Assembly: GCF_007004655.1 (NCBI RefSeq)
Contig: NZ_ML660102.1
Location: 89,854 to 153,853 of the forward strand
Origin: Exilibacterium tricleocarpae
Lineage (GTDB): Bacteria > Pseudomonadota > Gammaproteobacteria > Pseudomonadales > Cellvibrionaceae
Length of the DNA: 64,000 bases
Direction: 5' to 3'
The notes below the pieces were generated by a model. It was not told the origin of the DNA. It saw only the letters and a program-made list of their open reading frames with translations, and ran no database searches. Below are positions 1 through 64,000 of this stretch, in pieces. The translations under genes and the position numbers were made by a program. How positions within the stretch are numbered: the first letter of the stretch is position 1; every line of letters begins with the position of its first letter.

Positions 1-2
1 AA

Positions 3-1187
3 ACATTCGCGATTGAAGCTAAACCTATAGATAATAAAGGTTACTGGGGGGCTCGCGCCTGGGGCCAGGGCGCACCAACGCGACACCTCTCCGCGGAATA
101 CCCCCCCAAAATCCGCCGCACATTTTTGTACTCACCAAATATTGAAACCGTTATTATCCGTATCACAACAGATGAAGGCCTTGTAGGCTGGGGGGAGGCA
201 AAAGCGCCTGTTGCAGCGCGTGTTACCAAAGCGCTGATCGACCAGCTCCTGGCGCCGGTGGTTATCGGTCAAAACCCGTGTGAAACTGTTCGGCTTTGGG
301 AGACCCTGTACGCCGGTATGCGCGTGCGCGGGCATCAATCCGGTTTCTGGCTAGAGGCGATATCGGGAATCGATATCGCCCTGTGGGATATCGCCGGGCA
401 ATTTGCCGGGTGGCCGATCCATATCGGGCTTGGCGGGGCATTTAGAAAGCCGGTGCGTGTGTATGCCTCCGGTATTCCGACCCTTCCGGGCAACGCCACA
501 GCCGAGGCTTTTGACGATTTAGCAAACCAAGCGCTTGAGGTAAAAGACAAAGGATTCACCGCACTCAAGATGGCTCTCGGGCGTGATATTCCCGGTGACG
601 TTCAATCAGCGGAGGTAGTGCGCCAGGCTGTCGGACCCGAATTCGACCTCTACGCAGATGCGGCAGGTTCCTACGATGCAGCCCAGGCTATTACCATCGG
701 CAAGGATCTGGAACGTCTTAATTTCGGATTTTTCGAAATGCCCATCCCGCCCGAGAACAAAGACGGCTACGCACGACTTGCAGCTCGGCTCGATATTCCA
801 TTGGCTCTGGATTCACTGATGACAAGATTTGAGACTTTGGATTTTCTCAGGCGCGGCGGCCTCCATCTGGTCCAGCCGGATGTGTGCCGGGCAGGTGGAA
901 TAACCGAATGCAGACGCATTGCCGAACTCGCAGATGCATTTGGTGTCGCCTATGCTCCGCATTGCAGTATTGGTTCGGCGGTACATTTCGCGGCGTCGGT
1001 ACATCTCGGCGCCGCTATGCCCAACACGATGACTTGTGAATACTGGATTGGGAACAACCCCCTTGGCAATCGCACCTTGAATAAGCCGCTGGATCTGGAG
1101 AATGGCCGCCTCAATGTACCTGGAGGAACCGGCTTAGGCTTAGAAATCAACGCCGAGGCCCTGCTCTCTGCCGCTGTAAAATGCTAA
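3..1187 (+). CDS. Mandelate racemase/muconate lactonizing-type enolase-superfamily enzyme, 5' end outside window
   Basis: The frame is open from base 3, well upstream of the first possible start (TTG at 126). The upstream residues (GYWGARAWGQG and on) look like a normal family N-terminus, so the gene begins before the window. Family proteins abstract the proton alpha to a carboxylate of an acid sugar or similar substrate using Mg2+. Visible active-site elements are the first metal ligand in YADAAGSYD, the second in FFEMPIPPE, a third-ligand position that reads ALDS instead of the common Glu, the Asp in VQPDVCRAGG and the general-base His in APHCSIGSAVH. The KxK segment reads ALKMALG, so the second basic residue is missing and the His-Asp dyad probably does the chemistry. 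Substrate cannot be assigned. It converges on narI. Confidence 0.85.
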   Translation, partial: TFAIEAKPIDNKGYWGARAWGQGAPTRHLSAEYPPKIRRTFLYSPNIETVIIRITTDEGLVGWGEAKAPVAARVTKALIDQLLAPVVIGQNPCETVRLWETLYAGMRVRGHQSGFWLEAISGIDIALWDIAGQFAGWPIHIGLGGAFRKPVRVYASGIPTLPGNATAEAFDDLANQALEVKDKGFTALKMALGRDIPGDVQSAEVVRQAVGPEFDLYADAAGSYDAAQAITIGKDLERLNFGFFEMPIPPENKDGYARLAARLDIPLALDSLMTRFETLDFLRRGGLHLVQPDVCRAGGITECRRIAELADAFGVAYAPHCSIGSAVHFAASVHLGAAMPNTMTCEYWIGNNPLGNRTLNKPLDLENGRLNVPGGTGLGLEINAEALLSAAVKC

Positions 1188-1210
1188 CAAACCAGCCCAA
1201 CAAGCACGCT

Positions 1211-1894
1211 TCAACCCCGGCTGCGCACGATCTGATAACCCCTGCGGGATAAATACTTAAAGGGTACACTAAATACATGCACCAACCGGGTAAACGGAAA
1301 TACCAGGAAAATAGTGAGTCCTAAAAACAAATGTACCTTAAATACCCAGGCTTGGTGCGCCACAAAATCGGCAGCACCGGAACGAAAGGTGACAATGTAT
1401 TGGGCCCAATTGGCCAGTGCCACCATCGAGCTGCCATCCAAATGCTGGGCGGAATAAGGGATAGTTAATAGGCCTAAAATTAGCTGAACATAAAGAATCA
1501 GCAAAATCAAAACATCAGAACGCTTGCTGGTGGCGCGTATACGGGGGTCAAACAGGCGACGCTTCAGTAAGATAGTCAACCCGACAAAACAGATAAGACC
1601 AAATATTCCCCCTGCAACCATGGCTACCACTTGCTTGGTTCCCGCAGACATAAAGACATGATAGACGGCTTCAGGTGTCAACAAGCCAACCAGATGGCCA
1701 AAGAATAATAAGATGATGCCTATATGAAACAAATTGCTCCCTACCCGCATACCTCTCGAGCGCAGCAACTGACTCGAATCGGCTTTCCAGGTGTACTGAT
1801 CCCGGTCGTAGCGGATTAAACTGCCGACAAAAAATACGGTTAATGCCAGATAAGGGTAGATGCCGAATAGGAACTGATTGATAAACTCGCTCAT
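1211..1894 (-). CDS. narI: Respiratory nitrate reductase gamma subunit (diheme cytochrome b)
   Basis: This 227-residue membrane subunit anchors NarGH on the inner face of the cytoplasmic membrane and passes electrons from quinol through two b hemes to NarH. Five hydrophobic segments are visible. Two His pairs match the heme ligands: LFHIGIILLFFGHL in an early helix, and HQAWVFKVH with RLVHVF near the end. Length is normal (about 225). The start overlaps the narJ stop by 4 bp, as expected for translational coupling, and it is the last gene of the nar operon. No terminator with a clear T-run follows; the gene converges with the enolase-superfamily gene. Confidence 0.97.
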   Translation of the reverse strand: MSEFINQFLFGIYPYLALTVFFVGSLIRYDRDQYTWKADSSQLLRSRGMRVGSNLFHIGIILLFFGHLVGLLTPEAVYHVFMSAGTKQVVAMVAGGIFGLICFVGLTILLKRRLFDPRIRATSKRSDVLILLILYVQLILGLLTIPYSAQHLDGSSMVALANWAQYIVTFRSGAADFVAHQAWVFKVHLFLGLTIFLVFPFTRLVHVFSVPFKYLSRRGYQIVRSRG

Positions 1895-2604
1895 TGCACA
1901 CCTCCGACTATTTTAACCGTTTGCTCGCGCCTCTCCGTTGGCAACATTTCCTCAGCGACAGACCGGCAGCCGGCACAATCAGCTTGTTGGGGATCACCAT
2001 CAAACGCCGCTGCCTCTTCCCATTCCTTGTCCAGTGCGGCCAAACTGGTATCTTCGGCCTGAACAAAGCTGATCGCGGCATCAATAATTTTCTGATCCAC
2101 CTTGGTCTTGGCCAACGCTTGCAGGCAGTCAAAAACAATATGGTAGTGATTATCCCGCTGCTCGAGCCTGGTGCCTATTGAAACGAGAATATGACTGATC
2201 TCACTTAACAACGCTTGCGCCTGGTGATAATCACAAAGCGAGCAGTACTCCAAAAAGAGAGGCAGATAATCAGGTAATTCAGCCTGGTTAATCGTCAATC
2301 CTTTAGCGGCATACATTTCGCTGAGGTCTACCATTGCCTGCCCGCGCTCCCGCGAGTCACCGTGGACATGTTCGAACAAATGTAAACAGTGGCCTCGACC
2401 CCGGTCAAAGGTGTCTACATAGTGTTCTTGCAGATCATAAATATCCCGCTCGGCATTTTCAGCCAGCCACTGCCGGATACGCTTTAACGGCTTTTTAGCC
2501 AACAACCCCTCGCGCACCAGCAAGTCACCCAACGCCGGCCAACAGCCCACTGTCTCGGGTACCGGGTAGGTAAGGAGTAAACCGAGTATTTTAAATGTCT
2601 TCAT
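1891..2604 (-). CDS. narJ: Nitrate reductase maturation chaperone
   Basis: This 237-residue soluble protein of the TorD/DmsD/NarJ family holds apo-NarGH for molybdenum cofactor insertion and membrane docking and is not part of the final enzyme. The family pattern is clear: an N-terminal FKILGLLLTYP, a central DTFDRGRGHCLHLFEHVHGDSRERGQAM and an ELPDYLPLFLEYCS helix. The C-terminus carries an acidic stretch with CAGCRSV. It sits between narH (3-bp gap) and narI (4-bp overlap), the conserved narGHJI order. Confidence 0.96.
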   Translation of the reverse strand: MKTFKILGLLLTYPVPETVGCWPALGDLLVREGLLAKKPLKRIRQWLAENAERDIYDLQEHYVDTFDRGRGHCLHLFEHVHGDSRERGQAMVDLSEMYAAKGLTINQAELPDYLPLFLEYCSLCDYHQAQALLSEISHILVSIGTRLEQRDNHYHIVFDCLQALAKTKVDQKIIDAAISFVQAEDTSLAALDKEWEEAAAFDGDPQQADCAGCRSVAEEMLPTERREQTVKIVGGVQ

Positions 2605-2607
2605 ACA

Positions 2608-4155
2608 TCACCTTTTCTTCGGTTGACCACTCATGGTATTGACAAATTTGACCGGTTCGAACAAACCCGTTTTCGTATTGCCACCCGAACAGCCGTTACC
2701 AAAACTGAACCCGCAGGAAGAGCGACTTTCAAAAGCAATATCATTGTCAAACGGTGTTTCACCGGCGTATTCCCGGTGGTTAGTGGGAATGACGTAGCGG
2801 TCTTCGTAATTCGCGATCGCCATAATCTGATACATATCGTCCAGTGTGGCTTCATCCAACCCGACGCAATCCAATACTTCCAGATCCACAACGCCCTCAA
2901 CTGTCTTACCACGCATAAAGGCACGCATGGCCAACATTCTCTCCAGGGCGTGCACAACAGGTTCCTCTTGACCTGCAGTGAGCATATTGGCCAGATATTT
3001 AACAGGAATTCGCAAGTGGTGCACGTCCGGTATGACACCCTTCTTAGCAATCGCACCCACTTCGACAGCACCTTGAATCGGTGACAACGGCGGGATGTAC
3101 CAGACCATAGGCAAGGTTCGATACTCCGGGTGTAAGGGAAAGGCCACCTTCCAGTCCATCGCCATTTTATAAACAGGCGAGCGCTGGGCGGCTTCCAGCC
3201 AGCTGTCCGGGATGCCATCCTGCTTGGCCCGGGCAATAACCTGAGGGTCGTTGGGATCGAGGAAAATATCCAGCTGTGCTCGATATAAATCCTCTTCCTC
3301 AACACTCGCAGCAGCGGCAATTTTATCAGCGTCGTAGAGTAAAACACCCAGGTAGCGAATACGGCCCACACAGGTTTCCGAACAAACCGTGGGGTCACCG
3401 GCCTCGATACGCGGGTAACAGAAAGTACATTTTTCCGACTTTCCCGACTCCCAATTAAAATAGATTTTTTTGTAGGGACAGCCGCTGACACACATACGCC
3501 AACCGCGGCATTTATCCTGGTCAATCAGCACTATGCCATCTTCTTCACGCTTATAGATAGCCCCACTGGGGCATGAGGCCACGCATGTCGGGTTTAGACA
3601 GTGTTCACACAAGCGTGGCAAATACATCATAAATGTGTTTTCAAATTTTCCGTATATGTCTTTTTCGACTTCCTTAAAGTTATAATCGCGACTGCGTTTT
3701 GCAAATTCGCCGCCAAGGATTTCCTCCCAATTCGGGCCCGTTTTCGGCTTTTCCACCCGCTCCCCGGTAATGGCTGAATGCGCCCGCGCGGTGGGAGGCG
3801 TTTTGACTTCCGGTGCCTTTTGCAAACGCTCGTAGTCATACGTTAACGGTTCATAGTAATCGTCGATTTCCGGCAGATCAGGGTTGGCGAACAGCTTGGC
3901 CAGCACCTTTAACTTTCCACCAATTCTCGGCTTTAGTCTGCCGTCTTTATCACGTTCCCAGCCGCCATTCCACCTTGTCTGGTTCTCCCACTCGTTGGGG
4001 TAGCCGATACCGGGTTTTGACTCCACATTATTAAACCAGGCGTATTCCAGACCACTGCGGGAAGTCCACACGTTTTTACAGGTCACCGAACAAGTGTGGC
4101 AGCCGATACATTTATCCAGATTGAGCACCATGCCGATTTGCGCGCGTATTTTCAT
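2608..4155 (-). CDS. narH: Respiratory nitrate reductase beta subunit, iron-sulfur protein
   Basis: This 515-residue cytoplasmic electron-transfer subunit carries three [4Fe-4S] and one [3Fe-4S] cluster between NarI hemes and NarG. The ferredoxin-type Cys groups are visible: CIGCHTCSVTC near residue 16, CEHCLNPTCVASCP near 184, CRGWRMCVSGCP near 216 (Trp in place of one Cys, the mark of the 3Fe cluster) and CTFCYPR with CSETC near 243-262. Length matches the family. The start overlaps the narG stop (ATGA), which supports tight co-translation. Confidence 0.98.
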   Translation of the reverse strand: MKIRAQIGMVLNLDKCIGCHTCSVTCKNVWTSRSGLEYAWFNNVESKPGIGYPNEWENQTRWNGGWERDKDGRLKPRIGGKLKVLAKLFANPDLPEIDDYYEPLTYDYERLQKAPEVKTPPTARAHSAITGERVEKPKTGPNWEEILGGEFAKRSRDYNFKEVEKDIYGKFENTFMMYLPRLCEHCLNPTCVASCPSGAIYKREEDGIVLIDQDKCRGWRMCVSGCPYKKIYFNWESGKSEKCTFCYPRIEAGDPTVCSETCVGRIRYLGVLLYDADKIAAAASVEEEDLYRAQLDIFLDPNDPQVIARAKQDGIPDSWLEAAQRSPVYKMAMDWKVAFPLHPEYRTLPMVWYIPPLSPIQGAVEVGAIAKKGVIPDVHHLRIPVKYLANMLTAGQEEPVVHALERMLAMRAFMRGKTVEGVVDLEVLDCVGLDEATLDDMYQIMAIANYEDRYVIPTNHREYAGETPFDNDIAFESRSSCGFSFGNGCSGGNTKTGLFEPVKFVNTMSGQPKKR

Positions 4156-7100
4156 TGCGTTTTCCCCCCGTGACTCAAGTTTTCCAACTTACTACCGTCG
4201 GGTTCATCCAACCAGTTCACCTGGTCCATTTTCCGCACAACCACAAATTCATCACGGTTGCTTCCCACCGTGCCATAGTAGTTAAACCCATAAGAAAGTT
4301 GCGCATAACCGCCAATCATATGTGTAGGCTTAACCACGGTGCGTGTAACAGAGTTGTGAATGCCTCCACGTTTCCCGGTCGTTTCTGCACCCGGGGTGTT
4401 GATAATCTTTTCCTGCGCGTGATACATCATGCTCATGCCTTCCGGGACGCGTTGACTGACCACGGCGCGGGCAACAATGGCACCATTGACGTTATAGAGT
4501 TCAATCCAATCGTTGTCCTCAACGTCAATTTTTGCTGCATCAATTTCGCTGATCCAGACAATGGGACCACCGCGACTTAAGGTCAGCATCAGCAGGTTTT
4601 CAGAATAGGTGCTGTGTATGCCCCATTTTTGGTGGGGCGTAATCCAGTTCAAAGTGACCTGTTTGCGCCCCCGTCCCAATTGATCTTCGACGGGGGCAAC
4701 GGTTTTGGTATTAATGGGCGGCTTGTACACACAAAGGCTTTCACCGAAGTCCCGCATCCAGCTATGATCCTGGTAAAAGTGCTGGCGCCCGGTCAGGGTT
4801 CGCCACGGAATCAGCTCATGGATATTGGTGTAACCGGCATTGTAACTCACACGCTCATCTTCCAGTCCGCTCCAGGTAGGCGAAGAGATGATTTTCCTCG
4901 GTTGCGCCTGTAAATCGCGAAAGCGCAATTTCTCATCCTCCTTCGGCCGCGCCAGGTGCGTATGGTCCCGCCCGGTGATTTTACCCAGGGCCTCCCATGC
5001 CTTGACGGCGACGTGACCATTGGTCTCCGGTGCCAACGCCAGAATGACTTCAGATGCGTCGATATCTGTTTCAATCTTCGGCAGGTTTTTAGAGACACCG
5101 CTGTCTTTTACAGTGGAGTTGAGATCACCCAGCAGTCGCACTTCTTCTTCCGTATTCCAGGCAATGCCTTTGCCACCGTTTCCGACCTTGGTCATCAAGG
5201 GTCCGAGTGAGGTAAATTTCTTATAGGTGTCAGGATAATCGCGCACCACCTCCACCAGATTCGGCAGCGTTTTTCCGGGTATGGGTTCACATTCACCTTT
5301 TTTCCATTCTTTGACATCAAGGGCCTGGGCCAACTCCGCCGGCGTATCGTGCAAAATGGGGAGAGTAACAATATCCGTCTCAGTGCCCAGGTGGCCTTCG
5401 CAAAGCTCGGAGAATTTCTTCGCAATACCTTTATAGGTATCCCAGTCACTGCGGCTCTCCCATGCCGGGTCCACCGCTCGTGATAGCGGGTGAATAAAGG
5501 GGTGCATATCCGAGGTGTTGAGATCGTTTTTTTCATACCAGGTGGCGGACGGGAGCACGATATCGGAATAGACACAGGTAGTGGACATACGAAAGTCAAG
5601 AGTCACGACAAGATCCAACTTCCCTTCCGGTGCTGCGCCGTGCCAGGCCACCTCCTTGAGCTTTTGGCTGTCCATCTCCTCGCCCAAATCTTTTCCCAAC
5701 AGGCCATTCTGGGTTCCGAGCAGATGTTTGAGCATATACTCATGCCCCTTACCACTGGACCCCAGAATATTGGAGCGCCAGATAAACAGATTGCGGGGAA
5801 AGTTACGTGGGTCATCGGGGTCCTCACAAGAGAACCGCAGGCTATCGTTCTTTAGACGGTCCACAATATAGTCGGCAGACGTCTGCCCCGCTTTCTTTGC
5901 CTGCTTTGAGAGCTGCAGTGGATTTTCTTCCAGCTGTGGTGCTGACGGTAACCAGCCCATCCGCTCAGAACGCACATTACAATCAATCAACGAATAGCCA
6001 CGCCACCTGCTTTTATCTGCCAAGGGCGATAAAATTTCATCTATTTCGAGTTTTTCATAACGCCACTGATTGGAGTGATTATAAAAGAAGGACGTACTGT
6101 TCATATGCCGGGGGGGGCGATGCCAGTCAAGGCCAAATGCCAGCGGCTGCCAACCGGTTTGCGGGCGCAGTTTTTCCTGACCGACATAATGCGCCCAGCC
6201 ACCGCCTGATTTACCGATACAGCCGCACAGCGTCAGTAAATTAATAATGCCACGGTAGATCATATCCATGTGATACCAGTGGTTTACCGCCGCGCCCAAT
6301 ATCACCATGGATTTGCCGCGGGTTTTGTCGGCATTCTCGGCAAATTCCCGCGCCACGGTGATAACTTTGTCCCGTGCGACACCGGTGATTTTTTCCTGCC
6401 AGGCCGGCGTATAGGGAATATCATCATCAAAGCTTGCAGCGACGTTATCGCCTCCCAACCCCTGATCTACGCCATAATTGGCCATCATCAAATCAAAAAC
6501 CGTGGTGACCCTAATATCTCCGGTTGTCGTTTTTACTTTTCTTACCGGTAAGCTTCGATACAGAATACTGTCGTGATGGGTATGCTGAAATATCGCCTGC
6601 TCGTTCTCCAGGTTGCCAAAATAGGGAAACGCAACCGGGACCACCTCGTCATGCTTGCCGACCAGTGATTTGCGCGGCCAGATTTCCACCCCGGTAACAC
6701 AGTTTTTCAGCTCCAGATTCCAGCGACCACTTTTATCCCAGCGAGAGCCAATAGTACCCATCGGCACCACCACTTCGTCGGTATTCTCATCGAGAAGGAC
6801 GGGTTTCCAGTCCGCGTTTTCTTCTCTGCTCAGACTACCGAGATCAGAGGCGCGTAAGGTTCGCGCCGGGACATAAGCACCATCCTTTTCCTCCAGCATC
6901 ACCAGAAACGGCATATCCGTATACATTCGCAGGTAATCATCAAAGTACTCGCTCGGGCTGGCGCCCTTGCTTTCCAGATGGAACTCTCTTAGCACCACAT
7001 GCCCCATCGCCATCGCCAGGGCGGAATCTGTTCCCTGGCGCGGGTTTAGCCAGAGATCGGTAAGCTTGGCGACCTCACTGTAGTCCGGGGTGACAGAGAC

Positions 7101-7937
7101 CGTTTTCGTGCCTTTGTAACGCACTTCGGTAAAAAAGTGCGCATCGGGTGTGCGGGTCTGCGGTACGTTGGAACCCCAAGCCATGATGTATGAGGAGTTG
7201 TACCAGTCGGCAGATTCCGGTACATCCGTTTGTTCACCCCAGGTCTGGGGCGAACTCGGCGGCAAATCGCAATACCAATCGTAAAAGCTCATACAGGTAC
7301 CGCCGATCAATGACAGGTAACGACTCCCGGCGGCATAGGAAACCATCGACATGGCGGGGATGGGCGAGAAGCCAACAATCCGGTCGGGACCATAGTGCTT
7401 GGCGGTGTAAACATTGGCGGCGGCTATGATCTCATTCGCCTCCTCCCACTCGACACGCACCATTCCCCCCAGGCCCCGCACTTGCTTGTATTGTTTTGCC
7501 TGGTCGAGGTCGGTCACTATGCTTTCCCAGGCGTTTACCGGGTCTGGGTATCGCACTTTCGCCTCGCGCCATAGCCTGATCAGGCGGCTGCGGATCATTG
7601 GGTACTTTAAGCGCGCCGCACTGTATAGATACCAGGAGTAGCTCGCGCCCCGCGAGCAGCCTCGCGGTTCGTGATTGGGCAACTCGGCACGCGTGCGCGG
7701 ATAGTCGGTCTGTTGCGTCTCCCAGGTCACCAGTCCGGCCTTCACATAAATCTTCCAACTGCAGGAGCCGGTACAATTGACGCCGTGTGTCGAGCGCACG
7801 ACTTTATCGTGTGACCAGCGACCGCGGTAAGCGCGCTCCCAGGAGCGGTTTTCATCGGTCGTAATGCCATGACCGCCGGCGAAAATCTCTGGTGATTTTT
7901 TTGAAAAAAAACTGAGTTTATCGAGAAAGTGGCTCAT
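4152..7937 (-). CDS. narG: Respiratory nitrate reductase alpha subunit, molybdopterin catalytic subunit
   Basis: This 1261-residue catalytic subunit reduces nitrate to nitrite at a bis-MGD molybdenum centre on the cytoplasmic side. The N-terminus lacks a Tat signal, as usual for NarG. The unusual His/Cys [4Fe-4S] motif is seen as STHGVNCTGSCSWKIYVKAG, with the fourth Cys in EPRGCSRGASYSWY. The Asp-ligand region reads NSSYIMAWGSNVPQTRTPDA. Length equals that of classical NarG. It lies 44 bp downstream of narK2 and overlaps narH. Together with a nearby NIT-Crp regulator and an FNR-type box this points to oxygen- and nitrate-controlled expression. Confidence 0.98.
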   Translation of the reverse strand: MSHFLDKLSFFSKKSPEIFAGGHGITTDENRSWERAYRGRWSHDKVVRSTHGVNCTGSCSWKIYVKAGLVTWETQQTDYPRTRAELPNHEPRGCSRGASYSWYLYSAARLKYPMIRSRLIRLWREAKVRYPDPVNAWESIVTDLDQAKQYKQVRGLGGMVRVEWEEANEIIAAANVYTAKHYGPDRIVGFSPIPAMSMVSYAAGSRYLSLIGGTCMSFYDWYCDLPPSSPQTWGEQTDVPESADWYNSSYIMAWGSNVPQTRTPDAHFFTEVRYKGTKTVSVTPDYSEVAKLTDLWLNPRQGTDSALAMAMGHVVLREFHLESKGASPSEYFDDYLRMYTDMPFLVMLEEKDGAYVPARTLRASDLGSLSREENADWKPVLLDENTDEVVVPMGTIGSRWDKSGRWNLELKNCVTGVEIWPRKSLVGKHDEVVPVAFPYFGNLENEQAIFQHTHHDSILYRSLPVRKVKTTTGDIRVTTVFDLMMANYGVDQGLGGDNVAASFDDDIPYTPAWQEKITGVARDKVITVAREFAENADKTRGKSMVILGAAVNHWYHMDMIYRGIINLLTLCGCIGKSGGGWAHYVGQEKLRPQTGWQPLAFGLDWHRPPRHMNSTSFFYNHSNQWRYEKLEIDEILSPLADKSRWRGYSLIDCNVRSERMGWLPSAPQLEENPLQLSKQAKKAGQTSADYIVDRLKNDSLRFSCEDPDDPRNFPRNLFIWRSNILGSSGKGHEYMLKHLLGTQNGLLGKDLGEEMDSQKLKEVAWHGAAPEGKLDLVVTLDFRMSTTCVYSDIVLPSATWYEKNDLNTSDMHPFIHPLSRAVDPAWESRSDWDTYKGIAKKFSELCEGHLGTETDIVTLPILHDTPAELAQALDVKEWKKGECEPIPGKTLPNLVEVVRDYPDTYKKFTSLGPLMTKVGNGGKGIAWNTEEEVRLLGDLNSTVKDSGVSKNLPKIETDIDASEVILALAPETNGHVAVKAWEALGKITGRDHTHLARPKEDEKLRFRDLQAQPRKIISSPTWSGLEDERVSYNAGYTNIHELIPWRTLTGRQHFYQDHSWMRDFGESLCVYKPPINTKTVAPVEDQLGRGRKQVTLNWITPHQKWGIHSTYSENLLMLTLSRGGPIVWISEIDAAKIDVEDNDWIELYNVNGAIVARAVVSQRVPEGMSMMYHAQEKIINTPGAETTGKRGGIHNSVTRTVVKPTHMIGGYAQLSYGFNYYGTVGSNRDEFVVVRKMDQVNWLDEPDGSKLENLSHGGKTQ

Positions 7938-7981
7938 TATTCATTCCTTTCGTCTTAGCGAATACATTTCGTCAAGATCTA

Positions 7982-9589
7982 TTAAGGGTTCTTCACGTAA
8001 GCATCTTTACGTAAATAAAACCACCAGTTAATGATAATGCAGACGGTGTAAAACGCAGCGAATCCATACAACGCGTACTCCGGCGTTGCGGCTTTGATTT
8101 GTTCCCCAAATACTTTAGGGATATAAAAGGCACCATAGGCGGCTACCGCCGAAGTCCAGCCCAGCACAGGGCCCGCCTGTTCCTTGTTAAACACGGCGGC
8201 AATAGTTCGAAAGGTCGAACCGTTGCCAATACCCGTAGCGGTAAACAACAATAGGAACAGGATCAAAAACGGAATAAAGAACTCTTCCGGTGTGGCCGAC
8301 ATATAGGCTTGCCTCATAAAGTAAGCCACACCGAGAGCGCTGAACACCATCACAATCGAAATAATTTGAGTCACCTTGGCGCCGCCCAGTTTATCGGAAA
8401 TCATGCCCCCCAGCGGTCGAATCAATGCCCCGATAAAGGGACCGGTCCAGGCAAACATCAGCGCACTTGGCCCATTAGGGTTGATGGTATCGTGAGTGAG
8501 CACCCCGTCTACCACAAGGTGTTGATAACCAAATACGACTTTGATAGCCAGGGCAAAGGCAGCAGCGTACCCAATAAATGAGCCAAACGTCATGGTGTAG
8601 ATAATGGTCATGGCCCAGGTGTGTTTATTACTAAAAATTTTGTATTGTCGATTCAAACTCTTGTTAATTTCACCGGGTATCATTTTCAACAGAAACACAG
8701 TGCTTATAATAATGAGAGGCAACACAATAATCTTATCGATTTCCCAACCTGAGCCATTGGCTTTTGCGGGCAGTATTAACCATAAACCGAGCGCGGCAGT
8801 GCACAGACCGATGGCTAACATAAAGAGAATTTTGGAAAAAGCGCCCAGGGTGAAACCAATATCGGGAGAGACATGCTGATCGCGAATATTATTCATACCG
8901 AACCAGCTAAACACGGCAAGAGGAACCAAGAGCAATAACCAGACGAACCCGGCATTGTGAATGTAAGTGGCCGTCCCCGCCTCGATTTTGCCTACCAGGG
9001 TCCCACTGCTATTTTGCAGAATCATCGCTTCGCCGCCAAAGATAGCAAAGGTCATCACCAGCGGGACGAGTATCTGCATGGTGGTAACGCCAAAATTACC
9101 CAAGCCCGCATTCATTCCCAAAGAATATCCCTGTACTCTTTTCGGGAAAAAGAAACTGATATTCGACATGGACGAGGCAAAATTACCACCGCCAAAGCCG
9201 GACAGCAAAGCCAGTAATTGGAACTGCCACAAAGGCGTGTTTATATCCTGCAAAGCCAGCCCCGTTCCGACAGCGGGCAGGATCAGCAAAGCAGTGGTTA
9301 AGAAAATGGTATTACGGCCACCGGCGATGCGGATAAAGAATGTACTTGGAATTCGCAGGGTGGCGCCCGACAGACCCGCAATTGCCACCAGGCTAAACAG
9401 CTCGGACTTCAAATAGGGGAAGCCGAGGTTCAGCATCTGTACGGTGATAATGCCCCAATACAGCCAGACGGCGAAGCCCACCAGCAAACAGGGTATGGAG
9501 ATCCATAAGTTACGGTTGGCAATATGCTTACCGGTCGATGCCCACTGCTGTTCATCTTCCGGATTCCAATTATAGAGATCTTTTGCCAT
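7982..9589 (-). CDS. narK: Nitrate/nitrite transporter, NarK2 type
   Basis: This 535-residue major-facilitator transporter has 12 predicted membrane segments and an N-terminal cytoplasmic stretch (MAKDLYNWNPEDEQQW) typical of NarK2-type nitrate:nitrite antiporters. The family motifs are present as GFGGGNFASSMSNISFFFP and a second-half TATGIGNGSTFRTIAAVF; both are nitrate signature segments. It would bring nitrate to cytoplasmic NarG and remove nitrite. It lies between narK1 and narG on the same strand with short gaps (77 and 44 bp), reproducing the narK1-narK2-narGHJI order known from Paracoccus and Pseudomonas. Confidence 0.94.
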   Translation of the reverse strand: MAKDLYNWNPEDEQQWASTGKHIANRNLWISIPCLLVGFAVWLYWGIITVQMLNLGFPYLKSELFSLVAIAGLSGATLRIPSTFFIRIAGGRNTIFLTTALLILPAVGTGLALQDINTPLWQFQLLALLSGFGGGNFASSMSNISFFFPKRVQGYSLGMNAGLGNFGVTTMQILVPLVMTFAIFGGEAMILQNSSGTLVGKIEAGTATYIHNAGFVWLLLLVPLAVFSWFGMNNIRDQHVSPDIGFTLGAFSKILFMLAIGLCTAALGLWLILPAKANGSGWEIDKIIVLPLIIISTVFLLKMIPGEINKSLNRQYKIFSNKHTWAMTIIYTMTFGSFIGYAAAFALAIKVVFGYQHLVVDGVLTHDTINPNGPSALMFAWTGPFIGALIRPLGGMISDKLGGAKVTQIISIVMVFSALGVAYFMRQAYMSATPEEFFIPFLILFLLLFTATGIGNGSTFRTIAAVFNKEQAGPVLGWTSAVAAYGAFYIPKVFGEQIKAATPEYALYGFAAFYTVCIIINWWFYLRKDAYVKNP

Positions 9590-9666
9590 AAGTTTTTCCT
9601 CTTTGGCTTTCAGGCAATGGTCTTCCGGCTATCAACCTTAAAGTCCGCCGTCTTAGCTATAAGCAC

Positions 9667-10989
9667 TTACCCTCGCTTCTCTGCGTGGGCAACCTGCTCC
9701 AGTTCCGGTAAATAGCGTGGTTCCCCAGACCTCAGATCAAGCTTTTTGTCCATCGCGACAACGGCGAAATGCATCCAGACAAGCGCGATGCCCACCAGCA
9801 CGGTCAGCAGCATAAAGCAGCTCGTCCACACGCCGATCAAGTCATTCATAATGCCGAAGGCAATCGGCAGGACAAAGCCACCCAGGCCACCGATCAGCCC
9901 GACAATCCCGCCCACTGAGCCCACATGATCGGGGTAATAAACAGGAATATGTTTATAGACGGCAGCCTTGCCGAGTGACATAAAGAAACCCAGCACCACC
10001 GTGAGCAGGACAAACACTTCAAGCGAAATGGTGATATTGAAATGTATCGGACCCTGGATACCGGCAACCGTGTAGTCGGTAGAGGGATAAGACATGATAA
10101 AAGTACAAGCTACACTGGCGATAAACGTCCAGTACATAACCTTGCGCGCACCGGCGACGTCCGACAACCAGCCCCCGAACGCCCGAAAAATACTGCCCGG
10201 CAAGGCATAACACGCAGCGAGCATACCGGCGGTTTTTAAATCCAGGCCATAAGCACCGACATAATAGCGCGGCAACCACAAGGCCAGCGCCACAAATGCG
10301 CCAAACACGAAGAAGTAGTACAGAGAAAAGCGCCAGACCTGGAGGTTCTTCAGGGGCCTCATCTGCTCTTGAAACGACGCGTGTTTTATACCTTGGGCCT
10401 TGCGGGCCTGGACCGCGGGATCATTTTTCGTGAAGAGAAAAAATACTATGGCAGTTGTCGCCAGTACGCCGGCATACACCTGGGCGACACCCTGCCACCG
10501 CCCATCCATGGCAATCAACAGAAAAGGGGCGCCAAAGTTGGTGACGGCCGCACCGACATTACCCATTCCAAAGATACCCAATGCCGTTCCCTGCCGCTCT
10601 TTTTCATACCATTTCGATACGTAGGCAATGCCGACCGCAAAGCTTCCTCCCGCCAGGCCCACACCGAGTGCTGCCACAATAAACATCGCGTAGGTTGAAA
10701 CCTTGGTCAGCAAAAAGGCGGCGAAGGCTGTCGCCAGCATTTGCAGGGTAAAAACGATACGACCGCCGTATTGATCCGTCCAAATACCTAAAAACAACCG
10801 GCTTAGTGAGCCGGTGAGAATCGGCGTTGCTACCAGGATGCCAAACTGGGTGTCACTTAACCCCAAGTCCGCCTTAATCTTTACGCCGATAATGGAGAAA
10901 ATTGTCCACACGGCAAAACAAACGGTAAAAGCTAAAGTGCTTGCCGTTAATGCCTGAGTTTGCTGGCCAGGTGATACGCCCTTCATCAT
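9667..10989 (-). CDS. narK1: Nitrate transporter, NarK1/NasA type (probable nitrate/H+ symporter)
   Basis: This 440-residue MFS permease with 12 predicted helices is distinct from the longer NarK2 next to it. The nitrate signature in helix 5 reads GLAGGSFAVGIAYVSKW and the helix-11 counterpart GGIVGLIGGLGGFVLP. NarK1-type carriers are proposed to start nitrate import with protons before nitrite is available for exchange. First gene of the operon; its start codon lies 67 bp from a TTGAC-N4-ATCAA box. A second ATG one codon later is an equally good start. Confidence 0.93.
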   Translation of the reverse strand: MMKGVSPGQQTQALTASTLAFTVCFAVWTIFSIIGVKIKADLGLSDTQFGILVATPILTGSLSRLFLGIWTDQYGGRIVFTLQMLATAFAAFLLTKVSTYAMFIVAALGVGLAGGSFAVGIAYVSKWYEKERQGTALGIFGMGNVGAAVTNFGAPFLLIAMDGRWQGVAQVYAGVLATTAIVFFLFTKNDPAVQARKAQGIKHASFQEQMRPLKNLQVWRFSLYYFFVFGAFVALALWLPRYYVGAYGLDLKTAGMLAACYALPGSIFRAFGGWLSDVAGARKVMYWTFIASVACTFIMSYPSTDYTVAGIQGPIHFNITISLEVFVLLTVVLGFFMSLGKAAVYKHIPVYYPDHVGSVGGIVGLIGGLGGFVLPIAFGIMNDLIGVWTSCFMLLTVLVGIALVWMHFAVVAMDKKLDLRSGEPRYLPELEQVAHAEKRG

Positions 10990-11056
10990 CGTTTATCCCC
11001 CGCTAATTAGCATCGTATTTACAGGGTCAGCATGTCAGGCGGCAGGGGGCAGTAAA

Positions 11057-11070
11057 TTGACTGGAATCAA
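11057..11070 (-). promoter_or_regulatory. FNR/DNR-type box upstream of narK1
   Basis: TTGAC-TGGA-ATCAA differs from the FNR/ANR/DNR consensus TTGAT-N4-ATCAA at one base. It is the only such box I see in the 331-bp divergent region 10990-11320 between narK1 and the NIT-Crp regulator, and it lies 68 bp from the narK1 start, a reasonable place for anaerobic activation. I could not identify a convincing -10 at the class II spacing. The rest of this intergenic region holds no gene. Confidence 0.6.
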
Positions 11071-11320
11071 GAATCGGAAAATAGCGGTAGGCCTTTGAAG
11101 CCCTGCGCCTGCCCTCAGCGACATATTCCCCTGTTGCCCGGCATGTTATACTGCCACTACCGTGTCGAGCAGCGCTCCCATTAAAGCTATTAAAATCAAA
11201 TGGTTACCAATAAAACTATCGGTATTTTCTCAGGCGGGACAAGTGCCCTCAGACCCGTATGTTCAAATAGATTAAGATCACCGGTATTCGCTTAGTAGAA
11301 CCTGAGCCGGGGCGAACTTT

Positions 11321-12904
11321 ATGAAAGAAGTGTTAACTTTGACTGGCGATATGGTCCATGAGCTGCAAAAAGAACGCGGCTACATGGCTTTATTCTGGGG
11401 AAGCGAAGGGGAGGAAGGCTCTAACGAAGTGATGCGCCAGTTTCAGGTCACGGACAAGACCTTGATAAAACTAAAGGAAGCCGCCCAGCGTTGGGAGCAG
11501 CAGATAAAAACCATTGACAAACTCAACTACCGAATAAAGAAGATAGAACAGCTCAGCGAACAGCGCTCTACGATTAATGCAGCCGATTCCCCGCCCTACA
11601 GCATTATTCATTTTTACACCTACGATATTATTGCCCCCCTGCTGGAGTTTATGGTGGAGATCGCGTTATTTGATCCGCATACGGACTCCTGCAATGTCAG
11701 TGCTTATAGCAATTTTATCCAGTGGAAAGAACGCACTGGCAGAGAGCGCGCTACGGGTGTACTCGGGTTTTCACACCGGGCGGCCGATCAAGAGACATTC
11801 GTCGAGGAATTAAAAGTACTTGTTGCTGAACAGGAAACCTATAAGGAAACCTTTCTTGCCCTCGCTGATACGGCTCAGCAAGCATGTCTTAACAACGTGC
11901 TCAATAGCCGCCAGACACCGGATACCGATGAAACCATTGAGGCAGTACACCGGGCCCTGGGAGATGCTTCGGGAAAGAGTATTAATAAAGAGAAACTCCT
12001 CAATAGCATGACAGCGAAATTCTGGTACATGCTGATGACGAAAAAAATTGACGGTATGCATCAGGTTGAGAATCTGCTTATCGACACACTGGCCAAAAGT
12101 CGACTATCGGCAAAAGAGGGCGCAGCGTGCCATGGTGTCGAACCGGGCGGCGTCAGTCCCCGAGCCATCGCTTTTCTCAAGACACTGCCTTTTTTCTCCA
12201 ACTTACAGGATTCGCTGTTCAACCAATTAATTCAATCTGCACACATAAGGGTTTATAAAAAAGGCAAGATTCTGTTTCTGGAAAGGGAGCAACCCACCCG
12301 GTTCTATATTATCCTGGAGGGTTGGGTCAAACTCTATAAAGGCACCGCGGCTGGCGAGGAAACCATTCTGCAGATGCTAAGCAGTGGCGATGCGATCGTG
12401 GGCTCCGCTGTTTTTTTAAATACGCCCTATCCACTTAGTGCGCAAATAGCCGAACCAGCGACGTTGATCAGTTTTCCCGCCGCTATGGTTCGCCAGTTAA
12501 TTCGCGATGACAACGAATTCGCTGTTAATATGTTAACCAACTTATCCCACCGCTCGCAATTACTGATACAGCAGGTCGAAATGGTTCGACTCAAATGTAC
12601 AACGGAACGGGTCGGCTGGTTTTTATTGAAAACGTTAATGAATCAGAGTGAATGCAATAATCGAATCAAGAACAGTATTAAACTACCCTACGATAAAGCT
12701 ATGATTGCGTCTTATCTGGATATGAAACCCGAAACCTTTTCACGCACGTTAAAACATTTTAAGAATCAAGGCTTTCATATCGAAAATGACACGATTATCT
12801 TGCCGAGCAATGACCAGCTCTGCCAGTACTGCGATGTTGATATCGCCTCTGTCTGCACCAGGCACAATACCAAAGACTGCCCCAACCCACACTGTGGTCG
12901 ATAG
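11321..12904 (+). CDS. NIT-domain/Crp-Fnr fusion regulator, probable nitrate-responsive activator of nar
   Basis: A 527-residue one-component regulator. Residues 1-240 match the NIT (nitrate/nitrite-sensing) domain: LQKERGYMALFWGSEG near residue 15 and the signature KERTGRERATGVLGFSHRA near 137, followed by a helical EQETYKETFLALA segment. Residues 285-400 form a cNMP-binding-type barrel (FLKTLPFFSNL, GKILFLEREQPTRFYIILEG). Residues 420-500 are a Crp-type winged helix (LPYDKAMIASYLDMKPETFSRTLKHF). A Cys-rich tail follows: CQYC-x7-C-x7-C-x4-C. The effector is inferred to be nitrate or nitrite; target genes are inferred from its divergent position to narK1. Known NIT proteins include NasR-type antiterminators, kinases and chemoreceptors; fusion to Crp/Fnr is much less familiar to me. 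The ATG has only a weak ribosome site. Confidence 0.85.
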   Translation: MKEVLTLTGDMVHELQKERGYMALFWGSEGEEGSNEVMRQFQVTDKTLIKLKEAAQRWEQQIKTIDKLNYRIKKIEQLSEQRSTINAADSPPYSIIHFYTYDIIAPLLEFMVEIALFDPHTDSCNVSAYSNFIQWKERTGRERATGVLGFSHRAADQETFVEELKVLVAEQETYKETFLALADTAQQACLNNVLNSRQTPDTDETIEAVHRALGDASGKSINKEKLLNSMTAKFWYMLMTKKIDGMHQVENLLIDTLAKSRLSAKEGAACHGVEPGGVSPRAIAFLKTLPFFSNLQDSLFNQLIQSAHIRVYKKGKILFLEREQPTRFYIILEGWVKLYKGTAAGEETILQMLSSGDAIVGSAVFLNTPYPLSAQIAEPATLISFPAAMVRQLIRDDNEFAVNMLTNLSHRSQLLIQQVEMVRLKCTTERVGWFLLKTLMNQSECNNRIKNSIKLPYDKAMIASYLDMKPETFSRTLKHFKNQGFHIENDTIILPSNDQLCQYCDVDIASVCTRHNTKDCPNPHCGR

Positions 12905-12912
12905 CGGCGCCG

Positions 12913-12951
12913 GCCAAGCCCCTACCCGGATCAGTATATGCAGGGGTTGGC
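12913..12951 (+). terminator. Hairpin after the NIT-Crp gene, possible terminator
   Basis: GCCAAGCCCCT pairs with AGGGGTTGGC (one bulged base) around an 18-base loop, starting 9 bp after the stop codon. No T-run follows, so intrinsic termination is uncertain. Confidence 0.35.
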
Positions 12952-13042
12952 TTGCATTCCCAACAGCAAACCCGGTAAGACGCCGGCCCAATACTCGACA
13001 CGAAAACACCGCAAGGCTGCATTTAGGGATTGACTAATTTTC

Positions 13043-13070
13043 TATTATGCATAATATAGCCAAATGGCTA
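13043..13070 (+). promoter_or_regulatory. Palindromes over the arsR-family promoter and start codon, probable auto-operator
   Basis: A perfect 14-bp palindrome TATTATGCATAATA (13043-13056) is followed at once by TAGCCA-AA-TGGCTA (13057-13070), which spans the ATG at 13064. The first also contains -10-like sequence. ArsR/SmtB repressors bind such AT-rich inverted repeats to repress themselves; here the second could also fold in the mRNA over the start codon. Confidence 0.5.
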
Positions 13071-13426
13071 TACATTATCAAACAACTCTGGATCGAACCT
13101 TCCACGCGCTTGGCGATGGAACGCGCCGGGAAATTCTTTCAACCCTGGCGACCCAAGGGGCCTGTTCCGCCGGCGAATTATGCGCGCCCTTTGCTGCGGC
13201 GCAGCCCACCATATCCAAGCATTTGAAGGTGTTGGAACTGGCGGGGCTGGTGCGCCGGGAGGTCAAAGGCCGCACTCACCGCTTCGAACTGGTAACGACA
13301 CCGATGGACGAAGCCGGGGACTGGATATCCCGCCACCAGCAATTCTGGGAAGGCACATTGGAACGCCTCGAGGCATTCCTGGGCCACAATGACAGTTCCC
13401 GAGCGGACACGGAGGACGGCAAATGA
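13064..13426 (+). CDS. ArsR/SmtB-family transcriptional repressor
   Basis: A 120-residue winged-helix protein. The ArsR recognition region is visible (FHALGDGTRREILSTLA, then FAAAQPTISKHLKVLELAGL, then VKGRTHRFEL). No Cys metal-binding motif is seen in the recognition helix, so it is more like the SdpR/YgaV-type group than the metal sensors. Members of this group often precede an SRPBCC (AHSA1) gene; here the next bases encode only a very short frame and then a glutathione transferase. The C-terminal WISRHQQFWEGTLERLEAFL is typical of the group. The promoter palindromes suggest autorepression. Confidence 0.85.
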   Translation: MAIHYQTTLDRTFHALGDGTRREILSTLATQGACSAGELCAPFAAAQPTISKHLKVLELAGLVRREVKGRTHRFELVTTPMDEAGDWISRHQQFWEGTLERLEAFLGHNDSSRADTEDGK

Positions 13427-13626
13427 GTCTGGCTGCGGCAGCGAAAACAACCCAAACAATAGAGGCTGGACGCCATGATTGATAATTCCCCCCTACCCGT
13501 CACTTCAACGCTGACAGGAGCACTCCTCTTCTTTTATCGGGCTTTCGTCCATCATCTCGCAGCACATCATCTGCCTTTGGGCAGGGGCCTGGCTGGTTTA
13601 CCACTTTTTACGTTAGGAGACTTGTT

Positions 13627-14232
13627 TTGAAACTCTACGACGCCAATGCAGGCAATGCCAAGCGGGTTCGTATATTCATTGAGGAAAAGGGGATCGAGGT
13701 CCCCCGTCAAACAGTGGAGCTCGGTAAAGACACCCGCGCGCCGTGGTTCCGCAACCTCAATTCTCTGGGTGAAGTGCCGGTTTTAGTGTTGGACGATGGG
13801 CATGTTATCACGGAAAGCAACGCCATCTGTCGGTATCTCGATATCGCCTTCCCACAAAATCCGCTGATGGGCACCCATGCGCAGGAGCAGGGCCATATAG
13901 AAATGTGGAGCCAACGCATCTACCAGCAGATCTTTCTCACCGTCGGCTTGATGGTGCGCCACACTTTACCTCTGTTTGAGGAGGTTATCGAGCAGGTGCC
14001 GGCATTTGCTGCAACACAGCGAAGAGCCATGCCCGACAGGTGGAAGTGGCTGGATCAAGAGATGTCAGACGGCAGGCCGTTTATCGCAGGCGATAATTTT
14101 ACTTTTGCTGACGTGCAGGGAATGACGGCCCTGACCATCGCTGATATTTTCGACCTTGGCGTCCCCGAAGACTGCGCCTATGTCGGTAAATGGGCGAATG
14201 GCATGCGTGCACGACCAAGCTGGAATGCATAG
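13627..14232 (+). CDS. Glutathione S-transferase family protein
   Basis: A 201-residue cytosolic GST. The start is TTG, chosen because it gives the family N-terminus MKLYDANAGNAKRV and is preceded by AGGAGA at 6-bp spacing. The thioredoxin-like N-domain has the cis-Pro region LGEVPVLVLDDG and glutathione gamma-glutamyl site ITESNAICRYLD; the helical C-domain has FIAGDNFTFADVQGMTALTIAD, the N-capping motif of the family. It would conjugate or reduce small electrophiles. It follows the ArsR-type gene by 200 bp, so shared regulation is possible but unproven. Confidence 0.9.
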   Translation: MKLYDANAGNAKRVRIFIEEKGIEVPRQTVELGKDTRAPWFRNLNSLGEVPVLVLDDGHVITESNAICRYLDIAFPQNPLMGTHAQEQGHIEMWSQRIYQQIFLTVGLMVRHTLPLFEEVIEQVPAFAATQRRAMPDRWKWLDQEMSDGRPFIAGDNFTFADVQGMTALTIADIFDLGVPEDCAYVGKWANGMRARPSWNA

Positions 14233-14369
14233 CGAACTTTGTACATCCAGCCCGGAACGACAGCGGGCCGTGGATATGGGAAAAGTCCCGTGTGTCATCC
14301 GGCACATTGCCTCGATGAAAGTATAAATCCCATCAGGCCCGTTCGCTCCCGATGACACACCGACCGCCT

Positions 14370-15749
14370 CTAAAGCGCAAATATTTTGCCTGGATTGAGT
14401 AAGTTCTTCGGATCCATAGCGCGCTTAAGGCACTTCATCATTGCAATTTCCGCATCGCTGCGGGTGACAGAAAGGTAGTCTTTTTTCTCCAGACCTATAC
14501 CGTGCTCGGCCGATACAACGCCGCTGTAATCACGCAAAGTACCGTAAACAATCTCTTCGACCGCCGTACGGGTATCGGGCTCGCCATCACCCACCGCTAC
14601 AACCAGATGTAAATTGCCATCGCCCAAGTGCCCGAAGACAACACACTGACTCTCGGGCCAGCGCCGTTTCAGACTGTCATTGATATCTGCGAGATAGGCT
14701 TGCATGTTGTCGAGTGCCAGGCTTATATCAAACAAAAACATCGGATATAAACTAATCAGCGCCTCGACATCCTCGCGAATCGCCCAGAGTGCATCTCTCT
14801 CGGTATTAGACTTTGCGACCACGGCATCGGCGATAAGGCCAGCGGCGTAAAAATCTTCCAAAGCGTTCTCAAACAACGCGGCGTCCGTATCGATATCGGA
14901 ACCCAGGGTCTCTATCAAGACATAAAATGGATACTGATCGGCAAACGGAGGCCGATGCCTGTCGCGGTGGGCCATGACCAGTTGGAAGAAGGAGTCCCAC
15001 ATAAGCTCAAAACCACTCAGGTTACTCCCCAAGCAGTATTTGGCCCGGTGTAACAACGCAATAACCGATTCAAAATCGGGTACCGCCACCAATGCGGTGT
15101 TCTGACTGCGCGGCTCGGGAATCAGCCGCAACACCGCGCGGGTAACAACGCCCAGCGTACCTTCGCTGCCGATAAAAAGCTGTTTCAGATCGTAGCCGCT
15201 ATTGTCCTTTAGCACTTTACCCAAAGATTTGATAACAGTGCCGTCCGCAAGCACAGCTTCGATGCCCAGTACTAACTGCCGCGTCATACCAAAGCGCAAT
15301 ACACGGTTACCACCTGCATTGGTGGCAATATTGCCACCGATGGTGGCAGAGCCCCGGGCCCCCAGGTCCACCGGAAACATAAGCCCGACCTCCGCCGCAG
15401 CTTCCTGGACAGACTGCAAGGGTACACCGGCCTGTACCGTCATGGTGTGATTCTTGACATCAACTTCCTCAATACCGGTCATGCGCTCCATCGACAAGCC
15501 GATATCGCCGGGCCGGGTGGCACAACCGCCAGCCAAACCGGTAAGCCCGCCCATGGTGACCACAGGGTGATTATGAATATTACAAAGCTTCAGAATCTCG
15601 GCAACCTCGGCTGTTGTTTTCGGGCGCACAATGGCCTCTGCCCGGCAGAGATTTCCGCTCATATCGCCAGGGCGTTGCTGCAGATCGGCGCCTGTTATCA
15701 TCGCCGGGGCGTCGAGTTTTCCCTTTAACTCCTCGATCAGCTGGCTCAT
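14370..15749 (-). CDS. FAD-linked oxidase, D-lactate/D-2-hydroxyglutarate dehydrogenase-like
   Basis: A 459-residue flavoprotein with the FAD_binding_4 (PCMH) fold followed by the FAD-oxidase C domain, as in DLD/GlcD/D2HGDH enzymes that oxidise D-2-hydroxy acids. Visible are the FAD segments VVTMGGLTGLAGG near residue 65 and GSATIGGNIATNAGG near 132, GSEGTLGVVTRAVL near 193, and the metal/substrate segment VFGHLGDGNLHLVV with VSAEHGIGLEKKDYL near the end. I start it at the ATG at 15749 because GGAGGA lies 8 bp upstream; the longer frame to 15791 has no such site. Stand-alone gene; the exact substrate is not deducible. Confidence 0.9.
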   Translation of the reverse strand: MSQLIEELKGKLDAPAMITGADLQQRPGDMSGNLCRAEAIVRPKTTAEVAEILKLCNIHNHPVVTMGGLTGLAGGCATRPGDIGLSMERMTGIEEVDVKNHTMTVQAGVPLQSVQEAAAEVGLMFPVDLGARGSATIGGNIATNAGGNRVLRFGMTRQLVLGIEAVLADGTVIKSLGKVLKDNSGYDLKQLFIGSEGTLGVVTRAVLRLIPEPRSQNTALVAVPDFESVIALLHRAKYCLGSNLSGFELMWDSFFQLVMAHRDRHRPPFADQYPFYVLIETLGSDIDTDAALFENALEDFYAAGLIADAVVAKSNTERDALWAIREDVEALISLYPMFLFDISLALDNMQAYLADINDSLKRRWPESQCVVFGHLGDGNLHLVVAVGDGEPDTRTAVEEIVYGTLRDYSGVVSAEHGIGLEKKDYLSVTRSDAEIAMMKCLKRAMDPKNLLNPGKIFAL

Positions 15750-15816
15750 AGGACCTGTCCTCCAAATATTAACGTTATCGGGTGCGGGCACCGGTTAGGC
15801 GTTACTGTACTTCCTG

Positions 15817-15848
15817 CGTGAGGACGCAAAACCGTGAGGACGCAAAAC
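15817..15848 (+). repeat. Perfect 16-bp tandem repeat, two copies
   Basis: CGTGAGGACGCAAAAC occurs twice head to tail in the 378-bp region between the FAD oxidase start and the Crp-type regulator (15750-16127). No gene is seen in that region. It may be a regulator site pair or a simple slippage duplication. Confidence 0.8.
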
Positions 15849-16127
15849 CGACAAGCCGCCCACTACGGCTAGTCCATCGCCTGCCGAACCTGAATCCTCA
15901 GCATCACAACCGGTTGTAACCAGCGATTTAGAGCCTGTTGTTGTTGCTATTGAGTCCTTTGCTTTGCAATGAGGCTTTACCTGAACAGCCTACACCGCAA
16001 TTACCGCGACCTGTGTCAAGCAAGTGACAGTTATTGATTGTCAACCTGTAGTCGCTGTTTTACTCTTTCTGTCATCATACTCAGCCACTAGATACCGCAG
16101 CGCGTAATTGTTGCAAGGGGGCGCCAT

Positions 16128-16808
16128 TTGCTGGACAAAAACAGTTTCAACTTCAACTGGATTGATGCCCTGCCCGACACGGCCAAACAGGCTGTTGTCA
16201 ATACAATGACGACACGCACCTTCAGCGACGGCGAATTCGTCTACCTGGCGGGTACCCCGTCGGAGGCGCTCTATCAAGTGGTCGAGGGCCTGGTGCGCCT
16301 CACGGTCATGTCGCCCGATGGCAAAGAAATCCTGATGTTTGTTATGCGACCTGGCGATTGTTTCGGGGAAGTCGGCCTGATCGAGGGTACGCCTCGCGCC
16401 AACTCCGCCAACGTGCAGGGCAAAACGTGCCTGCGACTTCTGCCCAAGCAAATATTCCGCGCCTTGTCGAAAGACTACCCCTCTATTAATGAACAGCTTC
16501 TCCAACTTATGTGCAGGCGCATGCGCCTGACCCTCGAAATGATTGAGGGGGCCGCCCTGTTGAGTTTACGCCAGAAGCTATTGCGGAGGTTGCAGGCGCT
16601 GGTCAGCGCCTACGGTGAACCGGCGGGCGACGGCATCGTTATCCGCCCGCGCTTCTCCCAGGAGGAGTTGGGTAAAATGGTGGGAGCCTCCCGGCAGAGT
16701 ATCAACAAAGAACTGCACGCACTGCAGAGTGAGGGGCTGATACGGCTGGAATCAGGCCTCGTTTACGTCAGTAACCCGGAGAGACTATCAGAGCAGGCTT
16801 TTGCTTGA
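16128..16808 (+). CDS. Crp/Fnr-family transcriptional regulator
   Basis: A 226-residue regulator. The N-terminal cNMP-binding barrel shows FSDGEFVYLAGTPSEALYQV and the phosphate-cassette-like FGEVGLIEGTPRANSANV; the C-terminal HTH is FSQEELGKMVGASRQSINKE. The cassette has Arg-Ala-Asn after the Pro, close to the cAMP-binding pattern of true CRP, but the ligand cannot be settled. There are no Fnr-type N-terminal cysteines. The start is TTG at 16128, with an AAGGGGG ribosome site. A 9-bp-arm hairpin follows 135 bp after the stop. No partner gene is nearby. Confidence 0.9.
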   Translation: MLDKNSFNFNWIDALPDTAKQAVVNTMTTRTFSDGEFVYLAGTPSEALYQVVEGLVRLTVMSPDGKEILMFVMRPGDCFGEVGLIEGTPRANSANVQGKTCLRLLPKQIFRALSKDYPSINEQLLQLMCRRMRLTLEMIEGAALLSLRQKLLRRLQALVSAYGEPAGDGIVIRPRFSQEELGKMVGASRQSINKELHALQSEGLIRLESGLVYVSNPERLSEQAFA

Positions 16809-16942
16809 CCGTACTCGATAACGAAAATACCGTCCGCATAGGTAAAAGAAACAGTCTGCTCTTTAAGCAACAACCAACATACCCTCTGTAAACGTCGTTG
16901 CTATAAACGCCGACTACAACCCCATGGCAGCAGAACCCACAA

Positions 16943-16974
16943 ACCATTGTGACGTCAACTGACAGCACAATGGT
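16943..16974 (+). other. Long hairpin in the 16809-17361 intergenic region
   Basis: ACCATTGTG and CACAATGGT form perfect 9-bp arms; the loop itself contains GTCA-AC-TGAC. No T-run follows, so it may be a weak terminator for the Crp-type gene or a protein-binding site. I see no gene in the rest of the 553-bp region. Confidence 0.4.
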
Positions 16975-17361
16975 AAGGTGAACACCTCATTGGCGATTAT
17001 TTGCTATTTGCCAAGCAGACCAATCCGTGTTCGCACCCTGTTAATCCGGACCGACGCCACAGGCATTATATACCGGTGTGGCGGGCATCTGGCCTGCCAA
17101 AAATTGACCGGGCTTTACGCGCACCTGGCGCATTGACCGGGGCCGGCCGTATAGGCTCATATTTTGACAATTTAGAAAGCGTTGAAAAAAGCAATTTCAG
17201 TACAACCAATGCAGCAAGAGTCTATATAGTGCAAACACACAATCCGTTATGATCGACGCGGTAATCGCGATAACAGGCATGAAACCAAAAGGAGATATGG
17301 CCATTGGAAACATTTTTCCCCACACTAGATACCCCGCAGCAAGATAAGATGGAATAGACTT

Positions 17362-18627
17362 TTGACCAGCAGAGTTGTCATCAACACCCTCACCTACACC
17401 ACCCTGGTTTTCCTACTGGCGGGTTGCCAGGGGAGTCTTATCGACTCCACACCTGACAATCGCACACAGGGTAACACGCATATCTCTCACGTCTGGACTG
17501 TTATAAACGACAAGTTTGGTGGAGAAGGCTTTAATTCACAAAAGTGGGCCAATACCAAACGACAGTTTACTTTACAGAACTATCAAACACTTTATGACGA
17601 GCATGCGGCAATCGAGTCTATGCTGGAAACCCTTGAAGCCCCCGCTGTCCGTTTGTTAACAGAGGCACAGAAAGCACTTTTCCTGAATGAAGTATCGGGT
17701 CAATTACCAATGGGGATTGGACTGATTGAGCTGCTATCTATTGATATCGATGAACACACAAAAGTACTGACTATTGTCACCTGCCTGCCACAGACCGCGG
17801 CCGCTAAAGCCGGGCTCAGAAGCGGGGATCAAGTTATAAAAATTAATGGTGTGCCTACAGCAGGACTGTCTCTTGCACAAGCGATGTCAAAATTGAGAGT
17901 GGCGCCGGGGTTGGACTTATCTTTGGATATTCTTCGCGACAGTGTCCCTCTCACCTTTTCGGTCCCCGGTGAAGCGGCCCGGAACATTCCATCACCCGTT
18001 CGTACCTTTACACAACAGTTTGATGATAAAACGATCGGTTATATTCAATACTTGATCGCTGCCAAAGATTCCGCCATCGATTTCCGCAACGGCCTTTCAT
18101 CCCTGCTCCGCCAGGGCGCTGACGCACTGGTATTGGACCTGCGCAACAACCCCGGCGGCAGCGTCCCCGACGGCCTCGCGGTTGCCGATCTGTTCCTGGA
18201 AAAAGGCGCCCCGATTGCCACGCTCAGAGCAGGTCAAGCGAGAACTGTGCGGGAATACTATGCGACGGATCGGGCCGTCTGGACAGGCCCTACAGCCATT
18301 CTGCAAAATGAAGGCTCGGCCAGTGTCGCTGAACTTATCGCCGGCGCCCTGCGCGCCAATAACAAAGCCATAATTGTCGGCCAAAAAAGCTATGGTAAGG
18401 GACTCCTCCATACACTAACGCCCTTGGCAAACAATACGGCCTTGATGTTTCCTGTCGGACGTTTAATAACCCCTGACCAGCGGGATATTCTCCATGAAGC
18501 GATTATTCCTGACTATCTCGTTCCTCAAACGCCGTCTCCGATCATGAGCAGTCAACAGATGGACGTGGGAACGGCAGTCGACCGACAATATCAGCAAGCG
18601 CTGGCTAAAATACTGAAGTGGGATTGA
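17362..18627 (+). CDS. S41-family C-terminal processing peptidase, lipoprotein
   Basis: A 421-residue envelope protease of the CtpA/tail-specific group. The N-terminus has a lipobox (VFLLAGC), so the mature protein should be a lipid-anchored periplasmic protein. A PDZ domain spans about residues 120-205 (GIGLIELLSIDIDEHTKV, AAKAGLRSGDQVIKINGVP). The S41 core has VLDLRNNPGGSV, the catalytic Ser in NEGSASVAELIAG and the Lys in GQKSYGKG. The only start giving a signal peptide is TTG at 17362; an in-frame stop lies 33 bp upstream, so no longer version exists. Stand-alone gene. Confidence 0.9.
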   Translation: MTSRVVINTLTYTTLVFLLAGCQGSLIDSTPDNRTQGNTHISHVWTVINDKFGGEGFNSQKWANTKRQFTLQNYQTLYDEHAAIESMLETLEAPAVRLLTEAQKALFLNEVSGQLPMGIGLIELLSIDIDEHTKVLTIVTCLPQTAAAKAGLRSGDQVIKINGVPTAGLSLAQAMSKLRVAPGLDLSLDILRDSVPLTFSVPGEAARNIPSPVRTFTQQFDDKTIGYIQYLIAAKDSAIDFRNGLSSLLRQGADALVLDLRNNPGGSVPDGLAVADLFLEKGAPIATLRAGQARTVREYYATDRAVWTGPTAILQNEGSASVAELIAGALRANNKAIIVGQKSYGKGLLHTLTPLANNTALMFPVGRLITPDQRDILHEAIIPDYLVPQTPSPIMSSQQMDVGTAVDRQYQQALAKILKWD

Positions 18628-18807
18628 AACCCGCCGATTCTACCTTGATTCGGTAACCAGGGCTTGTCATGACAATGCACACGCTACAAACGCAGCCAGG
18701 ACCAACCGACCTCAGACCTGCCGAATGGCATTAGGGTAATGAAGTCGGTTATTGCCAAGAAAGGCACTGCAGAGCCCTGCCAACGAGTTTACCTGCCTTG
18801 GTTTTCC

Positions 18808-20310
18808 TTACTCCACCTTGGTAATCCTAAACCAGTTTATATTCCATCCACCCGAAAGCGCATAAATACCAACATTATAGCTACCGGCTGCAAGCGTAAC
18901 CGTATGGGATACCGTCTCCCAGCTCTGCCAACCGCCGGTGGCAGGTATATCAACTGCCCCTAATACCAGATCGCCGCCGTTGAGATCGAGAGAGAGCCGG
19001 GCGCCGTTGATACTGGCAACACGATATTCAACCCGGTAAGAGCCGGTGCTTGGGATGGCAATGTCGTAGTAGCTCATCCAGTCACCCGTATCGATCCAGC
19101 CTACATTCTGCCCCTGCCCTGTATCGGTTGTGTTTTCAACGTCCACGCCGGCCATATTACTGTAAGATTCGGCTTGGATAAGCCGGGAAAATGCGCTGCC
19201 TTGTTCGATGATGCCGTAGGGCGGCGGCAGGGTCGCACAGGTGTTTATGCCAACGCAGTCAGCATTGTTCTGCCAGCCCCAGCCGGTCTCGATATGCGTG
19301 CAGATATTATAGATCGTTCCCCACCAGTTACACCTTTGCGTGGTACTACCGCCACCGGCGGGTTTGTTGCCTTTGACGAAGTCAATGTCCTGTGCACGTA
19401 AATCCTGGACATTTTGCAGTACCTGAGCAGGAGATAAAATAGTGTCCTTTTCAAAATAAACCCAATCCACATCCTGGTAGTATTCCCGGTAGTTGGAGTC
19501 AGTGAGATAGCCTCGCTTCGTGCAGGACAGGTCGAAGCAATCGTTGCTGAACCAGATTTGGAACATGAGGAACATTGGGTAATCGGGCGTAACCGAACCG
19601 CTAAAGCCTGTTTGATGCTGGCCGTCAATAAAGAAATCTATTTGCCCGTCCCTCACTTGCATAACGAGATCGTGCCAGCCCTGCAGAGACCCCGTGGTTC
19701 TTGTAACTGCGTGGTTGGACGGATCGCTAAAGTCAACGATACGGTATGTGCCTGACCACATGCTGGGTTCATATGATCCGGTATACCAACCGCCATTTGG
19801 CAGGTATTCGAAATCAATTTCACTGTAGGGCTCACTGCCCTCAATGTAGCGCGTTATCCCGAAAAATGCCTGCACGACCGAGTCGCCGTCGGGCCCGACC
19901 GATGGGGCGTCAGTAAAGAACATGCGAGCTGCCCAAGTGCCGTTTTTGTATTCCTCTTCCACCCGCGACACTTCGGCTTGTGTAGACTGACCTGAAGTAG
20001 CCGCCCTATTCACGATATTGCCGCCGTTGACGTTGGTACCGGCCTTCAAACGCATGGATTTCTTGACCCCGGTGTCAACGAAAGAGATGTTCTGTGTACT
20101 CCATCCTCCATTCGATAAGCCAGGGCCGCCAATGTAGTTCCTTATATGCCAGCCGTTGGCAGAGAGTTCACCGGTTGAACTGTAATTGAAATCGTCGAAT
20201 AGTATTGTTTCTTGAGCCGCTGTTACCGTCGATAATAGCGTCAGTACCAAACTCGCTGATACCAAAAGAACGTGATGTATCGATTTTTCGTCGTTGCGCA
20301 TAGCACCCAT
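18808..20310 (-). CDS. Secreted GH16-like glycosidase with CBM10 and CBM6 modules
   Basis: A 500-residue modular exoenzyme. After a signal peptide (cleavage near STVTAAQ) residues 30-280 form a laminarinase-like jelly-roll with the GH16 catalytic motif E-x-D-x-E in YSEIDFEYLPNGG. A small Cys-rich CBM10-like module follows at about 325-365 (CNWWGTIYNICTHIETGWGW, NNADC, NTC), and then a CBM6 at about 378-500 (LIQAESYSNMAGVDVENT, GWIDTGDWMSYYDIAIP). CBM10 modules are typical of Cellvibrio/Teredinibacter-type cellulose degraders. The likely target is a beta-glucan or related wall polymer. A second ATG three codons in (20301) is an equally good start. Confidence 0.85.
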   Translation of the reverse strand: MGAMRNDEKSIHHVLLVSASLVLTLLSTVTAAQETILFDDFNYSSTGELSANGWHIRNYIGGPGLSNGGWSTQNISFVDTGVKKSMRLKAGTNVNGGNIVNRAATSGQSTQAEVSRVEEEYKNGTWAARMFFTDAPSVGPDGDSVVQAFFGITRYIEGSEPYSEIDFEYLPNGGWYTGSYEPSMWSGTYRIVDFSDPSNHAVTRTTGSLQGWHDLVMQVRDGQIDFFIDGQHQTGFSGSVTPDYPMFLMFQIWFSNDCFDLSCTKRGYLTDSNYREYYQDVDWVYFEKDTILSPAQVLQNVQDLRAQDIDFVKGNKPAGGGSTTQRCNWWGTIYNICTHIETGWGWQNNADCVGINTCATLPPPYGIIEQGSAFSRLIQAESYSNMAGVDVENTTDTGQGQNVGWIDTGDWMSYYDIAIPSTGSYRVEYRVASINGARLSLDLNGGDLVLGAVDIPATGGWQSWETVSHTVTLAAGSYNVGIYALSGGWNINWFRITKVE

Positions 20311-20359
20311 AGCCCCGTTTTTCGAGCAGTGTATTTTTGTAAGTGTTGTTTACTCAATT

Positions 20360-20483
20360 ATTGCTTTTTGCTTCCGGTTAACGCCAGGCAGTATAAATAA
20401 ATGGGGAGGACGATATAGTAGAACTTATCACAGTATCGCTATGCCGCTGAGCACAGTTGCGGGAATTTCGCCAAGCTGTTCAA
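20360..20483 (+). repeat. Dispersed repeat, copy A
   Basis: About 124 bp that recurs at 40694-40819 in the same orientation with roughly 80% identity by eye. The best conserved block is AGAACTTATCACAGTATC followed by CTATGCCGC. It sits in the gap between the glycosidase start and the end of the TonB receptor gene. No coding potential is evident; it could be a decayed small mobile element or a structured intergenic repeat. Confidence 0.7.
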
Positions 20484-20525
20484 GCTTGGGAACTGGCCAC
20501 CTGAGCCCATGACACTGAAGAGGAC

Positions 20526-22649
20526 TCAAAACCGGCCATCGATGGTAACGCTGAAGAAGACCCCCCTCTCGCGCCGCGTGTCCTCTCGCTGCATCAGGCT
20601 GCCGTTGCGGTTATCGGCGTAAACCAGCCGTTGCCACCGCTGGCGTTCATCACCGATATTTCTCGCCGCCAGCCGCAATTTGAAGTCGCTAAAACGCACA
20701 GTCTCGATAAACGCATTCCACCGTCCCTGCGTTCGAAAGAAGTTACTTTCGTTGACGAAGTATTCCTCACTTTCCTTATAGCTTTCATAGCCCAACCCCC
20801 AGGAAACCCCCGCTTTGCTGAAATCCTGGCGAAAATCCACCTGCACGAGCGGGCTCTCCAATTCGGTCAGCTCCCGGGTCTGTCCGGTAACCGGATCATC
20901 AAAACGGGAGTCCACAATATCAGCTTTTATTTCTACCAGGCCCTTGGGGACCAGCGGTTCCAGCGGCAGGTTGCCGCTCAATGCCAGACCGCGTACCCTG
21001 GCGCGACCGGCATTGCCAAGAGCCTGGTCACCGGAGGGGAGTACGATCTGCTCGAGAACATCCTTGCGCCACTCCTGGTAGACTTCTACGCTGAAGGCAC
21101 CTTTTGCGGCAAAACGGCGGTCAAAAGCGAGCCCGGCACGGATATTTCTCTCGGGGCGCAGTTGCGGGTTGCCGGAAAACTGCCGGTCGTTGACCAGGTC
21201 AGCGCTGGCGGCAAAATCGCTGAAATCCAACTGTCCCACCGAACGCCGCAGCGTAAAGCGATACTGCGTTTGTTCATCGTCGTTGTAAATCAGCCCCAGG
21301 GAAGGCTTCAGATAAAACAACGACTGCGCGTCGTCGCTGTCGCCTGCAACAGATATATGCGAATACTCCGCGGCCAGACCGGTCTCAACCGTCAGGCCAT
21401 ACAATTTCCAGGTCAGGTTGGTGAAAACTTCACCGCGCTGTTCGATCACCTTGGCATAGCTGTCGCGGGTATTTTCCAGGGGCCGCCCGGCGGCATCGGT
21501 GGGCCGCAACTTCAACCAGCTTTCCAGGTTGTTATAGGCCAATTCCGCACCGTATTCCTGGCGCAGAATGCCGAGCGGTTCCTGTGCCGGCACCGAGTCT
21601 TTCCTGCTGAACGCGGTGCGCAGGACATTTTCGGTTTTATGTTCGTCGAACCGCAATTGCGAGCCGCTTGCAAAAATCGACAGTGGCGCTTCGGTCCGGG
21701 AATCCGCATCCACAAACCAGTTCTGCGTATTGTTGAGGTTGATCAGCCGCCACTGCCAGCCGCCCGCCAGCGGCATGCCCCAATCAATACCCAGTTCCCC
21801 GGCATAGTATTGACTGTCGCGTTCGTTCCTAAACACGCTATCGGGGCGCCCCTCCGGCATCCGCCGGCTGTAGCCCGCGCGCTGCGTCTCCGGCATATAC
21901 CGGCTCCACCCCAAGCGGGCATTGACACTGAGTTCGCGGCGCCCGTACCGGCGGCGCGCCTCGCCGGAGAAGAAAACCTCGCCGAGAAAACTGGGGCGGT
22001 CTTCGACCTGTGTCCACAGCAATTCGTTATCCCCCGAGCGAGCCGTGATCTCGGCTTCCCGCGGTTGCCGCTCCCACATGGCATCGACTTTCAAGGCCGA
22101 CTCCCACTGCCCCAGGTGTTGGGACAGTGTCAGCTCACCCTTGGGGTAAACTTCACCATCGGCCGCCCGCTCCACCGTCAGTTGCCACCGCCTGGCGTCT
22201 GCCTGCCTGAGCCGGATCACGTTTGCCACGATAGACTGGCCGGCGGCGTCAACGGCGCCGGCCGTGCCCCGCAGCAGGTCAATCCTGCTGACCTGGAGCG
22301 CAGGAATGCGCTGCAGGGCGTCCTTTATGCCACCCGATTTCGTGGTGGGCCGGGTGCCGTCGATCAATACATTGCCGGCGCCGGCGCCAAAACCGCGGAT
22401 ATCCTCTTCCTCTTCCAGCACAAACCCGGGGAGCCGCAGGACCATATCCAGCGCGGTTTGCGGCGCGTACTCGGAAAAGAAAGCCGGCAGATAAACCTCC
22501 TCGCTGCCGCGCTCAGCGCCAGCCTGGGAACCCTGGGCACGACTCGAATCCGCACCCATCAGCAGTGCCAGGGAAACCGCCGTCATCCCGGCGACCCTAC
22601 AGGCGCGCCGCCAGGACCACGCCTGCTCCAGCGTTCTCGACATATTCAT
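20526..22649 (-). CDS. TonB-dependent outer membrane receptor, last gene of candidate metallophore operon
   Basis: A 707-residue protein with a signal peptide ending in SSRAQ, a plug region (ALDMVLRLPGFVLEEEEDIRG, NVLIDGTRPTTKSGG, IDLLRGTAGAVDAAGQSIVANV) and a long barrel ending in aromatic VFFSVTIDGRF, as outer-membrane barrels do. It starts 25 bp after the upstream receptor gene, with GGAGAG before the ATG, and so belongs to the same transcript as the ATP-grasp gene. The plug lacks the usual siderophore-receptor wording; homologs of this shape are often called simply TonB-dependent receptor. Its presence beside a second receptor suggests two ligand forms, or import plus signalling. Ligand unknown; a metal-chelate is inferred from context. 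Confidence 0.88.
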   Translation of the reverse strand: MNMSRTLEQAWSWRRACRVAGMTAVSLALLMGADSSRAQGSQAGAERGSEEVYLPAFFSEYAPQTALDMVLRLPGFVLEEEEDIRGFGAGAGNVLIDGTRPTTKSGGIKDALQRIPALQVSRIDLLRGTAGAVDAAGQSIVANVIRLRQADARRWQLTVERAADGEVYPKGELTLSQHLGQWESALKVDAMWERQPREAEITARSGDNELLWTQVEDRPSFLGEVFFSGEARRRYGRRELSVNARLGWSRYMPETQRAGYSRRMPEGRPDSVFRNERDSQYYAGELGIDWGMPLAGGWQWRLINLNNTQNWFVDADSRTEAPLSIFASGSQLRFDEHKTENVLRTAFSRKDSVPAQEPLGILRQEYGAELAYNNLESWLKLRPTDAAGRPLENTRDSYAKVIEQRGEVFTNLTWKLYGLTVETGLAAEYSHISVAGDSDDAQSLFYLKPSLGLIYNDDEQTQYRFTLRRSVGQLDFSDFAASADLVNDRQFSGNPQLRPERNIRAGLAFDRRFAAKGAFSVEVYQEWRKDVLEQIVLPSGDQALGNAGRARVRGLALSGNLPLEPLVPKGLVEIKADIVDSRFDDPVTGQTRELTELESPLVQVDFRQDFSKAGVSWGLGYESYKESEEYFVNESNFFRTQGRWNAFIETVRFSDFKLRLAARNIGDERQRWQRLVYADNRNGSLMQREDTRRERGVFFSVTIDGRF

Positions 22650-22674
22650 TGCCGGCTCTCCAATGCCTTGCCCT

Positions 22675-24942
22675 CTACTGAATCTGGTATTCGAACATCA
22701 ATCGATAGGTGCGCGGCGATCCGAGCAACAGTTGATTGGCGTAGATAAAACCGGGATCGTCCTGCTGCAAATAGAAGACATCTGCCCAGGGCACATAATC
22801 CTCATCAAACAGGTTCTCCACCCGGGCGGAAATGCGGAAGTTGTCGGCTTTCCAGGCGGAGAAGAGGTTTGTCAGGGTGTAGGATTTCAAGGTGACGGTA
22901 TTGGGGTTATCACCAAAGCGATCATCCACGTGGTGCACCGAGACCCCCACTTCCAGGGGCAGATCGGCAATGTCCTGATAACTCGTCCACAAGGCGGCCG
23001 TCCACTGCGGTACGTTCGGAGGTGTGTTGCCGGCAAGACTCTGGAAATTGGCCGAGCGCCGGAACTCGGCATTGGTGTAAGCGGCGTTAGTGCCGACCCG
23101 CCACTGTTCCGCCACTCTCATTGTCGTGGAGAACTCAACACCGCGAGAGGCGCGCCCGCCCACATTGGTAGCGCTGTCAAGTGCAAAACGTTCAAAGACA
23201 TCGTCCCGCTCGATGTCATAGTAAGCCAGCGTCGACTCCGCTTTGCCATCCAGCCAGATGGCTTTGAGGCCCACCTCCCACTGTTTGGCATCGGTTAAAT
23301 CAAAATTCTGGTTGGCATTGACCAGGAAGACGTTGGAATTGATCGGGTCCTTGGCATTGCTGTACTGGGCATAGCCGACGATATCGGGCGTAAAGTTATA
23401 GACCGCGCCGATGCGCCAACTCCACCAGCTGTATTGCCGCGAGAAACCGTTTGCTTCCTCTACGCCCTCGGCATTGAAATTGCGGCGGTCGAGGTCAAGG
23501 TTTTCGTGGCGCAGTCCGGTAACCAGGCTCAGTGTGTCGGTGACCTGCAGGGCGTTGCCGAAAAACGCCGCCAGCGTGCTGATATCCGTGGGGCTGATGC
23601 CGCGCAACTCTTCCGGGCCGTAGCGACCGGGTTCGGGGTTGAAGGCGTCTACGCCGTCACCCGGCACCTGAGCGACCCCACGCCTGAAGCCCCGGCTCCG
23701 TTCAAAATCCATATCGATGGCTTCGAGGCCGGCAACGAAGCGACTCTCCATGCCGCCGAACTGCGAATCGATGTTGACCGTCAGGCGATTGCCGAGCAAA
23801 TCCTGATCGTGATCCAACAGGAAATAACCGTAGTAGCGTTGAATTTCGCCCACTTGAGTGCAGACATCGACCACCTGCCTGCAGTACGCATAGCCTTCGG
23901 CGTTTCTCCACTCGCGATCGGCGCTGAATTGATACAAGGTATTTTTAAGCGTCATGCTGTCATTGAGTTGCCACTGGAAATCCAGGCGCAGGAACAATTG
24001 GTCAGAATCGGCGACGGCATCGTCCACGTTGTAGTTTCTAAACCGCATGGCACCGTCAAGCACTTCTCCACGGCCGGTGGAGACGACATCCAGCGGATCA
24101 CGTGCCACCTCGGCCGGCACCAGCGGTGTGCCGAAGTAACTGCCCACATCATCGCTCAGATAATCCGCGCCGAACTTCAGGGAAATGGCCTCGGTCGGCT
24201 GCCAGAGCAGGCTGCCGGTCAGGTTGGTCGATGAGCTATCGGTGCGGTCCACATAACCATCCGTATCGTAACGACTGATATCGACATTAAACCAAGCGTT
24301 TTCCCCGAGGCCGCCCTGGCTGCCCAGGCCGAGGTGTCGCGAGTCATAGCGACCGTAGCCCAACAGCAGGTTGGTGCTGCTTTCCATCCCGACTTCAGCA
24401 CTTCTGGTAATGGCGTTGACGGTTCCCGCCACCGAGCCGATACCGTTGATCACAGAGGCCGGCCCGCGCAGCACCTCGACCCGTTCGAGATTAAACGTAT
24501 TTTGCGGTCGCATGACCATGGTGCTGGGGCCGATCCACAGGCCGTCGCGCAGCACGGTAATCTGCCCCCGCGTAAAGCCGCGCACCGAGAAAGTCGACGG
24601 CGCGGTGGGATGCTCCCCGGTCACGACCCCGGGCAGGCTCTGCACGGCGTCGGAAAGTTTGCTGTAACCCCGCGCCCGCATCACGGAACCATCGATAATC
24701 TCAATGGTTGCCGGCGTTTCCAGCGCGGTCAGCCCCAGGCGACTGGCGGTGGATGACTGGTCGTTGAGCCGCAGCGAGCCGATGGGATTACCGATGATAA
24801 TCATCTCATCCTCCAATCGCTCATCGGCAATAGCATTCTTTGTGGCAGGACTCGCGGCGGCAGCGCCAATGCAAAACCCTGGCAGCGCCAACAAGCACAA
24901 AATCATACCCATGTACCTGTTATGACAGCCTGTAAAATTCAT
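22675..24942 (-). CDS. TonB-dependent siderophore-type receptor
   Basis: A 755-residue outer-membrane receptor. I start it at the ATG at 24942 (AGGGGAG upstream); the longer frame to 24975 adds residues before the signal peptide. The plug domain carries ETPATIEIIDGSVM, RARGYSKLSDAVQSLPGV, FSVRGFTRGQITVLRDGLW and VEVLRGPASVINGIGSVAG, the pattern of the siderophore receptor subfamily; the barrel ends in TYRLMFEYQIQ. It would import a metal-chelate using TonB energy. Its place behind MFS, DUF364 and ATP-grasp genes suggests it takes back the product that these genes make and export. Confidence 0.92.
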   Translation of the reverse strand: MNFTGCHNRYMGMILCLLALPGFCIGAAAASPATKNAIADERLEDEMIIIGNPIGSLRLNDQSSTASRLGLTALETPATIEIIDGSVMRARGYSKLSDAVQSLPGVVTGEHPTAPSTFSVRGFTRGQITVLRDGLWIGPSTMVMRPQNTFNLERVEVLRGPASVINGIGSVAGTVNAITRSAEVGMESSTNLLLGYGRYDSRHLGLGSQGGLGENAWFNVDISRYDTDGYVDRTDSSSTNLTGSLLWQPTEAISLKFGADYLSDDVGSYFGTPLVPAEVARDPLDVVSTGRGEVLDGAMRFRNYNVDDAVADSDQLFLRLDFQWQLNDSMTLKNTLYQFSADREWRNAEGYAYCRQVVDVCTQVGEIQRYYGYFLLDHDQDLLGNRLTVNIDSQFGGMESRFVAGLEAIDMDFERSRGFRRGVAQVPGDGVDAFNPEPGRYGPEELRGISPTDISTLAAFFGNALQVTDTLSLVTGLRHENLDLDRRNFNAEGVEEANGFSRQYSWWSWRIGAVYNFTPDIVGYAQYSNAKDPINSNVFLVNANQNFDLTDAKQWEVGLKAIWLDGKAESTLAYYDIERDDVFERFALDSATNVGGRASRGVEFSTTMRVAEQWRVGTNAAYTNAEFRRSANFQSLAGNTPPNVPQWTAALWTSYQDIADLPLEVGVSVHHVDDRFGDNPNTVTLKSYTLTNLFSAWKADNFRISARVENLFDEDYVPWADVFYLQQDDPGFIYANQLLLGSPRTYRLMFEYQIQ

Positions 24943-24999
24943 GGTGTAACTCCCCTTGAAGTAGTGCTGAACCAATGCCGGGCGTTTAAGCGCCCGGGT

Positions 25000-26223
25000 T
25001 TATTGTGTTTGTGAAAGCAAGTTGGTTTTATCGCTTGCAGTGGTCCCGGTCAGCCAATACAGGCCCGCCGCACTCAGCAGGCCGACGGCGCAGTAAACCA
25101 GCCAGGGCAGCATCAACAGTTGCTGGGTTTTGGCGATATCGATCAACAAGCCGCCGATGGCGTTGCCCAATCCGCCGCCAACCGCCAGTCCCAGTGAACT
25201 GAAGCCGAGATACGTGCCCAGCGATTTACCGTCAGCCAACGCAGCCGTGATTGTTTGTTGGGTGGGTCGCGTCAACAAAACACCGAGGGTAAAAAACACG
25301 ACACAGATAAGGAAAGCGTAAAACTGCTCTACAAATCCGATCGCACCGAGACTCAGTGCCATGGTGACCACACCGATCGTCAAAATTTCCCGGGTATCGA
25401 ATCGACGTTCAGCCAGTTTTACCAGCGGATACTGCAAAGCGACGGTAATGGCGGCGCTGACGGCATACATAATGCCCACGCTTTCCTGAATACCGGACAA
25501 TTTCTCCGCCCACAGTGGAAAACTGATATTCACCTGCACGGAAGTAAACCAGTACCCGCCCATCAAGCCGGTGAAGAAAACAAAGCGGCGGTCGTGCAAT
25601 ACGCCCTTGAGGTTGGCGGCCGGCGCCTGGGTGGCACCGGGCGTGGTGACGCGGGGAAGAAAGAACAGCGAGATCAGGTAATTCACAAAAAAGCAGGCGG
25701 CCGCACCATAACATACCGATTGAAAATCAAACTGCAAAAGTGCAATCCCGATCAGCGGTCCTATAGTCGAAGCGATGCCGCTGACCCAGTTGCTGACCAG
25801 GTAATAGTGGCGGCGGTTGGTATCGTCGGTAAGCGCCACTATAGTGGCCTGGTAAGGTGCCTCGAACAAAGCACCTCCGAGCGCCGATATCACCAGGGCC
25901 AGGATCAGCAACAGCGGATCACCGGCCCAGGCCAGCGCGGCAAAGCCCAACGCCCTGACCAGCACGCCGGCGCAAATCATGGGTTTGGCACCCAGCTTAT
26001 CCGACAATAAACCGCCGGCCACTGTCAGCCCCTGTTGGGTCAACTGGCGCACAGCAAGGGCGATGCCCACCGTCGCGGAACTCATGCCAACGTTACTGAC
26101 AAAATGCACTGCCACCAATGGCATTAACATAGTGAAACCGAGCACCATTAAGAACGTGTAAAACAACAGTGCTCTCAGGCCCTGCCGGTCAGACAGCGCC
26201 AGGTGCGGCTGCGCTACCTTCAC
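25000..26223 (-). CDS. MFS transporter, probable exporter of the cluster product
   Basis: A 407-residue major-facilitator protein with 12 predicted helices and the loop 2-3 motif GGLLSDKLGAKPMICAGVLV. MFS pumps in metallophore clusters (for example PvsC for vibrioferrin) export the finished chelator, and this is the inferred role here. The ATG overlaps the stop of the DUF364 gene by 4 bp, and the receptor gene follows after 57 bp. Drug or sugar efflux cannot be excluded from sequence alone. Confidence 0.88.
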   Translation of the reverse strand: MKVAQPHLALSDRQGLRALLFYTFLMVLGFTMLMPLVAVHFVSNVGMSSATVGIALAVRQLTQQGLTVAGGLLSDKLGAKPMICAGVLVRALGFAALAWAGDPLLLILALVISALGGALFEAPYQATIVALTDDTNRRHYYLVSNWVSGIASTIGPLIGIALLQFDFQSVCYGAAACFFVNYLISLFFLPRVTTPGATQAPAANLKGVLHDRRFVFFTGLMGGYWFTSVQVNISFPLWAEKLSGIQESVGIMYAVSAAITVALQYPLVKLAERRFDTREILTIGVVTMALSLGAIGFVEQFYAFLICVVFFTLGVLLTRPTQQTITAALADGKSLGTYLGFSSLGLAVGGGLGNAIGGLLIDIAKTQQLLMLPWLVYCAVGLLSAAGLYWLTGTTASDKTNLLSQTQ

Positions 26224-27059
26224 GGGTTCGCAGCCCGGTACAGATAGATGGCGGTCGGGTCGGCACTGAACTGCGAATAGGGAAAAGGTTCTGCCGAAAC
26301 AGCACTGACACCTTGCCCCAAAAAACGTGGCACAATGGCACTGCCGGTTTGCGCATAAACCACCAGGGGGATGTTTCGACGTCTGGCGGCCGCCAGGATT
26401 TCATCGAAAGAGCCATTGCTCAGGGTCATACCCGTGGCGATAATAAAGTCCGCCTGCTCCAGCACCGGGCGCATATCCCGCTGCACAACCAGCCCGCCGG
26501 CAGTGCGCTGCATATTAAAATCACAGGGCAGGCAACGGGCACCGCGCGCCTCGATCGCCTGGACAATAGGGTTGACGACGCCGATCAGCCCTACGGCCTG
26601 GTCGGGCTCAATAGCCAGCAGACTGACAATCGCTTTATCGCGCGCTACCGCCCGCGTAAACGGCGTGCCGTAGGGCAGCTCCAGCTCCCGGGCGCGATGG
26701 TCATCTCGATGAGGTAATACCACCCCCAAATAGGCATCGAGAGCGGCGACTCTGACGGGCAATCGAGCATCTTCCAGCAACGCGGCCAGCGATTGGCCGA
26801 CCAACTCACGCGCGGCCACCTGCTCAAGTTGTTCGGCCTCGACGCAGCAGCCGCCGAACACCGCATTTACCCGCAGCAACAGGTAATAGTTGCGATACTT
26901 CTGCTCGGTCCCGGGAAACTGCGTGCTCTGATCGATCTCGAAGGCACCCACCACCGGCAGTTCGCGCGGATCGATACCGAAGTGCCGCTGCAGGACACAG
27001 TCGATAAGCTGGTCAACGGTTTTGAAAGACTCGGCTGATGCGCTTGCATTGGCGGTCAT
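26220..27059 (-). CDS. DUF364-like protein with Rossmann-type C-terminal domain (putative heavy-metal chelation family)
   Basis: A 279-residue soluble protein. The C-terminal half (about residues 135-260) has the DUF364 pattern: AVGLIGVVNPIVQAIEARGA, then DFIIATGMTLSNGSFDEIL, then IPLVVYAQTGSAIVP. The N-terminal half corresponds to the enolase-N-like DUF4213 region. This family has been annotated as putative heavy-metal chelation, but no reaction is established as far as I know. The gene overlaps both neighbours by 4 bp (ATP-grasp upstream, MFS downstream), so it is an integral part of the pathway. A role in tailoring or binding the chelator is an inference. Confidence 0.75.
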   Translation of the reverse strand: MTANASASAESFKTVDQLIDCVLQRHFGIDPRELPVVGAFEIDQSTQFPGTEQKYRNYYLLLRVNAVFGGCCVEAEQLEQVAARELVGQSLAALLEDARLPVRVAALDAYLGVVLPHRDDHRARELELPYGTPFTRAVARDKAIVSLLAIEPDQAVGLIGVVNPIVQAIEARGARCLPCDFNMQRTAGGLVVQRDMRPVLEQADFIIATGMTLSNGSFDEILAAARRRNIPLVVYAQTGSAIVPRFLGQGVSAVSAEPFPYSQFSADPTAIYLYRAANP

Positions 27060-28348
27060 CGATGAACTCCCTTCGGTGGTGACTGGTCGGCGGCTTCGCT
27101 GTACAAGAGACGCAATTCACTCAGTGCCTGTTCAGCGAAACACCGCGCCTGATCGCCTTCGGAGTCCCGGCTGATGACATGCCCCAGGTAGCAGGCATTG
27201 TCGATGGGTGCTGCGATTTTCATGTCGCTCACGGCGGCTAGTCGCCAGCGCACGAGATTAGGATTTTGTTGCAGTTTTTCACCACCCTCGAGCGCCTTGA
27301 GAACACCTGCCGCGGGCGGCACGAGAAACTTAACGGCGGCGCTGCCGCGACAGTGTTCCAGACCGTCCAGGGCGGGCTGGCGATTCAGCGCCAGGTTGAC
27401 ATGGGTTTCCAGCAGGTCGATTCCCGTGACCAGTTGAATCAGTTCGGCGATAAAGTTACCGCCAGGTCTGGGGTTGATCTCGACCAGACGCGGACCCGCC
27501 GGGGTAAGTTTGACCTCTGTGTGACTGATGCCGTGATCGTGACCGACAGCCTCTAACGCCTGGGTGACATAAGTCGTGACCGCCTCGGCCAGCCCTGCTT
27601 CCAGGCGGGCGGGAAACATATGGCCGTCCTCAATAAAGTAGGGAAAACCGGTGAGGGACTTGTCGGTGATACCCACGATGGTGGTCTCTCCCTGAAATGT
27701 CACCGCCTCGACACTCACCTCATCGCCTTGCATAAATTCTTCCAGCAACCACAGGGCGTCTCGTGCCTGGCCGCGAAAGTTGTGGGTAAATGCCTGCAAC
27801 TCCGTAAAGCCCTCCCGCAGTTGCGCCTCGCTGTCAATCAGTTTGACAAAAGCACTGGAGGCGAGATCACAGGGCTTGAGAACCAGCGGATAACCAATGC
27901 GGTCTGCCGCCGCCACTGTCTCCGTCCAGTCGCTGGTAACCGCAAACTTCGGGTTCTGTATACCGGCGCGCTGTAATGCCTGCCGCACCAGGTGCTTGCG
28001 CCGCTCCAGGACCACATTGGACGAGAAGGCCTGGGGCAGGTCGAGTGCCTGCGCTACCTGAGCCACGGTGTCGACGTAGTAATCACAAATGGTCGATACA
28101 CCATCGAAATGCAGCAGCCGATGCTGGGCCCGCAGTTGTTCGATCAACGCGTCAATATCGTTGGTCTCAAGCGTCAGGATATTTTCCGCGTATTCGAAAA
28201 TGGGATGCATCTGCGGCGATTTTTTATCGACATAGTGATCTTTGTTGCGGGTAACAAACGTGTAGGTGTGGCCGAGCCGGCGGATAGTGGCGGGAAACAG
28301 ACGCCCGGTCCCCTCGACCCAGTTCTCAATAATCAGTAAATGCGCCAT
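27056..28348 (-). CDS. ATP-grasp ligase (carboxylate-amine ligase), first gene of candidate metallophore operon
   Basis: A 430-residue ATP-grasp enzyme. The ATP site is visible as PLVLKPCDLASSAFVKL (Lys), DALWLLEEFMQGDEVSVEAV, and the Mg-binding HTEVKLTPAGPRLVEINPRP. Enzymes of this class activate a carboxylate as acyl-phosphate and join it to an amine; examples are PvsA of vibrioferrin and DdaF-type dapdiamide ligases. In this operon it would form the amide bond of a small product built from the amino acid made by the divergent kinase/PLP pair. The start lies 67 bp from a perfect Zur-like palindrome. Substrates are not predictable from sequence. Confidence 0.88.
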   Translation of the reverse strand: MAHLLIIENWVEGTGRLFPATIRRLGHTYTFVTRNKDHYVDKKSPQMHPIFEYAENILTLETNDIDALIEQLRAQHRLLHFDGVSTICDYYVDTVAQVAQALDLPQAFSSNVVLERRKHLVRQALQRAGIQNPKFAVTSDWTETVAAADRIGYPLVLKPCDLASSAFVKLIDSEAQLREGFTELQAFTHNFRGQARDALWLLEEFMQGDEVSVEAVTFQGETTIVGITDKSLTGFPYFIEDGHMFPARLEAGLAEAVTTYVTQALEAVGHDHGISHTEVKLTPAGPRLVEINPRPGGNFIAELIQLVTGIDLLETHVNLALNRQPALDGLEHCRGSAAVKFLVPPAAGVLKALEGGEKLQQNPNLVRWRLAAVSDMKIAAPIDNACYLGHVISRDSEGDQARCFAEQALSELRLLYSEAADQSPPKGVHR

Positions 28349-28414
28349 GTGGATATTCAGCTCCTGTGAATGGTGGCACCCAATCTATCTCAGGCCCTTC
28401 CTCTTTTGTTTTTA

Positions 28415-28432
28415 CTTATGTTATAACATAAC
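28415..28432. promoter_or_regulatory. Zur-like palindrome in the bidirectional promoter of the candidate metallophore cluster
   Basis: TTATGTTATAACATAA (28416-28431) is a perfect 16-bp palindrome. Its core ATGTTATAACAT is the core of proteobacterial Zur boxes as I know them. It lies in the only gap (146 bp) between the two divergent operons, 67 bp from the ATP-grasp start and 63 bp from the kinase start, so one repressor could silence both. Compared with GATATGTTATAACATATC it matches 15 of 18 bases. Confidence 0.7.
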
Positions 28433-28494
28433 ACTAACAAGATAACCGCTCAACCTCTCATTCTTCACAGGCTGGCGCACAGGCAATCCCAATC

Positions 28495-29403
28495 ATGCTG
28501 ACGCTTACAGATCAAACCGCTACAGGCGGTGACCCCGGCACTCATATCGGCGTCTGCAGAGGCGCTCTGGGAGAGCTGTATCAGGGCTTGTCAGCACACA
28601 CTAACGATGAAATCGCCATAGTGTCGTCTTTGATTCCCAAATACAGTTGGGCTTACTTTACGCCGGACAACGGCCCCGAAGCCGGCAACAGAGAGGTGTT
28701 ACTGGAAACGCCGGGCCGTTGTAAATCCTTTCGCGCTCTGGACATTTACTGCCGATTGAAACGGCGGGCCTGGCCTGCAGGCAGGTGGCGGTTTAAGAGC
28801 GATCTACAAGTGGCGCGGGGTATGGCCAGCTCCACGGCGGATATCGTGGCGACGATACGATGCGCGGCGAGTTATTTCCGCCAGCCGGCCAGTACCGGCG
28901 ACATTATCCAGGTGCTTTCCCAAATTGAACGCTCGGACAGTGTGTTTCTCGATCACCCCGTCCTGTTTTGCAGTTCGCGGCATCGGGTGCTGCGAGAGTT
29001 TGAAAAGGTACCGCCGATATATGCGCTGTATATGCACGAGGCAGACAAGGTTGAAACCGAAGGCACCAAGGGCAAGCTGGTGGACTACTACCGGCAACAC
29101 AAACGCCACTACCTCGACTTGTCCCGGCACATGGAGCAGGCGTTGCGGACAAAAAATATCGCCGAAATATGCAGCGTATCCACCATGAGCTCCGAATTGT
29201 CACAGGAAATTTTACCCAAGCAGCACTTTCATGCGGTTTATCGAGCGATGCAGCACTGCAAGGCCGACGGTGTGATCACCGCCCACACAGGGTCGGTAAT
29301 CGGTTTGCTCTTTCGCCGCCCCCCGGACATACACTGCCTGGCATCGGTCGGCCGGCTTTTTAACGAGTTGGGCGGCCACTGCCAGTACACGGAGATAGGC
29401 TAA
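28495..29403 (+). CDS. GHMP-family kinase, L-threonine/L-serine kinase (PduX)-like
   Basis: A 302-residue GHMP kinase. The N-terminal GELYQG segment and the ATP-loop SDLQVARGMASSTADIVA near residue 103 are the family marks; PduX-type enzymes phosphorylate free L-threonine. The C-terminal part has GVITAHTGSVIGLLF (third motif, weaker). In this setting it would supply O-phospho-L-threonine or -serine to the PLP enzyme encoded 1 bp downstream (stop and start overlap in TAATG). It is first in a three-gene operon divergent from the ATP-grasp gene. A cobalamin role (PduX proper) is less likely because no cob genes are near. Confidence 0.82.
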   Translation: MLTLTDQTATGGDPGTHIGVCRGALGELYQGLSAHTNDEIAIVSSLIPKYSWAYFTPDNGPEAGNREVLLETPGRCKSFRALDIYCRLKRRAWPAGRWRFKSDLQVARGMASSTADIVATIRCAASYFRQPASTGDIIQVLSQIERSDSVFLDHPVLFCSSRHRVLREFEKVPPIYALYMHEADKVETEGTKGKLVDYYRQHKRHYLDLSRHMEQALRTKNIAEICSVSTMSSELSQEILPKQHFHAVYRAMQHCKADGVITAHTGSVIGLLFRRPPDIHCLASVGRLFNELGGHCQYTEIG

Positions 29404-30455
29404 TGATTTTTCCGCACATATCAGATGCACTTAAAACACCGGCCATAGTCCATTTAAGAGACAATTTGTATTTGGCCCGCTTTGAGTCGATGAAAATCTA
29501 TTCTACGCTCGCCGCGGTAAAAGAGCTGTTGGCGCGCGGACAAATCGGCCCACAGGATACGCTGCTGGACAGTTCCAGCGGCATTTATGCCTACGCCCTG
29601 GCCCTGGCCTGCCATAAATACGGACTGCGGTGTCATATCATCGCCTCGAAAACCGTAGACCCCACCTTGAAGTTGCAGTTGGAGTTGATGGGGGCGGTGG
29701 TGGAACCCGCGGCCTCGGCACCCAATTTGAAAATGGATCAGCAAAATCGGGTCAAACGTATTGAAGAAATCCTGCGCACCCGTCCCGATGTGCACTGGAT
29801 GCAGCAGTACCACGACGATATCCACTATCTGGGATATCGGGAATTTGCCGAACTGCTGGCGGGCGATTTTAACACGGAAAAAATTACGCTGGTCGGCGGC
29901 GTCGGCTCAGGGTGCTCCACTGGTGCCACAGCCAGCTTTTTGAGAGCCATGAACATCGATACCACACTGCATGGCGTACAACCGTTTGGCAGCGTTACGT
30001 TTAACTCGCAACATGTGGACGACCCCGATATCATCATTGCCGGCATCGGCAGCGCCATTCCCTTTAGAAATGTACACTATGACTTATATGATTTCATTCA
30101 CTGGATTTCGTTTTCACACAGCCGCAGCGGCTCGGTGGAGTTGCTGAAAAACTACGGCGTCTTCGCCGGCTTGTCCGCCGGCTCCTGTCACACGGTAGCT
30201 CACTGGTGCCGGCAACTCGATCCGGATCAACCTTGTGTGTTTATAGCTGCGGACCTGGGTTACCGCTATCTGCACGCAGTTTATGAACAATATCGGGAAT
30301 CGGCGGGCGTCGCCTCGCTCCAGCCGACAATGATTCAGTCGTTCGACGAGATGCACCTGCACTGGTGCTGTATGCACTGGCAACGCAGATGTGATCCGGG
30401 TGCGGCGCCGGGTCGCGTCGCGACGGCGATACAAGCAACGGCGCCAGCAGTATGA
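29403..30455 (+). CDS. Fold-type II PLP enzyme, SbnA/cysteine-synthase-like
   Basis: A 350-residue PLP protein. The Schiff-base Lys is expected in RFESMKIYSTLAAVKELL near residue 30. The substrate loop reads DSSSGIYAYALALA, where CysK/SbnA relatives have SGN, so the Asn that contacts the cofactor is replaced by Ile. The phosphate loop is VGSGCSTGATASF and the C-terminal loop FAGLSAGSCH. In staphyloferrin B synthesis SbnA makes a diaminopropionate precursor from O-phosphoserine; with the GHMP kinase directly upstream an analogous beta-replacement on O-phospho-Ser/Thr giving a 2,3-diamino acid is a reasonable inference. The last 45 residues (after MHLHWCC) are low in family resemblance. Confidence 0.82.
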   Translation: MIFPHISDALKTPAIVHLRDNLYLARFESMKIYSTLAAVKELLARGQIGPQDTLLDSSSGIYAYALALACHKYGLRCHIIASKTVDPTLKLQLELMGAVVEPAASAPNLKMDQQNRVKRIEEILRTRPDVHWMQQYHDDIHYLGYREFAELLAGDFNTEKITLVGGVGSGCSTGATASFLRAMNIDTTLHGVQPFGSVTFNSQHVDDPDIIIAGIGSAIPFRNVHYDLYDFIHWISFSHSRSGSVELLKNYGVFAGLSAGSCHTVAHWCRQLDPDQPCVFIAADLGYRYLHAVYEQYRESAGVASLQPTMIQSFDEMHLHWCCMHWQRRCDPGAAPGRVATAIQATAPAV

Positions 30456-30475
30456 TTGTGTGAGTACCCGACACT

Positions 30476-31669
30476 ATGCCACTGACTCCAAGCGCTGATA
30501 ACGCGCGCCTGCCCGTCCTGGATATCATGCGGGGCTTTGCCCTGTGCGGTATCATTTTTGCGAACCTGATGAGCTTTACCGGCTTTTACTCGCTGAATCT
30601 GTCCGCCATACAACAACTGCCATGGGCAGACAGGATCACCCTGTTCTTGATCGACTGGCTTATAGAGGGGAAATTTTACACGGTTTTCTCAATCCTGTTG
30701 GGCGCCGGCTTCGCTTTGCAACTGGCGCGTTATTCCGGTCGCGAAGCCCGGTTTCGCGCCTTTTGGCGCCGGCGTATGCTGGTGCTTATGGCGATCGGCC
30801 TGCTCCATATGTTTCTCATCTGGCACGGGGATATCCTGACGCTCTACAGCGTCCTCGGACTGTGCCTGCTGTGGTTTACCGGCCTTGCTGCCAGGCAGCT
30901 ACTATTTGCTATCGTTATACTGCTGGCCCTGCCGCTCGCCATCCATGGGTTGTTGCTGGTAAGCATCGAACACAGCTTCTGGTCACTGCTCCGTCGCGCC
31001 GTCGATGCGCTGAAGCTTCAATTGGGATACAACGACGCGACGCTGCTGGCGCTGCGCACCTCTCCAAACAGTGCCGACGTTTTCTTTGCCAATGTGTTCA
31101 GCGCCATCCCGCGCCCGATGGCCTATCTGCAAACCGGTCGCCCCTTCCAGGTGCTGGGACAGTTTTTACTGGGTGTGTACCTGGCGCGGCATTTTCTGCT
31201 GGCCGAACGCCCGCCGGCGCTACCGAGTCGCAGCACCGTGCTGCAACTGATGATCGGCGGACTGGTTTTAAGCGCCATCTACGCGGGCATCAAGGCCGCC
31301 ACCGGCAGCCCATTCACGATAAATGGCCTGGGCCTGTTCCAGGGTGTTGTCTATCATACCGGGGCCACCCTGTTAGCCCTCGGCTATATGGGTATAATCG
31401 CCCGGTTGTGTCAAGCGCAAACACGACGGCCGATTCACAAGCTGGCCGTGCTGGGACGCCTGTCCCTGAGTCAATATCTGCTGCAAACGTCGTTATGCGT
31501 CTTGCTGTTTTACGGCTATGGCTTGAGCCTGATGGGCCAGGTGCCGTTCGTCGCCATCACCATCTTTGGTGCGGGCATTTTGGCCTTGCAATATTTCTGG
31601 GGAAAGTACTGGTTGACCCGCCACGCACAGGGTCCGATGGAGTGGTTGTGGCGCAAGTTGAGCAGGTAG
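30476..31669 (+). CDS. DUF418/YeiB-family membrane protein
   Basis: A 397-residue inner-membrane protein with about 10 predicted helices. The N-terminus LPVLDIMRGFALCGIIFANL and the GKFYTVFSILLGAGFALQL segment are characteristic of the DUF418/YeiB group, a branch of the acyltransferase-3-like membrane proteins; RRMLVLMAIGLLHMFLIWHGDIL follows. The molecular function is not established. It lies 20 bp downstream of the PLP gene and closes the plus-strand operon. It could acylate or move the product, but this is speculation. Confidence 0.85.
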   Translation: MPLTPSADNARLPVLDIMRGFALCGIIFANLMSFTGFYSLNLSAIQQLPWADRITLFLIDWLIEGKFYTVFSILLGAGFALQLARYSGREARFRAFWRRRMLVLMAIGLLHMFLIWHGDILTLYSVLGLCLLWFTGLAARQLLFAIVILLALPLAIHGLLLVSIEHSFWSLLRRAVDALKLQLGYNDATLLALRTSPNSADVFFANVFSAIPRPMAYLQTGRPFQVLGQFLLGVYLARHFLLAERPPALPSRSTVLQLMIGGLVLSAIYAGIKAATGSPFTINGLGLFQGVVYHTGATLLALGYMGIIARLCQAQTRRPIHKLAVLGRLSLSQYLLQTSLCVLLFYGYGLSLMGQVPFVAITIFGAGILALQYFWGKYWLTRHAQGPMEWLWRKLSR

Positions 31670-31715
31670 TAACGGGGTAATCCGCGAGCTAAAGCCCTGG
31701 GGGTGTCCTGCAGGG

Positions 31716-32957
31716 CTACTGAACCATTCTCGCACTCTTGTATATATTTAACGAGGGCACAGCTGCTGCTACCGCCGTGGCCATGACAACTGTCAATAGT
31801 AAATAAAAAACACTTGCTGACATAATGTTGGACTGAATATACAAACCATAACCGGAGGCTAAATAATCCCCGGCGGCAATCAGACATATATATAGCAATA
31901 AAACGCCGACTAAAGTGCTGACCAGAGTGATCAGCAACGCCTCTAACTCTATCAACAGAAACAGGTATGTGGGTGAAGCGCCAATCACTCTGAGAAGTTG
32001 AACTTCGCGACTACGCTCCCGAATCGACGCCAACAACATAGCGCTCAGCCCTAATAGGGCCGCGATAAGGATAAGTACCGACACTAAGCGAAGTGTATTC
32101 TCCAGCACTTTCATCATTTGCCAAAGCTCCGACAACGCGACGCCGGGCAGTATCGCCAGCATGGGTTCCTTTGCATAATTATTGATATCTCTCTGTACCC
32201 GAAACGTAGCCACGCGAGATTTCAGTCCCAGCATAAACGCCGTAACGGTTTTCGGCTTGAGTTCGAGCTGCTCAATCTCATCTGCAGTGATATCACTCCC
32301 CGGCACTTTTACACCTTGCCGCCAGTCGATATGGATGGCCTCAATACCTTCCAAACCAACGTGCAGCGTCTGGTCGACGGGTGTTCCTGTGGGCTCTAAA
32401 ATACCGACGACCGTAAATGGACGGTCATCGTGCAGGCTAAAGCTGGTACTGGCGATACCATGGGACAAAACCAGCTTCTCCCCCAATGAGTAACCGAGCT
32501 TTTTGGCCACATCAGAACCTATTACAACATCAAACACGCTGCTGAAGACCCGACCTTTATCAAAGCTCAGGCTGTGCCGATTGCCATAGCTGAAGAACTC
32601 GAAATAATCTCGAGTGGTTCCCATCACACGATAGCCTTTATGTGAATCACCAAGCGCAATAGGAATGGCCCATTTGACCTGTGGATTGGAAACAATATCC
32701 TCGAAAGATTCCCAGCGAATGTTATTCGTGGGAGAGCCTATGCGAAATACTGAATACAGCAATAGATTGAGGCTGCCCGTTCTGGCACCAACGATAAGAT
32801 CAACACCGGAAACGGTATTGGCAAAACTATCCTTGGCCTGATAACGGATGTGTTCCACTGCCAATAAAACAAAAATACTGATGGTCATGGCCATCAGCGT
32901 GAGAATTGCCGAGCCTTTACGATTAAGCAGACTTTTTACCGCCAGCTTCATAAACAT
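31716..32957 (-). CDS. FtsX/MacB-type ABC transporter permease
   Basis: A 413-residue protein with one N-terminal helix (LTLMAMTISIFVLLAVEHI), a large periplasmic domain and three C-terminal helices, the MacB/LolC topology. The FtsX domain shows LLASIRERSREVQLLRVIGA. It overlaps the ATPase gene by 1 bp. The set ATPase + FtsX permease + DUF3299 lipoprotein + DUF2796 recalls the zinc-repressed PA4063-PA4066 group of Pseudomonas aeruginosa. Mechanistic role (zinc uptake support, envelope remodelling or export) is not settled. Confidence 0.88.
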   Translation of the reverse strand: MFMKLAVKSLLNRKGSAILTLMAMTISIFVLLAVEHIRYQAKDSFANTVSGVDLIVGARTGSLNLLLYSVFRIGSPTNNIRWESFEDIVSNPQVKWAIPIALGDSHKGYRVMGTTRDYFEFFSYGNRHSLSFDKGRVFSSVFDVVIGSDVAKKLGYSLGEKLVLSHGIASTSFSLHDDRPFTVVGILEPTGTPVDQTLHVGLEGIEAIHIDWRQGVKVPGSDITADEIEQLELKPKTVTAFMLGLKSRVATFRVQRDINNYAKEPMLAILPGVALSELWQMMKVLENTLRLVSVLILIAALLGLSAMLLASIRERSREVQLLRVIGASPTYLFLLIELEALLITLVSTLVGVLLLYICLIAAGDYLASGYGLYIQSNIMSASVFYLLLTVVMATAVAAAVPSLNIYKSARMVQ

Positions 32958-33637
32958 CAGCCGTCTCCGGTTAAACAGTTAATATCGGATAGCGCGTCAA
33001 TTCGCGTGAAATAGCCAGACAGCGACATATCGTGGCTGACCAATACTAACGTGATATCGTAGGCGGTGACCAACGGCAGCAGTGTGGACATAAAATTATC
33101 GCGATTATCTTGATCAAGGGACGAAGTGGGTTCATCTGCTATCAACAACCGAGGTTTATTGATAAGTGCTCGCGCGATTGCTACCCGTTGTTGCTGTCCG
33201 AAACTGAGTTTAGTGGCCTGTTTATATCGGGCATCGGGCGATATGTTTAATTTTGTCAAAAGCTCCTCTACCTCATCTTCCCTGGCATTTGCTCTTTGGT
33301 GTTTTGAAAACTGCGTGGCTAATAGAACATTTTCCATTGCATTTAAATAGGGGATTAAATTGAACTGCTGAAACACGTAGCCAATCTGATTGGCTCGAAA
33401 CCGATCACGTTGCCGCTGGTTCATTTTATCCAGGCGCTTACCGAGGATTGACAATTCCCCCCCGGTAGGAGCGACTAAACCGCTGAGAAGATTGAGTAAG
33501 GTGGATTTTCCGCCCCCGGAGGGACCATGAATAAATACCTGTTCCCGAGGCTCTACAGTCCAGCTTGGGATATTGAGCACCGGCTTATCCGGCATATCGG
33601 GATAGGCAAAATGTACCTTATTAAGACTGATGGTCAT
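32957..33637 (-). CDS. ABC transporter ATP-binding protein (MacB/LolD class)
   Basis: A 226-residue ATPase. Walker A is GPSGGGKSTLLN near residue 39, the Q-loop YVFQQFNLIPYL, the signature LSFGQQQRVAIARAL, Walker B LLIADEPTSSLD and the H-loop VLVSHD. I start it at the ATG at 33637 (MTISLNKVHF); the longer frame to 33682 would run into the Zur-like box and adds unconserved residues. It partners with the FtsX-type permease that overlaps its stop. Confidence 0.93.
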   Translation of the reverse strand: MTISLNKVHFAYPDMPDKPVLNIPSWTVEPREQVFIHGPSGGGKSTLLNLLSGLVAPTGGELSILGKRLDKMNQRQRDRFRANQIGYVFQQFNLIPYLNAMENVLLATQFSKHQRANAREDEVEELLTKLNISPDARYKQATKLSFGQQQRVAIARALINKPRLLIADEPTSSLDQDNRDNFMSTLLPLVTAYDITLVLVSHDMSLSGYFTRIDALSDINCLTGDG

Positions 33638-33679
33638 AACTTTGCCGGCGGGAGACTCCAGAGGGCAGATTGCAAAACA

Positions 33680-33702
33680 CAAATGTTGCAGTGTATCATT
33701 TC
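33680..33702. promoter_or_regulatory. Zur-like box between the ABC pair and the DUF3299 gene
   Basis: A 23-bp element with AAATG and CATTT ends (33681-33685 and 33697-33701). It matches the enterobacterial Zur consensus, as I recall it, at 17 of 23 bases. It is 43 bp from the ATPase start and 41 bp from the DUF3299 start, so it can serve both divergent promoters. Confidence 0.55.
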
Positions 33703-33743
33703 GCTCTTAGACTGGAAATCCCTGTCCCTGCCAAGGGTTAAAC

Positions 33744-34427
33744 ATGAATACTATGTATCAATTGATCATCGGACTACTGGTGATGATATCCCTGAATGCT
33801 TGCGATAACACGGGCCCGCCGGAACAACTCCCGGGTGTAGCTGATCCGGAAGACAACATTCAGGAGGCATTTTTTAAACTGGGTGAGAAAGAAAAACCGA
33901 TAGCCCACATCGCCGCCGGGAAAAAGCTACCTAAGAGCGCGTTTAAAACAATCGAATGGACTGATCTGATGCCTAAAGAGGACTTGGATGCCCTACTAAA
34001 TCCGCCTGGCTATGTCACCGATATCGAAGACGGTTCTGTTGAAGAGCAGATCAGCAGTCAAATTCAGAATACCATCGCCGCGGCGAGTGACGACCGCTAC
34101 CAACAAGCACTCGTATCCACCCGCGTGGTCCCTAAAATGAACGGGCAGGCAATTCGAATCCCCGGCTTTATCGTACCTTTGGAATTTGATGATGAACAGA
34201 CTATTACCCAGTTCTTTTTAGTACCATTCTTCGGTGCGTGCATTCATTTGCCACCGCCACCACCCAATCAAATAGTCTTTGTCGACTACCCCGAAGGCCT
34301 AAAACTTACAGCGTTGTATGACCCGTTTTGGGTTTCCGGCGTTGTGGAAACCTCTTTAACTGAAAATGATATCGCGACAGCAGCATACTCGTTAAAAATG
34401 CAGTATTTTGAAGAATATACAGACTAG
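33744..34427 (+). CDS. DUF3299 lipoprotein
   Basis: A 227-residue envelope protein with a lipobox (LVMISLNAC) at residues 12-20. The DUF3299 core is seen from about 130: the QAIRIPGFIVPLEF segment, then TQFFLVPFFGACIHLPPPPPNQIVFVDY, and VSGVVETSLTENDIATAAY at the end. A single Cys-His pair (GACIHLPPPPPNQ) is the notable conserved spot. It is the counterpart of PA4066-type genes that accompany zinc-repressed ABC systems. Expression is probably from the Zur-like box 41 bp upstream. Function unknown; a periplasmic metal-handling role is inferred from neighbours. Confidence 0.85.
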   Translation: MNTMYQLIIGLLVMISLNACDNTGPPEQLPGVADPEDNIQEAFFKLGEKEKPIAHIAAGKKLPKSAFKTIEWTDLMPKEDLDALLNPPGYVTDIEDGSVEEQISSQIQNTIAAASDDRYQQALVSTRVVPKMNGQAIRIPGFIVPLEFDDEQTITQFFLVPFFGACIHLPPPPPNQIVFVDYPEGLKLTALYDPFWVSGVVETSLTENDIATAAYSLKMQYFEEYTD

Positions 34428-34487
34428 CAAAACGCAATTACCGGGTAATAATGCTACGAATTTAAATAGAGCCCCCGACATTGCCAC

Positions 34488-35744
34488 TCAGTTTTGGACT
34501 ACGCATGGGCTAAACTGCGGCAATTCATCCATCGCCTCAACTGAATATACTTCACGGCCAAATAACATTGGATAGTGAAAACGCCTCAGCTCAGCATGAA
34601 AATCCCGTACGCACGCAATATAACGCATATGCTGAGTAATGTCCGTCTCGGCTGATTTTGTCAGCCAGCGGTCTACCATTAGAGGCGGTGACAATGCGGA
34701 CACCCAACCCATCCTGGCGTCTCGCCCGGCAATGCGTTGCGAGAGTGCAGTCGACATAGGCTCTACCTGTTGATCACCCACTTGTTGAAACGCGTAATAC
34801 CATTTCCACTCAAAAGATCCTTCAATTCCTGCGTAGTCTCGCCATTCGGGGTGGACTTCAAGAAAGCGTGACATAGTCGCTTGCTTGGGAAGATCCCAGG
34901 CATCGTTTACGGTTTCCCGTTGCGTTAAAAGTATTTCCCCGCCATTAGGCACCTCAACCCATCGTTCTACAGCGGATTTCCCAACGACAGGCACGAGACT
35001 CGTGACCACTAGCCAAGTGCCAAACAAAATAGCTGCTGCGGTAATTCCCTCTATTTTTCGACTGGTAACCACGCGACATATGACCAGCCAGAACAATGCG
35101 TGAAGCAATACGGGTGCCAGCACGAGAAAGCCCGAGTAAAACTTCGCGCCGGAAATAAGTAGTGCAATTAAAAACGGTACAATAATAACCAAAAACAAGA
35201 GCACTACACGGGCAAACGCACGATCGAACAACACCCCCTTCCCTCTGCGGCTGCTTGCGCATAAGAGTTCATAGCGGGATTCGCGGCGTTCGCGTGCGTC
35301 AAGATCGTAGAGCAAACCAATTATTAGAAGCGGTAATAATATGGAGACAAGGTAGTTGAAGTCGAGTTTACCCAGGTAGGCCAGCTCCGGATTACTCTGG
35401 TCTGCCTCATAGATCTGGCCCTCGAGTGCGAGCATTTTCACCCGATGTTTCCACGGTAGTTCGTCGCGCAACCCCAAAGCGGCAAAGGCCAATTCGGAGG
35501 GCGGGTCGTAAGTGAGGTGAAGCATATAGTAGGCAGCACCACCGGCGTCACCTTGTTGAGGAAGCACATATGCCTGATCTTTTTGCGCCTCACTTTTAAG
35601 TGTCGCCAATTGGCTTTCTTGCTGCCTGACTTCATAAAGACCATTCGCCAGCGAGAAGCCTGAGAGCATGAATGCCAATAGTAGCGTCCAACGCACAATG
35701 GACTCGGTTAAAGCAAAACGAATTTCTCGGATTAAGTTAGCCAT
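34488..35744 (-). CDS. ABC transporter permease, DUF3526 family (second of pair)
   Basis: A 418-residue membrane protein with one N-terminal helix, a periplasmic segment of about 110 residues and five C-terminal helices (LVSILLPLLIIGLLYDLDARERR and on), followed by another periplasmic region. This is the layout of NosY-like DUF3526 permeases. It overlaps the first permease gene by 8 bp. A homolog in the same position is encoded at 57132-58550. No substrate is indicated by the sequence; the operon setting suggests a zinc-related role. Confidence 0.85.
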   Translation of the reverse strand: MANLIREIRFALTESIVRWTLLLAFMLSGFSLANGLYEVRQQESQLATLKSEAQKDQAYVLPQQGDAGGAAYYMLHLTYDPPSELAFAALGLRDELPWKHRVKMLALEGQIYEADQSNPELAYLGKLDFNYLVSILLPLLIIGLLYDLDARERRESRYELLCASSRRGKGVLFDRAFARVVLLFLVIIVPFLIALLISGAKFYSGFLVLAPVLLHALFWLVICRVVTSRKIEGITAAAILFGTWLVVTSLVPVVGKSAVERWVEVPNGGEILLTQRETVNDAWDLPKQATMSRFLEVHPEWRDYAGIEGSFEWKWYYAFQQVGDQQVEPMSTALSQRIAGRDARMGWVSALSPPLMVDRWLTKSAETDITQHMRYIACVRDFHAELRRFHYPMLFGREVYSVEAMDELPQFSPCVVQN

Positions 35745-37191
35745 CGTTATTTTTAAACACGCGTTGCATTCCGGTAATACCGAGCCAAGCAGAGCAGATG
35801 TACCAGAACAAGAGAATTAGGAGTTGTGGCAGAGAGTCAAGCAAGCGTTCACTCAAACTTCTCGGCTGCCAAGGGAAGTCTTTCAATAGCCGCCAGTTTT
35901 CAGAGGACACGCGTGTTCGCTGCTCCGCTCGATCATCGCTTCCACGCCGAATATCATCGGCATAGGACAGTTTTTCGGCATGCAATGAGTTAAGTTTTTG
36001 CACGAAGTCGTAACGCAAGGCTTCAGCGTCCCGCAAAAACTGATGATGTTGGGATAGGTCCGTACTTGCCATTGAGAGTGAAAAGGATTTTATTGCAAGT
36101 GCCGGTGACAATACATTAAACACTCTTGCCACTTGCGTCTGTTTAGCTTCCTGTGCCATGCGATCGTCAGCGAACTCATTCAACAAGGCCGTTAAATCCT
36201 TCTCACTGGCTTGAGCAACAATACCCCGAAAATTAACGGGCAACTCTTCAACCGTCTCCACATTGTATTGCTCCAGCAATTGGCTGCGCAACCTGGAAAA
36301 TGCAGGGTCATTTGCGTTGTGCCCATCCCCAACATCGCGAAGAGCACTTGTTACTGCCAGGTCGCTTTGTATTTTGCCGTCCAGCGGTATGGCAATGCCG
36401 GCAACGGTGGTGCCAAACCTGGGGGCAACTATGCAAAGCAACAGCCAGGTAACCAGCAAAAACGTCAACGATATGGAAGATCGCCGTGACCATGAAGACA
36501 AAGCTGTGATTAAGGTGCACCAACAACCGAGATAAATGGCGTAACCGAGAAAAAACAACGCCACAATAGTCAAGCTTTCACCTTGCATAAGCGCAAAAAC
36601 AAGACTGATTGCCAAGGGTATTAGCGCTATCGCGGCAATGCCGCTTAGTGCGACGGTCTTTCCGAGCCAAAGCTCTGTAGGAGTGACGGAGTTAGTCGCT
36701 AACAGATAGGCAGTCCCGCCCTCGCGCTCCCTTGCGACAGAAGCAAAGCCGATAATAATAAGCAACAGTGGCAACAGGACCTGATAAGCAAAAGCGGGGG
36801 TGATTTCGGCCAGGGGCCCGGCTTGGGCAGCGGAATAGCGGGGAGAAAAAGCGGCGGAGTTTTGCCTGTGTCCCTCTAGAAACAAGACGGTACCCGTATA
36901 AGCATCGACACCGGGATCAACGATCGCAAGCGGTGCCGGCGAACGGAACACATAGTGCCCATAATGAACCATACGGTGCGGATGGCGAGCGGGCTGCTCT
37001 TTAAAGGTCTGTTCGGCAGTGGCCTGAAAACTCTCCCGCGCGCCTCGCTCTGTGTCAATGCGCAGGTTTGTACTAATCAAGGAGGCAAGCACAAGGAGTA
37101 ATGCAACGACACTGGCGATAACACCCAGGCTCGAGCGGCGCCAATAGCACCATTCTGCCGTTGCGACTAATAAGACATTTCGCGTATTCAT
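35737..37191 (-). CDS. ABC transporter permease, DUF3526 family (first of pair), with His-containing periplasmic motif
   Basis: A 484-residue membrane protein: a first helix at about 24-43, a periplasmic loop of about 100 residues, five helices (LLPLLLIIIGFASVAREREGG and on) and a second long loop before the last helix. The first loop has ARHPHRMVHYGHYVFRSPAP and, 25 residues on, LEGHRQN. The homolog at 55714-57135 keeps the same pattern (NPHAAAHFSRYAFKPVPAL and MEGHYQN). The shared His residues suggest metal binding outside the membrane. It overlaps the ATPase gene by 4 bp. Confidence 0.87.
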   Translation of the reverse strand: MNTRNVLLVATAEWCYWRRSSLGVIASVVALLLVLASLISTNLRIDTERGARESFQATAEQTFKEQPARHPHRMVHYGHYVFRSPAPLAIVDPGVDAYTGTVLFLEGHRQNSAAFSPRYSAAQAGPLAEITPAFAYQVLLPLLLIIIGFASVAREREGGTAYLLATNSVTPTELWLGKTVALSGIAAIALIPLAISLVFALMQGESLTIVALFFLGYAIYLGCWCTLITALSSWSRRSSISLTFLLVTWLLLCIVAPRFGTTVAGIAIPLDGKIQSDLAVTSALRDVGDGHNANDPAFSRLRSQLLEQYNVETVEELPVNFRGIVAQASEKDLTALLNEFADDRMAQEAKQTQVARVFNVLSPALAIKSFSLSMASTDLSQHHQFLRDAEALRYDFVQKLNSLHAEKLSYADDIRRGSDDRAEQRTRVSSENWRLLKDFPWQPRSLSERLLDSLPQLLILLFWYICSAWLGITGMQRVFKNNDG

Positions 37192-37916
37192 AGGCGCTGG
37201 TGATCGACGAAAATGCGGTGGACTTCTTCAGCCGATATCTCTCCGTTTTTGGAAGCCTCAAAAATACCGACCATGTGCCCGCGCTGTAGTAAGCCGACAC
37301 GGCGCGCGACGTGACAAGCGCCATAGACGTCGTGCGTCACCATTAGAATTGTCGTGCCTTTCTCTGCCAGAGCAATAAGAATGGCGTTGAACTCGTCGAT
37401 AGCAACCGGGTCAAGGCCGGAGGTAGGCTCGTCCAGCAGTAATACGGGTGTTTTACGCAGTATGGCCAGAGCGATGGCCACTTTCTGCCGCATGCCCTTT
37501 GAATAGTCGGAAAGCCTTTTCGATCTGGCCTCCGCCGCTAAGCTTACTGCATCCAAAGCCTGTTCGATCTCATCGTCTGGACAACTGACACTTGCCAGCG
37601 AAAGAAAGTAGTTGAGATTCTCGCGCGCAGAGAGATGCGGGTAGAGACGCGCCGACTCCGGAAGGTATGCCGTTTGCTGATGAACAGTGGCTCTATGCTC
37701 GTGAACCACCGCACCATTCAGCGTGACGCTTCCGCTTGACGGGGCAATAAAACCGAGAAAAGTCAACAACGTCGTTGATTTTCCCGCGCCATTACCCCCC
37801 AATAAAGCGAACACCTCACCCTTGCCGACATTAAAGCTGACATCGTCGAGCACGCGTTGACCACCTCGTTCGACACATAGCTCTTTCGCTACCAACACAA
37901 AGTCTTTCATAGTCAC
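37188..37916 (-). CDS. ABC transporter ATP-binding protein, NosF/CcmA-like
   Basis: A 242-residue ATPase. Walker A is GGNGAGKSTTLLTFLG near residue 40, the signature LSDYSKGMRQKVAIALAI, Walker B VLLLDEPTSGLDP and the H-loop LMVTHD. The LSDYSKGMRQK signature is typical of the drug-type/NosF class. It pairs with the two DUF3526 permeases. It is 155 bp downstream of the DUF2796 gene; that gap shows no promoter or Zur-like site that I can recognise, so the ATPase probably belongs to the transcript starting at 39.7 kb. Confidence 0.93.
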   Translation of the reverse strand: MTMKDFVLVAKELCVERGGQRVLDDVSFNVGKGEVFALLGGNGAGKSTTLLTFLGFIAPSSGSVTLNGAVVHEHRATVHQQTAYLPESARLYPHLSARENLNYFLSLASVSCPDDEIEQALDAVSLAAEARSKRLSDYSKGMRQKVAIALAILRKTPVLLLDEPTSGLDPVAIDEFNAILIALAEKGTTILMVTHDVYGACHVARRVGLLQRGHMVGIFEASKNGEISAEEVHRIFVDHQRL

Positions 37917-38071
37917 CTAAAGCTCCACACCCAATCAAAAACGTTAAGTCATAGTTGACCGGGATTGCACTCAGTACACACCTAAACCAATCCAGCCGCT
38001 ACGGTAAATACCTGTTGACAAGCCCCCCTAACTTGGCAGCTTTGCCTGACCTATAGCCCGTTTTACTTCTT

Positions 38072-38644
38072 TCATTGCTTTTTGTTCAAAGAAAATGTAT
38101 TTCTGTCAGGGCGTAGCCACTCAGTCCCCTGTTGGGAAGCGCTTACCCAGATTGCGTTGATTGCTTCAATCCCCGGGAACCGATGAAACAGCGCTGTAGA
38201 CACGGATTTTAGGCTTTCGGCATCTTTACAGACAAAGCGGTAGTGAGCCCTTATTTCACTGTGAGTACTTTCACTGTGAGTACTTTCATTGTGGCCCCTT
38301 GAATGATCATGGTGCCCGTGTTGATCACCCGTAACGCCCGCCATATCAACTGTTGTCTCTTCCGGTTCACAGCTCGTGCCGAAAAACGAGAATAACAAGT
38401 CTGACGATTCCAATATGGCTTCTGCTTGTTTTACTGCTTGCTTTTCATCCGGTGAGCTGGCGTCGTGCTCGAATCCAACTAAATTTGTTGCGGGGGATTC
38501 GAATTGTATTTCCAGGTTCTTATATTCTACCGCCAGGGTTAGCACCGCCGTCCCATGAACATGCGCCTTTTGAGCTTCTGCTGTTGTAATTATCAACACA
38601 GAAAATCCTATAAATATCATCGAGCAACGCACCGAGCTTTCCAT
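38072..38644 (-). CDS. DUF2796 His-rich periplasmic zinc-binding protein (ZrgA-like)
   Basis: A 190-residue secreted protein. The signal peptide ends near TTAEAQ and the mature start KAHVHGTAVLTLAVE is the DUF2796 mark. A central His-rich loop (DQHGHHDHSRGHNESTHSES and on) is followed by the conserved IRAHYRFVC and FPGIEAINAIWV. DUF2796 proteins (ZrgA in Vibrio, PA4063 in Pseudomonas) are zinc-repressed and thought to bind periplasmic zinc for uptake. The His loop contains a 15-bp tandem duplication (38256-38285) that repeats STHSE. Confidence 0.9.
   Translation of the reverse strand: MESSVRCSMIFIGFSVLIITTAEAQKAHVHGTAVLTLAVEYKNLEIQFESPATNLVGFEHDASSPDEKQAVKQAEAILESSDLLFSFFGTSCEPEETTVDMAGVTGDQHGHHDHSRGHNESTHSESTHSEIRAHYRFVCKDAESLKSVSTALFHRFPGIEAINAIWVSASQQGTEWLRPDRNTFSLNKKQ
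38256..38285 (-). repeat. 15-bp tandem repeat inside the DUF2796 His loop
   Basis: TCACTGTGAGTACTT occurs twice head to tail and a third, partial copy follows (38286-38294). It is in frame and encodes repeated STHSE residues, so slippage here would lengthen or shorten the metal-binding loop without breaking the gene. Confidence 0.85.
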
Positions 38645-38674
38645 GGAAGCCGACCCTCATGCCAACGACAGAAA

Positions 38675-39364
38675 CTAGTTGCTAAAGTCCAGAGTTAACA
38701 ACAAGCGACTTTCTCCAACTGAGACTGCCGGCGAACGATGCACCAAGCCAGCATTTTCGTTACCCTCCCACAGTTCCCCTTTTAACAACGCCACGTCTCC
38801 GTTGCTGAGTTTTCGAATGTCGTGCTGGCTTTGAAAGAGGCCAGACTCGCTATCCGCGCCCCCTTCGCCTCGAACCCCGAGCTTTGCACGATCGACTGCC
38901 TGGTGGGGCAACCATTGCGTTGCTACGCCTTGATAAGTGGTAACGAGACGGCAAGGCACTCTGTCGACATGGAACCTCGGACACATCGCGCGATCCAATA
39001 CCGTTAAGCGCAAACCTGCTCGCTGTAGTTCAAACAAACAGCAGAACATATCCACGAGTTCTGCAATATCTTCGCTTAGTTCAGACTGACCGACAGAGCC
39101 AAATAGATCACCAATACTTGAACACACACCTTGCGGTGTTACCGTCATAGCAGTTTGGAATGTGCGATTCGACGCTACAAAATCGCTAACGGAGCCTTTA
39201 AGCACCGCCGACAGTTCACGCTGCCAAATGACGATATTGGTTTCTTCCCGATAAATATCGGTAAAAACCGCAGGCTCTTTACTTTGCGCTGCATGCCGAA
39301 ACTTTACAGGCCGACCTGCGCTGGAACCGACGTTGACGTCCCGGGCGGAGCTTGCAGAGATCAT
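38675..39364 (-). CDS. DUF1826 family protein
   Basis: A 229-residue cytosolic protein. The conserved DUF1826 stretches are RAMCPRFHVDRVPCRLVTTY near residue 125 and VALLKGELWEGNENAGLVHR near 190, ending in RLLLTLDF. An HxD pair (FHVD) followed about 70 residues later by VHRSP resembles the metal-binding triad of cupin-type dioxygenases; this is my reading, not an established fact. DUF1826 genes often sit beside COG0523 zinc GTPase genes and in Zur regulons. The ATG overlaps the stop of the COG0523 relic (ATGA). Confidence 0.85.
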   Translation of the reverse strand: MISASSARDVNVGSSAGRPVKFRHAAQSKEPAVFTDIYREETNIVIWQRELSAVLKGSVSDFVASNRTFQTAMTVTPQGVCSSIGDLFGSVGQSELSEDIAELVDMFCCLFELQRAGLRLTVLDRAMCPRFHVDRVPCRLVTTYQGVATQWLPHQAVDRAKLGVRGEGGADSESGLFQSQHDIRKLSNGDVALLKGELWEGNENAGLVHRSPAVSVGESRLLLTLDFSN

Positions 39365-39729
39365 ACGCTTAGCTCCCTCCCAGGAACAGGGCCGTTCACC
39401 ACCATCCGGTTAGGTTGACCTTGCAATACTTCCTCGTCGCTTAGCGGGCAATCATCAAGAACACCTGTGATGCCCGCTTGCCCCGAACCTCGACCCATAA
39501 ACACCGGCTCCCGGCGTATATCGCCAAGGAGCCAAGCCCATTGCTTTGCAATGACGACACTGTGGGCAAGCGCCGACTCAATATTCATTCCGCTTGTATT
39601 GTTGCCAACCGCAACGACTTTTTTACTGCGTCGGTGGTTCAAAATACAGCTTGGCACCGGGGTTGTAGCGGCTCCGGGAAAACCTGTAAGCACAGTCACG
39701 GGTACCTTTCCGCCAGTGTCGGGTTGCAT
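39361..39729 (-). pseudogene. Internally deleted COG0523 (CobW/ZigA-type) GTPase
   Basis: The 122-codon frame starts at the ATG at 39729. Its first 45 residues (KVPVTVLTGFPGAATTPVPS and on) match the start of a COG0523 metallochaperone, but the Walker A sequence GAGKTT is now GAATTP. The last 60 residues (LLGDIRREPVFMGRGSGQAG, LDDCPLSDEEVLQGQP) match the family's extreme C-terminus. The whole centre, about 280 residues with the CxCC metal motif, is gone, yet the frame is intact through the junction. A GTPase of this form cannot work. It may be kept as a leader that couples translation of DUF1826. Confidence 0.75.
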
Positions 39730-39760
39730 ATACCTATTCTCCGGAGATCCGCTCAGAAAC

Positions 39761-39778
39761 GATATGTTACAACATATC
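39761..39778. promoter_or_regulatory. Zur-like box heading the COG0523 relic/DUF1826/DUF2796/ABC operon
   Basis: GATATGTT-AC-AACATATC has perfect 8-bp arms. It matches GATATGTTATAACATATC at 17 of 18 bases and contains all but one base of the Zur core. It lies 31 bp upstream of the ATG at 39729, where a repressor would cover the promoter. Confidence 0.7.
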
Positions 39779-39970
39779 AATAACGGTGAAAACCATACCC
39801 CAGCATGTTACCTAGTCGACAATATAAAGGTGACAGATGGCTAGTTTTTGACCAGTTTGAGATTTGGCTGTCGGCGCTGCGGTTCACACTGATCATGGTA
39901 GCGCCGGGGTTTCGACCACATTCATCTCTGTCGGGGGTGACTGGCGGGCTGCGGGCGCCAATGCCGATAC

Positions 39971-40588
39971 TTATGTTTTGACAACAAAGTAAGTCCCGGC
40001 ACCTATCATTAGCCCACCGGTTCCGGCCCTGACAAAACGTCCATAGACAAATCCCCTGGAGGAAGATACAACAGCTTTGGCTGCAAAAGCATAGGCAATT
40101 TTGATACCTCCCACAGCGAATAACGTGATAGCGGTGATCGTTACGATATCCGATGTCTCCAGCAACGCCATATCGACGAAAGTCGGAAACAAGCTGGCAT
40201 AGAACAAGATGGCCTTGATATCACCTAAAGTCAGGGCTAGCCCGGAAACAAAGCTTGCAACCAGACCGCCTTTGGCGGTTTCCGTTTTGCGAGGTCCGGG
40301 TAGGGACAGACTGCGAACCAGGCCAATACCGAACCAGATCAGATAGCCGGCCGCGATGTAGCGTATGATGGCAAAGAACGCGCCTGTGGCCTCGGATAGT
40401 GCACTTAACCCCAAAATGGCCATCAGCACAAAGATCAAATCACCGGTTACAATTCCCAAGGCTGCTGCGATGCCATTTGGAACATTTCGTGTTGCCGATC
40501 TTACAACCACAAGCGCTACACTTGAGCTGGGAATAGCGGCGAGGCCGATCATGATCAATGTCAATACCAAGGTATCATATAAACTCAT
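39971..40588 (-). CDS. LysE/RhtB-family amino-acid exporter
   Basis: A 205-residue inner-membrane protein with six predicted helices. The N-terminal PSSSVALVVVRSATRNVPNGI and LGIVTGDLIFVLMAILGL are the LysE/RhtB signature. It exports amino acids or analogues such as homoserine or threonine; the true substrate is unknown. Stand-alone, between the Zur-like box at 39.77 kb and dispersed repeat copy B. Confidence 0.9.
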   Translation of the reverse strand: MSLYDTLVLTLIMIGLAAIPSSSVALVVVRSATRNVPNGIAAALGIVTGDLIFVLMAILGLSALSEATGAFFAIIRYIAAGYLIWFGIGLVRSLSLPGPRKTETAKGGLVASFVSGLALTLGDIKAILFYASLFPTFVDMALLETSDIVTITAITLFAVGGIKIAYAFAAKAVVSSSRGFVYGRFVRAGTGGLMIGAGTYFVVKT

Positions 40589-40693
40589 TTAGCTTTTTCC
40601 TTCGTGTCACAGCCGATTGATAACATCTTGGATGACTTTTTCGCAAGCTTATCAGAATTGAGTCGCGCGAGGTAAAAAGGCGACCGAAAGCGT

Positions 40694-40819
40694 ATTGCTC
40701 TTTGCTTCCGGTTCTAACGCCAGGCAGTGTAAAGAAATCGGGACGACGACACAGGAGAACTTATCACAGTATCACTATGCCGCCGAACAAAGTTGCGGAA
40801 AATCCCCCAGGCTATTCGA
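40694..40819 (+). repeat. Dispersed repeat, copy B
   Basis: About 126 bp similar (roughly 80% by eye) to 20360-20483. It lies within the 310-bp gap 40589-40898 between the LysE gene and the crystallin-PLC gene. No coding potential is evident, and I see nothing else in the gap. Confidence 0.7.
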
Positions 40820-40898
40820 CAGATGCACGACACAGGAGCACGAAAAACTGCATTTAGGTCGTGCCCCCGTATTAGGCTGCGTTAACAAAATACCGATA

Positions 40899-42620
40899 TC
40901 AACGATCAGACAAACGACCCCAGGCGCCAGCGGCCCACTGACCGTCAGATACGCCAAAATTCACATGAACGCCAGCCCCCGCCGTAATCACATCTCGCAA
41001 GCGCTTCGCCTCGTAGGCGCTGACGGGTACATCAAAGTGATATCCGGGGAACTCACGACTGCACACCTGAACGCCCTCTTCTATCTCTCCCATTTGAGTG
41101 GTTATCGCCCAGTTACCCCCGCTGTCCCGGCAGGCATAGCCCAGCGCGGCGCTGGCCCAACCCAGGGCCATAAATCGTTGGCCCGTGGGTTTAAACACCG
41201 CCGTGCGGCCGGGCGCGTAAGGATCGGTGGCATCTGCCGGTCCTATGCTCCAGAGCTGGGCATTAAATACGCCATTGTGGTCGATATCACTGCTGTCGAG
41301 CATATCGATCCCAAATGCGTTGACGCCATTTTGTAGTCCAATCAGCGCTTCGAAGGGTGAAATTACATCATTACAAAAGTTATTATTACATTCCTGGGAA
41401 CGCACTATCGCCCCGCGGTTGAAATGGTCTTCGTATACATTGATAGAGCTGACACCTTTGTTGATCTCCGTATTGACCATAACACTGGTGGCAATGTCGC
41501 AGCCGGTTGTGCCATCATCTTTATAAAAGAAGACTCGTTTACCCTGGGCGCGAATCTGCGCAAAGCTCAACGCATCAGGCAGGCTTCGACAGGCACCGCC
41601 GGTAAAGACAACGTCTCCCAACCAGCCGATATCGCTCTGTAGCTGGGCATAGCCGCTATTGCTGCCATTAATATCATCCTGGATATAGAAAAACACCACG
41701 TCGTTCTGATCAGCACCTTTTAACCAGGTGTCAACCTCCCCCAACATGCGCCGCAGGCTGGCGTCGAAAAGACCGCAATCTACCGAATGACAAACCTTGG
41801 CATAGCCATTACCCTCACTCACATCCAGCTCAAAGAAACGCGCACCGACTTCGAGCTGCTCTATCAGCGCACGCCGCTGGTTGGGGCCCGGAATCAGCTG
41901 GCCGCCAAAGTACGCCGTACTGTTAAAGGCATTGTGAGCAGCCAATACACTGACTTGATTGATAGGTGCATAGTGACCCACAGCTTCGTTAATATCCAGA
42001 GCGGCTTCGGTGGCGTTGGGATTACGTGAGTGTACGCGGAACGAATCGATATTGTCTTCAACCCAGCCGCCGGGGCGCTTTTCCAGGTTGGAGGTAGAGC
42101 GTATTAAGGTCGTGCTCCGATGGTTGCCGTCGAAATTTGGGTATTCAAACACTTCGACGCTGGCCTTGCCTACCACCATCAGGGAAGAAGCCTTATTACG
42201 CCCAAAGGCCGTGTTATCCAAGTCATTCTCCGCCCGCCCCGCCTCCAGGCACGCCGGTGTTCCGCGAAAGCCGGGATGCTCGAATAGACAGGCAAAGTCA
42301 TTGCCCCATCGATGCGCCACTTTAAAGGAGCTGATCTCATCATCAAGGCGGTCCATTTTATAGGTGTTGGCCATAACCACAGTGTTGGAGCCGCCATAAT
42401 TGCTGTGCTGGTAAATGGTGACATACGCATCACCATAGACTTTTATCGACGAGACCCTATCATTGCGACTGGCCCCAATCCAGCCTGTATCACCTATGCC
42501 GTAGCACCATTCCTCACCCTGGTAATCGGGGTTTTCATAGAAACAGACTTTATCCTGTGCTCCAGCAAAGGCAGTTAATGTAAAGGTTAAGAGTGATATT
42601 AACGACATTTTTCTTTTCAT
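40899..42620 (-). CDS. Secreted beta/gamma-crystallin-like plus PI-PLC-like protein
   Basis: A 573-residue exported protein (signal cleavage near LTAFAGAQ). Residues 22-195 contain four crystallin-type Greek-key motifs in two pairs (VCFYENPDYQGEEWCYGIGD, VTIYQHSNYGG, ACLFEHPGFRGTPACLEAG, VEVFEYPNFDG). Residues 220-560 resemble the X domain of PI-specific phospholipase C: VSVLAAHNAFNST with the first His, ARFFELDVSEGNG, then VCHSVDCGLFD, VVFFYIQDDI and GKRVFFYKDDG. The second domain may be a lipase-like or a catalytically divergent member. Target is presumably outside the cell. No operon partner. Confidence 0.8.
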   Translation of the reverse strand: MKRKMSLISLLTFTLTAFAGAQDKVCFYENPDYQGEEWCYGIGDTGWIGASRNDRVSSIKVYGDAYVTIYQHSNYGGSNTVVMANTYKMDRLDDEISSFKVAHRWGNDFACLFEHPGFRGTPACLEAGRAENDLDNTAFGRNKASSLMVVGKASVEVFEYPNFDGNHRSTTLIRSTSNLEKRPGGWVEDNIDSFRVHSRNPNATEAALDINEAVGHYAPINQVSVLAAHNAFNSTAYFGGQLIPGPNQRRALIEQLEVGARFFELDVSEGNGYAKVCHSVDCGLFDASLRRMLGEVDTWLKGADQNDVVFFYIQDDINGSNSGYAQLQSDIGWLGDVVFTGGACRSLPDALSFAQIRAQGKRVFFYKDDGTTGCDIATSVMVNTEINKGVSSINVYEDHFNRGAIVRSQECNNNFCNDVISPFEALIGLQNGVNAFGIDMLDSSDIDHNGVFNAQLWSIGPADATDPYAPGRTAVFKPTGQRFMALGWASAALGYACRDSGGNWAITTQMGEIEEGVQVCSREFPGYHFDVPVSAYEAKRLRDVITAGAGVHVNFGVSDGQWAAGAWGRLSDR

Positions 42621-42938
42621 ATTGTCATACCCGGTAATAGCATTTTTTTTGAAATCGTGATAGCGGACTTATTTATACACTTACCTGTGAAATTCTGGGC
42701 AAATACCTGCATACAGAAAAAATTGTAAGAGAAAATTATGACTCCATAAATAAAAGCGCCTTACTGAAACATATATTCATGGATTTCAGGAGAGCATCGA
42801 GGCGGCCTGGTGGTTAGGGCCCTCACTGTCTGTCCAGCCACCCGCGTGACAACCCGGATCAACACAGCGATACAGAGCAGCACTTCTTGATTCGCCATGG
42901 GACCCGACGGCCGGACTGCATAACTTGTAAAGACACTA

Positions 42939-43165
42939 AAACCGAAAAACCCCGCCTTCTCCATCCGCGAGCGACCGTTCATCCTGTCCCGGATGCCGGG
43001 CCGCATGTTCGACATAACCCAGGTCAAGTGTGGCCTGAAACGAACGATCTATCGCCTGCCCAGCCCACTCCGCCTGGACCGGTTTAGATTTAAAGGCGGC
43101 ATACCGGTCATCTTATGGGGCAACAATGAACATCACGCCACTCACAAGGCTGATCCTCCGGCCCG
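42939..43165 (+). pseudogene. AbiEii nucleotidyltransferase relic 1
   Basis: One frame reads KPKNPAFSIRERPFILSR, then QVKCGLKRTIYRLPSPLRLD, FKGGIPVILWGNNEHHATHK. This follows the N-terminus of AbiEii toxins (KPKN-A-S-R-RL, ERLLYRLSQSPH-D-FVLKGA, LWGDEPHR-TRD), with many changed residues, no start codon at the expected place and no catalytic C-terminal half. It is homologous to the relic at 58813. It occupies the 710-bp gap before the RTX gene; the rest of that gap holds nothing I recognise. Confidence 0.6.
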
Positions 43166-43330
43166 GCAAGCAGGGGGGATGGTTTTAAGGCGGCTGGCTG
43201 TATTTTTGTAAGTAGCTGCAACCTTTCTGTTATCCAGTCGTATATCCAATCGTAGTGACATGAAGAACAACTAACATGAGTGCATTGAAAACCCATGGGC
43301 GCACGAATCATACCAACAAGAGGATTTACT

Positions 43331-44242
43331 GTGATAAATAATCGATTAAAAAAGAAAAGCGCCAATCATTGGCTATTGGGAGTTGCCCTTGCGGGTGCTG
43401 CTTCTTTAACACAAGCAGAAGTTATTATTGGCAATGACTTGAACAGCGCGGACAGCACTATCGAGGCAATTGCCGAGGCCTATTCCGGCAACCGGGGTAC
43501 CAATGGTGGAGGGGACCAAAGCTTACAGCTCGGTGATGTGCTTCAAGGCACCGCCGAAGACGACACCATAATCGGTGCCCTGGGTATTGATATCCTTTCC
43601 GGTCGCGACGGCGATGACGTTTTGATTGGCGGCACTGAAGATTTTAACCCCTTTAATCGCGACCGCGCTTTTGGGGACGCAGGCGATGACAGCTTTATCT
43701 GGGCGCCAGGTGACGGCAATGACTTTTTTAATGGCGGTGAAGGCATTGATGTGTTGTTTATGGCACAGATCGCCGAGACATCAAGCGGTGGTGTAGAAAC
43801 AGGGCCGGTGTTTACTGTTGACAACAGTGGTGACTTCGATGGTATTTTTCTCAATGAAAAGAATAATCCCCTGGTTAAAGTTGCGGGCCCGGGTTTTTGT
43901 GAAATTGTAGAAAAAGATACAAGCAATAGTGATGCGCTCGCAGAACTAGACCTGGATCATCTGGTTAGATTTGTCTTACGCGGTCCTCGCCAGGCATTCA
44001 ATCTGGCCTTGGAAACCGACCCAGACACAGATCCTGACTTGTTGGATTCAGGTTTACGTATTGCCATACATATGAAAAGTGTTGAGTTTTTAGTCTGTGG
44101 CAGTGAGATCGAGGGAGAGAGGCTTATTTTTGATTTACGCCAAGTGCCTGCTCAGCAAGTGGATATCTCTCAGCTGCCGAGCCGCGCTTTGGATATTTTA
44201 CTGGACTCAGACTCATTCCTTTCCTCTAGCGTTTTGCGTTAA
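43331..44242 (+). CDS. Secreted RTX-like Ca-binding-repeat protein, paralog 1
   Basis: A 303-residue exported protein. I use the GTG at 43331 (AGAGG 7 bp upstream), which gives a clean signal peptide ending TQAEV. Residues 60-145 contain degenerate RTX repeats (GALGIDILSGRDGDDVLIGG, GDAGDDSFIWAPGDGND, GGEGIDVLF). The C-terminal half is a conserved domain with a Cys pair (GPGFCEIV and EFLVCGS). The next gene is a clear paralog. Function unknown; a cell-surface or biofilm role is only a guess. Confidence 0.82.
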   Translation: MINNRLKKKSANHWLLGVALAGAASLTQAEVIIGNDLNSADSTIEAIAEAYSGNRGTNGGGDQSLQLGDVLQGTAEDDTIIGALGIDILSGRDGDDVLIGGTEDFNPFNRDRAFGDAGDDSFIWAPGDGNDFFNGGEGIDVLFMAQIAETSSGGVETGPVFTVDNSGDFDGIFLNEKNNPLVKVAGPGFCEIVEKDTSNSDALAELDLDHLVRFVLRGPRQAFNLALETDPDTDPDLLDSGLRIAIHMKSVEFLVCGSEIEGERLIFDLRQVPAQQVDISQLPSRALDILLDSDSFLSSSVLR

Positions 44243-44283
44243 AGATACCTTATATACGAAAAAAATTACTTTGGAGATTTAAA

Positions 44284-45249
44284 ATGAAAATTCGCAAAAC
44301 ATCAAATAGATATGTGCAATACCGTGGTCACCTGATACTTGCAGCTCTACTAGCGGGAATGCTGGCCGGCTGCGGTGGTTCCAGCAACAACAATAACGAC
44401 AATAACGGTGGCGGGCCCGCCGAGCAACCAACGGCGCGCGCCGTTGTCACAGGCACCGATCTCAACACAGAGGCACACCCCTTATTGTCCCTGAACCCGG
44501 GCGGGCCCGGCGGCTCTCCCAATCAAAGCTTGCGAGCGGGGGATGTTTTGGAAGGTGCCGGGGGGGATGACCTCTTGATAGGCGGGTTAGGTGTGGACAC
44601 TTTCATGGGCAACGAAGGTGATGACATCATGATTGGCGGCACTGAAGACTTCAATTCGAGTGTGGATGGTGATGGCAGGGGCGCTGACAACCGCGACCGC
44701 GCGCTTGGTCATGAAGGTGACGATACCTTTATCTGGGCGCCCGGCGACGGCAGTGACTTCTTCGACGGCGGTGAAGGCACTGACGTCGTTATCTTCGGTG
44801 TGCTTGGCGAAGCAGCAGATAGCCAGGGCAACACAGAGGGTGCACCTTTCTTTTCCGTTAACCCGCCAAATACAGAGGGTAGCCAGGACTTCGACGGTAT
44901 CTTTTTGGATGCCGAGAATAACCCTCAGGTAAGGGTGTCTGAATCGCCGGGGTTTTGCAGTCTGGTGGAAAACACCGATGGTATTTTCGAGCAGCTCGAT
45001 ATTGATCATATCGTTCGCTTCAGTTTGAGGGGCATCGCCAACGCCTTTGATGATTCACTGCGCAGTGACGATGATGGTTTACGCGTAGCTGTGACCTTAA
45101 GGAACACTGAGTTTCTGGTCTGCACTCAGCGTGAACTCAACGAAACTGACCCGGCGTTAAATATTCAGGTATTGGATATCAGTGGGGCAACGCCGGTGGA
45201 AGCAAGCCTTGCCGACTTACCGGAGTATGTACAGGCCTTGATTCTCTGA
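44284..45249 (+). CDS. RTX-like lipoprotein, paralog 2
   Basis: A 321-residue protein with a lipobox (LLAGMLAGC) and a low-complexity Asn/Asp linker. The rest parallels the upstream gene: GGLGVDTFMGNEGDDIMIGG, NRDRALGHEGDDTFIWAPGD, FDGGEGTDVV, and the C-terminal domain with GFCSLVEN and EFLVCTQ. So the pair arose by tandem duplication, one copy free and one lipid-anchored. The gap is 41 bp with GGAG before the ATG. A hairpin plus T-run follows the gene. Confidence 0.85.
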   Translation: MKIRKTSNRYVQYRGHLILAALLAGMLAGCGGSSNNNNDNNGGGPAEQPTARAVVTGTDLNTEAHPLLSLNPGGPGGSPNQSLRAGDVLEGAGGDDLLIGGLGVDTFMGNEGDDIMIGGTEDFNSSVDGDGRGADNRDRALGHEGDDTFIWAPGDGSDFFDGGEGTDVVIFGVLGEAADSQGNTEGAPFFSVNPPNTEGSQDFDGIFLDAENNPQVRVSESPGFCSLVENTDGIFEQLDIDHIVRFSLRGIANAFDDSLRSDDDGLRVAVTLRNTEFLVCTQRELNETDPALNIQVLDISGATPVEASLADLPEYVQALIL

Positions 45250-45274
45250 GACCGCCGGTCATTTAAATTCTATA

Positions 45275-45297
45275 GGGGCGGACACAGCCCCTTTTTT
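45275..45297 (+). terminator. Rho-independent terminator of the RTX pair
   Basis: GGGGC-7 bases-GCCCC stem followed by six T, starting 26 bp after the stop codon of paralog 2. Confidence 0.75.
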
Positions 45298-45800
45298 GCT
45301 TCTTATACCACACGCCTTGAGTCCGCTCAGCTTCAAATTGTTTTACCCAACGGGCAATGCGGACGGTATGTGCTCTTATCACTTCCAGGCGATGCACCTC
45401 AAACCTAAGGCGGCCCATACCACCGACAAGGCCAGAGCGGTTACCTGGTACGCCCAAAAGGCCTCTATGGGCATTGCAGCTGCCTGCTTGTCGTTGACGA
45501 TAAGCGATGTCGATTGCTTCGAATCCAGATGTGATATATAGACACCCAAAGACTCCCTAGTGAAACGATTAACAACAGCGGGATCAGGCCGACTCAGTCC
45601 ATAGTGCTGGCATACGATGGTTAGTTTCGTCCAACTCCCGTATAAACTCAGGCGGCTAAACCGCCACTGCTACAACATCGAGACAGTAAAAGACTGACAG
45701 CGAAGAAAAATTCTTGTTGGCATTAAGTTTGCTCTGACTGGTTAAAACCTTTAAGAAAATTTTGGGTTCTAACTCCCGCAAACTGCAACGAGGCAGCGCT
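45298..45800. other. 503-bp region without recognisable gene
   Basis: Only short frames of unclear origin are present. The region holds the unseen promoter of the two-gene unknown module. I recognised no repeat, tRNA or integrase signature here. Confidence 0.5.
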
Positions 45801-47732
45801 ATGTCAGACGTCTACATCGGATTTATGGACGAAGAGGTTCGTCCTATTCTGGACGCTTTGTTCACCCAAGGCTGGAACGTCCTGGTGATCGAACGCAATA
45901 ACATCGAGCCCAACGGGGTCTTGTTCGAGCGTCCCATCGCCGCCTATAGCAAGCCGGTGATGTGGAAGGGTTGGTGCGGTATCAGTGAACGCCCAGACTC
46001 AAAGGGTGAGTTTATTACTGTTCATAACACCTACAAAGACAGCGGCAACAAGCTTAATCCGAACCGCAGAACCTGGCTCGATGTATTTCAACAATGCGTG
46101 TTTATGAATTTTCTAGAAGTCTACAAAAAACTACCCAGCAGAGTCCTGGAAGAAGAAAACGGTAAACTGGTCAAACGCAAGCTCGGACTACTGCCTTCGC
46201 TGTCGATGCTGTACATGGGCACAGCCTCCGGTCGCGACTCAGGCCTGCCTACCAAAATACTGATCCGCTCACCCGAGATGGGCATGCAACCGGGACTTAT
46301 TCGCACCCAGTTGCGCGGCCTGCTAAAATCCATCAAGCGGGCAAGCCATGCCACTCAGGAAGAGACCAGCATCAAAGAGGCTAATAAACTCAATCTTTGG
46401 TGCTACGGTGCCGGCGGGGCTTACCGCCTGCCAACCGATAATCCGGCGGGCGGCCCCGGCAAAGTCTGGGATATCAAGGGCAGTATTTACATCGGCGTCG
46501 AACGCGACAAAAGCGCCGAGTCCCGGCGTAAAGCCAAAGGCACCGTCAGTCTCTACACTGGTGAGATCTCCTATTGCTCTGAGTCCACAGAAGAGACTCT
46601 CTACACCAGCCCCACCTATTATTTCACCGAGCAGGCCCGTGTCGATGTTCAGAAGATGTTCATAGACTCCGCGACTGCCAACAATCTGTTGACCAGTCAA
46701 ATTACCCCAATCCAGCAAGACACAGGTGTCGGCACCACTAAACCACCGAATCGCGCAGGTATCAGTATCACCGCCAACACCTTTATCGGTGGCGATATCA
46801 AAGAGGCGGCAAAAGTCTATGGGTTAAAGGGTGAGGTCAATATGGAAGACTATCATTTGCTAAAGCTGGTCTATTCGATGAAATCCAGCCAGGAAAAGTT
46901 CATCTCCGTCAAAAGCATCGAAAATGAATACCCTATACTCAAAGACGTGCGCATTGTTCGTATTGATGCCGACCCTGCAGAAGTCGTGGCAATCGCTGAT
47001 GTTAAGTCAGATTCACCCACATATAACGGCTTTAAGGAGGCCAACGAAACCGAGATCAAAGCCTCCAATTACGCCGAAATTATTGGGTGGGGCCTTCAGG
47101 GCATGCAATTCGATGTCATCCCGGACTCCATAGACTGGAAAAAAATCGCTACGTTTATTGGCACAAAAGTCAACAAAGAAAATGTCGATAAATATCTGGT
47201 TGCCTATAAAGAGAGCAATGGAGATGAGAATGCAAAATATATGAACCCTTTTCTTCTGGAAGCGGCTCAGGACATGTTTCGCGAGGTGGGGGAATGGCTG
47301 CAGCAAGTGCAGAAAGAAGACTCCGAGACAGAGCATTATGTGTCTGCCATCAACCGTAACCCTTTTAATATATCCGGACTGGAAACGCCTGCGGAACAAA
47401 CCGCGAGAATGGACGGTTTATTGAAGGCCTACAACGATCTCAACATGCAATTGAGCCAATTCTGCAACGGCAACAAGGACGCGATTACACGGGAAGCCTG
47501 TGAAGGCTTCGTCACCAGTCTCTACTCCTATCTGTCCAAGAGTATTGTCGAACCTGATAGCGACGTCAAAATCTGGGCCCGTGGCGGTTGGGGTGCGGGT
47601 AAAGCGCAGCCATCCTTTGTCGAAAACGTCAGTTACAGTGGCTCCACCGTCGATCGTGCTCTCTACAAGTCAACCAATAGCACGGTGCTCAATAAGAATG
47701 CAAAAGACGCGGTGGAAAACTACTTTACCTGA
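45801..47732 (+). CDS. Large protein of unknown function, module gene 1
   Basis: A 643-residue protein I do not recognise. The ATG at 45801 (MSDVYIGFMDEEVRP) is preceded by GAGG at 7-bp spacing and is preferred over the TTG at 45762. There is no signal peptide, membrane segment or Cys motif. It is a soluble mixed alpha/beta protein with a Trp-rich patch (KPVMWKGWCGISERP), a Gly-rich stretch near 215 (LWCYGAGGAYRLPTDNPAGG) and a near-terminal VKIWARGGWGAGKAQPSF. It is followed 12 bp later by gene 2. A phage-structural, conflict-system or effector role are all possible; nothing in the sequence decides. Confidence 0.8.
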   Translation: MSDVYIGFMDEEVRPILDALFTQGWNVLVIERNNIEPNGVLFERPIAAYSKPVMWKGWCGISERPDSKGEFITVHNTYKDSGNKLNPNRRTWLDVFQQCVFMNFLEVYKKLPSRVLEEENGKLVKRKLGLLPSLSMLYMGTASGRDSGLPTKILIRSPEMGMQPGLIRTQLRGLLKSIKRASHATQEETSIKEANKLNLWCYGAGGAYRLPTDNPAGGPGKVWDIKGSIYIGVERDKSAESRRKAKGTVSLYTGEISYCSESTEETLYTSPTYYFTEQARVDVQKMFIDSATANNLLTSQITPIQQDTGVGTTKPPNRAGISITANTFIGGDIKEAAKVYGLKGEVNMEDYHLLKLVYSMKSSQEKFISVKSIENEYPILKDVRIVRIDADPAEVVAIADVKSDSPTYNGFKEANETEIKASNYAEIIGWGLQGMQFDVIPDSIDWKKIATFIGTKVNKENVDKYLVAYKESNGDENAKYMNPFLLEAAQDMFREVGEWLQQVQKEDSETEHYVSAINRNPFNISGLETPAEQTARMDGLLKAYNDLNMQLSQFCNGNKDAITREACEGFVTSLYSYLSKSIVEPDSDVKIWARGGWGAGKAQPSFVENVSYSGSTVDRALYKSTNSTVLNKNAKDAVENYFT

Positions 47733-47744
47733 AGATCAAAAGCC

Positions 47745-48524
47745 ATGACGACTGACGCTGAAGGTTCAACTCTCGATTACTTCGACTTTCTAAACCTGGT
47801 CGATCGCCTCTACCCCGAAGCTGCCGGCGCCGGCATTGATGCAAATTCAGATCGGCAACGCCTCATCGGCTGGGCTGCTGCTGTCAACCTGTTTCAAACC
47901 TGTAGCATCAGCGACGGGGTCCCGTCCGCGATCACAGACTTGGAGCCTGGCGACGATCTGTGGCAAAATTCAACCTATCAACATCTACTGGCACTGGTAT
48001 CGCGACGCTATTCCTCCGCGCCCGATCCGCAAGAGGCCAGATACCGTTTTGACTACGGCCGTGAATACCGGTATCGCACCGCGATCCGTGAAGACCTGCG
48101 AAAGCTGTTCCGCCTGATAGAAAATTTCTACCGCCTGAACGCTCGGTTGTTGACTACTACCCCGGTTGAATCCCCAGCCACAGCGCCCGGTGGTGCAACC
48201 GCTTCTCAAAAGCTACCGAAGCCACCTACTGTTGAGCCTGTTCCAATTTCAATCCAAAGCGAAGCTTCTCCTTCGATTCCTAAAACCGAGCCTGACGACA
48301 GTATCTCTGAACAACAGACACCCCATTCGCCTTCAGCACTTGCCGGCAGTCAAAAGCTATTGACGACTGGCAGCGGCAACTTTGCGCCGGATCAGGTCGA
48401 AGTGGAAGCTTTCAAGGCACAGAACAAAGAAAAGGCCGTAGAATATACCGGGGTAAAAAATGGTGTCGACGATATGGAGCAGGCAGTTGACGCGCTGCTA
48501 CATGATCTTTTTATCGATGAATAA
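47745..48524 (+). CDS. Protein of unknown function, module gene 2
   Basis: A 259-residue acidic protein. Residues 1-130 look globular and helical (DYFDFLNLVDRLYPEA, EDLRKLFRLIENFYRLNARL). A Pro/Ser/Glu-rich linker (about 135-205) and a short acidic helical tail (MEQAVDALLHDLFIDE) follow. This architecture suits an adaptor or chaperone for gene 1. Family unknown. Its stop lies within about 15 bp of the point where the opposite-strand arsC loses homology, so the module's right border is near 48530-48545. Confidence 0.75.
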   Translation: MTTDAEGSTLDYFDFLNLVDRLYPEAAGAGIDANSDRQRLIGWAAAVNLFQTCSISDGVPSAITDLEPGDDLWQNSTYQHLLALVSRRYSSAPDPQEARYRFDYGREYRYRTAIREDLRKLFRLIENFYRLNARLLTTTPVESPATAPGGATASQKLPKPPTVEPVPISIQSEASPSIPKTEPDDSISEQQTPHSPSALAGSQKLLTTGSGNFAPDQVEVEAFKAQNKEKAVEYTGVKNGVDDMEQAVDALLHDLFIDE

Positions 48525-48536
48525 TTCATTCTACCC

Positions 48537-48769
48537 GTGACTGCATGCACTTGTTCGCCTTCAAATTCATCCCACGACTTGCTGCGCGGCTCATCGACAT
48601 TAATACCATACCGCTTCAGGGTTGCTATGGACTTGGGATGGACGAAGCCGGCAGCTTTGCTACCGGCGCTTCGAGCAATGTACCTGCCTGCGCCGAGCGC
48701 ATTGATAAGCGCCGCCGCCATGATTGAGCGGCATGAATTGCTCGTACAAAGAACAAGAACATTTTTCAT
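48537..48769 (-). pseudogene. arsC: Truncated arsC, LMW-phosphatase-type arsenate reductase
   Basis: The ATG at 48769 overlaps the arsI stop (TAATG). The frame gives VLVLCTSNSCRSIMAAAL with the CX5R P-loop, then ARSAGSKAAGFVHPKS and SKSWDEFEGEQV, normal arsC up to about residue 73. After that the family continuation (ITVCD-x-AGE, with the second redox Cys) is absent and the frame runs into the antisense of the unknown module. The enzyme therefore lacks its C-terminal half and the resolving cysteines. It is the third gene of an arsR-arsI-arsC operon. Confidence 0.8.
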
Positions 48770-49239
48770 TAGCCGCAACATCCCACCGCTTTCTCGGACG
48801 GTACACAGCAACCAGGCCGGCCCTTGGTTTCGGGAGTACAACACGCCCCCTCTTCCGAAACCACGGTATCTGAAAGGAGCTGGACATCCTCCAAGGCCTG
48901 ATAGGCTTCCCATGCTATGCCTGCGGGATCGGTAACCCATGATTTATCCGAGCGCGCATAGCAGCAGACCGTCTCACCTTCATCAAAGAGCGACATATCC
49001 GCATTCTTCAATCTTTTTCTCAATACTTCCAGTTCATGTGCTTCATCGACCTGCAGGCCGAGATGATCGACGCCACGCTTTGCACGGGTCGAAATCGCAA
49101 AGTTGATGCGGGGATCATCGAGCGCCCACTTGGCGTAATCGTCCTTGGTTTTTGCAGGCTCAGTACCGAACAGGGCGCTGTAGAACTTGATGCTGTCGTC
49201 GAGCTTTTCGACGCCCACGTGAATGTGCATACGCTTCAT
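48769..49239 (-). CDS. arsI: ArsI/CadI-type vicinal-oxygen-chelate dioxygenase (C-As lyase-like)
   Basis: A 156-residue VOC-fold protein. ArsI cleaves the carbon-arsenic bond of trivalent methyl- or aryl-arsenicals using Fe2+. Visible are the metal His in MHIHVGVE, the second His in RGVDHLGLQV, the vicinal Cys pair in ETVCCYARSDKSW that binds As(III), and the Glu in DPAGIAWEAY. The C-terminal Cys-rich tail (EGACC, GCCVP, GCCG) is usual. The start at 49239 is chosen for GAGAGG 7 bp upstream; an ATG at 49254 lies inside the arsR stop region. Cadmium-induced CadI is the alternative name. Confidence 0.88.
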   Translation of the reverse strand: MKRMHIHVGVEKLDDSIKFYSALFGTEPAKTKDDYAKWALDDPRINFAISTRAKRGVDHLGLQVDEAHELEVLRKRLKNADMSLFDEGETVCCYARSDKSWVTDPAGIAWEAYQALEDVQLLSDTVVSEEGACCTPETKGRPGCCVPSEKAVGCCG

Positions 49240-49250
49240 GGGAATACCTC

Positions 49251-49619
49251 TCATTTATTTTTTGGCTCACAACAATAATCTGCCAGTTCGATGATCGAGC
49301 ACCCCTTGCGCTTGTCCTCACGAATACTGGCAAACTCAACGCTGCAACAGTCTTTGATCATAAAACCGATCAAGTCCCGCATCACATCAAAATTGGCGGA
49401 ATAAATCACCGAACGCCCTTCTTTGCGGGAAGAAAGGATGCCGGCATTGGTGAGGTGGCTTAGATGAAACGACATGGTGTTGTGGGGCGTACCAAGCTCT
49501 TCACTGAGCACACCTGCCGCAAGTCCTTCAGTACCTGCCTGCACGAGCAACCGAAACGCTCTCAGGCGGGTTTCCTGTGAAAGCGCATCGAACATGATAA
49601 TGGCTTCTTGTATATCCAT
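49251..49619 (-). CDS. arsR: ArsR-family As(III)-responsive repressor
   Basis: A 122-residue winged-helix protein. The HTH reads LGTPHNTMSFHLSHLTNAGI and the wing RKEGRSVIYSANF. Cys pairs near the C-terminus (KDCCSVEF, KGCSII, DYCCEP) suit metalloid sensing of the type with C-terminal cysteines. It is first in the arsR-arsI-arsC operon, and its promoter carries GACAT/ATGTC half-sites that suit autoregulation. Confidence 0.92.
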   Translation of the reverse strand: MDIQEAIIMFDALSQETRLRAFRLLVQAGTEGLAAGVLSEELGTPHNTMSFHLSHLTNAGILSSRKEGRSVIYSANFDVMRDLIGFMIKDCCSVEFASIREDKRKGCSIIELADYCCEPKNK

Positions 49620-49639
49620 ATGTCCAGACTAATGGACAT
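49620..49639. promoter_or_regulatory. arsR operator
   Basis: ATGTCCA-GACTAA-TGGACAT is a perfect inverted repeat directly upstream of the arsR start. Further GACAT/ATGTC half-sites lie at 49649-49675, giving a multi-site operator. Confidence 0.6.
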
Positions 49640-49737
49640 GTTTTAATATGTCAATAGTTATCGACATGTTTATAGGCTGACGGTATTAAGAGAGAGGGAC
49701 AGTTAGGTGTGACATTGTATGTTAGCCAGCACAACTC

Positions 49738-49831
49738 GAAGCCATAATGAATAAAGCCGCTCCATCTGGCCCGGCGCTCTAAAAGACTTATCTATGAATG
49801 AGGTACACAAAAAAAATAAAAAAAACCACTG
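49738..49831 (+). pseudogene. hipA 3'-end relic
   Basis: About 95 bp follow the 3' end of the hipA gene at 63691-63785: both have AAAGCC-CGCTCCAT-TGGCCCG and share CTATGAATGAGGTACACAAA exactly, then drift apart before AAACCAC. Stops interrupt the frame. It lies in the 340-bp gap 49620-49959 between arsR and the broken receptor; no other part of a hipBA operon is left there. Confidence 0.65.
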
Positions 49832-49959
49832 AATTTAAGAGCTAGATTGCATTCGTTACACCTTTCAACCTCTTCATTCTTAATTTCAGTCTTCTTATGA
49901 CCAACAAACTCTAAAGCCGCACCATTTGCACCAACTACTTGGCTGCAACACCGCCAACA

Positions 49960-51749
49960 TCAGAATGCGTAACCCACTCCAAAAACGATATTTCGACCCC
50001 GTAAAGGAGACTGATCCTTCACAAAAGAAGTGTGAACAAATGCTAGCTCATTAGTCAGATTAGTGCCGCGAATGTAAATATTCATTGATTTCTCACTGCC
50101 TAGACTGAGTCCGTAAGATAAAGTCATGTTAATCAAACCATAACCATCTGTCTTGGTTTCGTAAGAGGCAATTCGGCCCTGATTGAAAGTACGAATATAC
50201 TCAAGATTTGCTGAAAAAGCGCTCTGCGTCCAGTCGTAACGCGCGCCAAAGCGGCCGGGGGGAGTCCTAGGCAAATTATCGTCTTCCTCTTCCGCCAGAT
50301 CGGCACGGACATAATCACCAAACACTGTCAAGCGTGATGCTTCATTGAACTGGTAGCTAATCTGGCCGTCTATTCCGGTAAGCTTCGCATCTGCCATCGT
50401 ATAGAGAAGGTAATTATGGGGTACTCCAGTCTCATTCTCCGTCTCGATCAAGCGGGCAAAGATGTAATCATCGACCTCTTGATAGAACAGCCCGATCTCG
50501 AACAGCGTTGAACCGCTTTGTTTACGGAAAGCGAGATCGATAGATTTTGTTGTCTCTACGACATCGGTGACCGGATCACCAAAGGATGGATGCGCACGAT
50601 GGGCGGTAGCCAAACCAAGCTCATAACTGTTGGTCGCAAGGTTATTTCCATAAGCATAGAGTTCACGAACACTGGGTGCCCGCTCGGACCTGGCAAGGGT
50701 GAGTGCTGCGGAATATCCTTCGTCGAAATTCCATGTTGCACCCAGCGACGCGGAAAAGGGGTTATGCTTTGAGTCCGGGTTGTTTTCATGAAAATCCTCA
50801 GTGACGAAGTCGATCCACTTAACTCCCATCTGCTGTTCGACTATCGGAAGAATTGCCAAAAACGCTTCAGAAAAATTGTATTGGGGGGTTGGAATAGTAA
50901 TGTCCCGCCAGTCTTTACGAAAGGCAATTTCCAGATCGACAGGCCCTAAAGACTGTCGCTCAGACAGGAAAAGGCCGTAACTTTCGGTCTCATAGTCAAC
51001 CGGTTCAACAAAACCCAGCTCAGGATCGCCTTCGTGAGCATCGTTATAGTTGATGCCGTTGAAGATTCCATCTGTATACTGTACACCCAATGTACCGGTA
51101 AAGCCCAGTAATGGCTTGTGGGTCAGCTCCAGTCGCGCATCATAGACTTCGTTGGAATAGTTGGAAAAAACCGTATCGCCATCAATTTCCTTATGCCGGT
51201 AGTCGGTATAGGAAAGGCGCATGCGGGCGTGAGCGATACCCGGCAGCAGATCGCCATAATCTGCGCGAATATCGACCCGTTCACTACTTAGGTCGATCTG
51301 GGCCGTGTGGCTGTCATCAAGACTCACGAATGGATCACGAAAACCGCCGTGGCCCTCACAATGTAGATCCGTTCCATGAGTATGGCAGACAGCATTGATG
51401 TGGGAATGGCCAGGTAGACCATATTCACTTTGTTACTCAGTATAGGCCGCGCCAATATACCCTGTTTATCCATGTGCACACCCGGCAAGCCAGCGAGTGT
51501 CTCACCAATTCCTCCTTGCCGCCGGTGTACCAGTTCGGCTCCAGACAAGGTCTGAGACAGTAGATTGGTAAAGTCAGGCCTATCAGACTGACCGGAAACT
51601 ATAAGCTCTTCCATGTTTTCATTTTGTTCTAACTGACTCTCTTCACCAAGAACTGTCTTTTCTGCTAACGCCACATCAGATAGTAACACTACAAATCCGA
51701 TGATAACGGAGGATACGGATATCTTAAGCTGATGCTTCAATAAATTCAT
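49960..51749 (-). pseudogene. Broken ZnuD-like zinc TonB-dependent receptor
   Basis: Two frames make up one receptor. Bases 51324-51749 encode a signal peptide, a TonB-box-like ENMEELIVSGQ and half a plug (GIGETLAGLPGVHMDKQG, PIL); 49960-51360 encode the barrel in another frame (from HTHGTDLHCEGHGGFRDPF to GRNIVFGVGYAF). The second half of the plug, normally with the VEVLRGPA-type motif, is missing at the junction, and the frame changes. The intact family is about 700 residues; these pieces sum to about 600. The His/Cys-rich stretch around CHTHGTDLHCEGHGG is like the zinc-binding loop of ZnuD. A Zur-like box is 42 bp upstream. Confidence 0.75.
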
Positions 51750-51790
51750 GACAATGATCCATATCCATACACAGGCTTTAGCATAAAAAA

Positions 51791-51808
51791 GAGATGATAT
51801 AACATATC
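51791..51808. promoter_or_regulatory. Zur-like box upstream of the broken ZnuD-like receptor
   Basis: GAGATGATATAACATATC matches GATATGTTATAACATATC at 16 of 18 bases and lies 42 bp upstream of the receptor ATG, in the expected promoter area. Confidence 0.6.
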
Positions 51809-51879
51809 TTTAATAAGAAAAAGTATAGGGAGAATAACAGGCATCATCGACCAGTCCACTCGTTCACTGTTTAAACAAG

Positions 51880-52188
51880 TCAGTATCCCAGCCAGATCGC
51901 CATGCAGGTCAATAGATAGGCCATTCTCACCTGCTTAAGAGGCAGGACGATTTTATCAACCCGCCCCGTATATTCGGCGCTGGTCGCTTCGCCATTGAGA
52001 ACCTTTCGCAGGGCTTGCACTTCCCGCTGATTATTGATCTTCGCAAACCGAGAATCGCTGTAACTATAAAAGCTAAAGCTATGAAAAATATTCCATACTT
52101 TCTTCTTAATAAAAACGGCGCAAGGCGCGGCCTGAGCCTCACGGAACACCTCTCGTCCAAAAAACTGTTGCAAGTTGTGGCGTATCAT
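51880..52188 (-). CDS. Small hypothetical protein
   Basis: A 102-residue frame I do not recognise, between two Zur-like boxes. The second half looks like real protein (SRFAKINNQREVQALRKVLN, GEATSAEYTGRVDKIVLP) and ends in a short hydrophobic helix (MAYLLTCMAIWLGY). The first part is less convincing, and the start lies only 8 bp from the Zur-like box, which leaves no room for a normal promoter. It may be a remnant of a longer gene. Confidence 0.4.
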   Translation of the reverse strand: MIRHNLQQFFGREVFREAQAAPCAVFIKKKVWNIFHSFSFYSYSDSRFAKINNQREVQALRKVLNGEATSAEYTGRVDKIVLPLKQVRMAYLLTCMAIWLGY

Positions 52189-52196
52189 ATAACAAT

Positions 52197-52214
52197 GATA
52201 TGTAATATCATAAC
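52197..52214. promoter_or_regulatory. Zur-like box upstream of the second receptor/ABC operon
   Basis: GATATGTAATATCATAAC matches GATATGTTATAACATATC at 15 of 18 bases. It overlaps a perfect palindrome ATGATAT-GTA-ATATCAT (52195-52211). It is about 334 bp upstream of the receptor start, rather far, so control of that operon through it is uncertain. Confidence 0.45.
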
Positions 52215-52547
52215 CTGCAAGAGCCGATAGGCCAATGACGGAGGACTGCCCACTATTGACCCAAGAAGGGTCTTACTCGATGACAACTCGCTTGGCAGAG
52301 TGCCAAAGGTTTCTTGCTGCATTGCTGCTGCCAGCACTAGGGCAGGGTGCGCAACGTACCGGTGCGGAGCCGACCTCGAATGGGTACCGGTCTCGATCGC
52401 AGTGCAGGACAGTCGATAAACCCCGCTGTCGATAAACCCCACTAAGGTCTCCGATCGTTTGCTCCTCTAATATAAAGTGCCTCGACCAAGGCCAGAACCT
52501 GGACGGTGTTGCTGTTCGCATAGACTAAAACCACATAGGCTAAACTC
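52215..52547. other. Leader region of the receptor/ABC operon
   Basis: No gene recognised. It contains a near-perfect 16-bp tandem repeat, GTCGATAAACCCCGCT then GTCGATAAACCCCACT (52412-52443). Promoter elements for the receptor gene must lie here or at the Zur-like box upstream. Confidence 0.5.
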
Positions 52548-54992
52548 ATGTATATCTCTTTGCTCGCACCGTCCTTTCTTATAGGACTTCTACTCGCTTT
52601 GCCTAATGTCGCTGATGCCCAAACGCGTTCTGCCGGCCCGACTTCCGAGACTCAAAGCCAAGAGGGTAGCTTATTTAAGAACGAGACAGTCATTGATGAT
52701 GAGATTGTCGTCACAGGCACGGCGATCCGAGGGATTGCGCCGCCTGCCACTCCGGTCATGATTTTCGATAAACAAGACATCGCAGACAGCGGTGTCCCCA
52801 GCCTATCGGAGTTTCTGCAACGAGTGCCACAGAATACGGGCGGCGGCTCCGCTTCTGAAGAAGGCCGGTCTCTGGGTGCATTTTTCGCAGGATCGGCCAT
52901 ATCGCTTCGCGGTTTTGGTTCGCAGCGTACGTTAACCTTGTTGAACGGCAACCGCATCGCACCTCAGGGCGATGGGGTTTTCGTGGACATCGCATTTATT
53001 CCGGCGGCGGCTGTCGAGATGGTGGAAATCGTTCCTGTCGGCGCGTCATCCCTCTACGGTGCTGATGCGGTCGGCGGTGTCGTCAACTTCCGTTTACGAG
53101 ATGACTATGAAGGGTTCGAAACTCAACTCGTGACAGGCGCAACAACTTCGGGCGACGCGGCCACGACTGTCAACTTTACCCAATCTGCCGCAACAGCGTG
53201 GGACACTGGTAATGCACTTATCGTCTACGACTATTTCGATCAGGGGGGCATTCTGGCCGGAGACCGGGATTTTACCGGGCCGGGATTGTCAGAGACTACG
53301 CTCGTTCCTGAAATCGAACGCCATAGTGTTGTGACGTCTTTGCGCCAGAATCTCGCAGAACGCACGACGGTGCTTTTCGATGGTTATTTCGTATCGTCAG
53401 AAACCGCCCGCCAATCTCAATTTCCTTTCGTCGGTGCTAATCTTCCGTTGGAGGAAAATATCGAGACAGACGCGTTCGGCGGCACGCTGACATTGCAACA
53501 TCGCCTTGGTGAAACATGGCTGGCGCAGGGCATTGCAACTTATTCGGAAAACGATCTTAATGGTTTTGATATAGATACAAGCACCGGAAAGCCAACGAAT
53601 ATTTTCGGCAATGAGGCGTTTGCCCGGTTTAACCGCACCAGCGTGCTGGAAGCCAAAGCAGACGGCGAACTCTTCGACCTATCCGGGGGCGCCGTCAAGC
53701 TCGCCGTGGGGGGACAGTTTCGGGAAGAGCGCTTTGATCGGGACCTTGGAGGAACTTTTCCCGTCTCAAGATATAAGCGAGATGTGCACGCTGCCTATGG
53801 TGAGCTCTTCGTGCCGCTGGTAGGGGTGCAGAACCGGCGGCCGGGCGTGGAAAGACTCGAATTAAGCGTATCCGCTCGTTACGAAGATTTCGGCGATGCT
53901 GATGAGTCCCTGTCGACGGGCGAAAAAAGCAAGCGCGGCGGATCGACGGACAGCTTTGATCCGCAATTCGGACTCCTTTATGCCCCGTCCCCCGATCTCG
54001 CTTTGCGGGCGAGTTATGGTAAATCGTTCACCGTCGCACCCTTGACGACCCTGCGCCAAAATACCCGTTTGACTGCCAGCACGCTCTTGGCGCTTGACGA
54101 ACCACTTGACGGCGCACCGAATACGCTGACAGTTTCCGGCGTTGATCCCGACCTCGGACCGGAGACCTCGACATACTGGACATTGGGAGCGGACTGGACA
54201 CCGTCAGGCGTGGAGGGCCTCAGGCTGTCGGTGACCTATTACGATATCGATCTTGAAGACGTCCTCGGACGACCGACCGGCTCTAGAAACCCGTCAAGCC
54301 CTTTGATTGCCGACTTTGTCGTTTTGAACCCCACCGTGGCGCAGATTGAGGAGACGGTCGACGCAACCGGACTGACGATCGACGACATCATTGCGTTTGG
54401 CAGCGGCGCCACTGCCTTTGCGGAGCGCGGCTTGGCATCGATCGGTGCAATCTACCAGGCATCTACAACGAACTTGTCGCGCCAGTTATACAGAGGCTTC
54501 GACCTCATTGCAGACTATGCCACTCAAACAGCTTGGGGCCGGGCCGGAGCGACGGCCAATATCGTATTCATCACGGACTTTGAAGAGCAGACCTCCCCCG
54601 GACAACCTGTCGTAGACCGTTTGAGCACACCGTTTCAACCGATCGATCTGCGCGCGCGCCTCGGCGGCTTCCTCGAACGAGGAGCATATCGCGGCAACCT
54701 TTTCGTCAACTATACCGATAGCTACGAAGATAACAGGTTCGCGACCGCGCGAGACGTCAGCTCCTTTGTCACGGTCGATGCTTCACTGTCCTACGATTTT
54801 AGCGGTCATGGCCAAGTGTCAGACGGACTACGCGTCCAGCTCAGTGTCCAGAACTTCTTCGACCGAGACCCGCCTGAACTGCTCGGGCTTACACAGGAGA
54901 ACAACAGATTTACTGGTGAGCTGGGCTATGATTTTGTAAACGCCTCAGCGCGGGGCCGGTTCGTCAGCCTGGCGGTGACAAAGTCATGGTAG
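52548..54992 (+). CDS. TonB-dependent receptor coupled to an ABC transporter operon
   Basis: An 814-residue outer-membrane receptor. The signal peptide ends ADAQT; the TonB box/plug start is DDEIVVTGTAIRG. The plug continues with SLSEFLQRVPQNTGGGSASE, RGFGSQRTLTLLNGNRI and VEIVPVGASSLYGADAVGG; the barrel ends FVSLAVTKSW. This wording resembles receptors of alphaproteobacteria such as Caulobacter and sphingomonads more than those in the 20-25 kb part. Its stop overlaps the ATPase start (54986), so receptor and ABC are co-translated, a sign that they work together. The ligand is inferred to be zinc or a zinc complex, from the Zur-like box and from the homologous ABC set at 34.5 kb. Confidence 0.88.
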   Translation: MYISLLAPSFLIGLLLALPNVADAQTRSAGPTSETQSQEGSLFKNETVIDDEIVVTGTAIRGIAPPATPVMIFDKQDIADSGVPSLSEFLQRVPQNTGGGSASEEGRSLGAFFAGSAISLRGFGSQRTLTLLNGNRIAPQGDGVFVDIAFIPAAAVEMVEIVPVGASSLYGADAVGGVVNFRLRDDYEGFETQLVTGATTSGDAATTVNFTQSAATAWDTGNALIVYDYFDQGGILAGDRDFTGPGLSETTLVPEIERHSVVTSLRQNLAERTTVLFDGYFVSSETARQSQFPFVGANLPLEENIETDAFGGTLTLQHRLGETWLAQGIATYSENDLNGFDIDTSTGKPTNIFGNEAFARFNRTSVLEAKADGELFDLSGGAVKLAVGGQFREERFDRDLGGTFPVSRYKRDVHAAYGELFVPLVGVQNRRPGVERLELSVSARYEDFGDADESLSTGEKSKRGGSTDSFDPQFGLLYAPSPDLALRASYGKSFTVAPLTTLRQNTRLTASTLLALDEPLDGAPNTLTVSGVDPDLGPETSTYWTLGADWTPSGVEGLRLSVTYYDIDLEDVLGRPTGSRNPSSPLIADFVVLNPTVAQIEETVDATGLTIDDIIAFGSGATAFAERGLASIGAIYQASTTNLSRQLYRGFDLIADYATQTAWGRAGATANIVFITDFEEQTSPGQPVVDRLSTPFQPIDLRARLGGFLERGAYRGNLFVNYTDSYEDNRFATARDVSSFVTVDASLSYDFSGHGQVSDGLRVQLSVQNFFDRDPPELLGLTQENNRFTGELGYDFVNASARGRFVSLAVTKSW

Positions 54993-55717
54993 AGGTGTCC
55001 AGTCCAGCGCTCCAAGCTGAGAGCCTGCGCAAGGTTTACGGGCGGACCGTCGCCCTGGAAGGACTCGACTTGACCGTATCCAGCGGGGAAATTGTCTGCC
55101 TTCTCGGTGCCAATGGTGCCGGGAAGAGCACCACGATTTCTCTCTTTCTCGGGCTCACCGCTCCGACACAAGGGCGCGCTCTTATCCAAGGCATCGACTC
55201 ATCGAAGAACCGTCTCAGCGCGACCCGCCATCTTGCCTACATTCCGGAACAGGTTGCGCTCTACCCGCAACTAACAGGGCTTGAGAACCTGCAAACTTTT
55301 GTTCGGTTATCGGGCCGGGATCAGAGCCGCTCCGATTTGCTAGCAAAGCTTTTAGCAGCGGGCCTCGACGAGGAAAGCGCACACCATCGCACCCGGACAT
55401 ACTCCAAGGGCATGAGGCAGAAAGTCGGCATCGCAATTGCCCTGGCGCGAAATGTGGACGCTCTGTTACTGGACGAACCCATGTCAGGCTTGGATCCATC
55501 CGCTGCAAATGCGTTTGGGCAAAAGCTGACGATGCTCAAGCAGCAAGGGCGCGCTATCCTCATGGTCACGCATGACATCTTCAGAGCCAAGATAATCAGT
55601 GATCGGATCGGCATTATGCGCAATGGCCGGTTGCTCGATATATTTCCAACGCGGGAAGTCGAGGCGGCCGACCTCGAGCAAATATATCTGTCTCACATGG
55701 CTGAGGGGGCTTCATGA
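54986..55717 (+). CDS. ABC transporter ATP-binding protein, NosF/CcmA-like (second set)
   Basis: A 243-residue ATPase, homologous to the one at 37188-37916. Walker A is GANGAGKSTTISLFLG, the signature TYSKGMRQKVGIAIALA, Walker B ALLLDEPMSGLDP and H-loop LMVTHD. It overlaps the receptor gene by 7 bp and the first permease by 4 bp. Confidence 0.93.
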   Translation: MVEVSSPALQAESLRKVYGRTVALEGLDLTVSSGEIVCLLGANGAGKSTTISLFLGLTAPTQGRALIQGIDSSKNRLSATRHLAYIPEQVALYPQLTGLENLQTFVRLSGRDQSRSDLLAKLLAAGLDEESAHHRTRTYSKGMRQKVGIAIALARNVDALLLDEPMSGLDPSAANAFGQKLTMLKQQGRAILMVTHDIFRAKIISDRIGIMRNGRLLDIFPTREVEAADLEQIYLSHMAEGAS

Positions 55718-57135
55718 CACCCTTACTCGGCATCGCAGCAACGGAAGCCAAGGTCGTTTTCCGAACCGGTTTGCTGCAGCCCCTCTGCCTCAGCTTGGGG
55801 TTGCTACTGGTCATATCATCCTGGTTAGGCGCGCAACGCATCGAAACTCTGCAGTCCGAGGTTGAGGCCGCCGGTCTCGCAGACCGGGAAATCTGGATCC
55901 ATCAAGGAGAGGACAATCCTCACGCGGCAGCGCACTTTTCGCGTTATGCTTTCAAGCCTGTTCCGGCATTGGCTGTGTTCGATGCAGGCGTTCTGGACAC
56001 ATCCGGTGCAGCCATCTGGATGGAGGGTCATTACCAGAATCCGGCTCAGTTCCGATTGGTTGAGGACTCCTCACTCACGAAGATAGGACTGAATTTGACA
56101 CCGGCAAACGTATTGTCGGCGTTCGGGTCATTGCTTTTGATTCTAACTCTCGCAGCGAGCGTCGCAGGTGAACGCGAGGACAGGACCTTCCGACAGCTGC
56201 TTGTCATCGGAGTATCGCCAAGAGCGATCATTTTCGGGAAGACGTTACCGGCGCTCTTGATGGTCTGCCTGATTATTCTGGCATCGGCCCTAATCGTCGC
56301 CGTTCCGATGATGATACTGGAGCTTAGACCGATGCCGGATGCCTCCGCCAGACTGTTAATGTTGATCGCAATTTACGGCCTCTTTTTCGTCACCGTCGCG
56401 GGAGTAGCTATCGGCGTGTCGAGTCTTCTCAAAGATAGACGTTCCGCCTATGGAACTCTGATTGGCGGCTGGGCGGTAATCGCCGTCATCGGACCGCTTC
56501 TCGCCGGTGAATGGGTCGTCACGGTTCATCCCGATCCGGACGGAGCAGCAACCTACCAGCGCGTCGACGATGCCTCCAAGGAGTATTTCCACGATTCCGA
56601 GGCCCGCGAAGATGTCTTGCAAGCCGCTCTTGAAACCCATGGTGTGACGGAGAAGGCGGGCTTGCCGTTTCGATACGATGGGTATGAGTTGCAGCATGCC
56701 GAAGAAGTCGCGCATCCGAAGTTTGAAGCTATCTATGGCTCGGTTCGCGCAACCTATGCCAACCAAGAACGACTGCTGTCCGTCTTTTCTGCATTCTTGC
56801 CGACTCTTGCCCTTGCGGATATCTCTTCCGGACTGGCGGGCACCGACCGGCATCATCACGAACGCTTCGCCGATGCGGCTGAGCAACACAGGCGCAAAAT
56901 TGTCAAACAGCTCAATGACAGCCTTGCATTCGGCGATCTCGGGCATGAGGGGCGTTACACGGTCGGCCGGGAAGTGTGGGAAACGATACCCGACTTTGAT
57001 ACGGCACCTCCTCGCTTCGTAACGCTCGCCTCCCATTACAGCACATCTTTTGCGATTTTGTGCATCCAGGCCTTCCTGGCCGTTGTGTTTGCGATGGTGG
57101 GAATTTCATTGGCTGCGCGGGAAGCGCTGTCGTGA
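55714..57135 (+). CDS. ABC transporter permease, DUF3526 family (first of second pair)
   Basis: A 473-residue membrane protein with the same plan as the one at 35737-37191: one helix, a periplasmic loop, five helices, a second long loop and a last helix. The first loop carries NPHAAAHFSRYAFKPVPALA, then FDAGVLDTSGAAIWMEGHYQ, the counterpart of the His motif in the other set. The loop residues His, His and GH-Q-N are the best conserved part between the two proteins. Confidence 0.87.
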   Translation: MTPLLGIAATEAKVVFRTGLLQPLCLSLGLLLVISSWLGAQRIETLQSEVEAAGLADREIWIHQGEDNPHAAAHFSRYAFKPVPALAVFDAGVLDTSGAAIWMEGHYQNPAQFRLVEDSSLTKIGLNLTPANVLSAFGSLLLILTLAASVAGEREDRTFRQLLVIGVSPRAIIFGKTLPALLMVCLIILASALIVAVPMMILELRPMPDASARLLMLIAIYGLFFVTVAGVAIGVSSLLKDRRSAYGTLIGGWAVIAVIGPLLAGEWVVTVHPDPDGAATYQRVDDASKEYFHDSEAREDVLQAALETHGVTEKAGLPFRYDGYELQHAEEVAHPKFEAIYGSVRATYANQERLLSVFSAFLPTLALADISSGLAGTDRHHHERFADAAEQHRRKIVKQLNDSLAFGDLGHEGRYTVGREVWETIPDFDTAPPRFVTLASHYSTSFAILCIQAFLAVVFAMVGISLAAREALS

Positions 57136-58550
57136 TATTTTCGCTTACCACGCTGGAAATAAGACTGTTTATAAAATCTTGGGCGAGTATAGGGCTTGTT
57201 GTTGCCATGACCGCTCTGTGCGTCTTCGCCTTGCTATCGGGTAGCGCCAATCATCGGGCCAATATTGAAGGCAAAGCGGAATTCCTCGAGGCCGAGTCTG
57301 CAAGGACGACCGCATTTCGTCAGAGCCTGGAAAGACTCGCCACCGGCGAAGATGCCTCAAACTTTGAAGGCAGGCCCATGCTTATCCGCGACAGCGCCGT
57401 GTTGCCTGAGGCATCTCTCGGCGATTTTGCCATTGGCAGCGATGCTCTCTATCCGAGCCGGGTTACGGTAAGGCTGTGGGAGAACTCGGCAAGCTTGTTC
57501 ACAAACTATCAGTTCGAGAACCCCACCCTCTTGAATCTCGGTCGGCTCGACGTGACTACCGTCATTGTTGTGATCCTGCCGCTGTTCATGATCGCCATCG
57601 CGTTCGACATTCTGGCGACGGATCGCCGCAGTGGACGGATGCGTTTGTTGCTGACATCCGGCGCTGACGCTCGCGTTATTCTATTTATCCGCCTGGCTGT
57701 CCGCCATGGCGTTCTCTTGGCATCATTACTTATAGCAACGACTGCAGCCATATGGATCAACACTGGCGATGCATCGCTGGCTGAGCGAATGACAGCCTAT
57801 TGGCCTTGGCTGACAGGTGTCATCCTGTACGCCGTGTTCTGGTCTGCCGTCACTGGTGCTGTGGCGTGGCGTAATGAGACGAGCGGACAGACGGCTTCCC
57901 AACTCATCGCGCTTTGGGCGCTGTTCGTCCTTGTTGTTCCCGCAATCGCTGTTCTTGTCGTGCAAACGCTCTATCCGACACCGTCGCGACTTGCCTATCT
58001 GACCGAGGTTAGGGCCACGGCGTCCACCGCCGACGATGGTGCGGACGGCTGGATCGAAGCGTATCAACTCGATAATCCGGATCAGCAAATCGAACAGGAC
58101 GAGTCCAACACGCCGTATCGGAGTGGTTATTTGAGGACGGTCATGGTTGAGCAAGCTACGGCTCCCATGATTAAGACGTTCGAGGCAACGGAGGACCAAC
58201 GGCGTTCGACTCTCGAATGGCTGCGGTTTCTGTCCCCGTCTCTCGCGGCCGAAGCCCATCTAACGCAGATGGCAGGACGCGATACGAACCGGTATAGGGC
58301 ATTTCAACGCCTCGCGAGGCAACAGCTGCATGACTTGTCCGCACGCCTGGGGCCGAAAGTCTTGGCTGGCGAACGCATATCGCTGGTTGAATATGATGCG
58401 CTTCCGCGCCTGCAGAGCAGTCTGGATGAACGGTTTTCAAAGAGCGTTGCGCAACCGCGCTCTTTGCTCATCCTTGCACTCTATAGCTTACTGGCAATCG
58501 CGCTGGTGGCACTTGCGCTGCGCCGTAAAAGGCTCTCTGTCTTGCGATGA
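57132..58550 (+). CDS. ABC transporter permease, DUF3526 family (second of second pair)
   Basis: A 472-residue membrane protein. I start it at the GTG at 57132, which overlaps the upstream TGA, giving MIFSLTTLEIRLFIKSW; the longer frame to 57060 reads through the neighbour's coding sequence. One N-terminal helix, a periplasmic loop and five helices (VTTVIVVILPLFMIAIAFDI and on) match the gene at 34488-35744. It ends the operon; the following 262 bp hold no gene that I recognise. Confidence 0.85.
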   Translation: MIFSLTTLEIRLFIKSWASIGLVVAMTALCVFALLSGSANHRANIEGKAEFLEAESARTTAFRQSLERLATGEDASNFEGRPMLIRDSAVLPEASLGDFAIGSDALYPSRVTVRLWENSASLFTNYQFENPTLLNLGRLDVTTVIVVILPLFMIAIAFDILATDRRSGRMRLLLTSGADARVILFIRLAVRHGVLLASLLIATTAAIWINTGDASLAERMTAYWPWLTGVILYAVFWSAVTGAVAWRNETSGQTASQLIALWALFVLVVPAIAVLVVQTLYPTPSRLAYLTEVRATASTADDGADGWIEAYQLDNPDQQIEQDESNTPYRSGYLRTVMVEQATAPMIKTFEATEDQRRSTLEWLRFLSPSLAAEAHLTQMAGRDTNRYRAFQRLARQQLHDLSARLGPKVLAGERISLVEYDALPRLQSSLDERFSKSVAQPRSLLILALYSLLAIALVALALRRKRLSVLR

Positions 58551-58812
58551 AACGCACTTAATATCGCCCAAAAGCCAACGACTGCAGCCAACAGGCTTAC
58601 ATTAAAGCCAGCAACACCAAAGCACGAGATACTTTTGGTGTATCGGTAGGCTTGCCTGCTGACGACAGTATAGGACGCCGGTGAAGAGTCTGAACCCAGC
58701 AGCGCCTAAAAAATAAGTAAAACCAGAAATGATATTGTGGCAACGCATTGCGCTTTTTCTTGTGGGCTAACCGATATAGTGTTCGCCTCTACATTGGGGG
58801 CCTTCACATCCG

Positions 58813-59028
58813 GTGGCCAGAAAGCCGAAAAACCTGGCCGCATCCGTACGCCAGCGGCTGTTCGGCCTCAACCGGAATACGCAGCTGTTGGACCTATCAC
58901 GAACACAGGGCCACGTGTGCGACGTCACCCTGGTCAGGTGCGGCCTGGAACGGGCGGTCTATCGCCTGTCCGCCTTGGCCCACTGGGATCAATTTATACT
59001 TAAAGGCGGCATACTGACCACACTGTAG
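58813..59028 (+). pseudogene. AbiEii nucleotidyltransferase relic 2
   Basis: The frame from GTG gives KPKNLAASVRQRLFGLNRNT, then VRCGLERAVYRLSALAHWDQ and FILKGGILTTL, the first 70 residues of an AbiEii-type toxin, then TAG. The catalytic part is missing. The same frame continues directly into a Fic fragment after the stop. It is homologous to the relic at 42939, but less decayed. Confidence 0.65.
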
Positions 59029-59502
59029 GCCGACGATGAGCAGGAAGTCGCCGGATATGCCGAGGCAATGGATCTTGTTTTTCAAGCTTGTGGGGACATG
59101 CTGATAACAGAAAACCATGTCCGCCAATTGCATCAGGCGCTACTTCGGCATAGCACTAAAGATGAACGACACCGGGGCGGTTACAAAACGCTGCCCAATA
59201 ATGTCGTTGCAAAAGACGCATCTGGTCGTGAAGTTGGTGTGGTGTTTGAAACGACATCGCCTTTTGATACCCCAAGAGAAATGGAGGCTTTGGTGCATTG
59301 GGCCGCAAAAGCTACAGGTGAATCATCCATGCACCCACTCTTGATCATTTCTGTGTTTAAGGTAGTTTTTCTGGCGATTCACCCATTTCAGGATGGAAAT
59401 GGAAGATTGTCCCGTATATTAACGACATTATTACTTCTTCGTGCAGGTTACGATAGAGTATGTAAGAAAAGCCGTGGTCAAGCTTGTTCGCGAGCCGGCT
59501 AA
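59029..59502 (+). pseudogene. Fic-domain protein fragment
   Basis: In frame with the AbiEii relic after its TAG, ADDEQEVAGYAEAMDLVF matches the usual pre-Fic helix. The Fic core follows with FETTSPFDTPREMEALV, and the catalytic motif HPFQDGNGRLSR near 59379-59414 is intact. Homology stops after LLLRAGYDRV; intact Fic proteins of this type are about 370 residues and carry a C-terminal HTH. Missing both ends, it is probably inactive, though the AMPylation motif is complete. Confidence 0.75.
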
Positions 59503-59661
59503 GGCCGAACCCCCGGCAACAACGACGTCCATCAGGCTCGCACTACACTGATAGATCTCTATACTGATGGATCTCCCTGGGGCGGTCCGCGCCCGGCCAG
59601 AAGGGGACCGGGTATGCCGCCCGACCCTCAACCTGCAACTGCGTCCGGGTGAAGCTTGGTA

Positions 59662-61590
59662 TCAGACCTCGGCCAGCTCCGGTACGACAATTTCCATTCC
59701 CGGGCGCAGCCGGTCGGGGTCCAGATCGGGGTTGTACTGGCGCAGCAGCCAGAGTGGAATGCGGTATTTCTTGTGGGTCAGTTCCCACAGGGAGTCGCCC
59801 TCGGCGACCAAATGCCTGCGCGTAGACCGAATGTGCCAGCCCATGAAAAACGACTGCTGCAGGTTCTTCTGATAGGCAATGCGCCGGCGCTCAAACTCTT
59901 CCGGGGCCACATGGGAAAAATCGAGCTTCAGCCGCTGCCCGATGACTACCGGGCGACCGTAACGGCGGCCATTGATGCGGCGCAGGTGGCTGGCGCGCAG
60001 GTCCAGCCACTCCGCGTAATGTCCCAGCGTTTCAGAGGCCTGCACTTCAATGGTGTGATTGCTGGCTACGGTATAATCGCTGGGGTCGGCCAACAGTTGG
60101 ATTTCCGCCACCGGCTGATCGCCGGCCATACTGCCGAGCACGGTTTGTTCGGCTTGCGCCGCGCCTGTGTCCGCCGCCGGTGTTTCCGCGTCGGCCAGCT
60201 CACCCTGGGCACCGGCGGTCGACACCTTGACCAACCTGACGGGCGGTGTGCTGGCCGACGCCAGTTGCGGCTCCCCTTCCTGGGGCAGCCTGAGCACCTG
60301 ACCGATACGAATCTGGTAGCGGCGGTTCAACCCGTTCATAGCCACAATATCCCGGATGCTGTGGCCGTAGCGATGCGCGATCTCCGAGACCGTGTCGCCA
60401 CGTACCACGGTGTGAAAGATATCCGGTGTCTGCTCCTCAAAGCGAAGCTCCTCCGGAATAGCGGCCAGCAGGACGTCGGGCTCACCGTTGACGGCATCAC
60501 GGGGAACCCGCAGGGTAAACCCTTTGGGAACGCGCTTTTTTCCGCGCCAGATCGGTTCCAGGAGCGCGCGATTGTGGGGCCTCAGGAAATCCGGAGCGAC
60601 GTCGAACGCGCGTGCAAAGGCACCCACCGGTACATAGGCCGGCATCTCTACTTCTGCGTACTGTACCGGCGAGGCCAGGTCCACGACGCCAAAATACCGC
60701 TCCGGGTCGGAGCTGACTTCCAGTGCCGCCAGGAAGGACACATAAAAATTGCGCGAGGCAAAGCCAAAGGCGCGGCCCTTGTAGTTACGAACTATCCGGG
60801 CAATGTCCGTAGTGCCGAGCTGCCTGGTGGCACGCCGCATACTGGAGGCGCCGTGGTTGTACGCCGTAAGCGCCAACGGCCAGGTGCCGGTAAGCTGGTA
60901 GTTGTGCTCCAGCAACTGCGCCGCAGCCACGGTCGCCGCGAAGGGGTCCATGCGTTCGTCGACCACATAGTCTACCGTGAGGTAACGCCGGCCGGTGGAA
61001 CGAGTGAACTGCCAGATACCCGCGGCACCCACCCTGGAGTAGGCACTCGGATTGAAGGAGGACTCGACATGAGGCAGTATGGCCAACTCCCACGGCAGCT
61101 CCCGCTCCGACAACACCGAATCGATGTAGGTGTTCCATTGTCCCGAACGGGCCAAGCCTCGCCTGAAGCGGTCCGACTGGCCGCGCTGGAAACGCACGCT
61201 GCGCGCCGCTTCAAGCAGGCGCTTATTGCCGGTAGCCGGCCCCCAGAGGTCCAATACGCGCTGCTCTTCTGCACTGAGATTGTTGCGATCGCGGGCCAGA
61301 CGCCGCAGTATTTTCGCGTAGCGGGACCGGGCCGCGCGCATCGCTTTACGGTCGCCGTGGTAGTCACCTTTGAGCGGCAGAGTTTCGTAGACAACGGTTA
61401 CCTGATCTGCATCGTGAATGAACCCGCTACGGGTGTCCACCTCGGTATACACCCTCACCCAAAAATCGATATCGGGTTGCAACTCGGCAGGTCTGGGGAA
61501 ATGCGCCTCGGCCAGCGACGCGGTGGACAGCAGTGCCAGCCATAGTCCGGTGAATACAGGCGCGCTTACGCTTACAAAATAGGATTTCAT
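59662..61590 (-). CDS. MltD-like lytic transglycosylase with LysM repeats
   Basis: A 642-residue exported murein enzyme. The signal peptide ends near STASLAEA. The SLT catalytic domain lies at about 150-320, with the catalytic Glu in LPHVESSFNPSAYS and the partner motifs GAAGIWQFTRSTGRRY and ALTAYNHGASS. Three LysM-type modules follow: FHTVVRGDTVSEIAHRYG near 395, HTIEVQASETLGHYAEWLDL near 515 and RHLVAEGDSLWELTHKKYRI near 590. It cleaves glycan strands to 1,6-anhydro ends during wall turnover. The ATG at 61590 gives the best signal peptide; a TTG at 61605 has the better ribosome site (GGAAAG). Confidence 0.92.
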   Translation of the reverse strand: MKSYFVSVSAPVFTGLWLALLSTASLAEAHFPRPAELQPDIDFWVRVYTEVDTRSGFIHDADQVTVVYETLPLKGDYHGDRKAMRAARSRYAKILRRLARDRNNLSAEEQRVLDLWGPATGNKRLLEAARSVRFQRGQSDRFRRGLARSGQWNTYIDSVLSERELPWELAILPHVESSFNPSAYSRVGAAGIWQFTRSTGRRYLTVDYVVDERMDPFAATVAAAQLLEHNYQLTGTWPLALTAYNHGASSMRRATRQLGTTDIARIVRNYKGRAFGFASRNFYVSFLAALEVSSDPERYFGVVDLASPVQYAEVEMPAYVPVGAFARAFDVAPDFLRPHNRALLEPIWRGKKRVPKGFTLRVPRDAVNGEPDVLLAAIPEELRFEEQTPDIFHTVVRGDTVSEIAHRYGHSIRDIVAMNGLNRRYQIRIGQVLRLPQEGEPQLASASTPPVRLVKVSTAGAQGELADAETPAADTGAAQAEQTVLGSMAGDQPVAEIQLLADPSDYTVASNHTIEVQASETLGHYAEWLDLRASHLRRINGRRYGRPVVIGQRLKLDFSHVAPEEFERRRIAYQKNLQQSFFMGWHIRSTRRHLVAEGDSLWELTHKKYRIPLWLLRQYNPDLDPDRLRPGMEIVVPELAEV

Positions 61591-61605
61591 GGTTAATACG
61601 AACAA

Positions 61606-62147
61606 TTTAACTTTCCAGCCATGTTATCAAGCATAGACTCAATACGCCCCTGTTTTATCCGCAAGGCGGTCACGACACGCTTCTCGGGGCTGACACGCAC
61701 TGCATCCAATCCGCACACGGTTTATTGAGAATATCAAGAACTCAGCGTCACACAGGTTCTGAACGAGTATCCTTGAGGGCACCTCAGGGAGCTGGCGACC
61801 TTCGCCGAGCGCTCCGACGAATATATTTTCAGCCAGCTGGGAAACGGCCGGCGCTTCGAACTCGAAGCGGGCGAAGTGCCCTGCGAAACCCTATCAAGCA
61901 GTACATTTCCAACCCGTCCACATGACCGCAGCAACGCTATGGTCAAGAGACAGGATAGGATGGTAGCGGGGGCCGGCTACCTTTATGTCCTGCTATTTCA
62001 GGCAAGTTATCGACACAAGATGCAACGCCGCTTAACTCATAATCGGGTATGGATAAAACGGGTTCTTACTCAGTAACTTCCCTGTTTAGCTTGCCGAAAA
62101 AGAAACATATACGCTGCTTCCAGATATTTTGTGGCTCCCTTCCTCCG
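61606..62147. other. 542-bp region with a possible gene scar
   Basis: Between the transglycosylase and the hip operator. Bases 61784-61890 read ELATFAERSDEYIFSQLGNG-like protein on the plus strand, which looks like the end of a once-coding stretch, but I cannot place it in a family. Nothing else was recognised. Confidence 0.35.
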
Positions 62148-62169
62148 AAAGCAATATATTTATTGCTTT
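62148..62169. promoter_or_regulatory. Probable HipB operator
   Basis: AAAGCAATA-TATT-TATTGCTTT is a perfect 9-bp-arm palindrome about 60 bp before hipB. A second shorter one, GAAAC-6 bases-GTTTC (62181-62196), follows. HipB-type antitoxins repress their own operon through such repeats. Confidence 0.6.
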
Positions 62170-62228
62170 TTCAAGATATAGAAACTAGTATGTTTCTTTC
62201 CTATATTAAGCAACATATGTGTTTCATT

Positions 62229-62552
62229 ATGACGTCGCTATTGGATCAACTCAAGAATCGCCGAATACAGCTGAGACTGAAGCAGCACGATATGCTGCTG
62301 CGCATTGGCATCTCGCGCCAGCAATACCAGCGCCTCGAATCCAAAGGCAATCCCAGGCTGGATACGCTGGAACTCATTGCCAAGGGTTTGAACAGTGAAC
62401 TCCTGCTAGTCCCTCAGGAAAAACTGAATGCTGTAAAAGCGGTGCTGGAAGGCGATGATGTCGATACTCCACCAGTAAAGGCATCCAGTGCTGAAGAGAA
62501 AAAGCGCTTATCCGATGACCCTTGGCAAGGCATGTTAGGGGATGACGAATGA
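62229..62552 (+). CDS. hipB: HipB-like XRE-family antitoxin
   Basis: A 107-residue DNA-binding antitoxin. The XRE helix-turn-helix covers LDQLKNRRIQLRLKQHDMLL and GISRQQYQRLESKGNPRLDT; the C-terminal tail is acidic and flexible (KRLSDDPWQGMLGDDE), suited to contact HipA. I use the ATG at 62229; an ATG at 62217 is possible and longer versions would read through the operator. The stop overlaps the hipA start by 4 bp. Confidence 0.85.
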   Translation: MTSLLDQLKNRRIQLRLKQHDMLLRIGISRQQYQRLESKGNPRLDTLELIAKGLNSELLLVPQEKLNAVKAVLEGDDVDTPPVKASSAEEKKRLSDDPWQGMLGDDE

Positions 62553-63823
62553 GTACGGAAAATAGTGACAAAGTCAGCGTCCTGCAGCTTACACTGCATG
62601 GTCGATTAGTTGGCTACCTGGCAGGCTTCAGTAATGGTCGCAACGTCCTGAGTTTTGCCGAGGAATTCATTGCCGACTCTGGCCGTCCCACGTTCAGCTT
62701 GATTACCCACCCGAATTTTCCTCGTGCAGAAAAAATCCTGTCCGGGCCGTGGGCAAGGAATCAACGACTCCATCCCATACTATCGAACCTATTACCAGAG
62801 GGATCACTACGTGAACTGATCGCACAAGGGCTGAAGGTCCACGTCGATAACGAGTTTCACATTTTCTTGTATCTGGGCGAAGACCTGCCCGGAGCATTAG
62901 TTGCCACACCTATGGAACCCGAGGACGTACCTGATAGTGTGCAAATGACACATGGAAGAGCGAAGGCCGTAAAATTCAATAAAGGCAATCAGAGAAGTAA
63001 ATTTTCTCTAGCAGGCGTTCAGATGAAGTTCTCTATGAAGGAGAAAGACGGACGCTACAACCTGTTAAAGGGAGACGCCTTGGGCGACTGGATTATCAAA
63101 ACGCCATCCACCAGGCATAAAAACGTACCACTCAATGAATATACCGCCATGTCTCTGGCGGCGATGGTGGGCGTCGATATTCCGGAAGTCAAACTGGTTG
63201 ATCTGGATAAGCTTGATAATTTACCGCCAATCAACCTGCCTGATGAAAATCAGGCATTCGCCATTAAACGATTTGATCGAAACAAAGATACGCGTGTTCA
63301 TATGGAGGACTTTGCGCAGATACTGGTGAAATACCCACACGAAAAATATAACGCTGCAAACTACGAGCAAATCGGCCGAGTCATTTACGAATACTCTGGC
63401 GATGGCCTGGCCGATGCCCAGCAGCTCGCCCGCCGGTTACTGGTCAACATATTACTCGCCAATGGCGACGCTCACCTGAAGAATTGGAGCCTGCTTTATC
63501 AGGATCAGATAACGCCCCGGCTTTCCCCTGCCTATGACATAGTAACAACGAGCGTCTACATCGAAGACGAGAAAAAATACGCGCTCAACCTTGGCAAAAA
63601 CAAAGCATGGTATGCGGTAACAATAGCTAATTTTCAGTCCTGGGCCGACAGCGCGGGCATTCCGTTGCGGGCGATAAAACCACACCTGAAAGACGTAATG
63701 GACAAAGCCCGCTCCATTTGGCCCGATGCTTTGAAAGATCTGCCTATGAATGAGGTACACAAAGAAGGATTAAGAAACCACTGGAATAATCTCCAACCAG
63801 ACTTCAGAATCAAAACAGGCTGA
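62549..63823 (+). CDS. hipA: HipA-like serine/threonine kinase toxin
   Basis: A 424-residue toxin of the type II HipBA system; HipA of E. coli phosphorylates glutamyl-tRNA synthetase and triggers persistence. The HipA N-terminal region (LHGRLVGYLAG, ILSNLLPEGSLRELI) and the kinase core are complete: the regulatory Ser loop KFSLAGVQMKFSMKE, the ATP Lys in AFAIKRFDR, the catalytic Asp in ILLANGDAHLKNWSL and the Mg-binding Asp in SPAYDIVTTSVY. It appears intact, so the pair may be active. A relic of a related hipA end lies at 49738. Confidence 0.92.
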   Translation: MSTENSDKVSVLQLTLHGRLVGYLAGFSNGRNVLSFAEEFIADSGRPTFSLITHPNFPRAEKILSGPWARNQRLHPILSNLLPEGSLRELIAQGLKVHVDNEFHIFLYLGEDLPGALVATPMEPEDVPDSVQMTHGRAKAVKFNKGNQRSKFSLAGVQMKFSMKEKDGRYNLLKGDALGDWIIKTPSTRHKNVPLNEYTAMSLAAMVGVDIPEVKLVDLDKLDNLPPINLPDENQAFAIKRFDRNKDTRVHMEDFAQILVKYPHEKYNAANYEQIGRVIYEYSGDGLADAQQLARRLLVNILLANGDAHLKNWSLLYQDQITPRLSPAYDIVTTSVYIEDEKKYALNLGKNKAWYAVTIANFQSWADSAGIPLRAIKPHLKDVMDKARSIWPDALKDLPMNEVHKEGLRNHWNNLQPDFRIKTG

Positions 63824-63874
63824 TTTTTATTTCATTATCCAGCCCTTATCTTAACTGTTTTCAATACAGTTTAC

Positions 63875-64000
63875 CTAGGGCCTGTTCACACTAATCAGCC
63901 TGTCGGCGATCAGTGAAAAGTTAATGAAAAACCTGAAAACCACATCAAGCTTGTCGAATCGGCTAAAGATTCTTCGGAATCCTTTCAGGCGTCGAAACAG
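63875..64000 (-). mobile_element. 3' end of an IS5-family transposase gene and element end
   Basis: The last 126 bp encode, on the minus strand, LFRRLKGFRRIFSRFDKLDV followed by a short hydrophobic tail and a stop at 63875. This is the C-terminus of IS5/IS427-type transposases (the FRR-K-FRR-FDK motif with the final catalytic region). The sequence GGGCCTGTTCACACTAA at 63878-63894 looks like the terminal inverted repeat. The rest lies beyond the window. Confidence 0.75.

What the first reader, a model, noticed from the sequence alone, without database searches (positions are those of the whole stretch)
20526..31669. Candidate zincophore system: GHMP kinase, PLP enzyme, ATP-grasp ligase, DUF364, MFS pump and two TonB receptors around one Zur-like palindrome
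Seen: two divergent operons of overlapping genes share one 146-bp promoter with a perfect 16-bp palindrome whose core is that of a Zur box. Established: SbnA-type enzymes use O-phosphoserine to make diaminopropionate precursors, PduX-type kinases make O-phosphothreonine, ATP-grasp ligases build amides, and MFS plus TonB receptors export and reimport chelators. Inferred: together they make, export and retrieve a small chelator built on a 2,3-diamino acid, made when zinc is short. No NRPS, NIS (IucA/C) or nicotianamine-type synthase is present, so it would not be one of the classes I know. DUF364 inside the operon is the unusual part.
Basis: partly seen in the sequence, partly recalled or inferred. 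Interest (0 to 1): 0.93.

Follow-up and report, generated by a model that had tools for sequence, protein, structure and literature searches.

The report
New kind of zinc-scavenging gene cluster
Eight neighbouring genes share a promoter that carries a site like that of the zinc-starvation switch Zur, and relatives of the set in several distant bacterial groups carry sites like their own groups' Zur sites, so the set is predicted to make, export and take back a small zinc-binding molecule by a likely undescribed route.

Summary
In detail: eight genes at 20526-31669 diverge from a 146-bp promoter with a Zur-type box. The 15-bp pattern is exact at three places in the 7.18-Mb genome; a one-mismatch copy lies between zur and znuA. 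Among 80 named loci of this DUF364 subfamily an SbnA/cysteine-synthase-like PLP gene is nearby in 77, and a Zur-type box of the host lineage's kind precedes a cluster gene in 45 of 69 loci examined (Bacillota 10/16, Actinomycetota 24/33, Proteobacteria 11/17, Herpetosiphon 0/3). Uptake genes follow the host: TonB receptors in Gram-negatives, Opp-type or FecCD-type ABC importers in Gram-positives. In Massilia, ATP-grasp and DUF364 are fused. Counter-evidence: one Bacillaceae locus has perfect Fur boxes; Massilia, Vibrio and Herpetosiphon promoters show no Zur box. No nicotianamine-synthase, NRPS or NIS domain was found in the 30 window proteins scanned. The likely product is a small chelator started by PLP beta-substitution, with DUF364 as signature enzyme; chemistry and zinc binding are untested, and EDDS/EDHA genes could not be compared. 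ZrgA, DUF1826 and DUF3526-ABC genes and four more Zur-like sites lie in the same window: a zinc-acquisition island.

The parts
28414..28433 (.). Zur-type operator in the shared divergent promoter (15-mer core 28419-28433; 16-bp palindrome 28416-28431)
   Evidence: 18 of 20 positions of the published E. coli Zur motif TRWNAYRWTATAWYRTNWCA; exact 15-mer at 3 places in the genome, one-mismatch copy between zur and znuA
27056..28348 (-). ATP-grasp amino-acid ligase (ATP-grasp_4 + LAL_C2)
   Evidence: best solved relative L-amino acid ligase BL00235, 3vot, E 1.9e-26
26220..27059 (-). DUF364 enzyme (PF04016), predicted core biosynthetic enzyme
25000..26223 (-). MFS transporter, MdtH-like, predicted exporter of the chelator
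   Evidence: 47-62% identical MFS next to DUF364 in Gram-negative relatives and Herpetosiphon
22675..24942 (-). TonB-dependent siderophore-type receptor A, predicted importer of the metal complex
   Evidence: TIGR01783 260 bits, cut-off 223.5; 64-66% identical receptor in the same place in L027, L033, L038
20526..22649 (-). second TonB-dependent receptor B
   Evidence: 48-49% identical receptor in the same place in L033 and L038
28495..29403 (+). GHMP-superfamily kinase, predicted to phosphorylate a hydroxy-amino acid for the PLP enzyme
   Evidence: fold agrees; substrate unknown
29403..30455 (+). SbnA/cysteine-synthase-like PLP enzyme, predicted beta-substitution step
   Evidence: best solved relative SbnA 5d87/5d84; TIGR03945 117 bits, below its cut-off 350; Lys31 invariant in 21 aligned sequences
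30476..31669 (+). DUF418 (YeiB-like) membrane protein, role unknown
   Evidence: a DUF418 paralogue elsewhere in the genome also has an exact box just upstream
31716..32957 (-). MacB/FtsX-type ABC permease beside the cluster
32957..33682 (-). ABC ATPase, partner of the permease
33744..34427 (+). DUF3299 protein
   Evidence: PF11736 168 bits
34488..37916 (-). ABC-2 transporter: two DUF3526 permeases (34488-35744, 35737-37191) and ATPase (37188-37916)
   Evidence: DUF3526 ABC genes sit in the relatives' clusters in Lysobacter and Massilia
38072..38644 (-). ZrgA family zinc uptake protein
   Evidence: PF10986 158.7 bits against cut-off 27.4; NCBIfam ZrgA 102 bits, below cut-off 185
38675..39364 (-). 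DUF1826 protein
   Evidence: PF08856 215 bits
39760..39779 (.). second Zur-like site upstream of DUF1826-ZrgA-ABC genes
   Evidence: 2 mismatches to the published motif
49634..49653 (.). Zur-like site near a TonB-barrel ORF (49960-51327)
   Evidence: 2 mismatches
51790..51809 (.). Zur-like site between the TonB-barrel ORF and the 52548-58550 operon
   Evidence: 2 mismatches
52196..52215 (.). Zur-like site before the 52548-58550 operon
   Evidence: 2 mismatches
52548..58550 (+). TonB receptor + ABC ATPase + two DUF3526 permeases, a second set of the kind found in Lysobacter clusters

Best explanation
This is a gene cluster with a Zur-type operator in its shared promoter that is predicted to make, export and retrieve a small zinc-binding molecule (a zincophore) by a route whose signature would be a DUF364 enzyme paired with an SbnA-like PLP enzyme. 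Predicted steps: when zinc is short, Zur would leave the operator and both divergent operons would be transcribed. The GHMP kinase would make an O-phospho-amino acid (serine or threonine type); the PLP enzyme would replace the phosphate by the amine of a second amino acid, giving a 2,3-diamino acid or aminopolycarboxylate; DUF364 would carry out the defining second modification or condensation; the ATP-grasp ligase would add an amino acid through an amide bond (only in the non-actinobacterial versions). The MFS protein would export the product and the TonB receptors would bring back the zinc complex; in Gram-positive relatives an Opp-type or FecCD-type ABC importer would do so. Shown by calls: gene content, Zur-type boxes in three phyla, DUF364-PLP pairing, ATP-grasp-DUF364 fusion, lineage-matched importers. 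Inferred: every enzymatic step, zinc binding, Zur binding, direction of transport.
For: Own genome: exact 15-mer at three places only, here, just before a DUF418 paralogue and just before a TonB receptor; a one-mismatch copy lies in the 64-bp gap between a Fur-family gene (best NCBIfam hit Zur, below cut-off; ZnuC and ZnuB genes behind it over cut-off) and znuA. Five distinct Zur-like sites in this window; none of 100 shuffles reaches the count. Other phyla: TCGTAATNATTACGA (B. subtilis type, recalled) at up to 2 mismatches before the ATP-grasp gene in 10 of 16 Bacillota loci, 100 permuted half-sites mean 0.04, max 1; TGAAAATGATTTTCA (Streptomyces type) at up to 2 mismatches in 26 of 33 actinobacterial loci, 40 permuted versions mean 0.025, max 1, 24 of them within 450 bp before a cluster-type gene, with similar boxes at znuA in 7 of 9 actinobacterial genomes searched; published E. 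coli motif at up to 2 mismatches in 11 of 12 proteobacterial promoters, 7 of them perfect, 100 permuted motifs max 2. The PLP gene is within reach of DUF364 in 77 of 80 loci; MFS in 59, TonB receptor in 22, SBP_bac_5 in 25, FecCD/SBP2 in 25. The kinase is near in 42 of 57 loci with the window-type PLP enzyme and 0 of 20 with the SbnA-type one, as expected if it feeds the PLP enzyme. In five of five Massilia loci one reading frame covers ATP-grasp and DUF364 (domains confirmed in L036). Annotated plasmid records show compact cassettes of importer, DUF364, kinase, PLP and MFS. ZrgA, DUF1826 and DUF3526-ABC genes lie beside the cluster.
Against: Bacillaceae SAS-127 has two perfect Fur boxes before the cluster while its znuA has a Zur box. 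Five of five Massilia loci have no Zur box; their palindromes of GATAAT/ATTATC half-sites fit no consensus I scored. Vibrio intestinalis and three Herpetosiphon loci show no Zur box. 6 of 16 Bacillota and 9 of 33 actinobacterial loci miss the threshold or position. The metal could differ by lineage. The two Lysobacter and two Massilia genomes searched, and Aliikangiella, have no ZnuA hit, so their boxes could not be checked against znuA. No enzyme is close enough to a characterised one to fix its reaction: the PLP protein is below the SbnA equivalog cut-off, the kinase has no sequence match among solved structures, DUF364 has no known reaction. Related sequences are not independent samples, and permuted motifs do not correct for that. 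No expression or metabolite data exist here.
Confidence: 0.76

Rival explanations
1. A member of the known aminopolycarboxylate metallophores (EDDS or EDHA type): Zur- or iron-controlled, SbnA-like start, already detected by genome-mining rules, with DUF364 as an unnoticed accessory.
For: EDDS genes were found through Zur sites and EDHA is reported as a four-gene cluster AesA-D (passages; reference titles); antiSMASH 7 has a rule for aminopolycarboxylic acid metallophores. The PLP enzyme here is SbnA-like.
Against: No Pfam hit to an SbnB/ornithine-cyclodeaminase or argininosuccinate-lyase domain in the 30 window proteins scanned. That such enzymes belong to EDDS synthesis is recalled, not read; the aes sequences were not compared.
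Confidence: 0.14
2. A metallophore for another metal (iron, nickel, cobalt or several), with Zur control only in some hosts.
For: Perfect Fur boxes in Bacillaceae SAS-127; no Zur box in Massilia, Vibrio and Herpetosiphon; Opp-type and FecCD importers also serve nickel and iron chelates in general (recalled).
Against: Zur-type boxes precede a cluster gene in 45 of 69 loci examined, in three phyla.
Confidence: 0.12
3. A dipeptide-type antibiotic or signal built by the ATP-grasp ligase (bacilysin/dapdiamide style), exported by the MFS pump, with zinc-starvation control used as a competition cue.
For: The ligase's closest solved relatives are L-amino acid ligase BL00235 and BacD; NCBIfam shows a weak dapdiamide synthase match.
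Against: The ligase is missing from all 33 actinobacterial loci; importer genes are in or beside many loci, which an antibiotic does not need; zinc-uptake genes surround the window cluster.
Confidence: 0.06
4. No secreted molecule: a zinc-sparing intracellular pathway (for example a cofactor side-route with a PduX-like kinase) placed in the Zur regulon, the transporters being unrelated neighbours.
For: Zur regulons contain zinc-sparing genes (established knowledge, not from a call); JGI names relatives of the kinase 'involved in propanediol utilization'.
Against: An MFS gene and a lineage-matched importer recur with the enzymes in different phyla; that is not expected for an internal pathway.
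Confidence: 0.06

Closest known systems
Opine-like zincophores (staphylopine, pseudopaline, bacillopaline; CntKLM with import and export genes)
   Same: Amino-acid-derived chelator expected, MFS exporter, TonB receptor in Gram-negatives and SBP_bac_5/Opp-type importer in Paenibacillus-type relatives, sometimes a methyltransferase
   Different: No nicotianamine-type synthase or opine dehydrogenase domain in the 30 window proteins scanned; instead PLP enzyme + DUF364 (+ kinase, ATP-grasp)
SbnA (with SbnB), 2,3-diaminopropionate route of staphyloferrin B
   Same: Best solved relative of the PLP enzyme; lysine of the SIKDR-type motif conserved
   Different: Below the SbnA equivalog cut-off; no SbnB and no NIS synthetase domain in the window proteins scanned; the NPGG-type loop before the lysine is shortened in the window-type enzymes
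EDDS and EDHA aminopolycarboxylates (AesA-D)
   Same: EDDS is Zur-linked; SbnA-like chemistry (recalled)
   Different: DUF364 and GHMP kinase here; aes sequences not compared
Coelibactin (Streptomyces, Zur-controlled)
   Same: Zur-controlled predicted zincophore (passages)
   Different: Non-ribosomal peptide product; no NRPS domain in the window proteins scanned
DUF364 structures 3l5o and 3npg
   Different: 12-17% identity; no reaction is known and no Zur link was in the passages seen
Zrg zinc uptake system (ZrgA) and DUF1826
   Same: ZrgA, DUF1826 and ABC genes lie beside the cluster
   Different: A separate uptake system by position, not part of the biosynthetic set

Membership tests
Zur-regulated zincophore system (functional class) | Zur operator at the promoter of the biosynthetic genes | tested here: met
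   sequence match only; binding itself not tested
Zur-regulated zincophore system (functional class) | exporter and importer genes in the cluster | tested here: met
   MFS and TonB receptors; MFS 59 of 80 loci, importers of three types
Zur-regulated zincophore system (functional class) | secreted product that binds zinc | not testable with these tools
   needs metabolite analysis
Opine-like metallophores (CntL/CntM) | nicotianamine-type synthase and opine dehydrogenase beside the transporters | tested here: not met
   no such Pfam domain in the 30 window proteins scanned, 20526 to 63823; rest of the genome not scanned
NRPS or NIS siderophores | NRPS modules or IucA/IucC-type synthetase beside the transporters | tested here: not met
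   none in the 30 window proteins scanned; rest of the genome not scanned
SbnA equivalog (TIGR03945) | score over the curated cut-off 349.95 | tested here: not met
   117.3 bits
EDDS/EDHA aminopolycarboxylate clusters | homologues of AesA, AesB, AesC and AesD | not tested
   aes sequences not available to the calls made; four-gene definition from passages
DUF364 (PF04016) | profile score over cut-off and the family's fold | tested here: met
PduX-type L-threonine kinase | orthology to PduX and threonine phosphorylation | tested here: inconclusive
   GHMP fold only; no solved-structure sequence match; the PduX link is a source's name for relatives
L-amino acid ligase (LAL) ATP-grasp enzymes | ATP-grasp core plus LAL_C2 domain | tested here: met
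   75.8 and 49.7 bits, both over cut-off; 3vot

The most novel reading that the evidence does not exclude
DUF364 of this subfamily is the signature enzyme of a new biosynthetic class of zincophores, found across Proteobacteria, Actinomycetota, Bacillota and Chloroflexota and spread by horizontal transfer, in which a PLP enzyme and DUF364 replace the nicotianamine-synthase/opine-dehydrogenase pair, and which plugs into whatever uptake machinery the host's envelope needs.
Probability: 0.6. Interest if true: 0.92.

Novelty: new variant of a known kind. Interest (0 to 1): 0.85.

Why it matters
Few biosynthetic classes of bacterial zincophores are described. If true, this adds a compact one, gives an orphan fold solved in 2010 (DUF364) a first concrete biological role, and supplies a genome-mining handle (PLP + DUF364 + lineage-typical Zur box): a scan of one genome per species confirmed 324 stretches encoding this DUF364 subfamily. 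The product would be testable by zinc-starved culture and mass spectrometry in cultivable Streptomyces, Paenibacillus or Lysobacter relatives.

Tried and rejected
Fur control as the general rule: rejected as general, kept for one Bacillaceae locus. Massilia: the GATAATGCATTATC site lies at the cluster in 3 of 5 genomes and at two more places in one of them, one before a TonB receptor and one at a contig edge; scored against consensus, the Massilia promoters are 5-8 mismatches from the Fur 19-mer, 3-6 from the Fur 15-mer and 4-5 from the Zur 15-mer, so their regulator is left open.

A first scan for boxes upstream of the kinase gene in Lysobacter-type loci found nothing; the operon turned out to start with a TonB receptor outside the fetched stretch, and the promoters there gave the boxes. 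Eight of the 19 loci of that group were not followed to their promoters (L023, L028, L029, L030, L032, L034, L035, L040) and three short MAG contigs (L056, L058, L076) were not tested; these 11 of 80 are left out of the 69. In one search actinobacterial loci were scanned whole (26 of 33); one search then asked for position: 24 have a box within 450 bp before a cluster-type gene, one of these (L080) only before a more distant ABC gene; L086 and L089 have boxes 479-900 bp before one.
Full report
What is there. The window holds two divergent gene strings around a 146-bp intergenic stretch (28349-28494). Leftward: ATP-grasp/LAL_C2 ligase, DUF364, MFS, TonB receptor A, TonB receptor B. Rightward: GHMP kinase, SbnA-like PLP enzyme, DUF418. 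The stretch carries TGTTATAACATAACA and a perfect 16-bp palindrome; the 20-mer around it fits the published E. coli Zur motif TRWNAYRWTATAWYRTNWCA (PMC6103462, passages seen) at 18 of 20 positions.

The box in its own genome. The pattern TGTTATANNATAACA occurs exactly at three places in 7.18 Mb: here, within 40 bp before a DUF418 paralogue (C4) and within 40 bp before a TonB receptor (C10). A one-mismatch copy lies in the 64-bp gap between a Fur-family gene and znuA on C15; that Fur-family protein scores best against NCBIfam Zur (105.5 bits, below the 167 cut-off), and the genes behind it are over the cut-offs for ZnuC and ZnuB. So the genome's own Zur box is indicated by position, and the cluster has the same kind. 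At up to two mismatches the 15-mer is not enriched genome-wide over the reversed control (31/32 against 43/52), and the 20-mer about twofold (15/15 against 9/7 strand matches), so weak sites elsewhere mean little; three other one-mismatch sites have no zinc gene that I could see. Inside this window, however, five distinct 20-mer sites occur (ten strand matches) where 100 shuffles give a mean of 0.37 and at most 3.

A zinc island. Next to the cluster lie DUF3299, a MacB-type ABC pair, a DUF3526 ABC-2 transporter, ZrgA ('zinc uptake protein') and DUF1826, with a Zur-like site at 39760; a second TonB receptor + DUF3526 ABC operon at 52548-58550 has sites at 51790 and 52196 before it. DUF3526 ABC genes also sit in the relatives' clusters in Lysobacter and Massilia.

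Relatives. A scan of one genome per species confirmed 324 stretches encoding the DUF364 subfamily; the best 80 loci were kept with up to 10 kb on each side. They come from Lysobacter and allies, Massilia, Aliikangiella, Microbulbifer, Vibrio, Herpetosiphon, Paenibacillus/Cohnella/Saccharibacillus, Streptomyces, Kribbella and others. In those stretches (tblastn E at most 1e-12) a PLP gene of the window type (57) or of an SbnA-like type (20) is present in 77 of 80; the three misses are a DUF364 at a contig edge (L023) and two short contigs (L058, L076). An MFS gene is found in 59, ATP-grasp in 43, GHMP kinase in 42, a methyltransferase in 17, TonB receptors in 22, SBP_bac_5 in 25 (two of them weak, 23-24%), FecCD/SBP2 in 25 (a cruder earlier count is). 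The kinase accompanies 42 of 57 window-type PLP genes and none of 20 SbnA-like ones; the ATP-grasp gene is in 43 of 47 non-actinobacterial loci and 0 of 33 actinobacterial ones. In all five Massilia loci one reading frame covers ATP-grasp and DUF364, confirmed by Pfam in L036: a fusion that ties the two enzymes together. In Paenibacillus L052 the order is ATP-grasp, DUF364, methyltransferase, SBP_bac_5, two permeases, dual ABC ATPase, PLP, MFS; in Streptomyces L092 it is kinase, box, PLP, DUF364, MFS, FecCD, ATPase, SBP. Two annotated plasmid records, Streptomyces melanogenes and Tsukamurella tyrosinosolvens, carry the set as compact cassettes with a kinase and three-mismatch Zur-like sites before them. 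In the samples searched, 1 of 390 genomes of the window's order has the PLP gene (E at most 1e-60) and 1 of 369 of its class has the DUF364 gene (E at most 1e-40), both times the own genome: a patchy distribution that suggests transfer.

Zur boxes across phyla. Bacillota: TCGTAATNATTACGA (recalled consensus) with at most two mismatches lies between 300 bp before and 75 bp after the ATP-grasp start in 10 of 16 loci, against a mean of 0.04 and a maximum of 1 for 100 permuted half-sites. Actinomycetota: TGAAAATGATTTTCA with at most two mismatches lies in 26 of 33 loci, against a mean of 0.025 and a maximum of 1 for 40 permuted versions; in 24 it lies within 450 bp before a cluster-type gene. The published S. 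coelicolor motif is tGaNNatSatNNtCa (PMC5472717, passages). In 7 of the 9 actinobacterial genomes searched the znuA stretch carries TGAAAATGA[G/C/T]TGTCA (L140-L146, L148), close to TGAAAATGATTGTCA before several clusters. Proteobacteria: of 12 promoters examined (own, L027, L033, L038 and eight TonB-receptor promoters of Lysobacter-type operons) 11 are within two mismatches of the published motif and 7 are perfect; 100 permuted motifs reach at most 2 of 12. The twelfth, L033, fits the 15-mer at one mismatch. In sum, apart from the window itself, 45 of 69 loci examined.

Against. Bacillaceae SAS-127 has two perfect Fur boxes, while znuA of the same genome has a Zur box. The five Massilia loci have palindromes of GATAAT/ATTATC half-sites before the kinase and before the receptor, Fur-like by eye, but 5-8 mismatches from the Fur 19-mer and 4-5 from the Zur 15-mer. 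Vibrio intestinalis and the three Herpetosiphon loci show no Zur box near the start. No ZnuA was found in the two Massilia and two Lysobacter genomes and in the Aliikangiella genome searched. So the molecule may serve iron or several metals in some hosts.

Enzymes. PLP enzyme: best solved relatives SbnA, then mostly cysteine and cystathionine synthases; Lys31, Ser57-Gly60 and glycines 170 and 174 are invariant in 21 sequences including two Paenibacillus SbnA-like ones, with the loop before the lysine shortened in the window type. ATP-grasp: nearest solved relative L-amino acid ligase BL00235. DUF364: model with pLDDT 92.8 matches 3l5o and 3npg; 53 invariant positions in 24 sequences, none a lysine. 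[quoted passage not shown] Kinase: GHMP fold with the GMASSTAD motif conserved; substrate open.

Mechanism. The reading that fits best is a zincophore: kinase and PLP enzyme build a 2,3-diamino acid or aminopolycarboxylate, DUF364 completes it, ATP-grasp decorates it outside actinobacteria, MFS exports, TonB receptor or ABC importer retrieves. The absence of the kinase where the PLP enzyme is SbnA-like fits a division in which SbnA-like enzymes take O-phosphoserine from primary metabolism while the window-type ones need their own phospho-substrate; this is inference.

Known or not. Opine-like zincophores need CntL and CntM (PMC7438024, passages); neither, nor NRPS or NIS domains, was seen in the 30 window proteins scanned. 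antiSMASH 7 has rules for aminopolycarboxylic acid and opine-like metallophores (PMC10320115, passages). EDDS genes were found through Zur sites in Amycolatopsis japonicum and EDHA is described with AesA-D (PMC12161575 and PMC10702961, passages); the original papers were not available, and whether aes genes include DUF364 is the main open question about novelty. I therefore file this as a new variant of a known kind (zincophore systems), with the bold reading that it is a new biosynthetic class.

Noticed in passing
window 39361-39780 (-): An ORF between DUF1826 and the second Zur-like site has a sub-threshold CobW match (14.2 bits, cut-off 20.7); it may be a degraded COG0523-type GTPase, a usual partner of DUF1826 in Zur regulons (recalled).
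   Followed up: partly
window 52548-58550 and 49960-51327: A second TonB receptor + ABC + two DUF3526 operon and a TonB-barrel ORF without a plug hit, with three Zur-like sites around them.
   Followed up: partly
G000:C4:443756 (L109) and G000:C10:82258 (L108): The other two exact Zur boxes of the genome lie before a DUF418 paralogue and before a TonB receptor, so DUF418 proteins seem tied to zinc starvation here.
   Followed up: partly
G000:C11:160709 (L182): A perfect match to the published 20-mer Zur motif begins about 30 bp before a TonB receptor gene.
   Followed up: partly
L036, L037, L042, L043, L062: Massilia versions fuse ATP-grasp and DUF364 in one frame, carry unexplained GATAAT/ATTATC palindromes, and in L036 HlyD and RND genes follow the MFS gene.
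   Followed up: partly
L040: The record is named 'Bacillus sp. 2B10' but the locus resembles the Sphingomonas MAG locus L039 closely in gene order and identities; probably a mislabelled or mixed assembly.
   Followed up: no
L041, L046, L047: Herpetosiphon promoters carry a repeated TTATTGAGACTNAGTATTATTAT-like element of unknown regulator.
   Followed up: no
L201 (NZ_LR134468.1): A Tsukamurella tyrosinosolvens plasmid carries the cassette with a three-mismatch Zur-like site before it.
   Followed up: partly
window 62049-63823: HTH + HipA pair (HipBA-type toxin-antitoxin) at the window's right end.
   Followed up: no
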